A DNA stretch of 64,000 bases from Clostridiales bacterium (GTDB taxonomy: Bacteria; Bacillota; Clostridia; Christensenellales; Pumilibacteraceae), in the NCBI GenBank assembly GCA_022508365.1, contig JAFLVH010000001.1, positions 1 to 64,000 on the forward strand, given 5' to 3'. Positions 1 through 64,000 of this stretch are shown here, one piece after another (positions within the stretch are counted from its first letter, which is position 1; the number at the start of each line of letters is the position of its first letter). Both the position numbers and the translations under genes were made by a program. The notes beneath the pieces were generated by a model that worked only from the letters and a program-made list of their open reading frames with translations, searched no databases and was not told the DNA's origin.

Positions 1-53
1 ACGCGCGCACTGCACGCCGCGCAGCTCATTCCCGTTACCGAATACTGTTCCAT
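1..53 (-). CDS. copA: Copper-translocating P-type ATPase, N-terminal HMA fragment (truncated by window start)
   Basis: Not in the ORF track. Reverse complement from 53 reads MEQYSVTGMSCAACSAR, a GMxCxxC heavy-metal-associated motif, with an upstream GGAGGG; adjacent to csoR. Confidence 0.7.
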   Translation of the reverse strand, partial: MEQYSVTGMSCAACSAR

Positions 54-77
54 ACAGTTATTTTGCCCTCCGAACGG

Positions 78-386
78 CTACTTCATAAGCTTTTGCAGGG
101 TGGAAACGAGCTCGTCGATAACTTCCTCGTTGCCCTCTTTTACATCACGCACCACGCAATTGTGAATGTGTCCCGCAATCAAATCCTTGTTAAAGGCGTT
201 TACCGCTGCATTTACCGCGGCGGACTGCACCAAAATTTCCGGGCAATACGCGTCACGCTCCACCATGGCGCGGATGCCGCGAATCTGTCCCTCTATGCGA
301 TTGAGCCTATTAATCAGCTTTTTGCGGTCCTCTTCGCCGCGCTCGGTCTTTTTGCAGCAGCACGATTTATCCTGTTCTTCTTCCAT
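78..386 (-). CDS. csoR: CsoR/FrmR-family metal-sensing transcriptional repressor
   Basis: RLNRIEGQIRGIRAMVERDAYCPEILVQ...HIHNCV is typical of DUF156/CsoR, with the C-H-C copper ligand pattern. Confidence 0.9.
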   Translation of the reverse strand: MEEEQDKSCCCKKTERGEEDRKKLINRLNRIEGQIRGIRAMVERDAYCPEILVQSAAVNAAVNAFNKDLIAGHIHNCVVRDVKEGNEEVIDELVSTLQKLMK

Positions 387-404
387 AACTCACCTCATGC
401 AAAT

Positions 405-449
405 ATACCTATATGGGGTATATGCGCATTATATACCCCCATACGGTAT
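405..449. promoter_or_regulatory. Candidate CsoR operator pair
   Basis: ATACCTATATGGGGTAT (405-421) and ATACCCCCATACGGTAT (433-449) are near reverse complements of each other, directly upstream of csoR. Confidence 0.65.
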
Positions 450-480
450 TTGTCAAGCGTTTTGTAAATTTTTTTCGCAC

Positions 481-508
481 AAAAAAGCCCCCGACTTAAT
501 CGAGGGCT
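481..508 (-). terminator. Rho-independent terminator of the M60 gene
   Basis: AGCCCTCGATTAAGTCGGGGGCTTTTTT on the minus strand. Confidence 0.8.
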
Positions 509-517
509 CAAGCTAAA

Positions 518-3500
518 TCATTGGTATATTATAACGGAGTCGATGCCGACCTGCCCTGTACATCTTATTTCGACTTTGTGGCTGGCGTTTTGCATGGCGT
601 CGCTCAAGAATACAAGCGAGCCTGCGTTCGCCTTTAACTCTATGGAATTGACCTTGGCGCCGTCTATGTACACCTCATAGTTTTTGGCGAACATGGAGGA
701 CATCATAATTCCGAGGCGCGTGCCGGTAAACTCAAACTCAAGCTTGTTGCCCGAATGTCCCACATACACGTGTCCGAAGGATGACGGAGCCTGAGCGTAC
801 TCCCAATCGCCGGTGAAAACAAGGTTGGCGCTGTCGATTGATACCTTTGTTCCGCCGTTTATCTCCTGAATGTGCCACATCTCCAGCTCGCGGATGATGA
901 GGTAATTGCCCATCGACTCCGTAACCTCTATCTTGTAGTAGCGCATTTGCGTATCGGCAAAATCAAGGGTCTGGACAATTCCCGATCGTGTTAGATCCGC
1001 ATAGCTGTTTATCAACGTGTAATTTTCCCCGTCAAGGCTGGCGTAAAGCTTGAGCGCCTTAGGGAATTGCAGGTCGCTTCTGTTTTGGCTGTAAATGTAG
1101 AGGCGGTTAGCCGTATACACGGCGCCGAGATCTATAACCAAAGTAAACGGCGCAGCCTCTGTGGGTTTTCTGTTCATATGCAGCTGTTGCTGTCCGCCCA
1201 TATCCCTTATGCCGTCCACAACGACCGACAGATCGCCGCCGCCCCAGCTTGTTGTGTTGAGGAAGAGGTTTTCGCACTGGTCCTCTACAACGGACTGCTC
1301 ACCCACGCCGAGCTGAACGTTGTTTTGATAGTTGTAGCGGTATGTGCGCTTGTAGAAGTAGTCGCTTTGGAATTCGCTGTTGTCGGGGAATTCGTAGCTG
1401 CGCCTGTAGGCGTTTGCGTAAGGCTGAGTGTTATTTGTGACGGTGGGCTCTGTAAGCTGCACCTGCGTCAACGCGTTAAATTCCGCCTCCGAGCATCTGA
1501 CGCGCGAACCGCCGGAAATGCTGTAGTAATCCACCGCGCCGGTCTTATACGTTCTTCTAAGCGCTACGGCGGTGCCGGTTTGATCGCTGTAGGTGGCGTC
1601 GGTGTAGGAGTAGCCTTCGCTGTCCACGCCTTCAACCGCAAGGCCGTTTATGTCGCAATATTTTTCGCTGACTGTAAACATTGTTTCTGCCCACTGTTTT
1701 ATGCCAACGCCGATATAGGGGACCTTGCCGGTTTGCTGACCGCGTACAATAAGCACTTCTTTGATATACAACCAGTTTACTATCGAGCCGCCGCTTGTAT
1801 TAATAGTATAATTTGCGGTATTGCCGCCGCCTGCGTTTACGTTAACCGTGACGTTGCCGCGCACAAACTCGATATCGAAGTATGTTGCGGCATTAGCGGG
1901 ACGGAAGTATAGGCTGTCGTTGGAGTCCGCAATATTTGCGCCGAGCGCGTAATCTTTGCCGTCAAGCGAGTAGTACAGCGCGCAATTATAACGACCGCGC
2001 AAGTAAACACGGTATTTGCCGTCGTTTTCGATATACAGCTTGCCGTCAATCACATTAATAGTGTCTTGTAAAGGTTTAAAATAGAAGTCGGGTGCGTCAG
2101 GGTGCGCATTATGCTCGGCCTCGGTATTATTCCAGTACCAAATATCGGTATTTACTATTTGCGTTTGCGGGGGGTTGGAGTGATCGGTGCTGAGCGATGT
2201 GGTATAACCGGCAAAGCCGCCGTCAAACGCCTCCGTCGCGTCGGAATACATGTTTTCCTCGGAATACGTATAAATTGTGCGCTCCAGTACGGATTTGTTC
2301 AATTCCCTTGTGGGCTCGAATTCAAGCACCAGGTCTACGTCCGCAACGTTAAAGCTTCTGTCGTTTTTGGTTATTTCCAGGGTGACGATTATCTTGCCCG
2401 ATTTATTATTCGACGCGTCGGGAGTGTACGTAGCGGTGTCGCTGCCTGTTATAGCTATCGTGCCGTGTGCCGGCTGGGATATGCTTTTTACTCTGTAGGA
2501 AAAGCCGTCGGGAATGACAATGCTGCCGCTCTGGTACTGACCGCCGCTTGCGGTGTACTTAGTTAGGTCAATGGTAAACGGCTCGCCCGCCTTAATCAAA
2601 TAGGGCTGCATGGTGGTTATGTACTTCTTTTCGCCGTCGTAAACATAGCTTCTGCCCGTCTGGTACACGCACGAAACGGGTACGAACATGGGATACGATT
2701 TGTCGGCGTTGTCGGAAATTCCGGTGCCGCCCAAAATGTTGTTAAAGTAATAGTACATGTTGTTGTGCGTCACGTTTTGCCAGGCGTTCATGTACGCGGC
2801 ATAGGACTGACCGCCGCCCGCAACCTTGGCCTGAATAAAGTCGTTGGGCCCGAAGTTGTGGAGAAGCGTCGCGTACAAGGCGAGCCCCTGATTGCCGTTG
2901 CCGGGATTTTCGTTGGGCCTGGCTATTTTAAGCGTCTCCTCCAATGCCCAGGTAGCGCTGGTGTATCTGTTCCAGCCGCCGCCCAGTCCGTCGCCGCCGA
3001 AGTTACCTATTGTGCGCGCGGAGGAAATCTTGGTAAACAGCGCGTAGGACACAAGCGTCATCGCGTTGTTGGTAACCTCGCCGCCGTTGCCGACGCCATA
3101 GCCCTGGAAGTTGTGATGATACTCGTGGAAGTTGCCCCAAGCGCCCGACGTGACCATAAGATTGTAATCGAGCGAATTTGCCATCCAGCCTTCCGGGCAG
3201 TTGACCGAGCTTCTGCCGGGGAATGCAACAGCCGCACCCGCCGCAACAAACGGTTCAAAGAGCATGACTATTCCCTGATTGGAGCCAGTTGTAGTCACCT
3301 GTGAAATTTTTTCCCACAGAATAGCGGCCTTGTACAAGTCGTCATACGAAAACCTTTGCGCATTGGTTTTTGCGCCGGAGAGAAGCACGCCGTAATTCCA
3401 CACTTCCAAGTCAAAGTAGGGTGCGGAGCAGTATCGCTTTAGCCTGTTAAATTCGTCCTCTGTGGTGTAACCCAAAATAAAGTGCGGATATTCCACGCCG

Positions 3501-4438
3501 CCCGATATGGTCGCGGTATACTCCGCATTGTTGTTGCGGATGTAAAGCGGTCCGCCGAGGAAGGAGCCGACGTATGCGGTGTAAACGCCGTTTTCGAGTA
3601 CGGCGGTATTTTTGGTGACCTGCATGGTGTTGAGCAGATGCGGCATGCGCGGCATAGCCTTGCCCGCCCAAATATTGTTTGCCTGGCCGTTGTAAAGCGC
3701 CTGGCCTATATGTATGGTAAGACCGCCCGTTCTTTCCATGTCCTCTTCGCTGAGCTGAATCTTAATAACCTCGCCGGCGGGCGCGTAAATGCCGGTGACG
3801 CTGTAGCTGTTGTAGCCGCGCGGACGAATTGTTACCACCTTTTCCACGCCGGACTCCGAGTCGTTGACGTCGCCGTGGTAGTTGCCCACCGCCGCCGTGT
3901 GCTTATAAAGCTGCCTGCCGGTTTCTACGGGCTCCGCTCTGGTGCCGCTGTACAAAAAGCCGTTTTCGTCCATCCAGGTATAGCCGCCACCGCCCGCATT
4001 GGCAGTGCCGGTTGCGGTAAGAAAACTGGATTCGGATATGATTTCGTCTTGCGCTACACCGCCTTTATAGTTGGTGCCGTACACGGGATAGGACGCAAGT
4101 CCGCCGTCACGAGTGCCGGCAACAGGCTTGTTTCTTGCCACCTGCTTAGTCACCGTGCCGTAAAATCCCACCTCGGTGGTGGCTACGTAATCGTATGTAA
4201 ACGCGTCTTCGGGGCGCGTGCTCGGTCCGACCATTCCGGGATCGTCCGGCTTGTCGTCGGGGATGGTTTCGGTGGGCGGAGTCAAGTCGATTTCACCGCC
4301 GCCCTTGTTGCCGCCGCCCTTTTTGTCGTCGGCCTTGCCGCTGCACGCAACAAAGCTGAAGACCAAAACCAGCGCCAAGGCAATCACAATCACCTTGCGA
4401 CCGAAAGAAAACATTTTTTTAAGCTTTTTGGTGCCCAT
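518..4438 (-). CDS. Secreted lipoprotein, M60/enhancin-like metallopeptidase with C-terminal F5/8-type C (CBM32-like) domain
   Basis: Lipobox signal peptide (FSFVACSG); HEYHHNFQGYGVGNGGE fits HExxH(8,24)E of peptidase M60; discoidin-like ANRLYIYSQN...YYKIEVTESMGNYLIIRELEMW. Confidence 0.8.
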   Translation of the reverse strand: MGTKKLKKMFSFGRKVIVIALALVLVFSFVACSGKADDKKGGGNKGGGEIDLTPPTETIPDDKPDDPGMVGPSTRPEDAFTYDYVATTEVGFYGTVTKQVARNKPVAGTRDGGLASYPVYGTNYKGGVAQDEIISESSFLTATGTANAGGGGYTWMDENGFLYSGTRAEPVETGRQLYKHTAAVGNYHGDVNDSESGVEKVVTIRPRGYNSYSVTGIYAPAGEVIKIQLSEEDMERTGGLTIHIGQALYNGQANNIWAGKAMPRMPHLLNTMQVTKNTAVLENGVYTAYVGSFLGGPLYIRNNNAEYTATISGGVEYPHFILGYTTEDEFNRLKRYCSAPYFDLEVWNYGVLLSGAKTNAQRFSYDDLYKAAILWEKISQVTTTGSNQGIVMLFEPFVAAGAAVAFPGRSSVNCPEGWMANSLDYNLMVTSGAWGNFHEYHHNFQGYGVGNGGEVTNNAMTLVSYALFTKISSARTIGNFGGDGLGGGWNRYTSATWALEETLKIARPNENPGNGNQGLALYATLLHNFGPNDFIQAKVAGGGQSYAAYMNAWQNVTHNNMYYYFNNILGGTGISDNADKSYPMFVPVSCVYQTGRSYVYDGEKKYITTMQPYLIKAGEPFTIDLTKYTASGGQYQSGSIVIPDGFSYRVKSISQPAHGTIAITGSDTATYTPDASNNKSGKIIVTLEITKNDRSFNVADVDLVLEFEPTRELNKSVLERTIYTYSEENMYSDATEAFDGGFAGYTTSLSTDHSNPPQTQIVNTDIWYWNNTEAEHNAHPDAPDFYFKPLQDTINVIDGKLYIENDGKYRVYLRGRYNCALYYSLDGKDYALGANIADSNDSLYFRPANAATYFDIEFVRGNVTVNVNAGGGNTANYTINTSGGSIVNWLYIKEVLIVRGQQTGKVPYIGVGIKQWAETMFTVSEKYCDINGLAVEGVDSEGYSYTDATYSDQTGTAVALRRTYKTGAVDYYSISGGSRVRCSEAEFNALTQVQLTEPTVTNNTQPYANAYRRSYEFPDNSEFQSDYFYKRTYRYNYQNNVQLGVGEQSVVEDQCENLFLNTTSWGGGDLSVVVDGIRDMGGQQQLHMNRKPTEAAPFTLVIDLGAVYTANRLYIYSQNRSDLQFPKALKLYASLDGENYTLINSYADLTRSGIVQTLDFADTQMRYYKIEVTESMGNYLIIRELEMWHIQEINGGTKVSIDSANLVFTGDWEYAQAPSSFGHVYVGHSGNKLEFEFTGTRLGIMMSSMFAKNYEVYIDGAKVNSIELKANAGSLVFLSDAMQNASHKVEIRCTGQVGIDSVIIYQ

Positions 4439-4526
4439 TTAAGTACTCCTGTTGCTTTTTATATATGTCATTATATCACATAAAGTTAAATAACACAAGA
4501 GATTTATACAGATATCGGATATCCTC

Positions 4527-4561
4527 AAAAAATAAGCGAGGCCGTATACAACCGACCTCGC
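4527..4561 (-). terminator. Terminator-like hairpin
   Basis: Minus strand GCGAGGTCGG-N-CGGCCTCGCTTATTTTTT. No obvious minus-strand gene directly upstream. Confidence 0.45.
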
Positions 4562-4693
4562 CGTTATCGTGCTTTTTTGAATTTACGAATTGGGCTGCAT
4601 TTAGCCGATGAAAAACGTCTGACATCGGCGGTTGCCTTTTCACTTATAATATGCTATAATTATTGCACGACAAACAATAATTTAGAGGTAATA

Positions 4694-5056
4694 ATGTTTC
4701 ATATTTTCAAAGACCAAAATGAACGAATTGCGTATGGTGGCACCGCTTTTATCGAGCTTCAATATTGCAAATTGAAGGCGGGTACAAGATTAAATAAAAT
4801 CGTGGCGTTGCGTTCTATTCGGCATTGGCAAGATAATTCATTGTATGTCTATGTCACTGACATTGATAATTTTTTGGATCAATACCACGATATATTTCAA
4901 GGTGTCGATTGTAGTGGAATAAACTATTATTCGCCAAATCAGCTAAATGAAATAGTAGCAAAACTCGAAAGTAAAAAACCTGTTGACTATAGCGTGCTTT
5001 TAGAATGGTTAAAACAAGGCATTGAGCATAACGGCATTTATATATTAGGAATATAA
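4694..5056 (+). CDS. Hypothetical small protein (immunity-like?)
   Basis: ATG at 4694 (MFHIFKDQNERIAYGG) behind TTTAGAGGTAATA; the longer ORF start at 4577 lacks an RBS. Confidence 0.65.
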   Translation: MFHIFKDQNERIAYGGTAFIELQYCKLKAGTRLNKIVALRSIRHWQDNSLYVYVTDIDNFLDQYHDIFQGVDCSGINYYSPNQLNEIVAKLESKKPVDYSVLLEWLKQGIEHNGIYILGI

Positions 5057-5079
5057 ATTTCAATTTAACGAAGCAGTAA

Positions 5080-5469
5080 ATGAACAACTATTATTCAATT
5101 AAAAGTCCTGCCGATATAGATACTTTCATAGAAAAAACAAACGCTTTGCACGACGGGCATATCGTTGCAGTAGAGTACCGAAACAACGGTATAAAAATAT
5201 CCGGCGATGTTTATGAATTAAATTCCGAGTTGAAACAGTTAATAATTCGTGTTTTAATAACGAGTATCAAAGACGCTGTTCTGGAAATGGAATTTGAGAA
5301 CGTTTTAGAGTGGAAAATATCGCAAGCCGATAATGATATTTTAGAAGCTGGCGTTAGTTTTGATGAAAAAGGCTTTATTGTATGGGCAGACGGTGCTATT
5401 GATTTGAATAATGTACAGGGAAACGACTCATATGTAATTGCGAAAAAAATGAAGTGGCGTATTTTGTAA
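5080..5469 (+). CDS. Hypothetical small protein (LHDGHI...FVWADGAI...AKKMKWR type)
   Basis: Intact low-GC ORF in a co-directional cluster. Resembles an uncharacterised Firmicutes family seen near polymorphic toxins, from memory and not searched. Confidence 0.65.
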   Translation: MNNYYSIKSPADIDTFIEKTNALHDGHIVAVEYRNNGIKISGDVYELNSELKQLIIRVLITSIKDAVLEMEFENVLEWKISQADNDILEAGVSFDEKGFIVWADGAIDLNNVQGNDSYVIAKKMKWRIL

Positions 5470-5522
5470 CACTTGCTTTCTGAATATTTCTACGAAAAAA
5501 TTTAATTTAGAGGAGTAATATA

Positions 5523-5846
5523 TTGGAGCCTTTATCATATCAACAATTTATAGATGAAATTAATAATTGTAAAATAATAAAAGCAGTATTTCTAATTGAG
5601 AATTATGCCCATTATAATAAATGCGTAATTAAAAGAGCAGCTGACATTTTTGATAATGGTAGCACCGCCGTTTATTATGATTATATTTCTGTTGAATTGA
5701 CAAAAGATTCGGAACATTATTCGTTTTTAAATAAATTTGACGAAGATGTAAAACTTTTCGATATGAAACGCAACGGAAAGTATACTTTAAAACAAATGTG
5801 GGATAGGATTAAGTTTATTACAATAGAATATGCCGTAAATGATTAG
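5523..5846 (+). CDS. Hypothetical small protein, TTG start
   Basis: TTG preceded by AGAGGAGTAATATA; low-GC ORF in the same cluster. Confidence 0.6.
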   Translation: MEPLSYQQFIDEINNCKIIKAVFLIENYAHYNKCVIKRAADIFDNGSTAVYYDYISVELTKDSEHYSFLNKFDEDVKLFDMKRNGKYTLKQMWDRIKFITIEYAVND

Positions 5847-5893
5847 AACTATGAATTTCAATTTAGCGGAAAATGATTTCCAAAAAATCCATA

Positions 5894-5920
5894 TTCCACA
5901 CAGTTTATAACTGTGTGGAA
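5894..5920. promoter_or_regulatory. Palindrome copy 1, candidate operator upstream of the XRE gene
   Basis: TTCCACACAGTT-TAT-AACTGTGTGGAA: perfect 12-bp arms, 3-bp spacer. Confidence 0.7.
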
Positions 5921-5941
5921 GCAATAGGAGGAGCATATAAA

Positions 5942-6163
5942 ATGCAAAAACATCAAGATTTGCCGGAATTACATAACTTGTCGAATAATTTAATCAACCT
6001 TCGCAAGCAAAAAGGATTGACGCAACAGGAAGTATCGGCAAAGCTCAATATAACCTATCAATCATATCAGGCATACGAGCTTGGCTCAGCCACACCGTCT
6101 TTGATTAACTTTATCAAACTTGCCAAATTTTTCGACGTTTCATATAACAGTCTTTTGGAATAG
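5942..6163 (+). CDS. XRE-family (Cro/CI HTH) transcriptional regulator
   Basis: NLINLRKQKGLTQQEVSAKLNITYQSYQAYELGSATPSLINFIKLAKFFDVSYNSLL. ATG at 5942 behind AGGAGGAG; the longer ORF reads through the palindrome. Confidence 0.85.
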   Translation: MQKHQDLPELHNLSNNLINLRKQKGLTQQEVSAKLNITYQSYQAYELGSATPSLINFIKLAKFFDVSYNSLLE

Positions 6164-6201
6164 TAATACAGTGTCGTAGTAACCGAATACTCATTAAGCC
6201 G

Positions 6202-6222
6202 CACACAGTTTAAAACTGTATG
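6202..6222. repeat. Palindrome copy 2
   Basis: CACACAGTT-TAA-AACTGTATG. Confidence 0.6.
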
Positions 6223-6260
6223 GATTGTAGTCGTCTTGATTGGGATAATGCGGTGTAACA

Positions 6261-6279
6261 ACACAGTTTATAACTGTGT
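6261..6279. repeat. Palindrome copy 3
   Basis: ACACAGTT-TAT-AACTGTGT. Confidence 0.6.
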
Positions 6280-6335
6280 AGAACGTAATCGTCTTTGCGG
6301 TGCATATAATAGCTGTTACGTTAAGATGGTGTACT

Positions 6336-6359
6336 CACACAGTTTATAACTGTGGGGAA
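6336..6359. repeat. Palindrome copy 4
   Basis: CACACAGTT-TAT-AACTGTGGGGAA. Confidence 0.6.
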
Positions 6360-6397
6360 TAACAACATTCTAAATTTTACTTATTTTTATATGCAGT

Positions 6398-6426
6398 AAA
6401 AAACTCTCGATTGTTCGAGAGTTTTT
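6398..6426. terminator. Bidirectional rho-independent terminator
   Basis: AAAAACTCTCGATTGTTCGAGAGTTTTT, with A and T tracts on either side. Confidence 0.8.
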
Positions 6427-6474
6427 ATTATCACGATAGCATAAATTTTCTCTATGGAAAATCGCCTTTATCGC

Positions 6475-7791
6475 TCATGCTCTTTTTTTGCGTATTACAA
6501 GGTAAATAACAAACGCCGTTATGCCGGCGCCGACAACGCAAACGGACGCTATAGCTATCGCCTTCCACGTGCTATCGCCGTTTTCGTAAGCCGCAGCATC
6601 GAGCCGAGCGCTCTCCTCGCCTGTAGCGGACTCCGCATTGTCGGATACGGACAGCGTTCCGTCCGAAGCGATAGCATAGCCCGATGCCACCAGTTCGTTT
6701 ATTTCCTTTATGCTCTTTCCTGTCACGGCGTTGCACTTCATCACCTTGTCGGTGCCAACGTATATGATCTTTTGCGTGACGGCATTGGTGTACGGGTTGA
6801 CGGCGGTAATCGTATACTTGCCCTCTTCGGCAAACACGGCGCCGTCGCTTACAGCCACATTAAACCGAGTGTCCTCGACGATATCGGTGCCGTCGCTATT
6901 AAGCACCTCCTTTTTTACGGTCATGCTCAAGTACTTAGATTGCGCGACGCACTTAAAGCCCTTTTCGGTCGTGTTCTTGTTGTAAAGCTCCGCGTCGGTG
7001 TCAAGCTCGGTCGGGTAAACCATGCAGTCGCCGCTGCGGACCGAGAAGTAGCTTTCCAGCCTATAGTCAAACCAACTCCCGTTGGGGTCCATCCAGTCTG
7101 TCACCCAATTCCAGCCGGTCTTTTTATAGATTTCATAGCACAGAATGACGCGGTAATCGCCCTCTTCCAAAATGCTTATTTGCGTTTCGCCCACGCTCAA
7201 TCCCGCCAGAAAGTCAGTGTATGTGACAATGCTCTGTTTCCCCTTATGGTCGGTGCGCACAATCATGAGCATGCCGTGATGAAAGTCCGCTTTGTAATAA
7301 GGGTCGTCTATCCAACAATCTTGGACAACCGCCTTGTCGTCTGCAATCACCAGATTTTTATTTCCGTTAAGCTTGTTGATATCCTGGTCGAGCTTAAACC
7401 CAAAAGTCACCTCGCCGCTGTTTTTAAGATAGACGGGCATGTTCTCGCAATAGGCGTTTCGGCTGCTTGTAGTACTACCCGAAAATCCTTTAACATAGAA
7501 CGAGCCCAAAGCCCAGCCCTTGTGCGGATCGCCGTCCGGGATAAGCCCCATAATCGTTCCGGGCAGAGTGAGTAAGGTCCAAGGATTCCAACTGCTTTTG
7601 GTGTTGGGCTTATATCCGTTATCCTTGCCGCAGGGCACGACGGTGCCGAAGTAAGTGACGTTGTCTTCGGTCTCCGCGCTCGCAGGTTTTACGCTGCGGT
7701 TACACAAAAGAACAGAGCAAACGACGATTGCCGCCGCGATTAAGCAGGCAACCGAAATTTTGCCGAATAAACCGTTTTTGATTTTTGTCAT
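6475..7791 (-). CDS. Secreted/surface protein with N-terminal signal segment and C-terminal TM anchor
   Basis: N-terminal ISVACLIAAAIVVCSVLLC; C-terminal AIAIASVCVVGAGITAFVIYLVIRKKRA. Starts 2 nt after the WYL gene, with GGAGGTG RBS. Confidence 0.75.
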   Translation of the reverse strand: MTKIKNGLFGKISVACLIAAAIVVCSVLLCNRSVKPASAETEDNVTYFGTVVPCGKDNGYKPNTKSSWNPWTLLTLPGTIMGLIPDGDPHKGWALGSFYVKGFSGSTTSSRNAYCENMPVYLKNSGEVTFGFKLDQDINKLNGNKNLVIADDKAVVQDCWIDDPYYKADFHHGMLMIVRTDHKGKQSIVTYTDFLAGLSVGETQISILEEGDYRVILCYEIYKKTGWNWVTDWMDPNGSWFDYRLESYFSVRSGDCMVYPTELDTDAELYNKNTTEKGFKCVAQSKYLSMTVKKEVLNSDGTDIVEDTRFNVAVSDGAVFAEEGKYTITAVNPYTNAVTQKIIYVGTDKVMKCNAVTGKSIKEINELVASGYAIASDGTLSVSDNAESATGEESARLDAAAYENGDSTWKAIAIASVCVVGAGITAFVIYLVIRKKRA

Positions 7792-7793
7792 AA

Positions 7794-8792
7794 TTACACC
7801 TCCGAAGATAGGTTGTTATTGTATTTTGCCATAGCATTATTCAAGTTGTCTTTTATCTTGTCGCGCAGGGTCGCGGGCGTGATTATCTCCACGGAATTGA
7901 GATATTGCATAGCCCAGTATTCCATTGCGGCGGGGCTGACGTTTACCGAAACTTTAAACCTGCCGTCCGCCTTTTTAATTACCGCGTTGTCGCCGAACCA
8001 GTCCACCACCTGGTCAATCACGGCCTCCTCCGCAAAAAACTCCACGCGCTCTATCTTGTCCGAAAACATATACGGAAAAGCGGAGGCGAGGCGGCGGTAG
8101 TCTATTCCCTTTTCGTAGCCCTCTACCGACCTTAACGGCGTGACAAGCTCATCGGTGATTTGCATATCGGTGATTTTGTCGAGGCGGTAATAGCCTACGT
8201 TTTTCCATTTTTCGTTGTACGCCATAAGGTAGTAGCGCTGATTGTGCAAAATCATCTGGTAAGGGCTGACGCGGTGAGACGACGTTACGTGCAGCTTTTT
8301 GTCCGCGCCGAACTTGTTGTAAGAAAATGTTATTTGCTTAGCGCCTTCTATCGCCTCGTCCACTATGGATATGTTAAGAAAAAACTGGCAGTTGTCCGAC
8401 TTGCTCCACTGGTCGACCGAATACACGTTGTTAACGTGCGCGCGGAAGTGTTCGCTGGAAAGCTTGCACAGCTTGTCGATGAGCATCTTGGAATGATTTG
8501 CCGTTATGTACTTGCTTGCGAGTACGCCGTCCACAAGCAGGCGCAGCTCGGAATCGTCAAACTCACGGTAGGCAAGATAGCTGCCGCGTTTATTCGATTC
8601 TATTTCCACCCCTGCCTCTTTAAGATAGGAGACGTTACGCCCCACCGCCTTACGTTCAAGCTCTATGCCGAACTTCTGCGAAAGGTAGTACTGAATCTTG
8701 TCCTGCGTCAAAGGATGATCGTAGTCGCTGTACCGCTGAAAGATCTGATAAATGCGCAGCAGCGCGTTCTTTTTAGGTTCGATATTGCTCAT
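7794..8792 (-). CDS. WYL-domain transcriptional regulator
   Basis: N-terminal wHTH (LTQDKIQYYLSQKFGIELERKAVGRNVSYLKEAGVEIE); WYL region ITFSYNK...SPYQMILHNQRYYLMAYNEKWKNVGYYRLDKI. Confidence 0.88.
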   Translation of the reverse strand: MSNIEPKKNALLRIYQIFQRYSDYDHPLTQDKIQYYLSQKFGIELERKAVGRNVSYLKEAGVEIESNKRGSYLAYREFDDSELRLLVDGVLASKYITANHSKMLIDKLCKLSSEHFRAHVNNVYSVDQWSKSDNCQFFLNISIVDEAIEGAKQITFSYNKFGADKKLHVTSSHRVSPYQMILHNQRYYLMAYNEKWKNVGYYRLDKITDMQITDELVTPLRSVEGYEKGIDYRRLASAFPYMFSDKIERVEFFAEEAVIDQVVDWFGDNAVIKKADGRFKVSVNVSPAAMEYWAMQYLNSVEIITPATLRDKIKDNLNNAMAKYNNNLSSEV

Positions 8793-8817
8793 GATATTTC
8801 TCCTTTTTATATTTCTA

Positions 8818-8852
8818 ACTCTGAACTCTTAACTCTTAACTCTGAACTGTTA
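8818..8852. repeat. Short heptanucleotide tandem repeat (ACTCTKA)
   Basis: ACTCTGA ACTCTTA ACTCTTA ACTCTGA ACTGTTA; overlaps the 3' end of the vWA gene. Confidence 0.7.
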
Positions 8853-10131
8853 TCCTCGTCACCTTGCCCCAGGGCGGCGTATTGATTTGGTTATTTATTA
8901 TCCACAAAACAGGTATTCCGCCCGCTTTTTCTTCCGGCGGAAAGGGCGCGTAGCCGTCGGTAAGTATGATTATGCTGACGGGCGGCTCGTCCATAAACTT
9001 AAACACGTAATCGAAGATGATATCAAAGTTGGTGCCTCCGCCGCCGACAGGCTTTATAATCTTAAATTCTTCCTCGTTCTCGAAGGGCTGCGGCTCGATA
9101 ATTGCGGCGTCGAAAAAGCCGAGCATGCCCTTTAGCTTTCCGCCAAATTGGTCGATTGCACCCTTGACCTCGGAGTAAGCCGCCGTAATCATGCTGTCCG
9201 ACATAGACCCGGACGTGTCTATCATGAACAGAATGTTTTCCACCGTCTCGTCTTTTTCGTTGAAGTCGGGCAAAAAGAATGGCCCGTCAAACCTTCTGTC
9301 CGGCGGCGTAAACGAATAATCGACCACCTCCTCCTGAACAAAATCGTTTAGCACGGTGCGCCAATCGGTCTGCGGCTTTGTCAGCTCGTTCAATAACCGC
9401 TTAGCAAAGGCGGGCAGCATTCCGCGCGTGTTGGACGGGTCGCGTATCTCTATCGCCTTGCACGCGTCGGAAAACCGCTTCACCCACACGTCGGAAAGCG
9501 CTTCGTCCTGCGCCGTGCCCCACCTGCTGTGATCGTCCCATGTTTTGCCCGCGCCGTCACCGTTGCCGCGGCCTTTGCCTCTGTCCCCGTCACCGCTTCC
9601 TTTGCCGCCGTCACCGCTGCCGCCTATTTTACCCTTTCCGCCGCCGCTTCCGGGTCCTTTATTGCCGGAGCCTGACGCAGACGGAAACATATCGTAGACC
9701 TGCGTTGCGGTGTAAAGGTGCCCCTCCTTGCCGTCTGGCGCAACATGCATGAGCGCGCCGTATTTCTTTATGGTTATGCTGTCTAAGTCCATGTCGTTCG
9801 ACAGCAGGATATTGGAGTTGACCACTATGTCGCACGCAATGTTAAACAGCTCCGGGTCGCGCTCCTCGCGCCTTAAGCAGTGCTGCAGCACCACGTGCAG
9901 GATTTCGTGCATCATCACAAAGTCGAGCTCCTTATCGCTTAGCTCGTCCAAGAACTTTGGGCAAAAGTAAATCTTGTTGCCGTCGGTTGCGGCGGTGTCC
10001 AGCCCTTCGTCCAGCGCGTATATCATGTGCATTAATAGCAGGCCGTAAAAGCCGTTGTTACACAGGATGCGCATTCTCGACAGCAGCAGCCGCCTTATAT
10101 AGCCTTGTATTTTTTCGTCAGACAGAGCCAT
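8836..10131 (-). CDS. vWA-like / DUF2201-type putative metallopeptidase
   Basis: HEILHVVLQH (HExxH), Gly/Lys/Asp-rich linker, and C-terminal vWA with MIDAS DTSGS. Confidence 0.82.
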   Translation of the reverse strand: MALSDEKIQGYIRRLLLSRMRILCNNGFYGLLLMHMIYALDEGLDTAATDGNKIYFCPKFLDELSDKELDFVMMHEILHVVLQHCLRREERDPELFNIACDIVVNSNILLSNDMDLDSITIKKYGALMHVAPDGKEGHLYTATQVYDMFPSASGSGNKGPGSGGGKGKIGGSGDGGKGSGDGDRGKGRGNGDGAGKTWDDHSRWGTAQDEALSDVWVKRFSDACKAIEIRDPSNTRGMLPAFAKRLLNELTKPQTDWRTVLNDFVQEEVVDYSFTPPDRRFDGPFFLPDFNEKDETVENILFMIDTSGSMSDSMITAAYSEVKGAIDQFGGKLKGMLGFFDAAIIEPQPFENEEEFKIIKPVGGGGTNFDIIFDYVFKFMDEPPVSIIILTDGYAPFPPEEKAGGIPVLWIINNQINTPPWGKVTRITVQS

Positions 10132-11230
10132 TTAGCAAGCTCCCTTTTTGCTGCAACCACTTGGCAAATTCGGGGACGCGCATCAGCTTTTCCTTATAGC
10201 CTTTTTCTATGTACATATAGTCCTTTATCAAGACGACGGAAAAGTCGGCGGGTATGCCGCCCGAGTATCTTATGGAATTGGCTATGCGGTTCATGTCGTT
10301 TCTATGCTCGCGCGCGTACACCGTCATGGAAGAAACAAGCGCGTACATGGCGTCCGTGTTTTTGGGCACGGGCGGGTTTTTGCCGTCGAATATATCCTCT
10401 ATGCTCGGCAGCTCGTTGTACACCTTTGCCCAGGTGCGAAACTCCACCGCAACGCCTGTGCCGACAAGTCCGGCTATCAAAGGGTACGCCTCGTTTATAT
10501 CGTCGTCCACGTGGTTTAGGATGTTGCTCACCATCTCCCAGGCGCGCGGCGTGGCAAAGGCGAGGTCGTTGGACGCGGCGTCAAAGCACATAAGATAATT
10601 CTGACGGAAGGACAAAAAGCCCAAAACCTTTTCGTTTATGCCGGACGATATCGCCCACTTCTTCCAGGACGTAAAGCTGCCCTCTATCTCTATGTGCATA
10701 AGACGGTTGCTCAGCGCCTTGGGCATGCGGTACGCCACCGACTTGTCGGTGGTCCTGTTGCCGGCGGCAATCACTATGCAGTTTTCGGGCAACCTATGCT
10801 CGCCCACAACGCGGTCGAGCGTTATCTGGTAGGCGGCGGCCTGGACGGACTGCGGCGCGGCGGTTATCTCGTCGAGGAACAGAATGTTGACTACGTCCTC
10901 GCCTTCGTCCATATCGAGTATTTGCGGCTTGAGCCACACGGCAAGCTTTTTATCCGCGCTGGCGGTGGGGATGCCGCGAAGGTCTATCGGGTTAAACAAC
11001 AAAAGCCGCATGTCGGTGACAGCGACGCGTTTGCCTATGCCCTCTATCTCCTTGGCTATCTGCCTGACCGCCTGCGATTTACCCACGCCGGGCGGACCCC
11101 ACAGCATGACGGAGGGCACGGTCTTTACGGGCAGACCCTTTTTTATTACGGCGCAGTACGCCTTGGACAGCTTGTCCACCGCCTTTTCCACGGACATGGA
11201 CGGAACGTCGCTTAGTTTTATTTCGCTCAT
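10118..11230 (-). CDS. MoxR-like AAA+ ATPase
   Basis: Walker A GPPGVGKS; Walker B ILFLDEITAAPQSVQAAAYQ; overlaps the vWA gene. Confidence 0.85.
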   Translation of the reverse strand: MSEIKLSDVPSMSVEKAVDKLSKAYCAVIKKGLPVKTVPSVMLWGPPGVGKSQAVRQIAKEIEGIGKRVAVTDMRLLLFNPIDLRGIPTASADKKLAVWLKPQILDMDEGEDVVNILFLDEITAAPQSVQAAAYQITLDRVVGEHRLPENCIVIAAGNRTTDKSVAYRMPKALSNRLMHIEIEGSFTSWKKWAISSGINEKVLGFLSFRQNYLMCFDAASNDLAFATPRAWEMVSNILNHVDDDINEAYPLIAGLVGTGVAVEFRTWAKVYNELPSIEDIFDGKNPPVPKNTDAMYALVSSMTVYAREHRNDMNRIANSIRYSGGIPADFSVVLIKDYMYIEKGYKEKLMRVPEFAKWLQQKGSLLNGSV

Positions 11231-14200
11231 TATTTAGCTCCTAACTTTTTATCTATCTCTGCAAGCTTGTTTTTGCAAGCCTCTATTTTTTCCGAATAGC
11301 CGTCGCTATTTGCGAGGAATGCGCGCATTTCTCTTTCCTCGTTTTTCAGCCCGGCAAGCTCGCCTATCAGCTTTTCCAAATGCTCGTCGAGACCGTTAAG
11401 ATAATTGTCTATTCGCTGCAGGTTGCCTATCTCGGTGTCGCCGAGCTCAACGTAATATCTGCCCCTGCGCTGCAGGTATACGTACGGCGTTTTAAGCACC
11501 ATGTTGGCAGGGAGTACGATATCAAATCCCCTATACCAAGTAAGCGTGCGCTCGGCAGGCTCCAATATATTGCGGTTGACCTCACGGGTAATCAGCTCGC
11601 GCAAGAGCTTTCGCTTTTCGCCCTCCGCCTTTTTCTGCTTGTTGTCCTCGGGCTCGGGATTGGCGTTTTTCCACTCGGCATAGAACTTGGCGTCGGCGCG
11701 GCAACTGTCTATAAGCGATTGCTGATACTCCTTTTTGCCCGGCATTTCCATAAGCAGCTTTTCAAGGTGAATGCGCGTGTCCACAAGCCTGCGCTGCAAC
11801 GTAAGATAGCGCGTAAGCTCGTTGGCGGTTTCCACGCGCTCCTTTACAAGCGGATTGCCGACGGCAAGCGCCTTGACCTCGGCGTAGTCCAGCACGGTGT
11901 CGCTTATGTCGCCGCCGCTGCGCTCGGCGAAGGAGCCGGACAAGAGATCCGCGATAAACCGCGCCTTGGTCTCGAGCAACTGCCAGGAATACGCGTCAAA
12001 GCTGCCCTCGGTTATGTAGCGGAAAATCTTCACCTTTTTGTTTAGGTTGCCCTGACGGAGTATTCTGCCCTCGCGCTGTGTCATGTCGGCAGGCCGCCAC
12101 GGCACGTCGAGGTGGTGTAACGCTATAAGCCTGTCCTGAACGTTGACGCCGAGGCCCAGCTTAAATGTGGAGCCTATCAAAATTCTTATCTCGCCCTTTC
12201 GCACCTTGCCAAACAGCTTTTCGCGCTTTGTCTCGGTGGTCGCGTCGTGAATGTATGCGATTTGCTCCTCCGGAATGCGCTGCGCAATAAGAAGGCGCTT
12301 CAGCTCGTCGTACATGTTAAAGCCGACCTTGGGCGTTGAAATGTCGCAGAATATCAGCTGTGCGCTTTTGTCCGCGACAGTCCTGAAATATATGTCCGAC
12401 ACGTTGTTTGCGCATTGCGCCACCTTTGACTGATAGGTAAAGTACGCCGCCGTGTCGACAAGCCGTAGGTCGAGCGCCGCCTTTCGCCCGTCCGTAGTTA
12501 TCTTTAGCATGTTGTCCTCTTTGGGACTTACCCTGCCGTGCCGCACCGTGTCCGCACGCTCGGAAATGTTCTTTAGATATTGCTCAAAGTCGAAGGTGCG
12601 TGCGATAAGCGCGTCGTCTCTGCCGTCCACTTCGGGCACGCCGTCGCTTGCGTCCACCTGGTGAAAATCCGCTATGGAACTAAGCAAAGTAGTCAGCTCC
12701 GGCAGGTTGTGGAACTTGGAAAAGCGTGTCGCAAGTCTATAGCTGTTGGTGTCGACGTCTATCTCGAATTCGGTCACGCGCTCGGCAAACATTCCCACCC
12801 AGCTGTCAAAGTTTTGCAGATCCATAAGCGCCAGCTCGCCGCTTTGCAGGTACTGCTGAATGACAAACGCGTCGGTGACGGAATTGGTTATGGGCGTGCC
12901 TGTGGCAAACACCACGCCGCCGCCGTTGTTGTTCCTTTGCACCGTGCGCACCTTGTCCAGCATGTCCTTGCACTTTTTGGAGCCCGACGTGCTTATGCCC
13001 AGCACGTTGGTCACTTTGGTGTCGACGGGCACGTTTTTAAAGTTGTGCGCCTCGTCTACAAACAGCCGCGTAATGCCCAGCTCGTCAAAGTGAATGGTGC
13101 CGTCCACCGCGTTCTCTTCCGTATGCAGCTCGTAAATAGCTTTTTGTATGGCCTCCTTTTTTCTTTCGAGGGTGGCGGTCGCCTTTTTCTTGTTTTTAAA
13201 CTGCTCTTCCAGTTGCGCGCGCTGCTCCCTCAGCTTTTTTATATGATACGCCTTGGACAGGTGGATTTGCTCGAAGCAGCTGTACGCCATGATTATTCCG
13301 TCAAAGCTTTCGTCGCGAATTTTCCTTAGCACGTCCCCTCTTTTTTCTTTGGAGAAGCGCTTGGGCTCCACGATAAGCAGCTTGGCGTTAGGGTACATTT
13401 CGTTGAAAATCGCCTTCCACTGCCCGACTATGTTGTTGGGCACCACGTACAAGTTTTTCGAGGAAAGCCCCATGCGCTGCAGCTCCATGCCGGCGGCAAT
13501 CATAACGTATGTCTTGCCCGATCCCACGTCGTGCGCGAGAAGCGTGTTCGGCGTAAACAGTATGCGCGCAACCGCGTCCTTTTGGTAAGGAAAGAGCCGC
13601 ACGGAATCGGACATTGTGGGAAACTCGAGAAAGCCTCCGTCAAATATCCTGCGGCGTACGCAGCTGAAGTTGTTTTCAAATATCATCTCCAGCCGCTCTT
13701 TTCTTGCGGGGTTGCGCCACACCCACCGCTGAAAGTCCTTTATCATCTTGTCCTGTTTTTCCAGCGCCTCTATCGTGTCGGTGCGGTTTACCACGCGCTT
13801 TACGCCCGACTTGGTCAGCGTGCTTACGCGCTCGTCAGTGACGGCGACCGTGCGCATGTTAAGCGTTTTTTCCAGAATGTCCAGCGCGGACAGGCGCGGC
13901 GTGCCGTACGTGCTTTCCGCGCGCACACGGTGCCTTAGCCGCGACTTAAACGGAATCTCCCAAGATCCGGTAAGCTCGTCGTGCTTGGTGCCGGTGTACG
14001 CCAGTCCGCGCATATTCAGCATGTATGTGATAAACTCGTCTATTACGTCGGTAGGCACCCAGGGCGAGCCCAGCGTTATGTAAATATCCTTGGTGGGCAC
14101 CGCGTCGGGCAGCACCCTTTTTATAGCCGCGATGTTATCGGCAAACCTGCCGCGAAAAGCATTGTTGGCTGCCTCGGCGGATCTCAACTTGCGAATGAGA

Positions 14201-14538
14201 TTGCCCGACAAATACTCGTCGGAGGTCTCCCAACCCTTGTAGAAGCACTCGTTCCAAGTGTCGGGGTTTTGGTAGATAGACCCCTTCAGTGCGGAAATCA
14301 CAGTCTTAAAGTCGGTGCCCGTGACGGCGGCAATATATTCTATATCCACCTTGCCGAGTGTGGTAAGGCTCATAATAAGCGCGTCGGGAATGCTGTCTGT
14401 GTGAACGCCTTGAGCGCGCTTGTCGGAAGCAAACGCGTTTTCCCAAGTGAGCGGCAAATCGATACTGGTCGGAACGCTCGGCTCCGACATGGCATAATCG
14501 AATATGGATATTTGCTCGCTTGCGTTATTCTGCTTCAC
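11230..14538 (-). CDS. SNF2-like helicase of the ICE/phage helicase-methylase type (no methylase motif seen)
   Basis: LLAHDVGSGKTYVM (Walker A), VDEAHNFKN, ATGTPITNS, LGLGVNVQDRLIALHHLDVPWRPADMTQREGRILRQGN. GTG start at 14538 behind GGGGAGGGGGCT. Confidence 0.85.
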   Translation of the reverse strand: MKQNNASEQISIFDYAMSEPSVPTSIDLPLTWENAFASDKRAQGVHTDSIPDALIMSLTTLGKVDIEYIAAVTGTDFKTVISALKGSIYQNPDTWNECFYKGWETSDEYLSGNLIRKLRSAEAANNAFRGRFADNIAAIKRVLPDAVPTKDIYITLGSPWVPTDVIDEFITYMLNMRGLAYTGTKHDELTGSWEIPFKSRLRHRVRAESTYGTPRLSALDILEKTLNMRTVAVTDERVSTLTKSGVKRVVNRTDTIEALEKQDKMIKDFQRWVWRNPARKERLEMIFENNFSCVRRRIFDGGFLEFPTMSDSVRLFPYQKDAVARILFTPNTLLAHDVGSGKTYVMIAAGMELQRMGLSSKNLYVVPNNIVGQWKAIFNEMYPNAKLLIVEPKRFSKEKRGDVLRKIRDESFDGIIMAYSCFEQIHLSKAYHIKKLREQRAQLEEQFKNKKKATATLERKKEAIQKAIYELHTEENAVDGTIHFDELGITRLFVDEAHNFKNVPVDTKVTNVLGISTSGSKKCKDMLDKVRTVQRNNNGGGVVFATGTPITNSVTDAFVIQQYLQSGELALMDLQNFDSWVGMFAERVTEFEIDVDTNSYRLATRFSKFHNLPELTTLLSSIADFHQVDASDGVPEVDGRDDALIARTFDFEQYLKNISERADTVRHGRVSPKEDNMLKITTDGRKAALDLRLVDTAAYFTYQSKVAQCANNVSDIYFRTVADKSAQLIFCDISTPKVGFNMYDELKRLLIAQRIPEEQIAYIHDATTETKREKLFGKVRKGEIRILIGSTFKLGLGVNVQDRLIALHHLDVPWRPADMTQREGRILRQGNLNKKVKIFRYITEGSFDAYSWQLLETKARFIADLLSGSFAERSGGDISDTVLDYAEVKALAVGNPLVKERVETANELTRYLTLQRRLVDTRIHLEKLLMEMPGKKEYQQSLIDSCRADAKFYAEWKNANPEPEDNKQKKAEGEKRKLLRELITREVNRNILEPAERTLTWYRGFDIVLPANMVLKTPYVYLQRRGRYYVELGDTEIGNLQRIDNYLNGLDEHLEKLIGELAGLKNEEREMRAFLANSDGYSEKIEACKNKLAEIDKKLGAK

Positions 14539-14580
14539 AGCCCCCTCCCCAAAAAGATTATAGGTAATTATACCGCAACA

Positions 14581-14602
14581 TATGTACCGAATTTGGTACA
14601 TA
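14581..14602. promoter_or_regulatory. 22-bp palindrome at helicase operon promoter, candidate operator
   Basis: TATGTACC-GAATTT-GGTACATA, next to TATAAT-like boxes upstream of the GTG start. Confidence 0.6.
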
Positions 14603-14746
14603 AGTAATTATATCACCAAAAAAGAAAAACGGCGTATGTTTTTAATTTTCTAATCAAATTTTAATCTTTCTGTGTTTTTGGATTTGCTCTTGCTTTTTCT
14701 GCGGAGATTTAATATAATACAACTATTAATAAAGGGCAGAGAAATT

Positions 14747-15535
14747 ATGAAAGACCGACCGGAATTTGAAATAGCGGATTTATACGACCTAAAGCTTGAA
14801 CGGTTTTATACTATCAAGGCGTATCACGAGGAAATGGGCGACTGGGAGGACGGCGACAGCGAGGAGGCAAAAGCATACTTTAAATCGCTTATGGGCGAGC
14901 TTAAGCGCGGCGAGGAATCCATTCTCGTAAAGTACAACGGAAACGGCGAGCAGGCGGTAATCCCCGACGGCGTCACGGGAATAAAAAAGTTTGCGTTTGC
15001 AAACAACACGGCGTTAAAAAGCGTAGTCATGCCGGAAAGTTTGACTCGCGTGTTTAACGCCGCATTTTGCGATTGCACGGCGTTAGAGGAAATAAAGTTC
15101 GGAAGCAATCTTTACGGCGTGGGCGAGTACGCGTTTAAAGGGACGGCGCTAAAAAACGTCACTCTGCCGCACAGCGTGCGCGTAATGGACAGAGGCGTGT
15201 TTTACGGCTGTCACGCACTGGAAACCGTCGACCTCGGCGGAAATATCGAGCTTATTCCTACGGAGCTGTTTACAAACTGCACGGCATTAAAGCGCATTAT
15301 CATCCCGAGGAGCGCGAAGTACGTAGGCGCAAACGCGTTTTTCGGCTGTACGGCGCTTGAAGAAGTATATATCCCCTCCACCGTCATTATGGACGAGCAT
15401 ATCGACCCGTTTGACAGGTGCAAAAAGTCCTTGCGCATTTACATAGAAAAACGCAAGGACGGAAGCCACGAAAAGCTCGCGGAAAAGTTTAAAAGATTTA
15501 AAGTAGAATTCGTTGAACAGAATGTCTGCGATTAA
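14747..15535 (+). CDS. Leucine-rich repeat (LRR_5/BspA-like) protein, no signal peptide
   Basis: Repeats of the type F.GCTALEEVYIPSTV; start MKDRPEFE at 14747. Confidence 0.8.
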   Translation: MKDRPEFEIADLYDLKLERFYTIKAYHEEMGDWEDGDSEEAKAYFKSLMGELKRGEESILVKYNGNGEQAVIPDGVTGIKKFAFANNTALKSVVMPESLTRVFNAAFCDCTALEEIKFGSNLYGVGEYAFKGTALKNVTLPHSVRVMDRGVFYGCHALETVDLGGNIELIPTELFTNCTALKRIIIPRSAKYVGANAFFGCTALEEVYIPSTVIMDEHIDPFDRCKKSLRIYIEKRKDGSHEKLAEKFKRFKVEFVEQNVCD

Positions 15536-15565
15536 AAAACGGCGCACATAATTGTGCGTCGTTTT
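15534..15565 (+). terminator. Rho-independent terminator
   Basis: ACGGCGCACATAATTGTGCGTCGTTTT. Confidence 0.75.
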
Positions 15566-15604
15566 CTGTAAGTATCGCTATATATCTTAGCGGCGGCTCG
15601 CCGC

Positions 15605-15634
15605 CCTAATTCCTAATTCCGAATTCCGAATTAA
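15605..15634. repeat. Short heptanucleotide tandem repeat (CTAATTC/CGAATTC)
   Basis: CCTAATTCCTAATTCCGAATTCCGAATTAA, abutting the stop codon of the 15635 gene. Confidence 0.6.
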
Positions 15635-18600
15635 CTAAACCTTTCTCCATTCGCCTGTGTAATTCTTTAACAGCTGTGCGTTGGAAGCAAGGTTATCCGT
15701 CGCGCTCACCGACCTTAACGCGCCGCCTGCATTTTTGGCGAACCATTTGCTTGTGCTGTTTGCAAACGTGACGTTTTTAAGCGCCGCGCTGTTGAACGCG
15801 CCCGCGCCGAACCACACCACGTTTTTGCCGATTGTAAGCGTTTCGATATTGCATTTTGCAAACGCGCCCGCCGACACAGTGCGGATATCCTCGCCAATCA
15901 CGTACTCGGACTCATCAAAGCTGTCGTCGGCAGCAAGGATGTGATGCTCCAATATAAGCACGCCGCCTATCCAATTGCCTGCCTCTTTATAGAACGCAGT
16001 GCCTGTAAAAGCGTCCTTGCCCATATAGGTTACGTTGTCGTTTTCAAAAATGATATTGAGTAGGTTGGTGCAACCCATAAACGCCTCGTCGCCGATAGAC
16101 GTCACTTTTGCGGGAATTGTCACCATCGTGATTTTGGTGTTGCCCTTAAACGTGCCCGCAGGTATGGACGTTATATTCTCGGGCAAAACAAGTTCGGGTC
16201 CGACCTCACCCGTTATGCTCATGCTTGTTGCGTAGTACATAGGGCTTGAAAGCGCGCTGACAAATGTAATCGCAAACCAATCGGCAACGCTGCCGCCGTA
16301 CACAACCTCTTTTAGACCGGTACAATCTTTAAAAGCGTCTGTGCCTATCGTTTTGACTGAAACGGGAATGGTCAACTTGGTCATACCTGTGCAACCGTCA
16401 AAAGCGAACTCGGCAACGGCAAGCGTATTTGCCTTAATGCCGAATTCACCGTTGCCGTCGGTAAAATATGAATTGCGCACTCTTATCAGGTGCAAGCCTG
16501 CGTACAGCGCGCCGCCTACCCAGTTTTTGTCGTCGTTGTAGTACGCCGTATTATAGACCGCCCTGTATCCTATTTCCGTGACGCTTTCGGGAATAACTAC
16601 ACCGTCAAGGCTGACGCAGCCCGAAAAAGCGATATTGCCTATTGTCTTGAGCGTGGACGGCAAAGTTATTTCGGCAAGCGCGGCGCAGCCCTGAAACGCG
16701 CCGTATTCTATCCTTGTCAACTGCGATTCGCCGCCGTAAAACTCGACTGCCGTAAGCGCGGTACAGCCCTCGAACGAATTCGTCTCTATCGCCGTGATTG
16801 TTGCGGGAAGTATCACCTTTTTAATCTCGGTGTTGCGCACAAACGCCGACGCGCCAATTGAGCGCACAGGCAGTGTTTCGGGCAAGTCCGAACCGTTGTA
16901 AAACGCGGGATTAGGCAGGAAAGCCGCCACGGTTATTTCCCAAGCGCGAGGTACTCCGTTGTCGTTCTTTACTATAAAGTAGTCGCCCGACACGGCAAGC
17001 TCGTATGTAAGCCCGTCATAGCCGCAGTACGCGCAAAGGTTTTTCGCGGAATAATCGTGCGGCGCGGTTAGACTGTGCGGCGTTTCATAGCGGTTGCACA
17101 CAAGGCTGTGCGTGTTTGCGCCGAATTCAATCACCTCCCACTCGTGGCCGAGCGCGGTGTCGGGAACGGCTTTGCTTACGGTATAGCCGCATACCGAGCA
17201 AGTGTTGACTATGGCTTCGTCATGATCGCAATCGGCAGGAGTCGTCGTAGTCTCAAAGCTGTGATTGCCGTACTCACGCAAAGAGCAAACGGTGCAAATG
17301 TGCGTGTGCTGCAAGCTTCCGCCTAAGCTTATGCTAATCCAATTGCTCCACTTGTGCCCGAGCGCGGGGAATTCGTCCCTGTCCACGTGGAAGCAGTCCT
17401 GACAGACGTCTATATCTATTTCGGGCTTGGTGCAGGTTGCCGCCTGGCTCGAGGACGTCATGCGGCAGTCCGCCGTCTCTTGCTTAGAGCAGCCGTAACG
17501 CAAACAGCTGTGAGTGTGCGTGTGGTGTTCGTCGTTGTCGCCGCTGTACACCCATTCGCCGTAGCTGTGGCCGAGCGCGGTGCCCGTATGCGTTTCGGTG
17601 CGGGAGTAGGTACACGAAGCAACCGAACAGGTGTACACCGTAAATGCGTCTGCCTCGCAGGTCTCGTCAGTTCTGACGCTGATAACCGCGCCCACTACGC
17701 CGACCTTAACACCCTTTTCCTCCTTGTCGCAACCGTCGCGCTTGCAGTGTCGCGCATGCGTGTGCGATTGCGGCAAGGCGCTGCTGTCTTCACACTCGTA
17801 TTCCGTCCAGTCATGGCCGAGCGCGTCCGCAAAATCCGAATTGTACGTATTGCCGCAGCCGTCGCATGTATAGACGGTGTAACCTATATTTTCGCATGTG
17901 GGATCCACAACGGTTTTTTCATCGGTATCGCAAACCTCTTCCTCGTAATATTCGCAACGGTAGCAGGTCTGCCTGTGCCTGTAAACGCCGTCCACCGTCT
18001 TGTAAAAAGTCTTTTTTTCGGTCATGAGGTGGCCGAGCGCCGCGGTGGTTATATGCTCGTGTGTGTCGCCGCAAACCTTGCAGGTGTGAATAAGCTTTCC
18101 GGCATCAAGGCATGTGGGCGCGATTTCGACTTCTGTAAACTCGCATTCGGCAATTTCCGAATAGTTGCAGTTTTCGCAATAAATAGCGTGGGTATCGTTG
18201 CTGCGCTTTTCGTAATAGAACTCGTGTCCCAAAGCGGGAATTTCCTCCGGCGTAACTATTACTTCGCCGCAGCGCGAGCAGCTTTTGCCCTCCGAAAAGC
18301 CGACTGTCAGACACCCTGCAGGCACGGCAGGTATAACGACACTGCCGTCATGCCCGAGCGCGTTTATCGTGCGCTCGTCCGTTTTAAAGCAATTAGCACA
18401 AGCATATACCTGTTTGCCCGCCTCGGTGCAAGTAGCGGCTTTTTCCGACTGCAAATGCCAGTCATGCCCCGTCGCAGGGATAACATCCGTAAAGCTCTTT
18501 CCGCACACCTTGCATACGCCTGTGCGCTCTCCGTCCTCCGTGCAGGTTGCCGCAGTGGTTACTTCGTAGCTGTCGGCTATGTGCGTATGCGATTTGGGAG

Positions 18601-18685
18601 TAGTGTCGTCGCCGCATGCGGAAAGAACAAACGCTCCGCAAATTACGACAGCCAACACCGCTATTACTGCGAATATTTTTTTCAT
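15635..18685 (-). CDS. Lipoprotein with N-terminal Cys/His-rich CxxC repeats and C-terminal BspA-like LRR_5 repeats
   Basis: Lipobox VLSACGD; repeated ATCTEAGKQVYACANC...ALGH units; then LRR_5 units. Confidence 0.8.
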   Translation of the reverse strand: MKKIFAVIAVLAVVICGAFVLSACGDDTTPKSHTHIADSYEVTTAATCTEDGERTGVCKVCGKSFTDVIPATGHDWHLQSEKAATCTEAGKQVYACANCFKTDERTINALGHDGSVVIPAVPAGCLTVGFSEGKSCSRCGEVIVTPEEIPALGHEFYYEKRSNDTHAIYCENCNYSEIAECEFTEVEIAPTCLDAGKLIHTCKVCGDTHEHITTAALGHLMTEKKTFYKTVDGVYRHRQTCYRCEYYEEEVCDTDEKTVVDPTCENIGYTVYTCDGCGNTYNSDFADALGHDWTEYECEDSSALPQSHTHARHCKRDGCDKEEKGVKVGVVGAVISVRTDETCEADAFTVYTCSVASCTYSRTETHTGTALGHSYGEWVYSGDNDEHHTHTHSCLRYGCSKQETADCRMTSSSQAATCTKPEIDIDVCQDCFHVDRDEFPALGHKWSNWISISLGGSLQHTHICTVCSLREYGNHSFETTTTPADCDHDEAIVNTCSVCGYTVSKAVPDTALGHEWEVIEFGANTHSLVCNRYETPHSLTAPHDYSAKNLCAYCGYDGLTYELAVSGDYFIVKNDNGVPRAWEITVAAFLPNPAFYNGSDLPETLPVRSIGASAFVRNTEIKKVILPATITAIETNSFEGCTALTAVEFYGGESQLTRIEYGAFQGCAALAEITLPSTLKTIGNIAFSGCVSLDGVVIPESVTEIGYRAVYNTAYYNDDKNWVGGALYAGLHLIRVRNSYFTDGNGEFGIKANTLAVAEFAFDGCTGMTKLTIPVSVKTIGTDAFKDCTGLKEVVYGGSVADWFAITFVSALSSPMYYATSMSITGEVGPELVLPENITSIPAGTFKGNTKITMVTIPAKVTSIGDEAFMGCTNLLNIIFENDNVTYMGKDAFTGTAFYKEAGNWIGGVLILEHHILAADDSFDESEYVIGEDIRTVSAGAFAKCNIETLTIGKNVVWFGAGAFNSAALKNVTFANSTSKWFAKNAGGALRSVSATDNLASNAQLLKNYTGEWRKV

Positions 18686-18734
18686 ACAAATCTCCCTTGG
18701 TCCTATGATTAGCCTTTGAGAAAGGGCTGTAATA

Positions 18735-19487
18735 TCATTTTACTATATTCAAAAACATCTCGTTGAGCTTGTCGTATCGGTTGGGCTTGTCGGGCGGAAG
18801 CGCTTTAATCCGCTCGTCCAATTCCTCCATAGTCGCGTCCAAATACTCGTTGATTATCGCAATCTTGTCACCCGTCTTTTTCTCGGGCGCATTCATCTTG
18901 ACGTCTAAAAGCTTATCCACCGCAAGCAATAATTCGCCGTCCAAGTATCTATCTTTCAGTTCGACAAACGGCATGGGCGGAGGCGAAGCAAACTCCATAA
19001 TCCACTTGCACGCAAGCAGCGGCCTAAGTACGTAAAAGTATTTTTTCAGTTTTACGGTGTCGCCTTTTAGGTATTCGCGGTAATTCTTTTTTGCCGTGCT
19101 TAGATAATGATAAAGCCCCGCCTTGCTCTTGAAGTAGCCGTCAATCACCCCGGACACGATTTTCCACTTGTCGGTTGTCAAGTACACTATGGGCGAATTG
19201 TTCCATTCAAACAGCGTCGGATTGGAGTTTTGGAGCAGTCTAAGTGTCTTTTGAATGTCCCATCCGTTTATATCCAGCGTTTCGTCCAACTGCCACTCTA
19301 TCACGTCGCGCGTCTTTTCCAGCCGAAGATAATACTCGATAGGCCGCGCGTAGACAAACCGCACGTCGTAATCGCTGTCCGGCGAGGCAAAGCCCCAGGC
19401 GCGGCTGCCCGACTCCACGCAGTGGATAATCTTTATGTTTTCGCGCTTTTCGATTTCCGCAAGCTTTTGTCTGATAATGTCAATCAT
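18735..19487 (-). CDS. Nucleotidyltransferase, RlaP/YcgL type
   Basis: GSRAWGFASPDSDYDVRFVYARPIEYYL...INGWDIQKTLRLLQNSNPTLFEW; start MIDIIRQ at 19487. Confidence 0.82.
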   Translation of the reverse strand: MIDIIRQKLAEIEKRENIKIIHCVESGSRAWGFASPDSDYDVRFVYARPIEYYLRLEKTRDVIEWQLDETLDINGWDIQKTLRLLQNSNPTLFEWNNSPIVYLTTDKWKIVSGVIDGYFKSKAGLYHYLSTAKKNYREYLKGDTVKLKKYFYVLRPLLACKWIMEFASPPPMPFVELKDRYLDGELLLAVDKLLDVKMNAPEKKTGDKIAIINEYLDATMEELDERIKALPPDKPNRYDKLNEMFLNIVK

Positions 19488-19633
19488 ACCGAAAATTGTA
19501 CCACATTTATCGTGCTGTGTCAAGTTTGCCTCTCGCCGCGCCGACTTTTGTAGGCACAACGATTGACTTTGCCCTTCCTTTTGGTTATACTGTCTATACG
19601 GGCGCTGCCCGAATAAAATTAAACGAGGTTTAT

Positions 19634-21421
19634 ATGTTTATTACAGACGATATAAAGTACGTCGGCGTAAACGACCACGAGGTGGACTTGTTTGAAGGAC
19701 AGTACGTAGTGCCGCACGGCATGGCGTACAACTCCTACGTCATACTCGACAAAAAGATTGCCGTGTTCGACACGGTGGACGCCCGCTTCGGCGCGGAATG
19801 GCTGAACAATATAAAGAAGCTGCTTGCCGGCAAATCCCCCGACTATCTCATCATTCAGCACATGGAGCCCGACCACTCGGCAAACATTGTGCAGTTTATG
19901 ACGGCTTTTCCCAATGCGACGATTGTTTCTTCGCAAAAAGCATTTAACATGATGAACAACTTTTTCGGCACCGACTTTTTCTACAGACGGGTGGTTGTGA
20001 CCGAAGGCAGCACTCTGTCACTGGGTAAGCACAACCTCGCATTTGTGGCGGCGCCCATGGTGCACTGGCCGGAGGTTATCGTAACGTACGACTCAACGGA
20101 TAAAGTGCTGTTCTCGGCGGACGGCTTTGGCAAGTTCGGAGCGCTCGACGTTGACGAGGACTGGGCGTGCGAAGCGAGGCGTTACTATATCGGCATCGTC
20201 GGCAAGTACGGCGCGCAGGTGCAGGCGCTACTTAAAAAGGCGGCAGGGCTGGACATTCAAATAATATGCCCCACCCACGGCCCCGTGCTAACCGAAAACT
20301 TGGGCTACTACCTAAATCTTTACAATATTTGGTCGTCCTACGGCGTGGAGAGCGACGGCATCCTGATTGCCTACACCTCGGTGTACGGCCATACCAAGGA
20401 GGCCGTGGAGCTGCTTGCAAGTAAGCTCACGGAAAAAGGCTGCCCCAAGGTAGAGGTAAAAGACCTTGCGCGCGACGACATGGCGGAGGCTGTCGAGGAC
20501 GCGTTCCGCTACGGCAAGATCGTGCTTGCCACCACCACGTACAATGCGGAAATCTTCCCGTTTATGCGCGAGTTTATCAACCACCTGACCGAGCGCAACT
20601 TCCAAAACCGCCATATCGCGTTTATCGAAAACGGGTCTTGGGCGCCCATGGCGACGCGCGTAATGAAGGGCATGCTGGAGGGCTGCAAGCACCTGACCTA
20701 TTCGGAAAATAACGTGCGTATAATGTCCGCGCTAAACGCCGACAGCACCGAGCAGATAGAAAAGCTTGCCGCCGAGCTCTGTCAAGACTATATTGCGCGC
20801 TCTGTGGACGCGGACAAAAACGACCTTAAAGCGCTGTTCAACATCGGCTACGGTCTGTACGTAATCACGTCGCGCGACGGCGACAAGGACAACGGACTTA
20901 TCGTCAACACCGTAACACAGCTTACCAACACCCCCAACCGCGTGGGCGTTGCAATCAACAAGGCCAACCTAAGCCACGACATAATAAAAAAGACGGGCGT
21001 CATGAACGTGAACTGCCTGTCTGTGGAAGCGCCCTTTTCGGTGTTTGAACACTACGGCTTCCAGAGCGGCAGAAACGTGGACAAGTTTGCCGGCGAGGAG
21101 AATATCCTAAGATCGGACAACGGCGTAGCCTTCCTGCCCAGATACATCAATTCGTTTATGTCGCTAAAGGTGGAGCGCTATATCGACTTCGAAACGCACG
21201 GCATGTTTGTGTGCTCTATAACCGAAGCGCGCGTAATTTCGCCTGCCGAAACCATGACGTACAGCTACTATCAAGCCCACGTCAAGCCCAAGCCCGAGGC
21301 TAAAAAGAAGGGCTGGGTGTGCAAGATTTGCGGCTACGTCCACGAGGGCGAAGATCTGCCCGAGGACTTCGTCTGCCCGCTGTGCAAGCACGGCGCCGCC
21401 GACTTTGAAAAGCTGTCGTAA
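19634..21421 (+). CDS. Multidomain flavodiiron protein: diiron/flavodoxin core, flavin-reductase-like domain, C-terminal rubredoxin
   Basis: HMEPDHSAN; flavodoxin YTSVYGHTKEAV; flavin-reductase-like NTPNRVGVAINKANLSHDII; rubredoxin WVCKICGYVHEGEDLPEDFVCPLC. Confidence 0.88.
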   Translation: MFITDDIKYVGVNDHEVDLFEGQYVVPHGMAYNSYVILDKKIAVFDTVDARFGAEWLNNIKKLLAGKSPDYLIIQHMEPDHSANIVQFMTAFPNATIVSSQKAFNMMNNFFGTDFFYRRVVVTEGSTLSLGKHNLAFVAAPMVHWPEVIVTYDSTDKVLFSADGFGKFGALDVDEDWACEARRYYIGIVGKYGAQVQALLKKAAGLDIQIICPTHGPVLTENLGYYLNLYNIWSSYGVESDGILIAYTSVYGHTKEAVELLASKLTEKGCPKVEVKDLARDDMAEAVEDAFRYGKIVLATTTYNAEIFPFMREFINHLTERNFQNRHIAFIENGSWAPMATRVMKGMLEGCKHLTYSENNVRIMSALNADSTEQIEKLAAELCQDYIARSVDADKNDLKALFNIGYGLYVITSRDGDKDNGLIVNTVTQLTNTPNRVGVAINKANLSHDIIKKTGVMNVNCLSVEAPFSVFEHYGFQSGRNVDKFAGEENILRSDNGVAFLPRYINSFMSLKVERYIDFETHGMFVCSITEARVISPAETMTYSYYQAHVKPKPEAKKKGWVCKICGYVHEGEDLPEDFVCPLCKHGAADFEKLS

Positions 21422-21450
21422 AAACAAATAATTAATTTAACAATCACAAA

Positions 21451-21475
21451 AGCTCTCGGAAATTCCGAGAGCTTT
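21451..21475 (+). terminator. Rho-independent terminator
   Basis: AGCTCTCGGAAATTCCGAGAGCTTTTT. Confidence 0.85.
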
Positions 21476-21573
21476 TTATTAAACATAAGAGGTGTATTAA
21501 GCTAAATTGAAATTTAACGGTCATTATAGGCGTAGCTTATATGAAATATTAAAAAAAATTATACGTGTGCAGC

Positions 21574-21706
21574 TTGTTTTGTCATTCTGAACAAGCGCGT
21601 AAGCGCGCTGTGAAGAATCTCTATTTGAAAGAATTTAACTTTCGTACAGTTTATAACTATATGAATAAAGTTGAGATTCTTCGCTGCGCTCAGAATGACA
21701 AAACAA
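21574..21706. repeat. MITE/REP-like palindromic intergenic element
   Basis: Terminal inverted repeats TTGTTTTGTCATTCTGA (21574-21590) and TCAGAATGACAAAACAA (21690-21706); inner arms AAGAATCTC / GAGATTCTT. Confidence 0.75.
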
Positions 21707-21826
21707 TCGTTACTATAAATTACTGTTTATCGTTCAATCATTCTACCATAATTCCATGAAAAAACAAGAGCAAGAGTATGATTTTCCGTTACACACCAAA
21801 AGAAATGAGCGGCTTTTACACCGCTC

Positions 21827-21865
21827 ACTCTGAACTCTTAACTCTGAACTCTGAACTCTTAACTC
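21827..21865. repeat. Heptanucleotide tandem repeat (ACTCTKA)
   Basis: ACTCTGA ACTCTTA ACTCTGA ACTCTGA ACTCTTA ACTC, immediately 3' of the 21871 gene. Confidence 0.75.
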
Positions 21866-21870
21866 CCCCC

Positions 21871-24800
21871 CTATCTTCGCGGAACGGTCAACGTCAAGTA
21901 TGTCCAATCGGACTCGCGCAAGTATGTAACGTTGTAGTTACAGCTTCCGCTTTTCACTCTCAAATGCAGGACTTTATCCGCGGAAAAGTATAGATCGTCC
22001 GGCTCGTTCCACTCAAAGTCAAACGAGCTGTTGCCGTTAACCAAGGCGTATACCTTGCCGTCGATCAAAAACGGCTGCCACGACCCGTCGTCCGCACGGT
22101 ATTCAAGATAGAATGATTCTTGACTGCCGGAAGGCTCGTGGTTGTTAAACGACAGAGTGAACGAAATCTGCGTTTTGTCGTTTGATATTCTCGTGGCGCT
22201 CACGTCGGAAATCGTCGCGTCGTACATTGCCTGCAAGGACAGCGCGTACCACGCGTTTTCGGCGAATTGTCTTTCAGTTGCCGACTTGTAAAATCTGATT
22301 ACGCCGTCGGTTTCGAGGAACTTATCGGACTCTATGCTTAAGTAGAATATTCGCGTAATCCTTTCATATCCCACGGGAACAAGCACTTCGTTGCCGGACG
22401 TCTCGCTTACAAAGCTTGCCGACGCGTTGTCCGCGCGCAGCTCCTTTTGCTTATATACGACCGTATAGTTTTCTACGGCGCTAAGCGTCTTGTTGTCTGT
22501 GGGTGTTAGCGTCACCTTCGCCTGCGCAGGCGTGGAATTGTCCTGCCGCTCCACATACTCGTAACTGCCGCTAAAGCGGCTATTAGGCTCGCTCTGCACC
22601 AAGGCGACGTCCACTTTAAACCTATCCGCCTTTAGCGTTTTGCTTTGGCTAAGCGCCGCATCCGAGCCGTAATTTACAGCAAAGTAAAGTCCGGTGGCGC
22701 TGCTTGTTATGTCGGCCATATCGCTTATCAGATTTTTATTTTCGGTTATAATCACGGTGTCGCCGTTATCGAACAGATATTCTCTGCTGCCGAGAACCGC
22801 CTTAATCTTCCAGCCCGACACGCCGTCTAAGCAGAAAAGACTGCTCGTTATTTTAAAGCCGAGTCCGTCCGCAAGCGGCCGTGCCGAACGTATCCCGTCC
22901 TTTTGGAAGGTGTCCGAAACAACGTCGCCCAAGTACAGATATATGTCCGCACCCTCCTCGCGGTTAAGGGGCTTGATGTCCAGCCTGTATTGACCGAGCA
23001 AAAACTCATCACCGCTAAATTCGGAATAGTAGCCGTTGCGGTTTTTATTTAAGCTGTAGGGGTCCTGCTCCGATACTCTGTGGTAGATGCGGTAGCTGTA
23101 TTCGTTAGCCGTGTCCAAAATCGGCATAAGCACCTTATTTTCCGCCGCGTCCACTTTTATTTCAATCGCGGACAGATCGGCAATGCGGTGCAGTGTGCGC
23201 TCTACCGTCTCGCTGCCGATGTACACCGTTTTTTGCGTACTCTCGCGTATGCTGCGTGCAATCAGTGTGGCGGTAGTCTTGCTTGTAAGCGCGGAAAGAA
23301 GATTGTTTTCCGTAAGCTCCTTCTCCGCTCCGTCCAAAAGCACGACAAAGTCCACATCTTTATCGGACGAATCGATAACAATCTCCCCCGACCCGTTCAA
23401 GGATATCGTCGGCGCCGCAAGCTTTTTAACGGTGCATACGTCGGCTTCGCTGTCCATAACAAACGGATCGTCGCTTATTGCAAACACGCGGTAGAAATAC
23501 TCTCCCACGTCGGTAACGCCGTGTTCGTACCTAAGCGCCGTGCCGCCAGAAACCTCGGTATAATCGCCGCCCGTCGACTTTTCCACGCGATAGATGTCGG
23601 CACCGTCGACGGCCTGCCAGGAAATTTTTTGTGCGTCCGCCGTGAGTGAAACACTGTCAAGGCGGATAATATCCTTTTGGAATACATCCGAAAGCAGTGT
23701 GAATTTGTCATTTCGGCTGTAATAATAGATGCTTAGCTGTGCCCAATCGGATTTGATAGGAAGGGTAAACTCCGCACCGCTGCGTAAGGACGCGGTCCTG
23801 TACGGCTCGTCGGTATAATCGCACCTCAAGGAAAAATCCGTCCTGCCCTCGATCGCTTCGGGAATATCCACACCCACCGTAAACGCGCGCTCGTTAGCTA
23901 AAAGAGCGTTCTTGTTTTTCACGGTGACTTGGAACGGCTCCACATACAAGACGTTGCCGCTGTAATCAAAAGGATGGGCGGACGATGCAAAGCAGTAACG
24001 CCCCTCTTCGCCACGGAATTTGCGAGAAATCTCCAGTTTGATCATCGTGTACAACGGCAAGTCCGCCTGCACGGAGATATCTCCGTCCGCCGTGTCGGTA
24101 TGCGCATCTGTAACCTGCTTTTGTCCGCCCTCCGGCGTAATAGCAATACTATAGCTTTCCACACACGTCGCGTCGGGCGAGAGCGACACAACCAGCTTGC
24201 CGGTTGCGCTGTCGCGGGAAATGCTCGGGGACAGCTCGTCCACCATATATACGGAAAAATCAAACTCGATGTAGGGCGTGATCGTAGGAGCCAAAGTCGC
24301 CGATAAGTTGGGCTTAATCCTCGCCTTTACTTCGCCGCCTATTGAGTCAACCGTCAGCCTCGGCTGAGTTGCCTGTTGGACTTTCCTTTGTCCGTTGCCG
24401 TACTCAAGTATTACGGAATAATCGGCCGCGCCGGTTACAGCGCTCCAACTTAGCTCTCGCGTATAGGCGCCGACGGACAAGCCGGAAACGCGCACCACGT
24501 CGCATGTCACCTCGCTGACGGCGGGAATACGGAGCTTGCGGTACGACGTCACCTTTATTGTCAGACGGTCGGACGTGGGAACATATTTAAGACGCTCCTC
24601 CGTAAGATTATAGCTGCTTGTCTCGCCGCCCTCTGTAATCTCCACGGTGTAATACATGTCGTCGTTTTCGTTCCAGGTAAACTCACTCGACGCCTCGTCG
24701 TAACGTATATCCGCCTTGGGCGTATATAAGCCGATATCGGTTGCGACGCCGAACTTGTATACGTCAAACAGCGGCGTAACCGACATACTATAGTAATACC

Positions 24801-25392
24801 CGTCCAGGACCACCTGCGGCTGTGTAACGTTAAAGTAGTTGTTACCCAATCCTATGCGATAACCTACCGCGTCCTCCACCTCCGTCCAGGTGAACAACCG
24901 CGTTTCAAAGTCAAGTGTGCAGTGCTCCTCGTCGTAAATGACAGCATCGCCCTGTACAAACGTAAACGTTTTGCTTACGCTTTTTGTATCGTTCCGCTTT
25001 GCCTTGCAGATAACCGTCAGCTCAAACGGGTCATGTTCAACCAAACCCGATACGGAGACGTCATAGTACCCGTCCGTAGCATTTACGCCCTCCGTACTTA
25101 GACTGTTCAGCGTCTTATTAACGGTGCCGCTTGCATTTTCGTACGACTCTTGTATCTCGTAATAGTACACTCCGGACGCGGAACAGTCGGGTATGTACAG
25201 ACGTTTATAAGACATATCCAAGCGCACCGATTCGGGCGCCTTCAGTCCCGTTTTTACGTCGGACCCACCGGATGAACCTTCCGTGGAATTGCCTGTATCG
25301 CCGCTGCCGCCTAAAAAGGAACAGCCGGCAAAAAGCCCCAAACACAACGCCGCAAAAACTGTCAATACCAATATAAAAAACTTCTTTTTCAT
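21871..25392 (-). CDS. Large lipoprotein with FN3-like repeats
   Basis: Signal peptide with lipobox LFAGCS; repeated W..V.GA..Y.V units such as ISWQAVDGADIYRVEKSTGG. Confidence 0.7.
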   Translation of the reverse strand: MKKKFFILVLTVFAALCLGLFAGCSFLGGSGDTGNSTEGSSGGSDVKTGLKAPESVRLDMSYKRLYIPDCSASGVYYYEIQESYENASGTVNKTLNSLSTEGVNATDGYYDVSVSGLVEHDPFELTVICKAKRNDTKSVSKTFTFVQGDAVIYDEEHCTLDFETRLFTWTEVEDAVGYRIGLGNNYFNVTQPQVVLDGYYYSMSVTPLFDVYKFGVATDIGLYTPKADIRYDEASSEFTWNENDDMYYTVEITEGGETSSYNLTEERLKYVPTSDRLTIKVTSYRKLRIPAVSEVTCDVVRVSGLSVGAYTRELSWSAVTGAADYSVILEYGNGQRKVQQATQPRLTVDSIGGEVKARIKPNLSATLAPTITPYIEFDFSVYMVDELSPSISRDSATGKLVVSLSPDATCVESYSIAITPEGGQKQVTDAHTDTADGDISVQADLPLYTMIKLEISRKFRGEEGRYCFASSAHPFDYSGNVLYVEPFQVTVKNKNALLANERAFTVGVDIPEAIEGRTDFSLRCDYTDEPYRTASLRSGAEFTLPIKSDWAQLSIYYYSRNDKFTLLSDVFQKDIIRLDSVSLTADAQKISWQAVDGADIYRVEKSTGGDYTEVSGGTALRYEHGVTDVGEYFYRVFAISDDPFVMDSEADVCTVKKLAAPTISLNGSGEIVIDSSDKDVDFVVLLDGAEKELTENNLLSALTSKTTATLIARSIRESTQKTVYIGSETVERTLHRIADLSAIEIKVDAAENKVLMPILDTANEYSYRIYHRVSEQDPYSLNKNRNGYYSEFSGDEFLLGQYRLDIKPLNREEGADIYLYLGDVVSDTFQKDGIRSARPLADGLGFKITSSLFCLDGVSGWKIKAVLGSREYLFDNGDTVIITENKNLISDMADITSSATGLYFAVNYGSDAALSQSKTLKADRFKVDVALVQSEPNSRFSGSYEYVERQDNSTPAQAKVTLTPTDNKTLSAVENYTVVYKQKELRADNASASFVSETSGNEVLVPVGYERITRIFYLSIESDKFLETDGVIRFYKSATERQFAENAWYALSLQAMYDATISDVSATRISNDKTQISFTLSFNNHEPSGSQESFYLEYRADDGSWQPFLIDGKVYALVNGNSSFDFEWNEPDDLYFSADKVLHLRVKSGSCNYNVTYLRESDWTYLTLTVPRR

Positions 25393-25523
25393 TTTTTCTC
25401 CCATTTGTCTATTGACCGTATAAACCTGTAGCTACTATTATATATAACATATATCCGCACAATTTTCAACAGTTTTTCTGCGTTTGCCATAAATACACAG
25501 CCTATATCGGGAAACAATAAACA

Positions 25524-25554
25524 AACAGCCCTCGGAAAAACCCGAGAGCTGTTT
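25524..25554 (-). terminator. Rho-independent terminator
   Basis: Minus strand GAAAACAGCTCTCGGGTTTTTCCGAGGGCTGTTT. Confidence 0.7.
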
Positions 25555-25570
25555 TCTTTAACCATTATTG

Positions 25571-26404
25571 TTACCACATTAATATATGAATAGGGCTAAA
25601 ATAGTATTTTATTCCATTTTTAAAATATCCAACAATTATAAAATCATTTGTCATCATATTAAGAACGCCTGTGCTTTCATACTTATAAATTGCTGTTTTT
25701 GCATATTCCGCTTCACTTATTATAGCCTTAAACTCGCCTTGCCTATAATCAACACCTTGCTGATTCACATTATAAATTAAACTATCATATTCAATGCCAG
25801 TTTCGACACTAAATCTTATATTTTTCCGTTTATCATCAGTATCCTGTTCAACAATATCAAATTTAGTTTCTGGGCCAAACCTGTCTATCCAGTTGGGTAT
25901 TGTTTTAGGCGTGAACTTATAATTTAATTCCGCTATTTTGTCGATGTTATCACCTATAACAGAATCAAATTGTGAATATGTAATGCTACTTATTTTCTCG
26001 ACACGCGATTCAATATTATATTGAAATACTGTTAATATTTCTATGTCTTTATTTGTTTTACCTTGCCTGCTATTGACCTTATAATCTATATTGTTAATCT
26101 TAATGCTTTTAATTTCAAAAATATCGCTCGCATTATATCCGCTTGGAGTGCGATTAAACTTAACATTAAACCGCACATAGTTGTTTGATCTTGAAGGACA
26201 ATCCGTATTTGCACTATCATAAGTATCAAAGGAAATTGGACTACGCAACAATGAATACAAATTATTCGTTTGGTATATTGCGAAAGCTTTTTCATCTATA
26301 TAACTAAAAACAATATCTCCTTCGCTTTTGCCGCAACCAACTAATTTGAAAGTCCCTAAAAAGGCAAAAATCAAACAAATTAGTATATAGTTTTTGTTCT
26401 TCAT
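25571..26404 (-). CDS. Low-GC hypothetical lipoprotein
   Basis: N-terminal lipobox KLVGCGKSEG; AT-rich relative to neighbours. Confidence 0.7.
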   Translation of the reverse strand: MKNKNYILICLIFAFLGTFKLVGCGKSEGDIVFSYIDEKAFAIYQTNNLYSLLRSPISFDTYDSANTDCPSRSNNYVRFNVKFNRTPSGYNASDIFEIKSIKINNIDYKVNSRQGKTNKDIEILTVFQYNIESRVEKISSITYSQFDSVIGDNIDKIAELNYKFTPKTIPNWIDRFGPETKFDIVEQDTDDKRKNIRFSVETGIEYDSLIYNVNQQGVDYRQGEFKAIISEAEYAKTAIYKYESTGVLNMMTNDFIIVGYFKNGIKYYFSPIHILMW

Positions 26405-26493
26405 ACTATAACCTCTTTTCTTTTATTGTAACAATCACTATCAGCCTTGTCAATCATTATAATGATTTATTATGAAGAAAAAGTCGAAGCCTA

Positions 26494-26522
26494 TTGACAA
26501 TATGTAATAAATACTGTACAAT
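26494..26522 (+). promoter_or_regulatory. Sigma-70-type promoter for the QueD-like gene
   Basis: TTGACA (26494-26499), 17-nt spacer, TACAAT (26517-26522). Confidence 0.65.
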
Positions 26523-26561
26523 AGCGGCAAGCGATTATTCGCTAATAAAAAGGAGGATATT

Positions 26562-27146
26562 ATGAGAAGCTTTACTACATTGGATTTGCAATACGCGCAT
26601 AGGTTTTACGGCTTTAAGGGCGAGGCGCAATATCTGCACGGACACACAGGCACATTGACTATCGAAGTGGAAGACACAATCGAAAGCGGCGTAAACATGG
26701 TTTACCCCTGCAACGAAATCAAAAAAATCGCGTGGGAGGTTCTGCAAAACTTCGATCACGCTTTAGTGCTCCGCGAGGACGATCCCCTGCTGCCCGCCAT
26801 CCTCAAAGTATACGAGGAGCAAGGCATACGTAACGGCGCACCCACCAACAAACAAAAGGGTCCCGCGTTTAAGACGGCGCTTGCCACCGCCTATCCCGAA
26901 TGCCGCCTTGTAGTCACCAAGGAGACGATGACCGTCGAGGGCATGATAAAAATCGTCTACGACCTGCTTAAGGATAAGCTTAACATCGTCAAGCTCACCT
27001 TTACAAGCGGCGTAAACGGCGCGACCGAAACGTACGAGCCCAAGGCAGCCGCGTACAAGCCGGCAAACGATATCCCTCGCTGCCCGCTGTGCGGCATTGC
27101 ACTTAACGAAAAAGGCATCTGCCCCAAGTGCGGCTACAAAAAATAA
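26562..27146 (+). CDS. 6-pyruvoyl-tetrahydropterin synthase/QueD-family protein with C-terminal zinc ribbon
   Basis: YAHRFYG...LHGHTGTLTIEVE, NFDHALVL, and C-terminal CPLCGIALNEKGICPKCG. Confidence 0.8.
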   Translation: MRSFTTLDLQYAHRFYGFKGEAQYLHGHTGTLTIEVEDTIESGVNMVYPCNEIKKIAWEVLQNFDHALVLREDDPLLPAILKVYEEQGIRNGAPTNKQKGPAFKTALATAYPECRLVVTKETMTVEGMIKIVYDLLKDKLNIVKLTFTSGVNGATETYEPKAAAYKPANDIPRCPLCGIALNEKGICPKCGYKK

Positions 27147-27173
27147 ATCACCTTAATTATATACGCAAACAAC

Positions 27174-27206
27174 AAACGCACCTCTGTTCAGAGGTGCGTT
27201 TGTGTT
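27174..27206. terminator. Bidirectional terminator between convergent genes
   Basis: AAACGCACCTCTGTTCAGAGGTGCGTTT. Confidence 0.75.
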
Positions 27207-27221
27207 TAATGTAGTTTTACG

Positions 27222-29789
27222 TTATTTTGATATTCTTGTCTGCACGGCAGGGTCTGTGATTATTGCTTCCGCCGCCTGTTCCACAGCGGTATCGCCTGCG
27301 GACGCCTTGCCCTTTCTCTTAAAGGTCTTTTTGGATCTGACTTCCGTGACGATAACGTCTTTTTTAACCTTTTTGAAGCAGCCTGCCTTAAACTCGAACG
27401 ATCCGTTCGCGCTTAAATCCTTGGTGCCGAACACGGCGATATCGGTAAAGCTGTCCTCGGCGATATTATACACGCCGATGGTCTTGATTGTGCGAGTCTC
27501 GTACGTGGTGGCATAGTTGTCCTTGTCGGTGGGCGTCTCGATGCGGTACGTGGTGCGAGCCGTTTTGTAGATATAAAGCTCGTTTTTGTCGCTCTCGTTG
27601 GCGGCGGCGTTAACCACGTTGAACGCGACCTTGGTAAGTCCTGCGCCGTCGTAGTCCACCCTGTACAGCGAGTTGGAGTAAACGTATTTGCCGTTGTTTT
27701 CGTCCACAATCTCGCGGCGAAGCAGGTAAATGCCGTTGTCCGCAAGGTAAACAAAGCCCTCCAGCGCGCCTATAATCTGCTTTCTGTCGCTGCCGTCCTC
27801 GCGCACCGCGCACAGGTTGTCGTCGCGGTCTATGTAGTAGACATAACCGTCGCGAATATCTATAAGCTCGGCAAAGCGCAGGCAAAGCAAGGTAAAGTCC
27901 TTGCCGTTGGGTCTGAGCTTGGCAAGCGCGTAGTTATAAGACCTGCGTTCGCCAACAGTAACATACAACCAGCCGTTGCGGTACAGCGGCTTTTTGCCGA
28001 AGAAGGAGGCGTTGCTGCGGATCTGCATTTTGTCCGAGCCGTCGACGTTTATGCTGTACAGTGCGGCGCGGTCTCTGTTGCCCACGTAGTAGTACGCTCT
28101 GCCCTCTATGCCGGCGTAATAATCGTAAACGTTGGCGGCAAGCAGCGTAGTTACCTTGGTTGCAAGGTTAAGCGCGTACAGGTTCTTATTGTAGTCGTTG
28201 GGCGTCCAAACAAAGTATATAACGTTGCCGTCGATAACGTCCACAATCTCGGTGTCGGTGCTTAGCACTTTGCGGTTTTCGCCGGTGACGTAGTTGTAGG
28301 CGTACATCTCGTCCTTTTCTATTGCGCCGTCCTGCCTGACCTTGTTGTAGAATATCTCCTCACCAAACGTTTCCTGAATGTCAACCAATTCGGGCACTAC
28401 GGTTGTTATCTTGCCGTTTTCGGGATTGATGGTGACAAGAGCAAAGTTGTTACGGTTGACAACAACCACTTCGGCAGGCTTCTTTTTGCCGAAAAGACTT
28501 GCAAAGCAGCCCTTCTTTTCCTCAACCTTTTGCGCCGCCTCGAGCTTACGCAGGGCAAACAGCTTGTTATCCGCAAAGGCGATAAACTTAAGATCGCCCT
28601 TTCTTGCCACGGTGAGCAAGCTTGTTTCGGCATTAGTGGTGCTGTTGTACATGCAGATTTCGGTGCCTTTTTTCATGTACACCATAGTGCCGCCGTAGTG
28701 CGCAATAACCGAGGTTATGCCGGTAACGCATGCTGTTTTGGACTGCTTGGCGTCGACGATTTCGTAAAGACTGCTCGTCTTGACGGTGGGCGCAGGCGCT
28801 GCGCCTGTGGGATTGGCTACGCTGAACTCCGTGGACGCGGAGGACGAGGTGCGCATGATATAATACTTTTTGCCCAGAGTGACAAACGTGCCGTCCTTCA
28901 TTTCAAACTCGAACCAGCTGTCTATCTTTTGCGCATGCTCGCTTGCGTCCTTGTAGCCTGCAATCGAACGGAACATGGTAAGCGCATGGCGAAGGTCGCC
29001 GCCCGCCTCGTGTGCCGTAACGGCGTCCCGATAGACGGCTTCCGCGTCTATGCCTTTTTCGGCAAGGGCGTTGGACACCTTTTTCTGTTTGGCTTCCACG
29101 GCCTTATTGTAGCCGGGCATGTCTTTAAATTCCGCAACGGGCTTCAGCTTTTTGAGCACCGCTTCAAACGCCTCGAGCTGCGCGGTCATCTGCTTGCTTG
29201 TCGCTTCCGCACCTTTATATTTTTTGTGATATTTTATGGCGGAAGCCAGCTTTTTGGTAAGAGCTTCGCCGCCGGCCACAACCTTTTTCACAATTTTGGA
29301 ATACAGGTCAAAGTAGACAAAGCTGTCGGCAAGGTCGTCTTTGTTGACGTATTCCTCAAAGAACTTTTCCTCCAGCTTTTTCAGCCCGGTGATCTTTCTT
29401 CCCACGGGCGTGACGACGGAGGTAAACTGCAGCTCCCACGTGGCGGGATTGGCGGCGGACTTGACAAGCATTTTCTCCACCACTCTGTCTATTGCGGGGA
29501 TAGTGAGCATGGTGTTGTTGCAGAACGTATCCCAGTCGTAATTCTCGAAAAAGTTTTCCACGTAGGCAAGCGCGGATTCCGCCTGGTCTATGTACTCTAC
29601 CGCAGCCGCGCCGCTTGAAACAACGGGATCGCCGGACGCCGAGCCGGAAATATCGGCGCTGCCTTTAAGCGCGCTAATCGAATGTTCCGTGCCGCAAAAG
29701 CTGCAAATCTCGTAATCGTCCTTAGAGCTTTCGTCGTGCAAAATCTGCCCGTTGCAATTGGGACAAGTATAAGTGATAATCTTTGACAT
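27222..29789 (-). CDS. Zinc-ribbon protein with DUF5050-like beta-propeller region
   Basis: N-terminal TCPNCNGQ...CSFCGTEH; start MSKIITYT at 29789 behind AAAGGAG; repeated YVYYIDRDDNLCAVREDGSDRKQI-type units. Confidence 0.7.
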   Translation of the reverse strand: MSKIITYTCPNCNGQILHDESSKDDYEICSFCGTEHSISALKGSADISGSASGDPVVSSGAAAVEYIDQAESALAYVENFFENYDWDTFCNNTMLTIPAIDRVVEKMLVKSAANPATWELQFTSVVTPVGRKITGLKKLEEKFFEEYVNKDDLADSFVYFDLYSKIVKKVVAGGEALTKKLASAIKYHKKYKGAEATSKQMTAQLEAFEAVLKKLKPVAEFKDMPGYNKAVEAKQKKVSNALAEKGIDAEAVYRDAVTAHEAGGDLRHALTMFRSIAGYKDASEHAQKIDSWFEFEMKDGTFVTLGKKYYIMRTSSSASTEFSVANPTGAAPAPTVKTSSLYEIVDAKQSKTACVTGITSVIAHYGGTMVYMKKGTEICMYNSTTNAETSLLTVARKGDLKFIAFADNKLFALRKLEAAQKVEEKKGCFASLFGKKKPAEVVVVNRNNFALVTINPENGKITTVVPELVDIQETFGEEIFYNKVRQDGAIEKDEMYAYNYVTGENRKVLSTDTEIVDVIDGNVIYFVWTPNDYNKNLYALNLATKVTTLLAANVYDYYAGIEGRAYYYVGNRDRAALYSINVDGSDKMQIRSNASFFGKKPLYRNGWLYVTVGERRSYNYALAKLRPNGKDFTLLCLRFAELIDIRDGYVYYIDRDDNLCAVREDGSDRKQIIGALEGFVYLADNGIYLLRREIVDENNGKYVYSNSLYRVDYDGAGLTKVAFNVVNAAANESDKNELYIYKTARTTYRIETPTDKDNYATTYETRTIKTIGVYNIAEDSFTDIAVFGTKDLSANGSFEFKAGCFKKVKKDVIVTEVRSKKTFKRKGKASAGDTAVEQAAEAIITDPAVQTRISK

Positions 29790-29824
29790 ATATTTCTCCT
29801 TTATAATAAGTTTTTTAATCGGTT

Positions 29825-30199
29825 TTACGGCCAATCATCCCCGCCGTTGGGTGGCTTGCAACGGCAAATGCGCCTTATGCCCTTGATGATTCCAATTATC
29901 AACCCGTATTTTTTTACGGCCATCAGCATGTACGTGGAGCACGTGGGATTAAACCTGCACTGATCGCGCATCTCCATGGGCGCGTATGCCTTGTACATGA
30001 GTATGCAGCCTATCGCAAAACACCTAAGCGGCATGTATGAAAGCGCGATTGCTATAAGTATCTCCGCCCAGAGCGGCAACGGCAAAAGCTCAAGCCCTAC
30101 TATGACCCCAAACGCCGTCCATATAGCCGCCAAAACCACAAGCTGAACATAAAAATATATTACAAGCTCCTTTACGGGCACCTCACGTATGCGTTTCAT
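29825..30199 (-). CDS. yidD: YidD-family membrane protein insertion efficiency factor with extended N-terminal TM region
   Basis: CRFNPTCSTYMLMAVKKYGLIIGIIKGIRRICRCKPPNGG. Confidence 0.8.
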   Translation of the reverse strand: MKRIREVPVKELVIYFYVQLVVLAAIWTAFGVIVGLELLPLPLWAEILIAIALSYMPLRCFAIGCILMYKAYAPMEMRDQCRFNPTCSTYMLMAVKKYGLIIGIIKGIRRICRCKPPNGGDDWP

Positions 30200-30218
30200 C
30201 TGCTGCTAAGTCTGGCTT

Positions 30219-31418
30219 TTACTCCCCGTCGCTCTCTAAATCAAAGCCGCAGCCGGGGCAAACGGTGTTGCGCGGCAAAAGCGGAAATCCGCACTTGGGG
30301 CAAGTCCGCGGTCCCGCGGCGTATGTATGCGTTCTTCCGCCCGGCTGAACGGTGTCTTGCGCCGCCGCCTGTCCAACCACGGCGCCGCACATAGCGCAAA
30401 ACTGCGCGCCGGGCTGCATCGGATTGCCGCAATTAGCGCACACTGCCGTTCCGTACGGCATGCCGCCCGTCGGCATCATTCCGGGCATCATATTAGGCAT
30501 CATTCCGGGCATGGCGTAAGGATACGGCATACCGCCCATTCCGGGATTTTTCGCTCTAGCTTCCTGGACGTCCCAGGCGCGCTCCTCTTGATAGGTAAAG
30601 CCTTCCACCTGCCTTGCGGCGGCCCTTGCCTGGGCGATACGCATTATGCGATCGGTCTCGGCGTCCACCGCCGCAGCCGAATCCTGCACAACGTCCGCGC
30701 GCGCGTTTATTTTTTTCTGGCGGTCGAGCAGCCGCGCTTTGGACCCATCGTCCACCGAGATATCCATAATATTAAAGTGCACGGCTTGAATTCCGAAATC
30801 CTTGAGCCTATCGTTAAGCTTGACCTCCACCTCGTGGGACAGAACATCAAGCCTGGCGCTTATTTCCAAAAGGCTGACGCCGCAGTTGACTATCGCGGAA
30901 GCAATGTGGGATTTTATCACCGTCATAATCTCGCCGCGGATATGTGCCGCGAGGCGGTCCAGCGTGTAGCCGCCCATTTTGCCGTTGATATTGATAACAA
31001 ACGCCATCGGGTCGGAAACCTTGATTCTTACGTTGCCGTTGGCGCCCACCTCAACAAGCTCGTTGTACACCGGGTCCTTTACAAGCGTGCGTGACGACGT
31101 TCCCCAGTTGATGGGGACGTCGGCTACCGTATTGACAAAAAAAACGTCACAACTGAACGGCGCGTTAGGGTTGGTAATCGGACGCCTAAACAACTTGGCG
31201 AAAAACTTTTTGAACTTGGAAACGTCGTTTGTCGGCAAAATGTGACGACCGCTCGTAAACGGACCTTCCGCATCGCCGTCCCTAAACAAAACCGCCTGCT
31301 GCGCCTCGCCTACGATAAGCGCCGTCTCGTGCGTAAAATCCGTTATTTCGCCCTTGGTGACAAGAGCGCTGTTGTCACCGCCCTCATACTTGACTACGTT
31401 ATACACTGTCTGAGCCAT
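30219..31418 (-). CDS. SPFH/Band-7 domain protein (YdjI/virion-core-like) with two C-terminal zinc ribbons
   Basis: SPFH-like N-terminus; CANCGNPMQPGAQFCAMCG and CPKCGFPLLPRNTVCPGCG. Confidence 0.82.
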   Translation of the reverse strand: MAQTVYNVVKYEGGDNSALVTKGEITDFTHETALIVGEAQQAVLFRDGDAEGPFTSGRHILPTNDVSKFKKFFAKLFRRPITNPNAPFSCDVFFVNTVADVPINWGTSSRTLVKDPVYNELVEVGANGNVRIKVSDPMAFVININGKMGGYTLDRLAAHIRGEIMTVIKSHIASAIVNCGVSLLEISARLDVLSHEVEVKLNDRLKDFGIQAVHFNIMDISVDDGSKARLLDRQKKINARADVVQDSAAAVDAETDRIMRIAQARAAARQVEGFTYQEERAWDVQEARAKNPGMGGMPYPYAMPGMMPNMMPGMMPTGGMPYGTAVCANCGNPMQPGAQFCAMCGAVVGQAAAQDTVQPGGRTHTYAAGPRTCPKCGFPLLPRNTVCPGCGFDLESDGE

Positions 31419-31611
31419 ATCTACCCCTTGGATACTTCGTAAATTATATTTATATGTTTGTCACATTATATCACAATCACAGATTGATTCTTCGATTTCT
31501 TTGCCGCAATCGATATTGAAATATCTTTCCGTTATTTTGATTTGTATTATTATATCATAGGGCATACTATCTTTCAAGTAGTTGAGTAAAATTATTCGAC
31601 ATTTTTCACAC

Positions 31612-31641
31612 AAAAACGCACCCCCTATCGAGGTGCGCTTT
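31612..31641 (-). terminator. Terminator downstream of proS
   Basis: Minus strand AAAGCGCACCTCGATAGGGGGTGCGTTTTT. Confidence 0.75.
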
Positions 31642-31666
31642 ATTGCTTTTATAATTGAATTGCTGT

Positions 31667-33388
31667 TTACATAAACTTTTGCAGCTCGGCGCGGATGAGC
31701 GCTGTAACCTCGTCCGCGGCAGCGTCAAGCGATATCTGCTTGGACACGGACTTGTCGCGCGAGGTAAATTCCACAACGCCGCCCTTCATGTTGCGCGGAC
31801 TGACTATCACGCGGTACGGAACGCCCAGAAGGTCCGCGTCCGAGAACATGACGCCCGCACTGACGTTTCGGTCGTCGTAAATCACCTCTATGCCGCTTGA
31901 CTGCAGCGTGTCGTACAGCTTATCCGCATACGCCTTTATATCCGGATCGTCCGCTCTGACCGCGCAAAGGTGCACCTGCCAGGGCGCGACCGACAGCGGC
32001 CATATGGGTCCGTAACCATCGTGGTGCGCCTCCGCAATCGCCGCGGCAAGCCGCCCTACGCCTATGCCGTAGCAGCCCATAATCGGGTACTGCGAATTCC
32101 CGTCCTTGTCGAGATAGGTCATGTTCATGGACTTTGTGTACTTGGTGCCCAACTGGAAGATGTTGCCCACCTCTATACCACGCGACACGCTTATAGAATG
32201 CTTTCCGCACACAGGGCAAATTCCGCCGTCCGTGATCTTGGCAAAGTCGTGATACTCGGCATTGTTTACGTCGCGCGCCATGTCAAGCCCGGTATAGTGA
32301 TAATCGTTTTCGTTGGCGCCGCAAATAAGATTGTTAGCGCCCATAAGCGACCTGTCAAACAGCACTGTCGCTTTGGCGTTGAACCCGACAGGACCGATAA
32401 ACCCGGCGCATATGCCGCTCTCCTCGGTGATTACCGCAGGGTGAATGTCGCAGCCCAAATGCTTTGTCAGCTTGGTTTCGTTTACTTCAAGGTCGCCGCG
32501 GATAAACAGCACCACATAGCTGTCGTCGGCGTTGCGCTGATATACCACAGCCTTGCAGGACGCGGAGGCTTCGCTCTTTAGGAAAGCGCACACCTCCTCT
32601 ATAGTGTGCATGTCGGGCGTGTGCACTTTTTTGAGCGACGCCGATTTCTTGTTTTTAGGCGCATCGAGCACGCATTCCGCCGCCTCGACGTTGGCCTTGT
32701 AGCCGCACTCGCGGCATATGGCAATAGAGTCCTCGCCGATTGCGGTGAGCAGCATAAACTCGTGCGAAACACTGCCGCCCATCATGCCGGAATCGGACGC
32801 CACGGAAATGACCTCGGGAAGCCCCACGCGCGCATAAATCCTTTCGTATGCCTTGTGGCAGCGCGCGTAATACTGCTCCAAGTCCTCCTGGGTCGTGTGG
32901 AAGGAATACGCGTCCTTCATGGTGAACTCGCGCACCCTTATCAGTCCGGCTCTGGGCCTAGCCTCGTCGCGGAACTTGGTCTGTATCTGGTATATCATAA
33001 AGGGATATTTGGCGTAGGTCTGCCCATACTCCCTGACAAGCTGAACGGCAGCTTCCTCGTGCGTCATGCCGAGCACAAGCGGGCTGTCGTTGCGATCGGT
33101 AAACCTAACCAGCTCCTTGCCTATGCTCTTGTACCTGCCGGATTCCTGCCACATGGACGCAGGCATGACCACGGGAAAGGACACCTCCTGCCCGTCCACC
33201 GCGTCCATCTCCTCGCGCATTATGTTTTCGATTTTTTTGGTGATTCTTTTAAGCGGCATAAACGACGAAAAAATGCCGTTTGCCACATACTTAACGTAAC
33301 CGCCGCGCACCATAAAAGCGTGGCTGTCCACAACGCAATCCGCGGGCTTTTCCTTAAACCGTTCGCCTACAAGCTTATCGAGTTTCAT
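31667..33388 (-). CDS. proS: Prolyl-tRNA synthetase
   Basis: Class II synthetase with ProRS-type motifs (TKFRDEARPRAGLIRVREFTMKDAYSFH; MGCYGIGVGRLAAAIAE). Confidence 0.95.
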   Translation of the reverse strand: MKLDKLVGERFKEKPADCVVDSHAFMVRGGYVKYVANGIFSSFMPLKRITKKIENIMREEMDAVDGQEVSFPVVMPASMWQESGRYKSIGKELVRFTDRNDSPLVLGMTHEEAAVQLVREYGQTYAKYPFMIYQIQTKFRDEARPRAGLIRVREFTMKDAYSFHTTQEDLEQYYARCHKAYERIYARVGLPEVISVASDSGMMGGSVSHEFMLLTAIGEDSIAICRECGYKANVEAAECVLDAPKNKKSASLKKVHTPDMHTIEEVCAFLKSEASASCKAVVYQRNADDSYVVLFIRGDLEVNETKLTKHLGCDIHPAVITEESGICAGFIGPVGFNAKATVLFDRSLMGANNLICGANENDYHYTGLDMARDVNNAEYHDFAKITDGGICPVCGKHSISVSRGIEVGNIFQLGTKYTKSMNMTYLDKDGNSQYPIMGCYGIGVGRLAAAIAEAHHDGYGPIWPLSVAPWQVHLCAVRADDPDIKAYADKLYDTLQSSGIEVIYDDRNVSAGVMFSDADLLGVPYRVIVSPRNMKGGVVEFTSRDKSVSKQISLDAAADEVTALIRAELQKFM

Positions 33389-33389
33389 T

Positions 33390-34754
33390 TTAATTCTCCT
33401 TTTTAAACCCAATCATCACAGCAATCGCTTTGTCAAGCGGCAGCCGCTCTTTTATGATTTCGTCGCCCTGCTTGTATTGCAAGACAATCACATTGTCCCT
33501 TTCCTCGTCCGAGCCGATTACTACGGTAAATGTTGCGTCCTTTTTGCTTACGTACTTAAATTTATTTTTGACCGACCAGTCTTCGAGCAGCACGTCCGCA
33601 TTGAAGCCGTTTTTTCTTATCTCCGCGGCAGCGTTAAGCGCCGTAGCTATATTGCTTTCATCCATGGGCACAATAACGGCGTCGGCAATGGTCTTACGCT
33701 TACCCGACACAACGCCTATCGCGCGCAGTTGATCGAAAAGCCGTGTAAGCCCTATTGACATTCCTACGCCGGGCAGTTTTTCGGATATGTAGTGCGAGGC
33801 GAGATTATCGAACCTGCCGCCCGAACACACCGACCCGATTTGCGGATGGTCGTCCAGCTTTGTCTCGTACACCGTGCCGGTATAGTAATCCAGCCCGCGC
33901 GCAATAGAAAGGTCTATTTGGTAATAGTCCCTATCCACGCCCATCTCCTCCATGGCGGCGGTGACGGTGGACAACTCCTCCAGTCCGAGATTAAACAGCT
34001 CGTTGTCTATATTCAATCCTTTAAGCGCCTTAAGCACGTCCTCGGTTTTGCCGCTTATCGCCATAAAGCGTTTTATGCCGGCAACCTGCGCCTCCGTCAA
34101 GTTGTTTTCCTTGAGCATTGATTCAAACGCCTCGGGTGAAATCTTTTCTATCTTGTCGATAATTCTGAGAACTTCCGCCGCGTCAGCGGTTATGCCGAGC
34201 GACTCTATCAAGCCGCTTAAAAGCTTTCTGTTGTTGACGCGAATTGTAAACTTGCCAAAGTCAAGCTGCTTAAAGATTTGATATATTATGCTCGGTATTT
34301 CGGCGTCGTAGCGAATGCTGAGCTTATCCCTGCCGATGACGTCTATATCGCACTGATAGAACTCGCGAAACCGTCCCCTTTGCGGACGCTCGCCTCGGTA
34401 CGCCTTGGCTATGTGGCAACGCCTGAACGGAAATGACAAGTCGTTAAAGTGTTCCGCAACGTATCTTGCGAGCGGCACGGTCAAGTCAAAGCGAAGCACA
34501 GGCTCGCTTACCTTGTCATCGGCTACGCCTGTACCGCCGCGCTTGTTCTCCACCGAATAAATCTGCTTAGCGGTCTCGCCGCCGGCTTTGGCGAGCAAGG
34601 TCTGTCCGCGCTCTATAGCCGGTGTGTCAATAGGCGTAAAGCCGAACCGCTCGTACGTGGAAAGAATGACGTTTTTTATGCGGTCGAATTCTATTTGCTC
34701 CTCCGGCAAAAGCTCCATAAATCCGGGAAGAACCTTGGTGATGATGTTGCCCAT
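33390..34754 (-). CDS. hisS: Histidyl-tRNA synthetase
   Basis: LRFDLTVPLARYVAEH, FREFYQCDIDVIG, ARGLDYYTGTVYE. Start MGNIITK at 34754, 3' of the hairpin. Confidence 0.95.
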   Translation of the reverse strand: MGNIITKVLPGFMELLPEEQIEFDRIKNVILSTYERFGFTPIDTPAIERGQTLLAKAGGETAKQIYSVENKRGGTGVADDKVSEPVLRFDLTVPLARYVAEHFNDLSFPFRRCHIAKAYRGERPQRGRFREFYQCDIDVIGRDKLSIRYDAEIPSIIYQIFKQLDFGKFTIRVNNRKLLSGLIESLGITADAAEVLRIIDKIEKISPEAFESMLKENNLTEAQVAGIKRFMAISGKTEDVLKALKGLNIDNELFNLGLEELSTVTAAMEEMGVDRDYYQIDLSIARGLDYYTGTVYETKLDDHPQIGSVCSGGRFDNLASHYISEKLPGVGMSIGLTRLFDQLRAIGVVSGKRKTIADAVIVPMDESNIATALNAAAEIRKNGFNADVLLEDWSVKNKFKYVSKKDATFTVVIGSDEERDNVIVLQYKQGDEIIKERLPLDKAIAVMIGFKKEN

Positions 34755-34766
34755 GCTGTCTCCTAT

Positions 34767-34823
34767 AAAAAACGAAGAGCCGTGTAAGCCATTTTCTATC
34801 GCGGCTTTATTCCGGCTCTTCGT
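34767..34823 (-). terminator. Terminator/attenuator-like hairpin between tRNA-His and hisS
   Basis: Minus strand ACGAAGAGCCG ... CGGCTCTTCGT followed by TTTTTT, then AGGAGA and the hisS ATG. Confidence 0.75.
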
Positions 34824-34835
34824 CTGCATTTATAA

Positions 34836-34912
34836 TGGGGTGCCCGACGAGGCTCGAACTCGTGACCTCCGGAGCCACAATCCGGCGCTCTGCCAGCTGA
34901 GCTACGGGCACC
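34836..34912 (-). tRNA. tRNA-His (anticodon GTG), encoded G-1 and CCA
   Basis: Cloverleaf GGTGCCCGTAGCTCAGCTGGCAGAGCGCCGGATTGTGGCTCCGGAGGTCACGAGTTCGAGCCTCGTCGGGCACCCCA; anticodon loop TTGTGGC; G-1:C73 pair. Confidence 0.95.
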
Positions 34913-34992
34913 ATATAAATCCATGATGTTTAAATACAATAACACACGCCGAATTCAATGTCAAGCGATTTTGCTCCAAAAGCGGTTTTTAG

Positions 34993-36468
34993 TTAAAATA
35001 ACCTGTTATACATTGCTATATATTCTTTGGCGCTTGCGCCCCAAGAAAAGTCTGTGCGCATCGCCCTGTCCACTAGCGACGCCCACTTTTCCGGGAAGCC
35101 GTTGTACAGCCCGAGCGCGCGGTTAACCGCGTTTACAAGGTCGTCCGCGGCGTAGCGGGAGAACTTGTAGCCGTTGCCGAAGTCGCCGTTGTATGCGTCG
35201 GTTATGCTGTCGTGAAGCCCACCCGTCTCGCGCACAATGGGAATCGTGCCGTAGCGGCACGCCATCATCTGGCTCAATCCGCACGGCTCGGTACGGCTTG
35301 GCATGAGGAAGATATCCGCGCCCGAATATATCTTGTGCGACATGTCGGTGTTAAACGCTATTATAGCGCGCATCTTGTCGCCGTGCACGTCCTGCATATA
35401 CTTAAAATAGTTTTCGTAGTCGCTCTCGCCCGTGCCCAGCATGATAAACTGAACGTCCTTAGCGAGCAGCTCCTCCATGGCGGCCTTAACTATATCCAGC
35501 CCCTTGTGCGAGGCAAGCCGCGTAATCATGGCTATAACGGGAACGTCAGCTCTTTCGGGCAGCCCCAACATCTTCTGAAGCTCTTTTTTGCACACCGCCT
35601 TGCCCGATTTATCTTTGATCGAATAGTGGGCAAACAGCGACGGATTTTTTTCGGGATTGTACGATTCGGTATTCACGCCGTTAAGTATGCCGATAAGCTT
35701 ATGCTCGTTGCGCCTTAGGTCGTAGTCCAGCGTGCGGCCGTACTCTTGAGTCAGTATTTCCTTGGCGTAAGTCGGGCTGACAGTCGTAATCATGTCGGCA
35801 TAATCGATAGCGCCCTTCATCAGGTTGATCTCGCCGAAGTGCTCTATGCTGTTAAACTCGTAATCGGGAATGCCGAACATGTCGCCTATTATGCTGCACG
35901 GATACCAGCCCTGATATTCTATGTTGTGTATGGTGTACACCGTCTTTATGCCGCCAAAGCCCTCGGCGTACATGTAAAATAATTTGTAATAGATGGGCAC
36001 AAGCGCGGTCTGCCAGTCGTTACAATGCAGCACGTCCGGCATGAAGTCAAGCCGCGGCAGTATGTCTATAACCGCCTTGCAAAAGAACGCAAACCGCTCG
36101 CCGTCGTCGCCGTAGCCGTACAGTTTGTCGCGCTTAAAGTAATACTCGTTGTCTATAAAGTAATATACGGTGTTGCCCTCTTGTATCTTAAAAAGTCCGC
36201 AGTACTGCCGACGCCAGGACAGATCTACAAACGTCCAGCACACAAACTGCAAATCCTTGCGTCTGCTCTCCGGAAAGCTTCCGTATAGCGGAAGTATGAC
36301 GCGCGCCTCGTACTGCTCGCTTTCGTTTATCGCCTTGGGAAGCGAACCCATAACCTCGCCCAAGCCGCCGGTGCCGGCAAACGGAAACGCCTCCGACGTG
36401 ACAAAAAGTATCTTCTTTTTGGGGACTTTTGCTTCCGCCTTTTTAACCGCTTGTTTCTTTGCTGCCAT
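34993..36468 (-). CDS. glgA: Glycogen synthase
   Basis: ILFVTSEAFPFAGTGGLGEVMGSLP; CNDWQTALVPIYYK; SRTEPCGLSQMMACRYGTIPIVRETGGL. Confidence 0.93.
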   Translation of the reverse strand: MAAKKQAVKKAEAKVPKKKILFVTSEAFPFAGTGGLGEVMGSLPKAINESEQYEARVILPLYGSFPESRRKDLQFVCWTFVDLSWRRQYCGLFKIQEGNTVYYFIDNEYYFKRDKLYGYGDDGERFAFFCKAVIDILPRLDFMPDVLHCNDWQTALVPIYYKLFYMYAEGFGGIKTVYTIHNIEYQGWYPCSIIGDMFGIPDYEFNSIEHFGEINLMKGAIDYADMITTVSPTYAKEILTQEYGRTLDYDLRRNEHKLIGILNGVNTESYNPEKNPSLFAHYSIKDKSGKAVCKKELQKMLGLPERADVPVIAMITRLASHKGLDIVKAAMEELLAKDVQFIMLGTGESDYENYFKYMQDVHGDKMRAIIAFNTDMSHKIYSGADIFLMPSRTEPCGLSQMMACRYGTIPIVRETGGLHDSITDAYNGDFGNGYKFSRYAADDLVNAVNRALGLYNGFPEKWASLVDRAMRTDFSWGASAKEYIAMYNRLF

Positions 36469-36476
36469 GGTTTCTC

Positions 36477-37586
36477 CTATATTACTGCATGCTTTGAAAT
36501 GAAGTACGGGTGTGTCTCATGTCCGGAAAGCGTTCTGCCGTCCAGCACCACCACCTGCTTATCGGCGACTACGCAGTTGAGGCTGCTGTTTTCGCCTATA
36601 ACCGCGTCCTGGAATATTATGGAATTGGTGACTTTAGCGCCCTTGGCTATCTTTACGCCGCGGAAAAGAATGGAGCCCGTCACCTCGCCCTGAATGTCGC
36701 AGCCGTCCGCGATTAGCGAATTGGTGATTTTTGCGTCACTGCCCACGCGAGCGGGCGCGCTGTCTCTTACCTTTGTGTATATGTTGGCGCCGTCGCGGTA
36801 GAACAGCTCGTCGCGGATATTCTTGTCGAGCAGCTCGAGCGAATGCTTGTAATAGTTGCTTAGGCTGTCTATATTGGCAAAGTATCCGTCCTGCATGTAG
36901 GCGTAAATGTTGTACCTGTTGCAGCCGGTGGCAAGTATGTCGTGCGTGAAGCTTGTGTAACCGAGCTCCGTTGCCGTATCGAGTAGGTTCAAAAGGAATT
37001 TGCGGTTCATGACAAAAGTGTTGGCAAAAACGATATTTTCACCGCTCGCCTTGTTGGTATTTGTCACCTTTACCACCCTGCCGTTGCCGTCCGTTTCCAC
37101 AATGGTGCGCGGCTTGTTGTTGGTAAGATTTTTGCTGCGCGTGACAAGCGTAATGTCAGCATGGTTTTGTATATGCGAGGAAACGACGGAAGCAAAGTTC
37201 ATGTTGCACACGTTGTCGCAATCGCTAAACACCACATAATCCTCGTCGCAGTGCCGAATAAACGATTCTATATTTTTAATCGCGCCGAGGCGATGGCTGT
37301 ACAAATCCTTGTCGCCGCCGCCGTACGGAGGGAGAATGATAAGTCCGCCGTTTTTGCGCGAGAGGTCCCAGTGCTTGCCGCTGCCCACGTGGTCCATGAG
37401 CGACTGATAGTTGTTTTTGGTTATTACGCCCACCTTGGTGATGCCGCTGTTTACCATGTTGGACAGCACAAAGTCTATAAGCCTAAATCTGCCGCCGAAC
37501 GGAACGGACGCAAGCGAACGCACTGCGGTCAGCTCGCCCACATCCTTGTCATGAAGATTGCCGAAAATAATCCCGAGTGTTTTCAT
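36477..37586 (-). CDS. glgD: Glucose-1-phosphate adenylyltransferase subunit GlgD
   Basis: GlgC-like nucleotidyltransferase with divergent N-terminus ([31 protein letters not shown]); adjacent to glgC. Confidence 0.9.
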
Positions 37587-38773
37587 CTGTCACCTCCGTT
37601 GTCCACTATCTCGCCTGCGGCAACCTTTGTTCCGCGCTTTAGGACCGAATTCCTTCCGACAAGCGCAATTTTGTTCTTATCCGAATCCTTGTCGCCTATT
37701 GTAACCTTGTCCTCTATTACTACGTTTTCGTCGATCATGCCGTAAGAGATTTTAACGTTTTTGCCGATAACAGTACCCTGCATGACAATGCTGTTTTCTA
37801 TCACCGCGCCTTCGCCTATCGTCACACCCTCGCCGATAACAGAGTTTATAACGGTGCCGTGTATCTCGCAGCCGGTCGTCATAATCGAGTTTATAAACCT
37901 GCCGTTTTCGCCTATATACGACGGCGGAAGCGGCTGATTGCGCGAATAAATCTTAAACGACGGATCGTTTAGGTCAAACTGCGGCTTGTCGCCCAAGAGG
38001 TCCATATTCGCCTCCCAAAGACTTGTGACCGTGCCCACGTCCTTCCAGTATCCGTCAAACTGGTATGCGTACATTCCGCGCTTTTCTTTGAGCATTTTGG
38101 GAATAATATTCTTGCCGAAGTCGTTTACAGAATTCTTGTCGTTTTCGTCGGCTATTAGCTCGCGCACAAGCACGTCCTTTTTGAATATATATATGCCCAT
38201 ACTCGCGTGATTGCTTTTAGGGTTCTTCGGCTTTTCCTCAAAGGACGTGATGCTCTTGTCCGCCGCGTAGTCCATAATGCCGAAGCGGCTCGCCTCCTCC
38301 TTGGGTACGTCAATCACCGCAATGGTGCAGTCCGCGTCGTGCCTAATATGCTCGGCAAGCATTTTGCTGTAGTCCATTTTGTAAATATGGTCGCCGGACA
38401 AAATTAGCACATGCTCACTGTCAAACTCGTTAATAAAGTGCAGGTTCTGGTAAATGGCGTTTGCCGTGCCCTTGTACCACTCGCCGCCCGTCTTTGCCTG
38501 GTAAGGCGGAAGTGTGTGAACGCCGCCGTAGCTGCGGTCAAGGTCCCACGGCTCGCCGTTGCCCACGTACTCGTTGAGTATAAGCGGCTGATACTGCGTT
38601 AAAACACCCACGGTGTCTATGCCGGAGTTGGTGCAGTTGCTCAAGGGAAAGTCTATTATCCGATACTTCGCGCCAAACGACACAGCGGGTTTGGCGACGC
38701 TGCCGGTCAGCGCAAAAAGCCTGGTGCCCTGTCCGCCGGCAAGCAGCATTGCAATACACTTTTTCTTCTTCAT
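37583..38773 (-). CDS. glgC: Glucose-1-phosphate adenylyltransferase
   Basis: [16 protein letters not shown]...[36 protein letters not shown]. Confidence 0.95.
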
Positions 38774-38910
38774 ATCAATCTCCGTAAGTATTTTGTGAAT
38801 TATATATTCAACACTACAATAATATCACAATCGATTATGTTTTGCAACCATTTCCGAAAAATACGTCATCGATAGTTAATTAACTCCGACCGCAAAAAAG
38901 CGCAAGAAGC

Positions 38911-38941
38911 AAAAATCGACAACAGTATGACCGTTGCCGAT
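38911..38941 (-). terminator. Terminator downstream of LRR lipoprotein
   Basis: Minus strand ATCGGCAACGGTCATACTGTTGTCGATTTTT. Confidence 0.7.
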
Positions 38942-38974
38942 TATTTACACTACGATATTATTTTCAGATGCAGT

Positions 38975-41689
38975 TTAGTTTGCATTTGCCGCCCAAATCG
39001 CGTAGAGCGTGACGCCGTCTTTAGCCGACGCTATTTCGTCCGCGGCGTAATCCACGGTGCTTCCGTCGCTTTTAAGCGACCAACCCATAAACGTATAGCC
39101 TGTTCTTGTCGGCGCGGAAATGCCGTTTTTGGCTTTGGGATTGCTCAGCGTGGTATCTGATTTTTTAACCGACACGACATAGCTCTTGTCCGCGGAAAGA
39201 ACGCTGCCCCACACGACGGGACGGTAGGACGAATTCCAGCGCGGTTCCCAGCGCTTAAATACTTCCGTCGCCTCGCAATATATCGTCATATACGAGTTGC
39301 CGTAAAATGCGTGGCTGCCTATATAGGTAACGCTGCCGCCTATCGCCACGTCCGTCAATGACACACAGCCTTTAAAGGCATAGGCGCCGATAGACATTAC
39401 GCTGTCGGGGATAGCAAGCTTTTTAATGTTTGCGCAACCGTAAAATGCGTATTTGTTTATTGTGACAACCGCCTCGCCGATTCTGAGATTTTCGATTGCG
39501 GAGCATTTATAAAACGCATAAGCGCCGATTGTGGCGATATTGTCGGGTATGCTAACCCCCTTCAGCGCCCAGCAATTATAAAACGCATAGTCGCTTATCG
39601 CGGTCAAACCGCTGCCTATCACCAGCGTTTCCGCAGCCGCACAGTTTCTAAACGCACCGACGCCGAGAGAAGTGACGCTGTCGGGCAGCACGATGCTTTT
39701 CAGCGAGATGCAATTATAAAAAGCCTTTTCGCCTATTTGCTCCACATTGGATCCCAGCTCTAATTTGGGCAAGCTCTTGCAGAAGTAAAAAGCCATTTCG
39801 CCGATAGACGTGACGCTGTCCGGTATGTTTATCTCCTTTAGGCTATTGCAATTGTAAAACGCATAATCGCCGATGGATTTGATGCTGTTCGGCAACGTAA
39901 TACTTGTCAAGGCCGTGCATTGATAGAAGGTATAATCGTCGATTTTATCTATTTCGCAATCTTCCGCAAAGGTAACGTTGGACATTTCGCCGTTTCTGTA
40001 AAAAGCGCACCGACCAAGTTTAGTGACGGAGCTCGGCACCGTGACGCCGAGAACATGCGTGTTGTAAAACGCATAATCGCTTATGCCTACCGTGCCGTCT
40101 TTTATGGTGCAATATTCCCTAAAATTGGTTTTGCAGCCTACAACCCAATTTCCGGCATAGACGATTTTGTTGGCTTCATCCCACAACGCCGATTCAAAAA
40201 AGGCATATTGTCCGATAGCACGCATACTGTCCGGAATATTGATGCTATTCAATCTCGGGCAACGCAAAAATGCATACTGGCCGATAGCTCTGACGGAATT
40301 GCCAAGTGAAACATTTTGAAGCAGATCGCAATACGCAAAAGCCTGAGTGTCTATTAAAACTACGTTATCACCAATGCTGACCGTAAGCAGCCGATCGCAA
40401 TTGTAAAACGAACCCATTCCGATAATTCTTAAGCTATCGGGAAAAGTCACGCCGGTTATTTTGTAGCTGGCAAATACGCCGGTAGCTATACCGACAACCC
40501 CTTCCGGAATATCCAATTCCTCAATTTTGTAGTTTTTTGAGCCTACAATCCAATTATCCACAATGACGATATCGGACTCGCTGTCGGCCCATAATTTGGT
40601 GCCGTTAAATACGTTTTGACCCAAAAATGATAGCCTATCGCTAAAGCTCACTTTTTCCAGATTGCCACAAGAATAAAACGCCTGAGAGTCGATTGAAGTA
40701 ACACTGTCCGGAAAATCCAATTCGGTAAGCGCGGAGCAGCCCTTAAATGCCGAGTAGATTATTGTGTTAAGGCTGTTACCAAAGTCAATCTCGCTAAGCG
40801 CGGAGCAGCCGCTAAAGGCACTTGTTCCGATAATCTTAACTCCGTTGCCCAAAGTCAGCTTTTCCATCCCGGTGCAATTGTAAAAAGCCTCTTCCCCGAC
40901 AGAAACTACGTTGTCCGGCAGGTTAACGGCTTCCAGTCCGCTGCAGCCGGAGAACATACTTTTTGGTATATCCGTTATGCCGCTGCCGAAGTTGACCGTT
41001 TTAAGGCTGCGGCAATAACCAAACGCACCTTCGCCGACCTTTTTCAGCGAGTTGGGAAGAGTCAGCTCGGTCAGGCTTCTGCAGCTTTGAAAAGCGTTTA
41101 CGCCTATGGTTTTTACGCCCTCGGACAGCGTTACCTTTTCCAAGTAGGTGCAGTTATAAAACGCGCGATCGTCTATTTCAGTAATCGTGCCGGGCAAAGT
41201 GAGCTCTATAAGCGTTGCGTTGTTGTAGAACGCACGCTCCGCCACGCGCACTACCGGCTTGCCGCGATATTCCTCTTCCACCACTACCTTGCCGGTGGCG
41301 CTGCCCGCGCCGGCTATCTCGTACGCGCTGTCGCCGTTTACAAGGTTATATCTGAGTCCGTTTTCGTAATACTTGGTAAACTTGATCACGCTCCAGGCGG
41401 AATCGCTGTGCGTGTTTCCGTCGCCGCGCGCCTTTACCTTTACGGTGTAATCGCCGTGATCCAAATCGGCAAGGGAAATGTAGTTGCGGCGCACAGTGCT
41501 TTCTCGCCCGCCCACGCTGACAACATAACCGCGCGAACCCGCAACGCCATCCCACGTCAGAACATAGTTATCGCTGACGCTCAGCTTTGTCGGCTTGGCA
41601 AGCGCGGGCGCGCCCGAGCACGCAAGGAGCACGCCAAAGCTCAATATCGCAATGCATACTATCAATAATATTCTAAGCTTCTTTTTCAT
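38975..41689 (-). CDS. BspA-like LRR_5 lipoprotein with C-terminal Listeria-Bacteroides (InlB-B-like) repeat
   Basis: Lipobox LLACSG; many LRR_5 repeats; TRTGYTFMGWSLKSDGSTVDYAADEIASAKDGVTLYAIW. Confidence 0.88.
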   Translation of the reverse strand: MKKKLRILLIVCIAILSFGVLLACSGAPALAKPTKLSVSDNYVLTWDGVAGSRGYVVSVGGRESTVRRNYISLADLDHGDYTVKVKARGDGNTHSDSAWSVIKFTKYYENGLRYNLVNGDSAYEIAGAGSATGKVVVEEEYRGKPVVRVAERAFYNNATLIELTLPGTITEIDDRAFYNCTYLEKVTLSEGVKTIGVNAFQSCRSLTELTLPNSLKKVGEGAFGYCRSLKTVNFGSGITDIPKSMFSGCSGLEAVNLPDNVVSVGEEAFYNCTGMEKLTLGNGVKIIGTSAFSGCSALSEIDFGNSLNTIIYSAFKGCSALTELDFPDSVTSIDSQAFYSCGNLEKVSFSDRLSFLGQNVFNGTKLWADSESDIVIVDNWIVGSKNYKIEELDIPEGVVGIATGVFASYKITGVTFPDSLRIIGMGSFYNCDRLLTVSIGDNVVLIDTQAFAYCDLLQNVSLGNSVRAIGQYAFLRCPRLNSINIPDSMRAIGQYAFFESALWDEANKIVYAGNWVVGCKTNFREYCTIKDGTVGISDYAFYNTHVLGVTVPSSVTKLGRCAFYRNGEMSNVTFAEDCEIDKIDDYTFYQCTALTSITLPNSIKSIGDYAFYNCNSLKEINIPDSVTSIGEMAFYFCKSLPKLELGSNVEQIGEKAFYNCISLKSIVLPDSVTSLGVGAFRNCAAAETLVIGSGLTAISDYAFYNCWALKGVSIPDNIATIGAYAFYKCSAIENLRIGEAVVTINKYAFYGCANIKKLAIPDSVMSIGAYAFKGCVSLTDVAIGGSVTYIGSHAFYGNSYMTIYCEATEVFKRWEPRWNSSYRPVVWGSVLSADKSYVVSVKKSDTTLSNPKAKNGISAPTRTGYTFMGWSLKSDGSTVDYAADEIASAKDGVTLYAIWAANAN

Positions 41690-41727
41690 TTTACCTCCGT
41701 CACAATACGGCACACCGCAATCGGCTG

Positions 41728-44463
41728 TTATTTGCTATCCTTGCTTCGGCGTTCACGAATAAGCTCATGCGGCCATTTAAACTTGAACTTGCGGACGGCT
41801 ATATCCAACAGGAACAGCACAAGCGCTATTATAATCATAGCCAAACGCGGATCTATTACTTTATGAATTCTATCGATAAAGTCAAGGAATATCTCGCTCG
41901 CGTTTTCTATCTCGTTGCCCTTTCCGTACGTGGTCAGCGACGCCATAAACTCAATAGCGTCCCTTTCGTCTACAAACACGTCGTACTCTGCCGAATATGA
42001 GAACGTCTTATACACATAGCACGAGGAAATTACGTCGCCCGAAGCGGACTTCTTTTCCACAAGAATTCTGTACACGCCGGCTTCCATAATCGTCAGCGTC
42101 ACGCGGCTGAAGTCCTCTTTTGCCCCGGCGGTAAAAGATTGTTCGACGGTTTCGTCCAGTCCGTCGTCGGTAGTACGGAACAGAGTTACGTCTATTTTTT
42201 CATCGCTACCTAGCGTGGTGAAAATACTCATTTGCGTTCGGTAGTTCTGCTCTTTCAGCTCCAATGTGATATCGGTTGGTCGTATATTTTTGGTCGGGAA
42301 CAATGATTTTATGACGTTGTTAATAAACCTTATTCCCACATCGCTATTCATAAACTCGTATGACCAAGAATCCTCGGTGCCCTTTAGATCGGACATAAAG
42401 CTGCCGACGTTGCCGGCGCCGTACTGCCACGTCGCATAGATGGGAACGGCATACGCAGGCACGTCGCTTCCCTCCGGATAGAAGCCGCCGATCAACACTT
42501 GAGTCGCATCAGACTTAAGCCTTGTGCCGTAGAATCCGCCCAGCTCGGGGAATCTTTCGTTGATGCCGGCAACGGCGGGCGTATGCGTCCTTATTGTGGG
42601 AGAAAACGCTGTGGGCACATACTGCTGAATGGTGTCCATGGTTAAGTCGTCGCGAAGAACATTGCGAAGCGCGTCCAAATCGGTAACGGAGTAGAATACG
42701 CCGCCGCCGATATCCTCTGCCAAGTTGGTCATATTCCTGGCAGTTGTAGTACCCTCGTTTATTCCTATGCCTACGACGGACATGGTTATATTGGCGCCGA
42801 AATTGTTGGCAACAGCCTTTTCAGACTCTTGGAGGTCGAAAGGTTGACCGTCCGTGATAAGTATAATATGTCGTCTTTCGACATTGGGCAAAACCTTCAA
42901 ATTTTCTCCGGCTGCAATTATGGCTTGGGAGTAAACAGTTCCGCCTCCCAGCGTAATCTTGTCTATGGCTTCTCTTATCACAGACACCTGAGTGGCTTGG
43001 GTGATGTCAATAACGCTCTCGTAGTCTGTTTCCAACGAGATAACGCCGCAGTAATCGCGCTCGCTCAACACGTCCAAGCAAGCTAACGCGCCTTCTTTGG
43101 CTGCCTCAAGCCTGGTCTTGCCAGAAGTATCGTCGCGCGCACTCATACTGCCCGACCTATCGATTATAATAACCAAACCGAGCGGCGGTTTATAGTCTAT
43201 TGCCTGAACGGGCAGCATTCTTTGATAAAGCGTGTTTATCATGTCCTCGCGGTTATAGGCGTTGGCGGTTTCGTTGCCGTCCACATCCGTTTTATTTCCG
43301 CCGATTGTAAACAATCCGCCGCCGGCGCTGTAAACATAGTCATTAAGTATTTCGTCAAAGCCCTCGGGCATGTCGGCGTTGGCTATGTTCATCATTATCA
43401 CCTCGTCATAAGCGCACAGCTCTGCAAGGCTGGATGGCACCTGCGACGCGTCGAGCATATTGACAACCTTGACGGTATAACCGGAATCCTCCAATATCTC
43501 GCAAAGATTGTCGGACTCGCCCGCGTTTCTTTCAAACAGCAAAATCTTGTCAAATGTTTCCAGATAGATATATGATGTGTAGCAGTTGTTTTCCGTTAAA
43601 TTATCGCCCTGACTTGTTATCTCAAACGTGAGCACATGCATACCTTCGCGAGGGAATGCGTATTGCAGCGACACGCTCTTGTTGCCGGTTTCAAAGCCGG
43701 TGTCTTGCGCAGCCGCAAACTCGCCGTTGTCATACATAGTTACTTTGGCAGCACCGGAAAAGCAGCTGCGCAAATTGACGGTTACGTTAAAAGGATCGTT
43801 TACCACAAGCGTGTAATCCGGCAAATCAACGCTTATTATCTCCACCTCGTCTCTGACTGATTCGTGGAAATATTTTGCATCGACATGCACACCGTCTGCA
43901 GCGACGCTTCTTACCGCGGCTATTGCGTTTCCGTCCGTTTCTATTCCGTCGCTTATCACAACTATTTTTGACGTTTCGGGATATTTAAGCAGCGATCTGG
44001 CATAAAGAAGAGCGGCCTCGATATCGGTAGCTGAGGTATCGGGTGATTTTGCGTTTAAGTATTGATTGTACACCTTGTCGCCGTCATACGAAAGCGGTGC
44101 GGCGTAAACCTGGTCATAACCGAATGTGACAATACCTATCTTGCAATTGCCGTCGTTAAAGTCTATAACAGACTTGACAAAGCTGTCCCTTTTTGTATCG
44201 GTTTCTCTTGCGCTGTGGGAAACGTCAACCAACAGTATAACTTCGTTTTCTTCGTTTTTAACGTCGTATTCAAACGTAAGCCCGGACAGAACCAGCACCG
44301 CCAGCACGCAGATAATGCAGTGCAAAACAAGCGAAACAATGCGGTTTCTTGTGCGGCGATACTTTTTGGCAGTGCGCAGATGGGGAAACAGCGCAAGGAA
44401 CAAAAGCGGAATAAGCAGTAATAAGAGCCAAGGATATTCAAAGTTAATCGTAAAATTAGACAT
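41728..44463 (-). CDS. Membrane vWA-domain protein (BatA/YegL-like)
   Basis: N-terminal TMs; LVIIIDRSGSMSARD MIDAS; C-terminal TM. Confidence 0.82.
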   Translation of the reverse strand: MSNFTINFEYPWLLLLLIPLLFLALFPHLRTAKKYRRTRNRIVSLVLHCIICVLAVLVLSGLTFEYDVKNEENEVILLVDVSHSARETDTKRDSFVKSVIDFNDGNCKIGIVTFGYDQVYAAPLSYDGDKVYNQYLNAKSPDTSATDIEAALLYARSLLKYPETSKIVVISDGIETDGNAIAAVRSVAADGVHVDAKYFHESVRDEVEIISVDLPDYTLVVNDPFNVTVNLRSCFSGAAKVTMYDNGEFAAAQDTGFETGNKSVSLQYAFPREGMHVLTFEITSQGDNLTENNCYTSYIYLETFDKILLFERNAGESDNLCEILEDSGYTVKVVNMLDASQVPSSLAELCAYDEVIMMNIANADMPEGFDEILNDYVYSAGGGLFTIGGNKTDVDGNETANAYNREDMINTLYQRMLPVQAIDYKPPLGLVIIIDRSGSMSARDDTSGKTRLEAAKEGALACLDVLSERDYCGVISLETDYESVIDITQATQVSVIREAIDKITLGGGTVYSQAIIAAGENLKVLPNVERRHIILITDGQPFDLQESEKAVANNFGANITMSVVGIGINEGTTTARNMTNLAEDIGGGVFYSVTDLDALRNVLRDDLTMDTIQQYVPTAFSPTIRTHTPAVAGINERFPELGGFYGTRLKSDATQVLIGGFYPEGSDVPAYAVPIYATWQYGAGNVGSFMSDLKGTEDSWSYEFMNSDVGIRFINNVIKSLFPTKNIRPTDITLELKEQNYRTQMSIFTTLGSDEKIDVTLFRTTDDGLDETVEQSFTAGAKEDFSRVTLTIMEAGVYRILVEKKSASGDVISSCYVYKTFSYSAEYDVFVDERDAIEFMASLTTYGKGNEIENASEIFLDFIDRIHKVIDPRLAMIIIALVLFLLDIAVRKFKFKWPHELIRERRSKDSK

Positions 44464-44475
44464 CGTACTACCTCA

Positions 44476-46449
44476 CTATACCCTTAACTCACGAGAATGC
44501 AACCACCATTCCGCAGCCAGCAGCAGAATCATGACCGCCGCGAAATAAACAATCAAGTCCAAGTTTGAAACTTCCTTAATATTCTTTTCCACACGCGACA
44601 CCAAAAGATCGGCCTCTTTTGTTATATAGCTTTCGCTTTTGGGGATTTGAACAAAGAAGTTGTCCGAAATAATCAAGCCGGAGATAGTTTCCTGCGTGAC
44701 GGTGTATGTGCCGCTGCGCGAGATTTTGACAATCTCCGATTCGCCTGCGAGAAGATTGTACTTCAAATCCAAACCGCCGCCCGTAAGCGCAAGCTGCAAT
44801 CCCCTTGTGCGAAGCCTTATTTCCTCATTCACTTCAAAGACGTTGTTAGAAGATAATATAGTCGAGCTGTTTTGGCCGGTAACGGTAATCGGCAGATAGT
44901 AGTCGAAAATATTTCTGAACATGGTTGACAAGTGAACGTTTGCGGGCAACGACGAAAAGTTAAGACTAAACGACATTATAACAACCTTGGAATCGGGCTC
45001 GTTTTTTGCGAGCATAACCGGATCGCTGCCGCCGTACAAAATGGGCTGGAACGATTCATCGTAGTCCAACACGCGGGTGTATTTGCTTACGTAAATTTCT
45101 TCCAGGTTCAAAAACTTGGTTATAGGATGCTCGTCGCCCGGCGCCAAATAAAAACTGCCTGTCACCGGTCTGGAAAAATCCATTCTGACGTCAAGCCCGC
45201 GCGGCACTCTGTCGGGATTTATCAGTATGACAATACCGTCGGTCGGCATCTCCTGCGGCATTGTATGCTCAAAGATATACAGATCGTATCCCTCTATTTC
45301 TGGAGTTTTACCGCGTATCTGCGTTATGGAGATATCCCGCCTGTTCCACAGCGTAAGCCTGACGGCAGCCAGTGCAAGCGGAATAAACGAGTTGGGTCTG
45401 GAACTGCAATACTGAACCTTAATCGAACGGGATTCGGCATTGCCGTTAAACAGATAAAAATAATTGTCGTAAGCAAACGAGTCGTCGCTGCCGTTCAAAG
45501 AGAAGTACGCGTCCTCAAAGGAGTATATGGGCTCAACCTCGTCGGCCGTTGTAAACGTCAATATCTTAGATTTATCCCCGGTAAAGGTTTCCCTTTGCGC
45601 AGTCAAAACTATCTCGCGGGTAACATAGTCGTCGCCTTCCTTTATTCTGTTGGCGCCGTGCACAATACCCGTGACCGTCAATTCCCTATCGGCGCCGTAG
45701 GAGGCAACCTCCACCTCAAAGACAAAGTATCCGTCAATCTGCTCCGCTTTGCAGTCCAAGATTGCGGCATTCCACTCTCCCACTTCGCTGACGTCCACAA
45801 CGGTGACGCCGCTTTTTTCTATATAGGTGGTGCCGGTAAACAGTACGATTTCCGCGCCGTCATTGTCATAAACAATATCCTCGGCAGCGGAAACGGCGCC
45901 GCTCACGTCACCCTTGCCAAAGGTGCAGTGTTCCAAAACGTTGCTGTCGTCTACGCTTAACAGATCGTCGAATATTTCGTTGATTTCATCCGCCTGCAAA
46001 GCGGTGGCGCGCTGAATCAGCACCTCGCTTTTGCTGCCTGCCAAGATGATGGAGATTACGCTATCCTCTTTGGTTAAGAATTCGTCGGACAGCTCTTTTG
46101 CCTGACCGACCGCGCGTTCAAAACGCGTTTTGTCTTTGTTTTTTGCCAGCATGCTCGCCGACGCGTCGATAATAATCACCTTTTCGGTCGACACGTTTAC
46201 TTCGGACGAAACGACCGGGCCGGTCATAATAAAGGCGCACAGCGCAATGATCAAAATCTGGCAAAGCAAAATAAGCAGGTTCCTGATCTTATTGATAGGA
46301 ACTTTTTTTCTTTTGTATTTCAAGCTGAGCTTCCAGACGAAGGTGCTTGAAACCAATTTTTGCTGGTAGTTGGGCTTTAGCAGGTAGATGAGAATAAGCA
46401 CAGCCAATCCCAACAAACCTAAAAATCCCAAGGGTGCAAGTAAGCTCAT
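44476..46449 (-). CDS. BatA-type N-terminal membrane domain plus vWA protein
   Basis: LAPLGFLGLLGLAVLILIYLLKPNYQQKLVSSTFVWKLS; EKVIIIDASASM MIDAS. Confidence 0.85.
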   Translation of the reverse strand: MSLLAPLGFLGLLGLAVLILIYLLKPNYQQKLVSSTFVWKLSLKYKRKKVPINKIRNLLILLCQILIIALCAFIMTGPVVSSEVNVSTEKVIIIDASASMLAKNKDKTRFERAVGQAKELSDEFLTKEDSVISIILAGSKSEVLIQRATALQADEINEIFDDLLSVDDSNVLEHCTFGKGDVSGAVSAAEDIVYDNDGAEIVLFTGTTYIEKSGVTVVDVSEVGEWNAAILDCKAEQIDGYFVFEVEVASYGADRELTVTGIVHGANRIKEGDDYVTREIVLTAQRETFTGDKSKILTFTTADEVEPIYSFEDAYFSLNGSDDSFAYDNYFYLFNGNAESRSIKVQYCSSRPNSFIPLALAAVRLTLWNRRDISITQIRGKTPEIEGYDLYIFEHTMPQEMPTDGIVILINPDRVPRGLDVRMDFSRPVTGSFYLAPGDEHPITKFLNLEEIYVSKYTRVLDYDESFQPILYGGSDPVMLAKNEPDSKVVIMSFSLNFSSLPANVHLSTMFRNIFDYYLPITVTGQNSSTILSSNNVFEVNEEIRLRTRGLQLALTGGGLDLKYNLLAGESEIVKISRSGTYTVTQETISGLIISDNFFVQIPKSESYITKEADLLVSRVEKNIKEVSNLDLIVYFAAVMILLLAAEWWLHSRELRV

Positions 46450-47345
46450 TCTATAATACCCACCTTAAGCAATTCACCGAACAGCACTCTTTCAATCGGC
46501 TTGTCGCACGCAACGGAGATAAACCCCGCCTCGCGCGACGCGCAAAACGACTTGATGTCGTCTATAAAATCCTTAAGCGCCTCTTCGTAAGCCAAACGCA
46601 TACTGCGCGTGATATTCATCTTCATATTTTTGAAATCGGCGGCGTCAATAGCCTCTGCGTCAATCATGTTGACGCGCCCCTCGTAAGTGGGATCGACCTC
46701 CTCCGGGGCAAGTACCTGAATCAACAATACCTGACGGTTTTTAAACCGCAAATAGTCAATCGCTTTTTTCCAATCGCTTTCGGTAAAGAAATCGGAGATT
46801 ATGACGGTAAGTCCGTCGTTAGACCCGATGCTTACGTCGCTTTTGATAGCCGAAAGCAGGTCAGACTCCCCGTCGAATTCCAAACCTTCCAAATCGCGTA
46901 CTGCTTTATAAAACGTGGTTTTCCCGACGATTGTGCCAAACGGGTTTTGCACACGGTTGCCTTGAACAAGCTTAAAGGAAAGCTTGTCCATATTGTGCAC
47001 TGTCAAAAAGCCCAATGCTGCGGCAACGCCGACAGCATAGGCGGACTTTTGCGGATTTGCCTTGCTCATGGAAGCAGAGCAATCCAAATAGACATGCGTG
47101 TGCATTTGTCTTTCGTCGGTAAATAACTTGATAAAGAATTTTTCGAACCGACTGTACAGGTTCCAGTCGATGCGTCTTATATCATCGCCGAGCATATATT
47201 CTCGGTAATCGGCAAATTCGACGGTTTGACCGTAAGTGCGAACAAGGTGTTTGCCGCCGAAAAATCCGGACAAATCGGTGCGCAAATTCAAAGCCAAAGT
47301 CTCTAACCGACTGAAAAAGTCGTCATTTAAGTAAGAGACCTTCAT
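46446..47345 (-). CDS. DUF58 domain protein
   Basis: GGKHLVRTYGQTVEFADYREYMLGDDIRRIDWNLYSRFEKFFIKLFTDERQMHTHVYLDCSASM. Confidence 0.9.
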   Translation of the reverse strand: MKVSYLNDDFFSRLETLALNLRTDLSGFFGGKHLVRTYGQTVEFADYREYMLGDDIRRIDWNLYSRFEKFFIKLFTDERQMHTHVYLDCSASMSKANPQKSAYAVGVAAALGFLTVHNMDKLSFKLVQGNRVQNPFGTIVGKTTFYKAVRDLEGLEFDGESDLLSAIKSDVSIGSNDGLTVIISDFFTESDWKKAIDYLRFKNRQVLLIQVLAPEEVDPTYEGRVNMIDAEAIDAADFKNMKMNITRSMRLAYEEALKDFIDDIKSFCASREAGFISVACDKPIERVLFGELLKVGIIE

Positions 47346-48469
47346 TATTTTTTAGCTTTTCTCCGCTTGGATTTTTTATCCGATTCTTCCGTGGTTTCGG
47401 TCTCCGGCTCGACAACGTCTTCGGCGCCGACGGCGGATAGATCGGCGGGCTCGCCGCCAAACTCGATCTTGCTTGTTGAAATACCGTGCTTTTTGCCGAG
47501 CTCCGCCAAAATCATCTCTATAATTTTATCGGGTGAAACGCGCTCCGCAATCGCTTCAAAGTTAAGCTTCATACGGTGGCGCAATACGGGATAAGCAAGC
47601 TCGTTGACGTCGCTGTAAGCTACGTTAAACCTGCCCTGAAGAAGCGCTTTGACCTTTGCCGCGGAAATAAGCGCCTGACCCGCACGCGGGCTGGCGCCCA
47701 AGCGCACGTACTTTTTGGCCGTCTCGGACGCGCACTCGCTGTCGGGGTGCGTGGCGGAGCACAGCGTCATTGCATAGCGCATTACGGGCTCCGCAACCGG
47801 TATGGCATTGGCGGTTACGCGCATGCGCAGCAGCTCCTCGCCCGTACAAGCGGCGTCTGCCACCTCGGCCATGGTTTTTTGCGTCATGTTGACGATGTCC
47901 ATCAGCTCGTCCAAGCTGGGGTTTTTGACTATAAGCTTAAACATAAAGCGGTCCATCTGCGCCTCGGGCAGCGGATAGGTACCGTCCTGCTCAATCGGGT
48001 TTTGCGTAGCAAGAACGAAGAACGGCTCGTTAAGCTTGCGGGAAACACCCATAACGGTTACGGTGTGCTCTTGCATTGCCTCTAGCAAAGCGGACTGCGT
48101 TTTGGGCGTAGCGCGGTTAATCTCGTCCGCCAAAATTATGTTACTGAAGACGGGTCCGGGCTGGAACTGAAAATCCGAATTGCCCTTGGCGTCCTTGACA
48201 ACGATGTTGGTACCGGTAACGTCCGCCGGCATCAAGTCCGGAGTGAACTGAATGCGCGAGAAAGGCAGATTGAACACCCTGCCGAGCGAGCGAACCAAAC
48301 GCGTTTTTCCTACGCCGGGAACACCCTCCAATAGAACGTTGCCGCCCGCAATCATGGCGATTATTGTTCCCTGGACTACCTCTTTTTGTCCGATAACGTC
48401 GCGTTCTACCTGCGCAAAGATCTTTTTGCACTGTTCACTGAACTTAGTGACATCTTTTTCCGTAACCAT
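47345..48469 (-). CDS. MoxR-family AAA+ ATPase
   Basis: GGNVLLEGVPGVGKTRLVRSLGRV, RIQFTPDLMPADVTGT, LLEAMQEHTVTVMG. ATG at 48469 behind GAGG. Confidence 0.93.
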   Translation of the reverse strand: MVTEKDVTKFSEQCKKIFAQVERDVIGQKEVVQGTIIAMIAGGNVLLEGVPGVGKTRLVRSLGRVFNLPFSRIQFTPDLMPADVTGTNIVVKDAKGNSDFQFQPGPVFSNIILADEINRATPKTQSALLEAMQEHTVTVMGVSRKLNEPFFVLATQNPIEQDGTYPLPEAQMDRFMFKLIVKNPSLDELMDIVNMTQKTMAEVADAACTGEELLRMRVTANAIPVAEPVMRYAMTLCSATHPDSECASETAKKYVRLGASPRAGQALISAAKVKALLQGRFNVAYSDVNELAYPVLRHRMKLNFEAIAERVSPDKIIEMILAELGKKHGISTSKIEFGGEPADLSAVGAEDVVEPETETTEESDKKSKRRKAKK

Positions 48470-48552
48470 TGTATAATACCTCAAAAAGTGAATTAACGTA
48501 AATTAATTAAGACAACATTATAGATAAGTATGCTCTAAATGCGCATGTGCGA

Positions 48553-49776
48553 TTACAGACCGCCGAAGTACGCCTCTATAATTCTGCGCAAATCCTCGGG
48601 CAATTCCTTACCCTCGGCAAGCAACTTCATAGCAAGCTCGTAGTACTCCCACAGGAAGTCCTCTATGGGCGTCTCGCCGTCCATAAAGGTGTTGTCCTGA
48701 ATGCTGTCGCCGCCGCCGGCGCCTTCGCCTTCGGATTCGATGCTATCGCCGTCGCCTTGTCCGTTGTTAGATCCTGACGGAGGAGCGGGGATGCCGCCGT
48801 TCTCGCCGTTGCCGTTGCCGTTTCCGGGCTCGCCGTTGGGATCGCCGGGATCGCCGGGCTCACCGTCACCGGGTTCTCCCTCGCCGTCACCTTCGCCGGG
48901 ATCGCTTACTCCCATAAAGACGGCAACAACCGTAAGATTGTCGATGACGTTAAATTCATATCTTTCGTCCTCGGGGACTTCATGCTTACCGAACATGATT
49001 TCCAACATGTAGTTCCTTTCCAGCACGCCGGAATTAAGCTCGGCAAGTACGTCCTCCATCGGGGTGTTTACATAAACGACCCAATCATAAAAGAACCACT
49101 CGTCGTCGGGAACGGCCTTAACGGACTCAGAGGACTCACCCGTTGCAACCACTTGCTCTACGTCGCCCTCTATATATCCGCCCATGTCCAAATTGCCGCC
49201 GAAGCCGTAGCACAAATATGACACAGTATTGTATTGCGTTTCTGCGGCAACTACATTATTCCATACTTCGTCCATTGAAGGAATAAGCCCGGCGCTGCCC
49301 AAAATGCTCAATGTAGTAACACCGACATAAGCTGCGGCAGCAACAGAAGCAAGTGTGATTACGCTTTTTGAAAAAGACATCTTCATGGGGACGACGGCTT
49401 TTCCGCCAGATCCGCCCAAAGCCGCCAGCGCAGCCTTAGCGTCCTCGCGCTGACGCTGAGCAATATACGAGTCGTCGCCCTCCAGCTCGGTCATGGTAAT
49501 GATACGCTCTTCCAAACCGAGATTATCAATTCTTTGCGCGACGGTTCTGTTTGTCGGATGGAACCGTTTAAAATAGAACACGGGAGTAAGCGCGCCGACA
49601 GCCGCTACGCCGATTAAAACGGAAATCCAAAAATATTTGAAACCGGTTAACCAAAAAACCAATGCAAGAACGCTTGCCAGGCCCATGCCGATTGCTACGC
49701 CGCAAAGAAGCGATTTGATAATTGCTTCTTTTACTAACCTTGCATGATATTTTTCAAATGCTTTTTTACTATCCAT
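48553..49776 (-). CDS. Membrane protein with Gly/Pro/Asp-rich low-complexity segment, first gene of the MoxR/vWA operon
   Basis: Two N-terminal TMs plus an internal TM; GDGEGEPGDGEPGDPGDPNGEPGNGNGNGENGG; RBS AAAGGAGG. Confidence 0.75.
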   Translation of the reverse strand: MDSKKAFEKYHARLVKEAIIKSLLCGVAIGMGLASVLALVFWLTGFKYFWISVLIGVAAVGALTPVFYFKRFHPTNRTVAQRIDNLGLEERIITMTELEGDDSYIAQRQREDAKAALAALGGSGGKAVVPMKMSFSKSVITLASVAAAAYVGVTTLSILGSAGLIPSMDEVWNNVVAAETQYNTVSYLCYGFGGNLDMGGYIEGDVEQVVATGESSESVKAVPDDEWFFYDWVVYVNTPMEDVLAELNSGVLERNYMLEIMFGKHEVPEDERYEFNVIDNLTVVAVFMGVSDPGEGDGEGEPGDGEPGDPGDPNGEPGNGNGNGENGGIPAPPSGSNNGQGDGDSIESEGEGAGGGDSIQDNTFMDGETPIEDFLWEYYELAMKLLAEGKELPEDLRRIIEAYFGGL

Positions 49777-49832
49777 ATTACTACCTCCTTTATTAGCAAA
49801 ATTAAGCAAGTGAACTAAATTAATTCGACTAT

Positions 49833-49868
49833 AAAAAGGCACCGCAAAACTAATGCGACGCCTTTGTC
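49833..49868 (-). promoter_or_regulatory. Leader terminator/attenuator-like hairpin (copy A)
   Basis: Minus strand GACAAAGGCGTCGCATTAGTTTTGCGGTGCCTTTTT. Confidence 0.65.
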
Positions 49869-49881
49869 GAATACTTGGTCA

Positions 49882-49911
49882 ATTATACCATATAATAAAC
49901 AACTATGTCAA
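49882..49911 (-). promoter_or_regulatory. Sigma-70-type promoter
   Basis: Minus strand TTGACA, 18-nt spacer, TATAAT, 13 nt upstream of the leader hairpin. Confidence 0.7.
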
Positions 49912-49982
49912 GCACATAAAATACATTTTTTAAACAATATTTGCTTACATAGTTACTTGTATTATATGCCGCAACAATAACA

Positions 49983-50018
49983 AAATTTCCCGACCTTTGC
50001 TTTTGAAGGCCGGGAAAT
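49983..50018 (-). terminator. Terminator of the giant LRR gene
   Basis: Minus strand ATTTCCCGGCCTTCAAAAGCAAAGGTCGGGAAATTT. Confidence 0.75.
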
Positions 50019-50052
50019 CATCGGAGCTGATAAAAATTTTACGGTTAAAGCT

Positions 50053-53000
50053 TTAGGGACGGACGTAACCCCAGACTACTTTTGCGCCGCAGACGACGTC
50101 GGGCTCGATCACGTAATCCATGTCATCCTCGCCTTCTTCAACGTCTTCATTGGGCACTTCGACGGTCTTGGAATTCCAGTTCCAGTACTGCGACCAGCCC
50201 TCGGGAGCGGAGGCATGCGTCTCTACGTAGATGGTCTGTGCGGAGGTCCAACCCTCAAACACATACTCGCCCATCTCTTCCACAGCCTCGGGTATGATAA
50301 TCTGAGTGAGCGCGGTGCAGCCGGCAAACGCAAAGTCGCCTATCCCTGTGACCGAAGCCGGAATGTTCAGCGTCCTCAAGTTGGTGCAGCCGTAGAACGC
50401 GTACTCCGAAATGTATGTCACCGTGTCGGGAAGCGTCAGCTCGGTAAGCGCGGTGCAACCGTAGAAAGAGTACGGAGAAATTCCGCCCAAGCCTTGCGTA
50501 GGCAGCGTAACCGAAGTAAGCGCGGTGCAGTTTTCAAATATGTGCCAGCCAAAGTTGGAGATGCTTTCGCCGTATACAACGGTTTTCAGGTCCTTGCAGT
50601 CCGCAAATACATAACTGTACATTCTGACGCCGCTCGGTATAGTTACGCTGGTCAAGCCGGTGCCTTGGAAGGAATTAGAATCGATAAAGTCCATATTCTC
50701 AGGCAAGGTTATCGACTTAAGGCTTATGCAATCCTGGAACGCACTGACGTACAGACCCTGCAAAGTATAAGGCAACTCCACGTCCGCAAGCTTTTCACAG
50801 CCGTAGAAGCCTCTAAGATAGGGCCAAAGCGTATTAGGTTCCACAACAAGCTTGGTGAGATTCTTGTTAAAGGCGAATGCGCCGGCGCCAATACCCGCTA
50901 TATTGCCGGGCAGAGTGAGCTCCTCGAATCCGCAATTGTAGAACGAAGTATCGCCGAGACGTACATCCACCTCCGTGGGGAACTCCACTTCTTTTAGGCT
51001 TGTGCAGTTGCCGAACACGAAGTCCGCGCGCGAAAGATCGCCTGAGAAGCCGGCGCCGAACCACATAGCATTGCCGAGTTTGACCGACTTAAGCGCCGTG
51101 CAATTGTAGAACATATACTCGGGCATTGAGGAGTTGATTGTGTAATACCATTTATTATCGGATGTATTTAAATAATATCTGCGGACGTGTATATTAGAGA
51201 GATCTAAGGAAGTCAGCGATGTACAATCGGCAAACACGCCTCTTGCCTCGCCTTCTGTGCCTGTTCCGATTGCAAAGCCGAGCGGATCCGCACTCTCTTC
51301 AAATTCTATGCTGCCCAGAGACGAACAACCGGCAAATACTGCGTTTCTTATAACGGATATCCCTGCCGGAATGTAAAGCGATTGAAGGCTTACGCAATCC
51401 ATAAAGGCATATGCATAAACATACTTTAGAGTGCCCGAAGTAGGGAACTGAACGCTTTGGAGATCCTTACAATCTCTGAATGCCGATTCGTATATATACA
51501 CAAGGCTTGACGGAAGCTTTATGTTAACCAATCCGCTTCCCTGGAATGCGTTAGCCAAAATGTTGTCGACACCGTTAGGCAAGTCGATTGATTTAAGCGA
51601 CGAGCAGCCGTAGAACGCGTATGCATTAACCCTTGTGATATTGGAAGGGAATTTTACGCTTTCAAGCGCCGAACAGCCGTAGAACAGATATCCGCTTATA
51701 TATGCGTAACCGGATGTTGCAGATGTTGCGCTGTTATAGAACGCGCTGCGTGTGGAAAAGTCAACGGACTTAAGCGACGTGCAGTTGAAGAAAGCGCCGT
51801 AGTTGCCTATCGTTGTAGCGCTCGATCCGTTTGCTATGCCTATTTTCTTATTGGAGGCTTCTACCACAACGGTTTCAAGATCGCTGCATTCGGCAAATGC
51901 CGCATTGTTGATGCTCTCTATATTTGCACCGAGAGTGAAGCTTTTAAGTCCGGTATTGAAGAACGATCCCGTTCCTATAAGTATCGTACCGGCAGGCAAC
52001 TTGACGGACGTAAGAGCGATACAATCGGCAAATATATAGTTGTTTAATTTATTTAAATATGTGCTTGTTGTATATGACGTACTGTTGATAACAGACGTTC
52101 TTGTCGAAAGGTCTATAGATTTAAGTGATGCGCAATCGCCAAACACGCCGCGGGAAGTTGCAGAAAGAGAGGGATTGTAGCTTGAAGACCCTGTGCCTGC
52201 GCCAAAGCCAATGCCTGCGTTTGCACCGTTATCCGATTCAAAGGTAACACTCTCAAGCAATAAGCACCCTGCAAATGCCGCGGAATTGATTACCGTAACG
52301 CTGCCCGGTATTGTCACCCTTTCCAGCAACTTGCAATCCATAAAGGCATAGGTGCCAATGGTGGTAAGCGTACTCGGCAACGTGACCTTGGTAACACCTG
52401 AATCCCTAAAGGCGGAAGAGCAAATCTCTACCAAACTATCCGACATAGGCGCCTCATCAAGATACAAGCAGTTGGCAAAAGCATAGGTTCGTATAGTTAA
52501 AAGCGTATCGGGCAATTTGCATGAAACGAGGTTTGTGCAGCCGTAAAAAGTATAGTCGCCGAGGCAGTTGATGTAAGTTGCCGATGTTGTTGATGTGGAC
52601 GCATTAAGGGGACGCTTGGATAAGTCAATGGTGCTAAGCAAAGTGCAGTCTCCAAACGCGCCGCGGTTTGTATTAGTTGATCCACTGCCGTATACAATAG
52701 TCAACACTTCGGAGCTTTCCGCAAATGTAACGTTGCCCAGGCTGGAGCAACCGGCAAACGCCGCCTTTTGAATTACTTTAATGTTGACAGGGATATTGAT
52801 GCTTGTAAGCGCGATGCAGTCCATGAACGCAGCGATGCCTATAGTCTCTAACGTGTTGGGGAATACGACTCCGTTAAGCTTGGAGCAGCCCGAAAACGCG
52901 CTCTGCCCTATCAGCTCAAGACCGCTGTTAAATGTAACGGACTCCAAACCGGTACAATTAATAAACACGTTGGTCGCAGTTGTCGCACTCGAACCGATCG

Positions 53001-56000
53001 ACGTGATATTTCCGGGGATATTGACGGACAAAAGATTTTCGCAATAAGCGAACGCATAGTTACTAATCGTTTCCAGACCGGAACCAAACGTCACACCTGT
53101 TATTCCCGAGTTTGCAAATGCATATGTGCTAAGCACAGTTAAGCTATCCGGCAACTTAACGTCGCCAAGCGCCGTGCAGTATGAAAACGCGTATGTGCCG
53201 ATGGATTCAAGCTCGTCGTTAAGCTCTATATCGTCAAGCGCCGTGCATTTATAGAAAGCGTAAGATCCCAGATCTTTAAACCCATCATTTAACGACACGC
53301 TTCTCAGAGCCTCGCATTCGCTAAAGGCGTAGGAGCCTACAGTTTCAAGCTCGTCGTTAAACGTTATCTCTTGAAGCGTTTCATTTTGATAGAAGGCATA
53401 ATCTCCTATTGCGGTTATTCCGGCGGGCACGGTGTAGGCGGTATCGCTTCCGACATAGCGGATAAGCGTTTTGCCGTCGCGGCTGAGTAGAGCCTTGCCG
53501 TCTCCGCTCAATGTGTAAGCTCCGCTCGCCCCGTTGATGGTAAACGATTTGATTTTGCAGCCCAAGAATGCCTGCGGATCAATGGACGATATCGTCGAGG
53601 AAAGCGTTACGGTATTAAGACCGCTGTTTGCAAACGCGTTGCTGCCTATTGTGGTAAGTCCCGACGGGAAAACTATGGAATTAAGCGACGTGCAGTTTTG
53701 GAAGGCAAAGTTGCCTATCGTTGCCAATGACGTGCCCGTTCCCGCAAAGGTGACGGTATCCAGCAGCTTGCAATTGGTAAAGGTATACGTGCCGGTTGTG
53801 GTGGCGCCGTCCGTGGGAAGGGTGACCGACCGCAACGCCGAACCGTAAAAAGCGTATGAGCCGAGATTAGTCAGTGAGCTCGGAATGGTCACGCTCGTTA
53901 AGCCGGAATTATAAAACACCGAGTTAGTGGTGGATGAGCAAGATAAGGTTGTAAATCCGGTCAAGTCAATGCTCGTCAAGCTCGTGCAACCGTAGAACGT
54001 TCCGTAGCTGATGGTAACAAGCTTGCGGTCTCCCTCGCCGCTGTTGTCAAATGTAACATTGCTTAAGGAAGTGGCGCCGTAGAATGAGTAGTTGCTTATT
54101 GACGTAAACGATTTTGTGGGTATGGTGACGCTGGTGAGAGCAGTGTCGTATCTGAATAGATACGTTCCAAGCGAAGTGACAGTGTTCGGTATGTCAAACG
54201 AGCTTATGGCAGTGCTTTCAAAAGCGTAGTTGCCAAGCGTTGTAAGACTGCTGTTGCCGCTGCCGGTAAACGCAAAGCCGTGTGCCGAGGCGCCTGCGCA
54301 TTTTTCATCTGTGCAGGTTTCCGGGTTGTGGCTGCCGAGGTTAGAGCATTGATAAAAAGCGTATGTCCCGATTGACGTCACGGTCTTTGCAATCTCCACC
54401 TTTTTAAGCCCCGTAAGCTGATAGCACAGATAACCCTTTATAGACCCGCTGCCGGTGATAGTGAGCGTGGTAAGGTTCGGGCAAAGGTAGAACATATGGT
54501 AAGGCAGTTCACCGTTGGACGCAATACTCGCGGTTTTCAGGTTAGGGCAATTGTAGAATGTGCCGTATTTGCCGTATGTACCGGGAGTTGTCGTAGTGTG
54601 CGTGGTGATGGCCAGCTTTGTCGTGCTGTTCAGCTTTATCTCCGCCGACTCAAGGTTTTGGCAGTTGGCAAATGCAGCCGCGCCGAGCGAGGTCAAAGAC
54701 GAAGGCAGAACAACCCTGGTTATTCCGCTACCGTCAAAGGCGTTTGCCGCGATAGTGGTAAGCTGATTACCGAACGTCACTTCGGTAAACAAGCTGCCGG
54801 TAAATGCGTTTGTCGCAATTGTCTTGACTGAGTCGGGAAGCGCAAGAGTACCGCCGCCGGCATTGGTAAACACATTGGCGTTTATCTGCTGAATTGCAGC
54901 ATTTTTGTTTATTGTCAAGTGGCTGAGCGATGAGCAGTTGGTAAAGGCATACTGACCGAGACCGACCGTCCTAAGCGGAAGGTTTACGGTTTCTAGCCTC
55001 TCGCAGTTTTGGAACACGCCTTTTGCGTCACCCGAGCTGCCTACATTAAGGCTGGTATTCTTGGTAGTGGCATTATCTTCTTCAAAGTTTACCGTGGTAA
55101 GGCTCAAGCTACCGTAAAATGCGCCTTCGCCTATCTTTGTCACCGTGTTGGGAATGGTGATACTCTGAAGATACTTACTGCCCTCAAACGCGCCGGCGTT
55201 GATTTCGGTTACGCCGCTGGAAATCGTGTAGCTAACGTCCCTCTTATTTGCGGGATAAAAGAGCAATACCGATTTGTCCGCAGTGTAAATTACGCTGTCC
55301 TCGATGACTATCTTGCTGTTGCCGCTGATTCTGATGTCGGTAATGGTATCGCAGCCTGCAAATATATCGGGATCGAGCGTCGCAAGATTGGAGGGCAACG
55401 TTACGGTTGTCACTCTGCTACCGCTAAACAGAGAGGCGCCGAGTGTGGTAGCGGAATCCGGAATTACAATTTCCGTAAACACGTTTTCGGAGAAGGCATA
55501 GCTTCCGATGGATTGAAGCTGCGATCCTTCGGCAAACTCAAATTTGGCTGTGCGAACATTGCCGGCAAATGCGCCGACGCCTATTGTCTGCGTAGCGGCG
55601 GGGATCATTACCTCGCGCATGCCGGTGCAGTTGGAAAAAGCGTAATTGCCTATTCTCGTGAGCTTGCTGTCTTCCGGAATGGTCACGGTGAGCAGCATCG
55701 AGCAGTTGTAAAAAGCGTAGTCGCCTACTTCCGTAAGTCTTGCGGGGAGAGTAATAGCCGTTATGCCGATAAACTGATGGAACGCGCCTGTTGTACTTGT
55801 TCCGTTGTTAATGACCAAGGCGACTTCGGCTGTTCCTTCCGGAGTTTCCTGGAACGAGAAGGACGTTATGTTCCAAGCCTTGAAGAAAGCCCTTGCATTA
55901 ATGCTGGTTACGTCGTACGGTATGACAACGGCCTTTGTCCTGGAAATCGGGCAATATACCGCTTCGTTTATGCCTTTTTCCGCGTCCTTGTAGTAGAGAA

Positions 56001-59000
56001 TTCCGTCGTCGGAGTAGTATTTACCGCCCGCCTCGACAGTAATGACGCTGAACACAGAACAGCTCAACAGAGCGTCGGTACCGAACACGTCGTAATAGTC
56101 GGAAATGTCGTTGCCGGCATCATCAAGTGTAACAATATGCGTTAGACCTTTAGGAAGCTCCAATGTCGTAAGTTTCGAGCAGCCGCTGAACACGCTCGGA
56201 CCTATTGTCACCGGATTTTCGTTGCCGGCGGCAAATGTGACCTTCTGCAACGAGGAGCAAGACTGAAAAGCGTTTTTCTCTATCGCATAGATAGAAATCG
56301 AACCGTTAGCGCTAGTCGTATTTTTAACGGAATTGGGGATGGTGATGCTTGTCAAAGCGCGGCAGTTATAGAACGTATATGCCGGGATATATTTTATACG
56401 CGCAGGCAGATTAATGGAATTAAGCGATGTGCAGCCCGAAAAAATACCGGTAGTCGATGAAGGGTTGCCTCCGTTGACAGCCGCAATCATTTCCAATATA
56501 TTATCGAGATTGCCGTCTTCAAACGTTACCTTTTGAAGCGCCGAGCAGCCGTAAAACGCCTTTGCGCCTATGGTGTCTACTGTGTTGAGAATTTCAATTT
56601 CCATAAGAGAGCTACAGCTTGCAAACATACCGCTGGCAATTGCGGTCAAGCGCTCGGGTAAAGTTACCGTTTTAAGCGCCGAGCAGCTATAAAATGTTTC
56701 TGCATAGTGTGTGGAAGCGCTCTCAAGCAAAACCAGTGAATTTGCGTATTGTACGCCGCCATTGGGCGCTGAACCCTCTTCGTCCCCGTCAACGGATGTG
56801 GGGGCGTTTTCAAATGTAACGGTGACAAGCTTGGACAAATAAAACGCTCTGTAGCCTATTTCATCGACGGTTGCGGGAATTGTAATCGATGCAAATGCGT
56901 TGTTATAAAACGCCAACTCGCCGATGGATGTGACGTAATTGGGCATCGTAAACTTTTTGAGCTGGTTGCAGTTATAGAATGCTCTGTAGGAAATGACTTT
57001 AATACGGTCTGTCATCCGCACTTCTTCAAGCCCGGTGCAGCCCTCAAACACGCTGTTGCCGAGCGTTAAGTTCGCGCCCGATCCTGCCTCAAATATTACC
57101 GTCTTAAGCCCGGTGCAACCCATAAACGCCTCGTCACCGATGGACGTGACGTTGATGCCTATTGTTATGCTCTCTATAGTGGTGTTGCTCTTAAACAGTC
57201 TGGCGCCCAAAGATTGAACTTGATCGGGCAACTTAAAGTTTCCTGTTTTTCCAAGCGGATAAAAGAGCATTTCTTCAAAGCCCTTGGAAAAAAGAACGCC
57301 TTCCCATGTCTCGTAATATTCGTTGTCCTTATCGACGTTTATCGTCGTAAGCTTGATGCAGCCGGCAAAGACGCCCTCGCCAATGTTTGTCACATGCTTG
57401 GGTATGTCTATCTCGGTCAATACCGTGCAGCCGTTAAATGCCGAATTCTCTAACGATAATTCTCCGTCGCTTTCGGCAAAGTTTACGTTAGCAAGCTTGG
57501 TGCAGCCGTTAAAAGCAAACTCGTCGATTTTAGTTACGTTCGAGGGAATGTTTATCGTATCAATCTTGGTGCATTTGCTAAACGCATATTGCCCGATTTC
57601 GGTAACGGTATTAGGCAACGTAATCGCTTCCACAGCCGTGCAGCTCTCAAACGCATGCCCGCCTATAGTGGTGAGTTTGCTGCCGGTAAAGTCCAATGTG
57701 GCAAGCTTGGTGCAGCCCTCAAACGCATATTCGCCTATCGTCAAGCTGCCGAGCGCAATGTCAAACTTGATAGATGCAAGCTGCGTGCACTTGTTGAATG
57801 CATAGGCTTTTATCTCGTTTATTGTTTGCGAAAATCTGACAGAGGTTATTTTTGTGTTGCTTGCAAATGCCCTTTCGCCGATTTTATTGATGCTTCTCGG
57901 CAAAGTCAGCTCGCCGGAAACTTTGTTGGTCGGGCAATACAAAAGCGTTTCGCCGCGTGCGTCGCACAAAAAGCCTTCGACGCCTTTGTAATCAGTGCTT
58001 GCGGGCTCTATGTCGATTTCTTCAAACACATTACAGGCGTTGAAAATCGCGGGGTTAAAATCGGAAATCCTCGCAGGCAAAACAACTCTTTTCAGCTTTG
58101 TACAGTTAGAAATCGCCGCCTCAAAAATGACAAGGGGCTGAACGCCGCTTTCTTCCGTTACGTTGCCCGCAAATTCAAAAACTATTTCGCTCGCAGAGCT
58201 GTAGTAAAACGCAGTGCGTTCGATCGTGACAACAGTCGCAGGGATAGTAATTCTGTCTGCCTGCGCGTACTGCAAGCATTTTAAAGGTAAAGCCGTCACC
58301 CCGGTAGGAATGGCGTAGTCACCCTTTTTTGCGCGAGGGTAAAGCAAAAGCTCTTTTGTTCTTACCTCGCCGAAATCGTTTAATGTCGCTTTATAAAGAA
58401 CTCCCTCATGCGTGCTGTACTCGGGCGCCCTTACACCTTCTACTTCGTAGATCTCAAACTCTTCTATATTGTTGCTGCCGTTAAATGCGTTGTTATCTAT
58501 ATACTTGATCGAGTTTGGGATTCTGACCTTTACCAACATGCTGCTGTTGGTAAACGACGTGCTGCCTATTTCCGTTACGTTGATTGGACGGGCATCGGTA
58601 GGAGCCTGGTACGTCACAGGTATCAAAAGATTTGCGGGAGCATGCGAGGGAAAGTACGTCGTGTTCTTGGCAATTCTGTATGTGCCGTTAGAAAGCTTTT
58701 CAAAGGCGAATATGGACGCCCAGCCGGCATAAACGGTCATGCCGCGCGTTATATTCCAGCCCGTCAAGCTGTTGCCGGTCTCGTCGGTGTATTGAATTTC
58801 CAGTCCGTACCTGTCGCTGAACCAGCCGATAAAAACCAGCGAGGCATCGGACGGAGTTGCAATCGGCCAAGTGTAGTGCTCACGGTATGTCGCACTTCCG
58901 ACCTCTCCGCCGACAACGCCGCCGTTATAGTCAAACGTTATCTCATAGGTTTCGGGAGTCCAGTAGGCGTAAAGCACCGTGTCGCCAACACCCATAAAGT

Positions 59001-61272
59001 ATTCGTCGTCGTACAACGCGCCCAAGCCCTCGGGGCCTGCAGGCGTGGTGTACCAGCCGGCAAAATTATATCCGTTCTTTTCAATGTCGTCTCTGCCGGG
59101 CAAATACAGTCTGTCGCCTACGGCGTAGTACTGCGCGGATGCGCTGCCGCCCTGCGCAACCTCTCCGCCGCGAAGATCGAATTCGATTGCGTGCGCCACA
59201 ACGGTAATCGTAGCAAACGCGGACGCATTGCCTTCCTCGTCGACAAAGTTGACGCTTATCGTGTTGACTCCGTTTTGCGTAAGCCTGATGCTCGCCTTGT
59301 TGATGCCGTCGGTGACTTGAACAGCCGCGCCGTTGTTGACTTTTACATTGTAATAGTCAACGCCGATTACATGGCGCCAGGCAACAACGCCGGCATTGTA
59401 GGTAAGAGCGCTGTACATAGCATAGTAACGCGCGTCTACGGGGTCGCTCCACAGCGACGATTTTACCGCACCGCTGCCTACGGACATTACTTTAATCTGG
59501 TAATCCGCCGCTTGAGTCCAAGTGGTGTTGTCGGCGTCGCCCAGGTCAAACGACGTGGTGGAGGAGGTGTAGGTTGCATTGCCTATGCTTATGCTGTAGG
59601 ACGATGCGTTGTCATCACCCACCCATGTGAGCGTATTGCCGACAATGCGTATATCGGAGGGCGCCGCAAGCGTAGTCTTTTTAACGGTAAGCTTTGCGGG
59701 CGCGGGAGAAATGTAGCCCTTGGTATAAGGCGCTACTTCTACCGTGATATCGCCGGAACAAGCTTCGTAATCCTTTAAGGAGAAGGCGGTCTTATTGCCG
59801 ACGTTTATGTCTACGTTGTGATTGTGTGCGCTGTTGTCGCAGGAAAGTGATACGATGTAGCCTGCCGCGTTCGCGACGCCGTTCCAGGTCAGTTCCTCTT
59901 TTGCCGCGTCGTAGCGCAAGCCGGAAACAGCCGCAAGACTGCGCTTGTAGACGTAGGTTTTGGATACGGAATCCGCCTTGCCTGCAGCAGTTGCGGTGAC
60001 GGTAAATTTGATACCTTCGTTTGTCATCTTGCAGTTGACAAAGTTAAAGCTTGTTAAAAGCCCGTTGTCAAATGCAGTGTGCGCATGGTTAACATCGCCG
60101 CACTCCACGGACAGAATGTATTTTTCCGCGCCCTCAACCGCGTTGAATATCAGCGTGGACGGATCGACCACGGTAAACAAGGAAACCCTTGCAAGCGCCT
60201 TGTTGTTGTATTTTCTTATTGCCGTTTCGGAATTGTTGGCTTCGTTACCGCTTGCCGCGATTGCCGTGACGGAAATTGTGTATGCGCCGGCATCCATTTC
60301 GTCAAACGCAATAGCCATCGTTGTGGAACCGCTGTCCTCGTTTTTAACGGTTTCGCCGTTAGGTCCGGTTACGGTAACATGGAAAGTGCGCGCATTGGCA
60401 TTGCTGCCCCAGCTGATTCCGGCGGACGTCACGTCTACTATGGGCATCGCCAGCTTCGTAGACGCGGCATTGCTCTGCCACAACGCGTACACGGTGGTGC
60501 TTTCCGCAAACACGGTGTTTTCCGTCACTCTGTAGGACAGCTCGCCGTCAAACATCACCCACCAGCCTCTGAATGTGTGACCGGTGCGCGTGGGCTCTGC
60601 CAAATCGTAAAGCCTGCCTGCGATGGTGGTCTGACTTTCCATAGTGGGCGCGGTTTCGTAATTCAAATCGAAGTCAACGGTAAATTCGGACTTGCCGAAT
60701 ACGGGCTCCACCCAACGCGCATACAGCGTGGTGTTGCCTGTGACGGTATCCGATTCAAATATAAACGGCTTGGTATATTCTTGGTCCTTATACCATCCGA
60801 TAAACTCCATGTCGCCGTTTTCGGGCGTGGCAGGTCTTGCTATAGTCTTGCCGTTGATTACCTTAACGGGCGCAATAGCAGTACCGGAGCCTACGTTAAA
60901 CGTGACGGTATATGTAATCCTCTTGGTAAAACGAAGCGCCGCATTGTTCTCGCCCATGTTGACGGTGAGAATGTCATCGTTGAGCACGGCAGTATATTGA
61001 ACGTCGCTGAACTTGAACGTAAGATTGCTGCCGGACACGGTGTAGGTACCGGTCTTGGCAGAGTCGGCAATCAAAATCGTCACCGAGGTTACGTTGTTCA
61101 ACGTGATCAAATACTCGCCGTCGTCGGCGTCGTAATAATAAACGCCGGTCTCCGGCCCTTCTGTAGGCTTCTTGGTTGTGGTCTTCTTGCTGCTGCCGCA
61201 CGCTACAAACAAGGCGCCGACAAAAGCCGCCACAAAGACAAGAAGTACGTAGAGTAATTTAGGTCTTTTCAT
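50053..61272 (-). CDS. Giant (3739 aa) lipoprotein: InlB-B-like and FN3-like N-terminus, then a very long BspA-like LRR_5 array
   Basis: Lipobox LFVACGSS; GDMEFIGWYKDQEYTKPFIFESDTVTGNTTLYARW repeats; dozens of F.GCT.L..I.IP..V..IG..AF units; uninterrupted 11.2-kb ORF. Confidence 0.92.
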   Translation of the reverse strand: MKRPKLLYVLLVFVAAFVGALFVACGSSKKTTTKKPTEGPETGVYYYDADDGEYLITLNNVTSVTILIADSAKTGTYTVSGSNLTFKFSDVQYTAVLNDDILTVNMGENNAALRFTKRITYTVTFNVGSGTAIAPVKVINGKTIARPATPENGDMEFIGWYKDQEYTKPFIFESDTVTGNTTLYARWVEPVFGKSEFTVDFDLNYETAPTMESQTTIAGRLYDLAEPTRTGHTFRGWWVMFDGELSYRVTENTVFAESTTVYALWQSNAASTKLAMPIVDVTSAGISWGSNANARTFHVTVTGPNGETVKNEDSGSTTMAIAFDEMDAGAYTISVTAIAASGNEANNSETAIRKYNNKALARVSLFTVVDPSTLIFNAVEGAEKYILSVECGDVNHAHTAFDNGLLTSFNFVNCKMTNEGIKFTVTATAAGKADSVSKTYVYKRSLAAVSGLRYDAAKEELTWNGVANAAGYIVSLSCDNSAHNHNVDINVGNKTAFSLKDYEACSGDITVEVAPYTKGYISPAPAKLTVKKTTLAAPSDIRIVGNTLTWVGDDNASSYSISIGNATYTSSTTSFDLGDADNTTWTQAADYQIKVMSVGSGAVKSSLWSDPVDARYYAMYSALTYNAGVVAWRHVIGVDYYNVKVNNGAAVQVTDGINKASIRLTQNGVNTISVNFVDEEGNASAFATITVVAHAIEFDLRGGEVAQGGSASAQYYAVGDRLYLPGRDDIEKNGYNFAGWYTTPAGPEGLGALYDDEYFMGVGDTVLYAYWTPETYEITFDYNGGVVGGEVGSATYREHYTWPIATPSDASLVFIGWFSDRYGLEIQYTDETGNSLTGWNITRGMTVYAGWASIFAFEKLSNGTYRIAKNTTYFPSHAPANLLIPVTYQAPTDARPINVTEIGSTSFTNSSMLVKVRIPNSIKYIDNNAFNGSNNIEEFEIYEVEGVRAPEYSTHEGVLYKATLNDFGEVRTKELLLYPRAKKGDYAIPTGVTALPLKCLQYAQADRITIPATVVTIERTAFYYSSASEIVFEFAGNVTEESGVQPLVIFEAAISNCTKLKRVVLPARISDFNPAIFNACNVFEEIDIEPASTDYKGVEGFLCDARGETLLYCPTNKVSGELTLPRSINKIGERAFASNTKITSVRFSQTINEIKAYAFNKCTQLASIKFDIALGSLTIGEYAFEGCTKLATLDFTGSKLTTIGGHAFESCTAVEAITLPNTVTEIGQYAFSKCTKIDTINIPSNVTKIDEFAFNGCTKLANVNFAESDGELSLENSAFNGCTVLTEIDIPKHVTNIGEGVFAGCIKLTTINVDKDNEYYETWEGVLFSKGFEEMLFYPLGKTGNFKLPDQVQSLGARLFKSNTTIESITIGINVTSIGDEAFMGCTGLKTVIFEAGSGANLTLGNSVFEGCTGLEEVRMTDRIKVISYRAFYNCNQLKKFTMPNYVTSIGELAFYNNAFASITIPATVDEIGYRAFYLSKLVTVTFENAPTSVDGDEEGSAPNGGVQYANSLVLLESASTHYAETFYSCSALKTVTLPERLTAIASGMFASCSSLMEIEILNTVDTIGAKAFYGCSALQKVTFEDGNLDNILEMIAAVNGGNPSSTTGIFSGCTSLNSINLPARIKYIPAYTFYNCRALTSITIPNSVKNTTSANGSISIYAIEKNAFQSCSSLQKVTFAAGNENPVTIGPSVFSGCSKLTTLELPKGLTHIVTLDDAGNDISDYYDVFGTDALLSCSVFSVITVEAGGKYYSDDGILYYKDAEKGINEAVYCPISRTKAVVIPYDVTSINARAFFKAWNITSFSFQETPEGTAEVALVINNGTSTTGAFHQFIGITAITLPARLTEVGDYAFYNCSMLLTVTIPEDSKLTRIGNYAFSNCTGMREVMIPAATQTIGVGAFAGNVRTAKFEFAEGSQLQSIGSYAFSENVFTEIVIPDSATTLGASLFSGSRVTTVTLPSNLATLDPDIFAGCDTITDIRISGNSKIVIEDSVIYTADKSVLLFYPANKRDVSYTISSGVTEINAGAFEGSKYLQSITIPNTVTKIGEGAFYGSLSLTTVNFEEDNATTKNTSLNVGSSGDAKGVFQNCERLETVNLPLRTVGLGQYAFTNCSSLSHLTINKNAAIQQINANVFTNAGGGTLALPDSVKTIATNAFTGSLFTEVTFGNQLTTIAANAFDGSGITRVVLPSSLTSLGAAAFANCQNLESAEIKLNSTTKLAITTHTTTTPGTYGKYGTFYNCPNLKTASIASNGELPYHMFYLCPNLTTLTITGSGSIKGYLCYQLTGLKKVEIAKTVTSIGTYAFYQCSNLGSHNPETCTDEKCAGASAHGFAFTGSGNSSLTTLGNYAFESTAISSFDIPNTVTSLGTYLFRYDTALTSVTIPTKSFTSISNYSFYGATSLSNVTFDNSGEGDRKLVTISYGTFYGCTSLTSIDLTGFTTLSCSSTTNSVFYNSGLTSVTIPSSLTNLGSYAFYGSALRSVTLPTDGATTTGTYTFTNCKLLDTVTFAGTGTSLATIGNFAFQNCTSLNSIVFPSGLTTIGSNAFANSGLNTVTLSSTISSIDPQAFLGCKIKSFTINGASGAYTLSGDGKALLSRDGKTLIRYVGSDTAYTVPAGITAIGDYAFYQNETLQEITFNDELETVGSYAFSECEALRSVSLNDGFKDLGSYAFYKCTALDDIELNDELESIGTYAFSYCTALGDVKLPDSLTVLSTYAFANSGITGVTFGSGLETISNYAFAYCENLLSVNIPGNITSIGSSATTATNVFINCTGLESVTFNSGLELIGQSAFSGCSKLNGVVFPNTLETIGIAAFMDCIALTSINIPVNIKVIQKAAFAGCSSLGNVTFAESSEVLTIVYGSGSTNTNRGAFGDCTLLSTIDLSKRPLNASTSTTSATYINCLGDYTFYGCTNLVSCKLPDTLLTIRTYAFANCLYLDEAPMSDSLVEICSSAFRDSGVTKVTLPSTLTTIGTYAFMDCKLLERVTIPGSVTVINSAAFAGCLLLESVTFESDNGANAGIGFGAGTGSSSYNPSLSATSRGVFGDCASLKSIDLSTRTSVINSTSYTTSTYLNKLNNYIFADCIALTSVKLPAGTILIGTGSFFNTGLKSFTLGANIESINNAAFAECSDLETVVVEASNKKIGIANGSSATTIGNYGAFFNCTSLKSVDFSTRSAFYNSATSATSGYAYISGYLFYGCSALESVKFPSNITRVNAYAFYGCSSLKSIDLPNGVDNILANAFQGSGLVNIKLPSSLVYIYESAFRDCKDLQSVQFPTSGTLKYVYAYAFMDCVSLQSLYIPAGISVIRNAVFAGCSSLGSIEFEESADPLGFAIGTGTEGEARGVFADCTSLTSLDLSNIHVRRYYLNTSDNKWYYTINSSMPEYMFYNCTALKSVKLGNAMWFGAGFSGDLSRADFVFGNCTSLKEVEFPTEVDVRLGDTSFYNCGFEELTLPGNIAGIGAGAFAFNKNLTKLVVEPNTLWPYLRGFYGCEKLADVELPYTLQGLYVSAFQDCISLKSITLPENMDFIDSNSFQGTGLTSVTIPSGVRMYSYVFADCKDLKTVVYGESISNFGWHIFENCTALTSVTLPTQGLGGISPYSFYGCTALTELTLPDTVTYISEYAFYGCTNLRTLNIPASVTGIGDFAFAGCTALTQIIIPEAVEEMGEYVFEGWTSAQTIYVETHASAPEGWSQYWNWNSKTVEVPNEDVEEGEDDMDYVIEPDVVCGAKVVWGYVRP

Positions 61273-61302
61273 ATAGGCCTCCTAAAAATTTGCTAAGAAA
61301 AC

Positions 61303-61338
61303 AAAAAAGGCAACGCAAAAACCTGCGACGCCTTTGTC
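61303..61338 (-). promoter_or_regulatory. Leader terminator/attenuator-like hairpin (copy B)
   Basis: Minus strand GACAAAGGCGTCGCAGGTTTTTGCGTTGCCTTTTTT. Confidence 0.65.
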
Positions 61339-61348
61339 ACTTCCTAGC

Positions 61349-61378
61349 AGTATAACACACAGAATTCTTTTGTGTCAA
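61349..61378 (-). promoter_or_regulatory. Sigma-70-type promoter
   Basis: Minus strand TTGACA, 18-nt spacer, TATACT, 10 nt upstream of the leader hairpin. Confidence 0.7.
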
Positions 61379-61516
61379 GCGTTTTATATGTTTTTAATAT
61401 ACATTTTTATGCTTGCGCCACTGCGCCTTTTTAAAGATGTTCACTCCGACCGACAATAATTCCGAATTAAAAATGACCGACGTAACCGTCGATCATTCCA
61501 AATTCTTCATTCTTAA

Positions 61517-61780
61517 TTATTTAACAAACCACCCGTTGAGCCAGCAAATCACAAGACCGATTGCAAGCCCGAATCCGACAAGCACTGCGAGGATGCGCGG
61601 CGCGTAGGCGGCAAACCAAGCCCTGACCATCGCCCAAAACTCCTTGCGCGTGGGCTTGTCCTCGTCCGCTACTTTTTTGTCGGGCTTACCCGGCTGATAC
61701 CAGGGCAAGCCGTCTACGTTCATGTCGACAATCGTTCTGCCGTCATCGTCGTCGTATTTTTTCTTGTCTTTTTTTGCCAT
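61517..61780 (-). CDS. Small membrane protein of unknown function
   Basis: 87 aa; charged N-terminus, C-terminal TM ILAVLVGFGLAIGLVICWLNGWFVK. No clear RBS. Confidence 0.6.
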   Translation of the reverse strand: MAKKDKKKYDDDDGRTIVDMNVDGLPWYQPGKPDKKVADEDKPTRKEFWAMVRAWFAAYAPRILAVLVGFGLAIGLVICWLNGWFVK

Positions 61781-61798
61781 TATTATAAAAGTGGTTTT

Positions 61799-61921
61799 GA
61801 AAGCTCCGTCGCGCGTCAGACGGGCAACAGGTGACCAGTCTATGAATAGAGTGTAGACCCTCCCTACATGACCGAACCGACTTGGAACACGTAGCCCGTA
61901 TCACGCGATGAATGTGCTTTC
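61799..61921 (-). ncRNA. Candidate structured RNA of unassigned class
   Basis: Nested complementary segments on the minus strand: GAAAGC/GCTTTC, CGCGT/ACGCG, ACGGGC/GCCCGT, CTACGTG/CATGTAG, GTCTA/TAGAC (the last reads the same on both strands). Confidence 0.6.
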
Positions 61922-61927
61922 ATAGTA

Positions 61928-63139
61928 TCAATCTTGCGGATAAAGGTGACAAGCGCACATATGCCCGTTTCCGTAATCCTTGAACTTTGGCTCGACGTGC
62001 TTGCAAATTTCCATGCACTTAGAGCATCTGGTGTGGAACTTGCAGCCCTTGGGCGGATTTGCCGGGCTGGGAATATCGCCGTGCAGGATTATTCGGTTGC
62101 CCTTGTAGTGCGGATCGGGCACGGGCACCGCGGATAATAGCGCCAGCGTGTACGGATGCATGGGGTTGTCGAAAATTTCCTTTTTGTCACCGAGCTCCAC
62201 AAAGCTGCCGAGGTACATGACGCCCACCCTATCCGATATGTGCTGAACAACGCTTAGGTCGTGCGAGATAAACAGGTACGTCAAGTTCATTTCGCGCTGA
62301 AGGTCCTTAAGCAAATTAATGACCTGCGCCTGAATGGACACGTCAAGCGCCGAAACGGGCTCGTCGCACACGACAAACTTGGGCTTGACCGCGAGCGCCC
62401 TCGCAATGCAAATGCGCTGACGCTGTCCGCCCGAAAACTCGTGGGGATATCTGTCAAAGTAAAAATCCTGCAATCCGCACTTGCGCATAATGTCAATTAC
62501 GTAATCGCGGTACTCCTCTTTGGGCACAATGTTGTGCACCTTGACCGCCTCGCCGATAATCTGACCGACCGGGCTTCTCGGCGGAAGGCTGCTGTACGGA
62601 TCCTGGAATATTATCTGCATTTTTGTGCGGAACTTGCGCAATTCGCTCGGCTTGAGCTGCGTTATGTCCGTTCCCTCAAAAATGACGTTGCCGCTTGTTA
62701 TGGGGTGCAGGCGAAGGATGGATCTTCCCATCGTGCTCTTGCCGCAGCCGCTCTCACCCACTATGCCGAGCGTCTCGCCGTACTTCATGTCAAAGCTGAC
62801 GCCGCTCACCGCGCGCACGTATGTCTTTTTATGGACAAGCTTGTACTTAAACTTTTTAGCGGGCTGCGCCGCGTTTTGCTCGCTCTCCGCTGTCGGAGCT
62901 TCCTCAATCGGCGCGTCTAACTCTGCGTTGTCCGCTTGCTCGGATTGTTCCGCTCCCTCGTTTTCGCCCTCGGGCTGAACGCCTACGGGCTCTTTGACGA
63001 GCTTCCATTCCTTTTTGGTCAGGAAAAACTTTTTAAGATCTTTGACCTCCAGTATTATATCGGAGGAGTTCGCCTCGGGCGCTTGCGCTTCGGGCTCGGT
63101 GATAACGTCGTTTTCGCTGTTAAGCTCTTGCTCTTCCAT
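61928..63139 (-). CDS. oppF: Oligopeptide/dipeptide ABC transporter ATP-binding protein with acidic insertion
   Basis: GESGCGKSTMGRSILRL, FSGGQRQRICIARALAVKPKFVVCDEPVSALDVSIQAQ, C-terminal GCKFHTRCSKCMEIC. Confidence 0.92.
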   Translation of the reverse strand: MEEQELNSENDVITEPEAQAPEANSSDIILEVKDLKKFFLTKKEWKLVKEPVGVQPEGENEGAEQSEQADNAELDAPIEEAPTAESEQNAAQPAKKFKYKLVHKKTYVRAVSGVSFDMKYGETLGIVGESGCGKSTMGRSILRLHPITSGNVIFEGTDITQLKPSELRKFRTKMQIIFQDPYSSLPPRSPVGQIIGEAVKVHNIVPKEEYRDYVIDIMRKCGLQDFYFDRYPHEFSGGQRQRICIARALAVKPKFVVCDEPVSALDVSIQAQVINLLKDLQREMNLTYLFISHDLSVVQHISDRVGVMYLGSFVELGDKKEIFDNPMHPYTLALLSAVPVPDPHYKGNRIILHGDIPSPANPPKGCKFHTRCSKCMEICKHVEPKFKDYGNGHMCACHLYPQD

Positions 63140-64000
63140 CAGTCGTTACCCTCCTTTGCGCTCGATTTTTTTGCCTTTGCCGCCGTTTTGGTCGGCTTTT
63201 TTTCAACAATCTTCACCGTCGGCTCCTTTTTTGCCGTCGGCTTCTTTGCAGCCGATTTTTTAGCGGCACCGGAACCGGTGGACGCCGACTTCTTGGCAGC
63301 CGGCTTTTTGGCAGCAGTACCTTCCTTTGCCGTCGATTTTTTAGCGACGCCGGTAGATGCGGGCTTCTTTGCAGTAGTCTTTTTGGCAGTGCCGGACTTT
63401 GCGGTAGTCTTTTTTGCGGCGCCGGACTTAGCCGTGGACTTTTTGGTCGCGGTCTTTTTTGCCGGCTTTTCGGTCTCTTCGGCTACAGCCGCCGATTCGT
63501 CCTGCGGCGCTGTATCTATAAGTTCTGCGCTGTTGTCCGCTTCGATTGCGACCGTTGCCTCTTTTTCCTGTTCCGCCTTGCGCTGCGCTTCGAGCTTTTT
63601 GTACTTTTCTTCCGCCAAATAGCACGCAACGCTGTGCGTGGGCGTAACCTGAACAAGCGGCGGATACTCGCCGTCACAACACTCCCTGCACTCCTCGCAG
63701 CGGTCCTTAAAGTAGCAGTATGTCGGCATGTTGATGGGGTTGGGGACCTGGCCTTTTATGCTGTACAGCTTGTCGGTGTCCTTGTTGATGACAGGCTTGC
63801 TCTTTTGCAGACCGACGGTGTACGGGTGAAGGGGCGTGTCGAATATGTCCTCGACAGTGCCCTTTTCTATTACCCTGCCGGCGTACATGACCACTACGTA
63901 GTCCGCCATGCTCGCAATGACGCCGAGGTCATGCGTAATCAGCATGATGGAGCCGTTGATCTTGTCCTTGATTTCTTTTATTAAATCCAAAACCTGCGCC
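63139..64000 (-). CDS. oppD: Oligopeptide ABC transporter ATP-binding protein, C-terminal part with Lys/Ala-rich tail (runs off window)
   Basis: AQVLDLIKEIKDKINGSIMLITHDLGVIASMADYVVVMYAGRVIEKG...CYFKDRCEECRECC. The listed 63990 start is an internal TTG codon. Confidence 0.9.
   Translation of the reverse strand, partial: AQVLDLIKEIKDKINGSIMLITHDLGVIASMADYVVVMYAGRVIEKGTVEDIFDTPLHPYTVGLQKSKPVINKDTDKLYSIKGQVPNPINMPTYCYFKDRCEECRECCDGEYPPLVQVTPTHSVACYLAEEKYKKLEAQRKAEQEKEATVAIEADNSAELIDTAPQDESAAVAEETEKPAKKTATKKSTAKSGAAKKTTAKSGTAKKTTAKKPASTGVAKKSTAKEGTAAKKPAAKKSASTGSGAAKKSAAKKPTAKKEPTVKIVEKKPTKTAAKAKKSSAKEGND

Follow-up and report, generated by a model that had tools for sequence, protein, structure and literature searches.

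Two similar leaders in front of surface-protein genes

The window analysed here comprises 64,000 nucleotides of contig JAFLVH010000001.1 (assembly GCA_022508365.1) from a Clostridiales bacterium of the family Pumilibacteraceae. On its minus strand, a giant LRR gene and a gene run comprising a MoxR/vWA operon are each preceded by a short leader, referred to as copy B and copy A, respectively (Table 1). For copy B, the original prediction of a promoter followed by a hairpin, AGGAGG and ATG was borne out base for base by direct reading: TTGACA and TATACT are separated by 18 nt, GACAAAGGCGTCGCAGGTTTTTGCGTTGCCTTTTTT (61338-61303) follows after 10 nt, and downstream of this hairpin lie the AGGAGG and the ATG at 61272. 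Copy A shows the same layout with an 18 nt spacer, TATAAT and, after 13 nt, GACAAAGGCGTCGCATTAGTTTTGCGGTGCCTTTTT (49868-49833), likewise by direct reading. The predicted promoters agree with the consensus at 11/12 (copy B) and 12/12 (copy A) positions.

As claimed beforehand, both copies are identical over the first 15 nt and match at 16/17 positions in their 3' halves. Allowing up to two mismatches, the 15-mer has three matches in the window compared to 0.2 expected, a number reached in 0/100 shuffles; its recurrence is not due to chance. The full hairpin pattern occurs at just two sites in the 1.67-Mb genome, namely copies A and B. Since a terminator-like hairpin closes the giant LRR gene, copies B and A probably give rise to two separate transcripts.

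Elsewhere in the window, a tRNA gene (34839-34911, minus strand) is the sole Rfam match at the gathering threshold, and a fragment of an oligopeptide-transporter-type protein (63139-63999, minus strand) matches histone H1-like HC2 over a C-terminal stretch.

Table 1. Leader elements and associated genes in the window
Feature	Position	Strand	Basis or remark
-35 box TTGACA, copy B	61373..61378	minus	11/12 consensus together with -10
-10 box TATACT, copy B	61349..61354	minus	consensus score
Hexaloop hairpin GAC[AAAGGC]GTC, copy B, proposed ANTAR-binding antiterminator	61327..61338	minus	signature compared with PMC3369931, PMC8934654
Intrinsic terminator AAAGGC...GCCTTTTTT, copy B; hexaloop sequence forms its 5' arm	61303..61335	minus	folding, stem covariation
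Ribosome-binding site AGGAGG, copy B gene	61278..61283	minus	direct reading
Copy B gene (proposed as regulated): 3739-aa BspA-type LRR protein, lipoprotein-like signal peptide	50053..61272	minus	
Terminator-like hairpin closing the giant LRR gene	49984..50019	minus	
-35 box TTGACA, copy A	49906..49911	minus	consensus score
-10 box TATAAT, copy A	49882..49887	minus	consensus score
Hexaloop hairpin GAC[AAAGGC]GTC, copy A	49857..49868	minus	sequence signature
Intrinsic terminator AAAGGC...GCCTTTTT, copy A	49833..49865	minus	folding
Copy A operon, first gene: 407-aa membrane protein without Pfam family (P0001)	48553..49776	minus	
Copy A gene run, remainder	38975..48484	minus	
MoxR AAA ATPase, copy A run	47345-48484	minus	
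DUF58, copy A run	46446-47345	minus	
BatA/vWA, copy A run	44476-46449	minus	
vWA, copy A run	41728-44463	minus	
LRR_5 protein, copy A run	38975-41713	minus	

Conservation of the leader in related genomes

A covariance model was built from seven copies and run over 74 draft genomes of the family. By context, its matches were of two kinds: ordinary terminators located after genes, and leaders right after a promoter. Overall, 36 leaders from the own and related genomes were retained. The same leaders precede the same two genes in three relatives within the genus (G004, G014, G015), and additional copies are present in G012 and other relatives. The covariance search suggested along with the original prediction thus finds the leader conserved in related strains. 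Going beyond that prediction, the own genome contains at least two further leaders, one (G000:C19:21514) before another LRR protein and one (G000:C37:250) before a secreted protein containing Ig-like and thioredoxin-like domains. The candidate G000:C3:9703 lacks a matching terminator arm; it lies outside the set of 36 and inside the count of 37 A1/G4 places given below. In two relatives, a leader is located about 3.4 kb from nusG, before the gene of a small protein (180-189 aa) that is lipoprotein-like (L128, G012:C4:69970; L040, G016:C19:20687).

Five matches of the covariance model (L042, L046, L055, L057, L061) turned out to be ordinary terminators after genes, and the matches in G299, G382 and nearly all of those in the f6 family were discarded as lying in coding sequence. 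A scan of viral contigs gave two matches, both without terminator. Using relatives of P0001 as a guide to orthologous leaders, we found a leader at just 4/30 loci. In a strict order-wide search of 396 genomes, which looser relatives would escape, the leader was almost confined to this family. Comparison with Rfam 15 revealed no family above its gathering cut-off for the leaders; the narK RNA (RF03032) and RefA9 (RF02844) models overlap weakly with copy A (E ~0.7-0.8), and their scores of 15.8 of 43.2 and 20 of 49 are far under gathering and provide no evidence of membership.

A terminator and a competing hexaloop hairpin

The terminator 5' arm starts with GACAAAGGCGUC in both copies. In the leader alignment (A2), in which 2/39 sequences are antisense matches and which is biased towards the structure to which it was fitted, 94% of cells pair in the terminator stem and two-sided changes occur in 5/10 pairs. 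Altogether, 27 cells changed on both sides compared to a shuffled mean of 7.0 (0/500 shuffles), and versions of the stem that were slid along gave at most 4. The terminator stem is therefore real, and the reading of the element as a terminator-like leader has gained support from both covariation and conservation.

The 12-mer GACAAAGGCGUC has a second fold, GAC[AAAGGC]GUC, with a six-base loop whose first base is A and whose fourth is G (A1/G4). AC/GU pairs close this loop, and in copy B the stem extends to GUGAC/GUCGC. This small hairpin, which the original prediction had not described, competes with the terminator for the shared 5' half, and the two folds are mutually exclusive. The GAC before the terminator stem and the GU in its internal loop are constant across the leaders though unneeded by the terminator, and pair mutually as GAC[AANGRY]GUC; part of this constancy arises because the searches were seeded with that sequence. 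Being invariant in the set, in part owing to the seeding of the searches, the GAC/GTC stem receives no support from covariation, and the fourth pair of the hairpin stem shows no excess over composition expectation. Folding yielded -15.4 and -14.0 kcal/mol for the terminators compared to -5.5 and -8.6 kcal/mol with the leader forced into the hexaloop, suggesting that termination is the default and that protein help would be needed to hold the small hairpin.

The decay of an mRNA can be slowed by a 5'-proximal stem, and the hairpin might chiefly stabilise the 5' end with termination being incidental. We consider this extremely improbable, as the leaders keep the U run and show constant hexaloop bases that the outer stem does not need.

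A proposed single-hexaloop variant of ANTAR target leaders

The targets of the ANTAR antiterminators EutV, NasR and AmiR contain an A1/G4 hexaloop overlapping a terminator; the published 13-nt site of EutV-type systems reads AGCAANGRRGCUY with the loop AANGRR, and AC/GU closing pairs, present in EutV P1, matter in EutV (PMC3369931). The loops of the leaders taken up here read AANGRY, fit the published AANGRR site and are closed by AC/GU pairs. The leader had been judged too short for a classical aptamer, which is in line with our analysis; its retained 5' half instead matches the hairpin that ANTAR antiterminators recognise. A hairpin as defined by Ramesh 2012 (at least 3 bp, hexanucleotide loop, A1, G4) is present in each of the 36 leaders, both window copies among them, and the overlap of P2 with the intrinsic terminator's 5' arm, also part of that definition, was found as well. 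For the second, upstream hairpin (P1) with a short linker that it includes, the leaders offered no clear counterpart. The distance from the -10 box to the hairpin is 7-14 nt in 31/36 leaders (7 to 26 nt overall), leaving no transcribed room for a second hexaloop in these 31. Additional A1/G4 hexaloops near the leaders were not clearly above chance, either upstream (6 vs 3.4 by chance) or downstream (15 vs 10.8).

As the dual-hairpin definition does not apply, the leaders are described here as a single-hexaloop, promoter-proximal variant that may act like an ANTAR target. They share with the dual-hexaloop RNAs of EutV, NasR and AmiR the A1/G4 hexaloop, the AANGR sequence, the AC/GU pairs, the overlap with the terminator 5' arm and the link to nitrogen genes. 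However, they carry one hexaloop located, in most cases, 7-14 nt after the -10 box, and their putative targets are mainly secreted lipoproteins and LRR surface proteins. For EutV, antitermination in the cell requires two hexaloops (PMC3369931, PMC8934654), whereas in vitro each hexaloop is bound alone and the minimal motif has been redefined as one hexaloop, sufficient for the ANTAR dimer (PMC8934654).

In five leaders (L010, L038, L045, L174, L176), the terminator's own apical loop comprises six bases, A1 and G4 among them, and might serve as a second site; the terminator apical loops of window copies A and B offer no such possible site.

Distribution of the leader with ANTAR genes

The 74 family genomes were also searched with a loop-free pattern consisting of a promoter, GAC, six free bases, GTC and a U run. 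Among the matches listed, 37 of 101 distinct places showed an A1/G4 loop, some few of which are probably chance matches without terminator. All 37 were located in ANTAR-positive genomes (26/49), compared to 0/25 ANTAR-negative genomes, where the 19 listed matches showed unrelated loops. Among these same matches, the leader is thus present in ANTAR-encoding genomes, as in the definition of Ramesh 2012, and a Fisher test of the association at genome level gives p ~1e-6, ignoring relatedness of the genomes. In 23/49 ANTAR-positive genomes, the strict search had no match among those listed. Contrasts within genera agree, few as they are: G062 vs G061 by covariance model, and g7 genomes with vs without ANTAR.

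The genes behind the leaders differ between groups. In g1, they encode mainly secreted lipoproteins. In g8, the leader precedes gdhA, the gene of glutamate dehydrogenase; the gene behind it in g7 and g12 encodes a class-II glutamine amidotransferase similar to a glutamate-synthase subunit (by sequence similarity only for the g12 gene). Published ANTAR regulons are largely nitrogen-related and include glutamate synthase genes. In G150, which belongs to another family, the ANTAR stop codon is followed after 61 nt by a leader of the same form, with pyrG downstream of it.

This last case touches on a protein-free attenuator or constitutive partial terminator, in which start-site choice, nucleotide supply (reiterative pyrG-type) or RNA polymerase factors would set readthrough. 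Known nucleotide-sensing attenuators have their terminator at the very start of the transcript, a position that the leader terminators resemble. The predicted start regions, however, have no G run as required for pyrG-type reiteration, and such a model explains neither the constant GAC/GU outside the terminator pairing nor, among the matches listed, the absence of the leader from ANTAR-free genomes. We therefore regard it as quite unlikely.

The proximity to the promoter and the constant sequence would also be compatible with another RNA- or DNA-binding antiterminator (e.g. of the Q or AlpA type) reading GACAANGRYGTC. Such a reading is very unlikely in our assessment, given a -10 spacing ranging from 7 to 26 nt and a site that fits the ANTAR rules in detail and tracks the ANTAR distribution among the matches listed.

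A NusG paralog of the LoaP/RfaH type was a first lead, because a second NusG-like protein is widespread in the genus (17/20 genomes) and also encoded in the own genome (G000:C1:110358-110690, minus strand, outside the window). By binding the hairpin, it would let the polymerase traverse the 11-kb gene and the long operon processively. The control of long operons by LoaP relies on an RNA hairpin with a UNCG loop, and the dfn/mln hairpin shares with our leaders the position of a leader RNA hairpin before very long transcription units. In contrast, its UNCG tetraloop, set apart from the terminator, is absent from the leaders, and the paralog is missing from leader-bearing g7, g8 and g12 genomes as well as from G006, which belongs to the same genus and has the leader. 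This lead was rejected on distribution and appears highly improbable. The second NusG-like protein is rare in the family beyond the genus.

A probably glutamine-linked ANTAR protein and the proposed switch

The own genome encodes exactly one ANTAR gene (G000:C6; L194:6241-6858). It overlaps the end of glnA and is followed by purF, carA and carB, these three having been named by eye from sequence. The protein matches the solved structures of Rv1626 (1s8n), AmiR and EutV, and its N-terminal part gave no Pfam receiver match. At the position of the receiver aspartate, most comparable ANTAR sequences have Y or N; with the usual aspartate absent, phosphorylation by a kinase is unlikely. In clostridial glnA-nitR systems, the ANTAR gene is found behind glutamine synthetase. 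Our system resembles these in the ANTAR gene directly after glnA and in the glutamate-synthase-type gene under the leader in relatives, but differs in its single-hexaloop target leaders and in having surface proteins as the visible targets in the own genome.

Taken together, we consider it likely that both leaders are single ANTAR-type hexaloop attenuation switches co-activating the giant LRR gene and the MoxR/vWA operon, with ANTAR binding, the direction of control and the signal being the inferred part. RNA would start just a few bases ahead of the element, and the nascent RNA would by default fold into the terminator, releasing a short RNA of roughly 40-50 nt. Active ANTAR protein from the gene after glnA would capture GAC[AANGRY]GUC as the hairpin exits RNA polymerase; the hexaloop held in this way would sequester the terminator 5' arm and allow the polymerase to read through, so that both the giant gene and the operon would be activated together. 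The idea of a shared trans-acting factor for both leaders, put forward with no name for it, has thereby gained comparative support from the ANTAR-type hairpin and the single ANTAR gene, from which we infer binding and co-regulation. The position of the ANTAR gene behind glnA, together with the nitrogen genes that carry the leader in relatives, makes glutamine or nitrogen status the probable signal; that this signal passes via glutamine synthetase is a guess.

We also lean, with somewhat less confidence, towards a natural family of single-hexaloop ANTAR antiterminators at the transcript 5' end, which lack P1 and tie giant LRR proteins and the MoxR/vWA operon to a glutamine-linked regulator without receiver aspartate. 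If this is true, the puzzle posed by EutV, where P1 is needed in the cell while one loop binds in vitro, becomes testable: either the 5'-terminal position stands in for the recruitment hairpin, or the difference lies in the protein. Searches requiring two hairpins would then overlook targets. The proposed control further suggests that nitrogen status may govern very costly surface proteins in these bacteria.

In the leader of the host's own glnA operon, we saw a terminator-like hairpin and no GAC hexaloop. This hairpin has a U run and lies, together with a promoter-like site, at L194:9700-9830 (minus strand, G000:C6), before the first gene of a run formed by phosphoglucomutase, glnA and the ANTAR gene.
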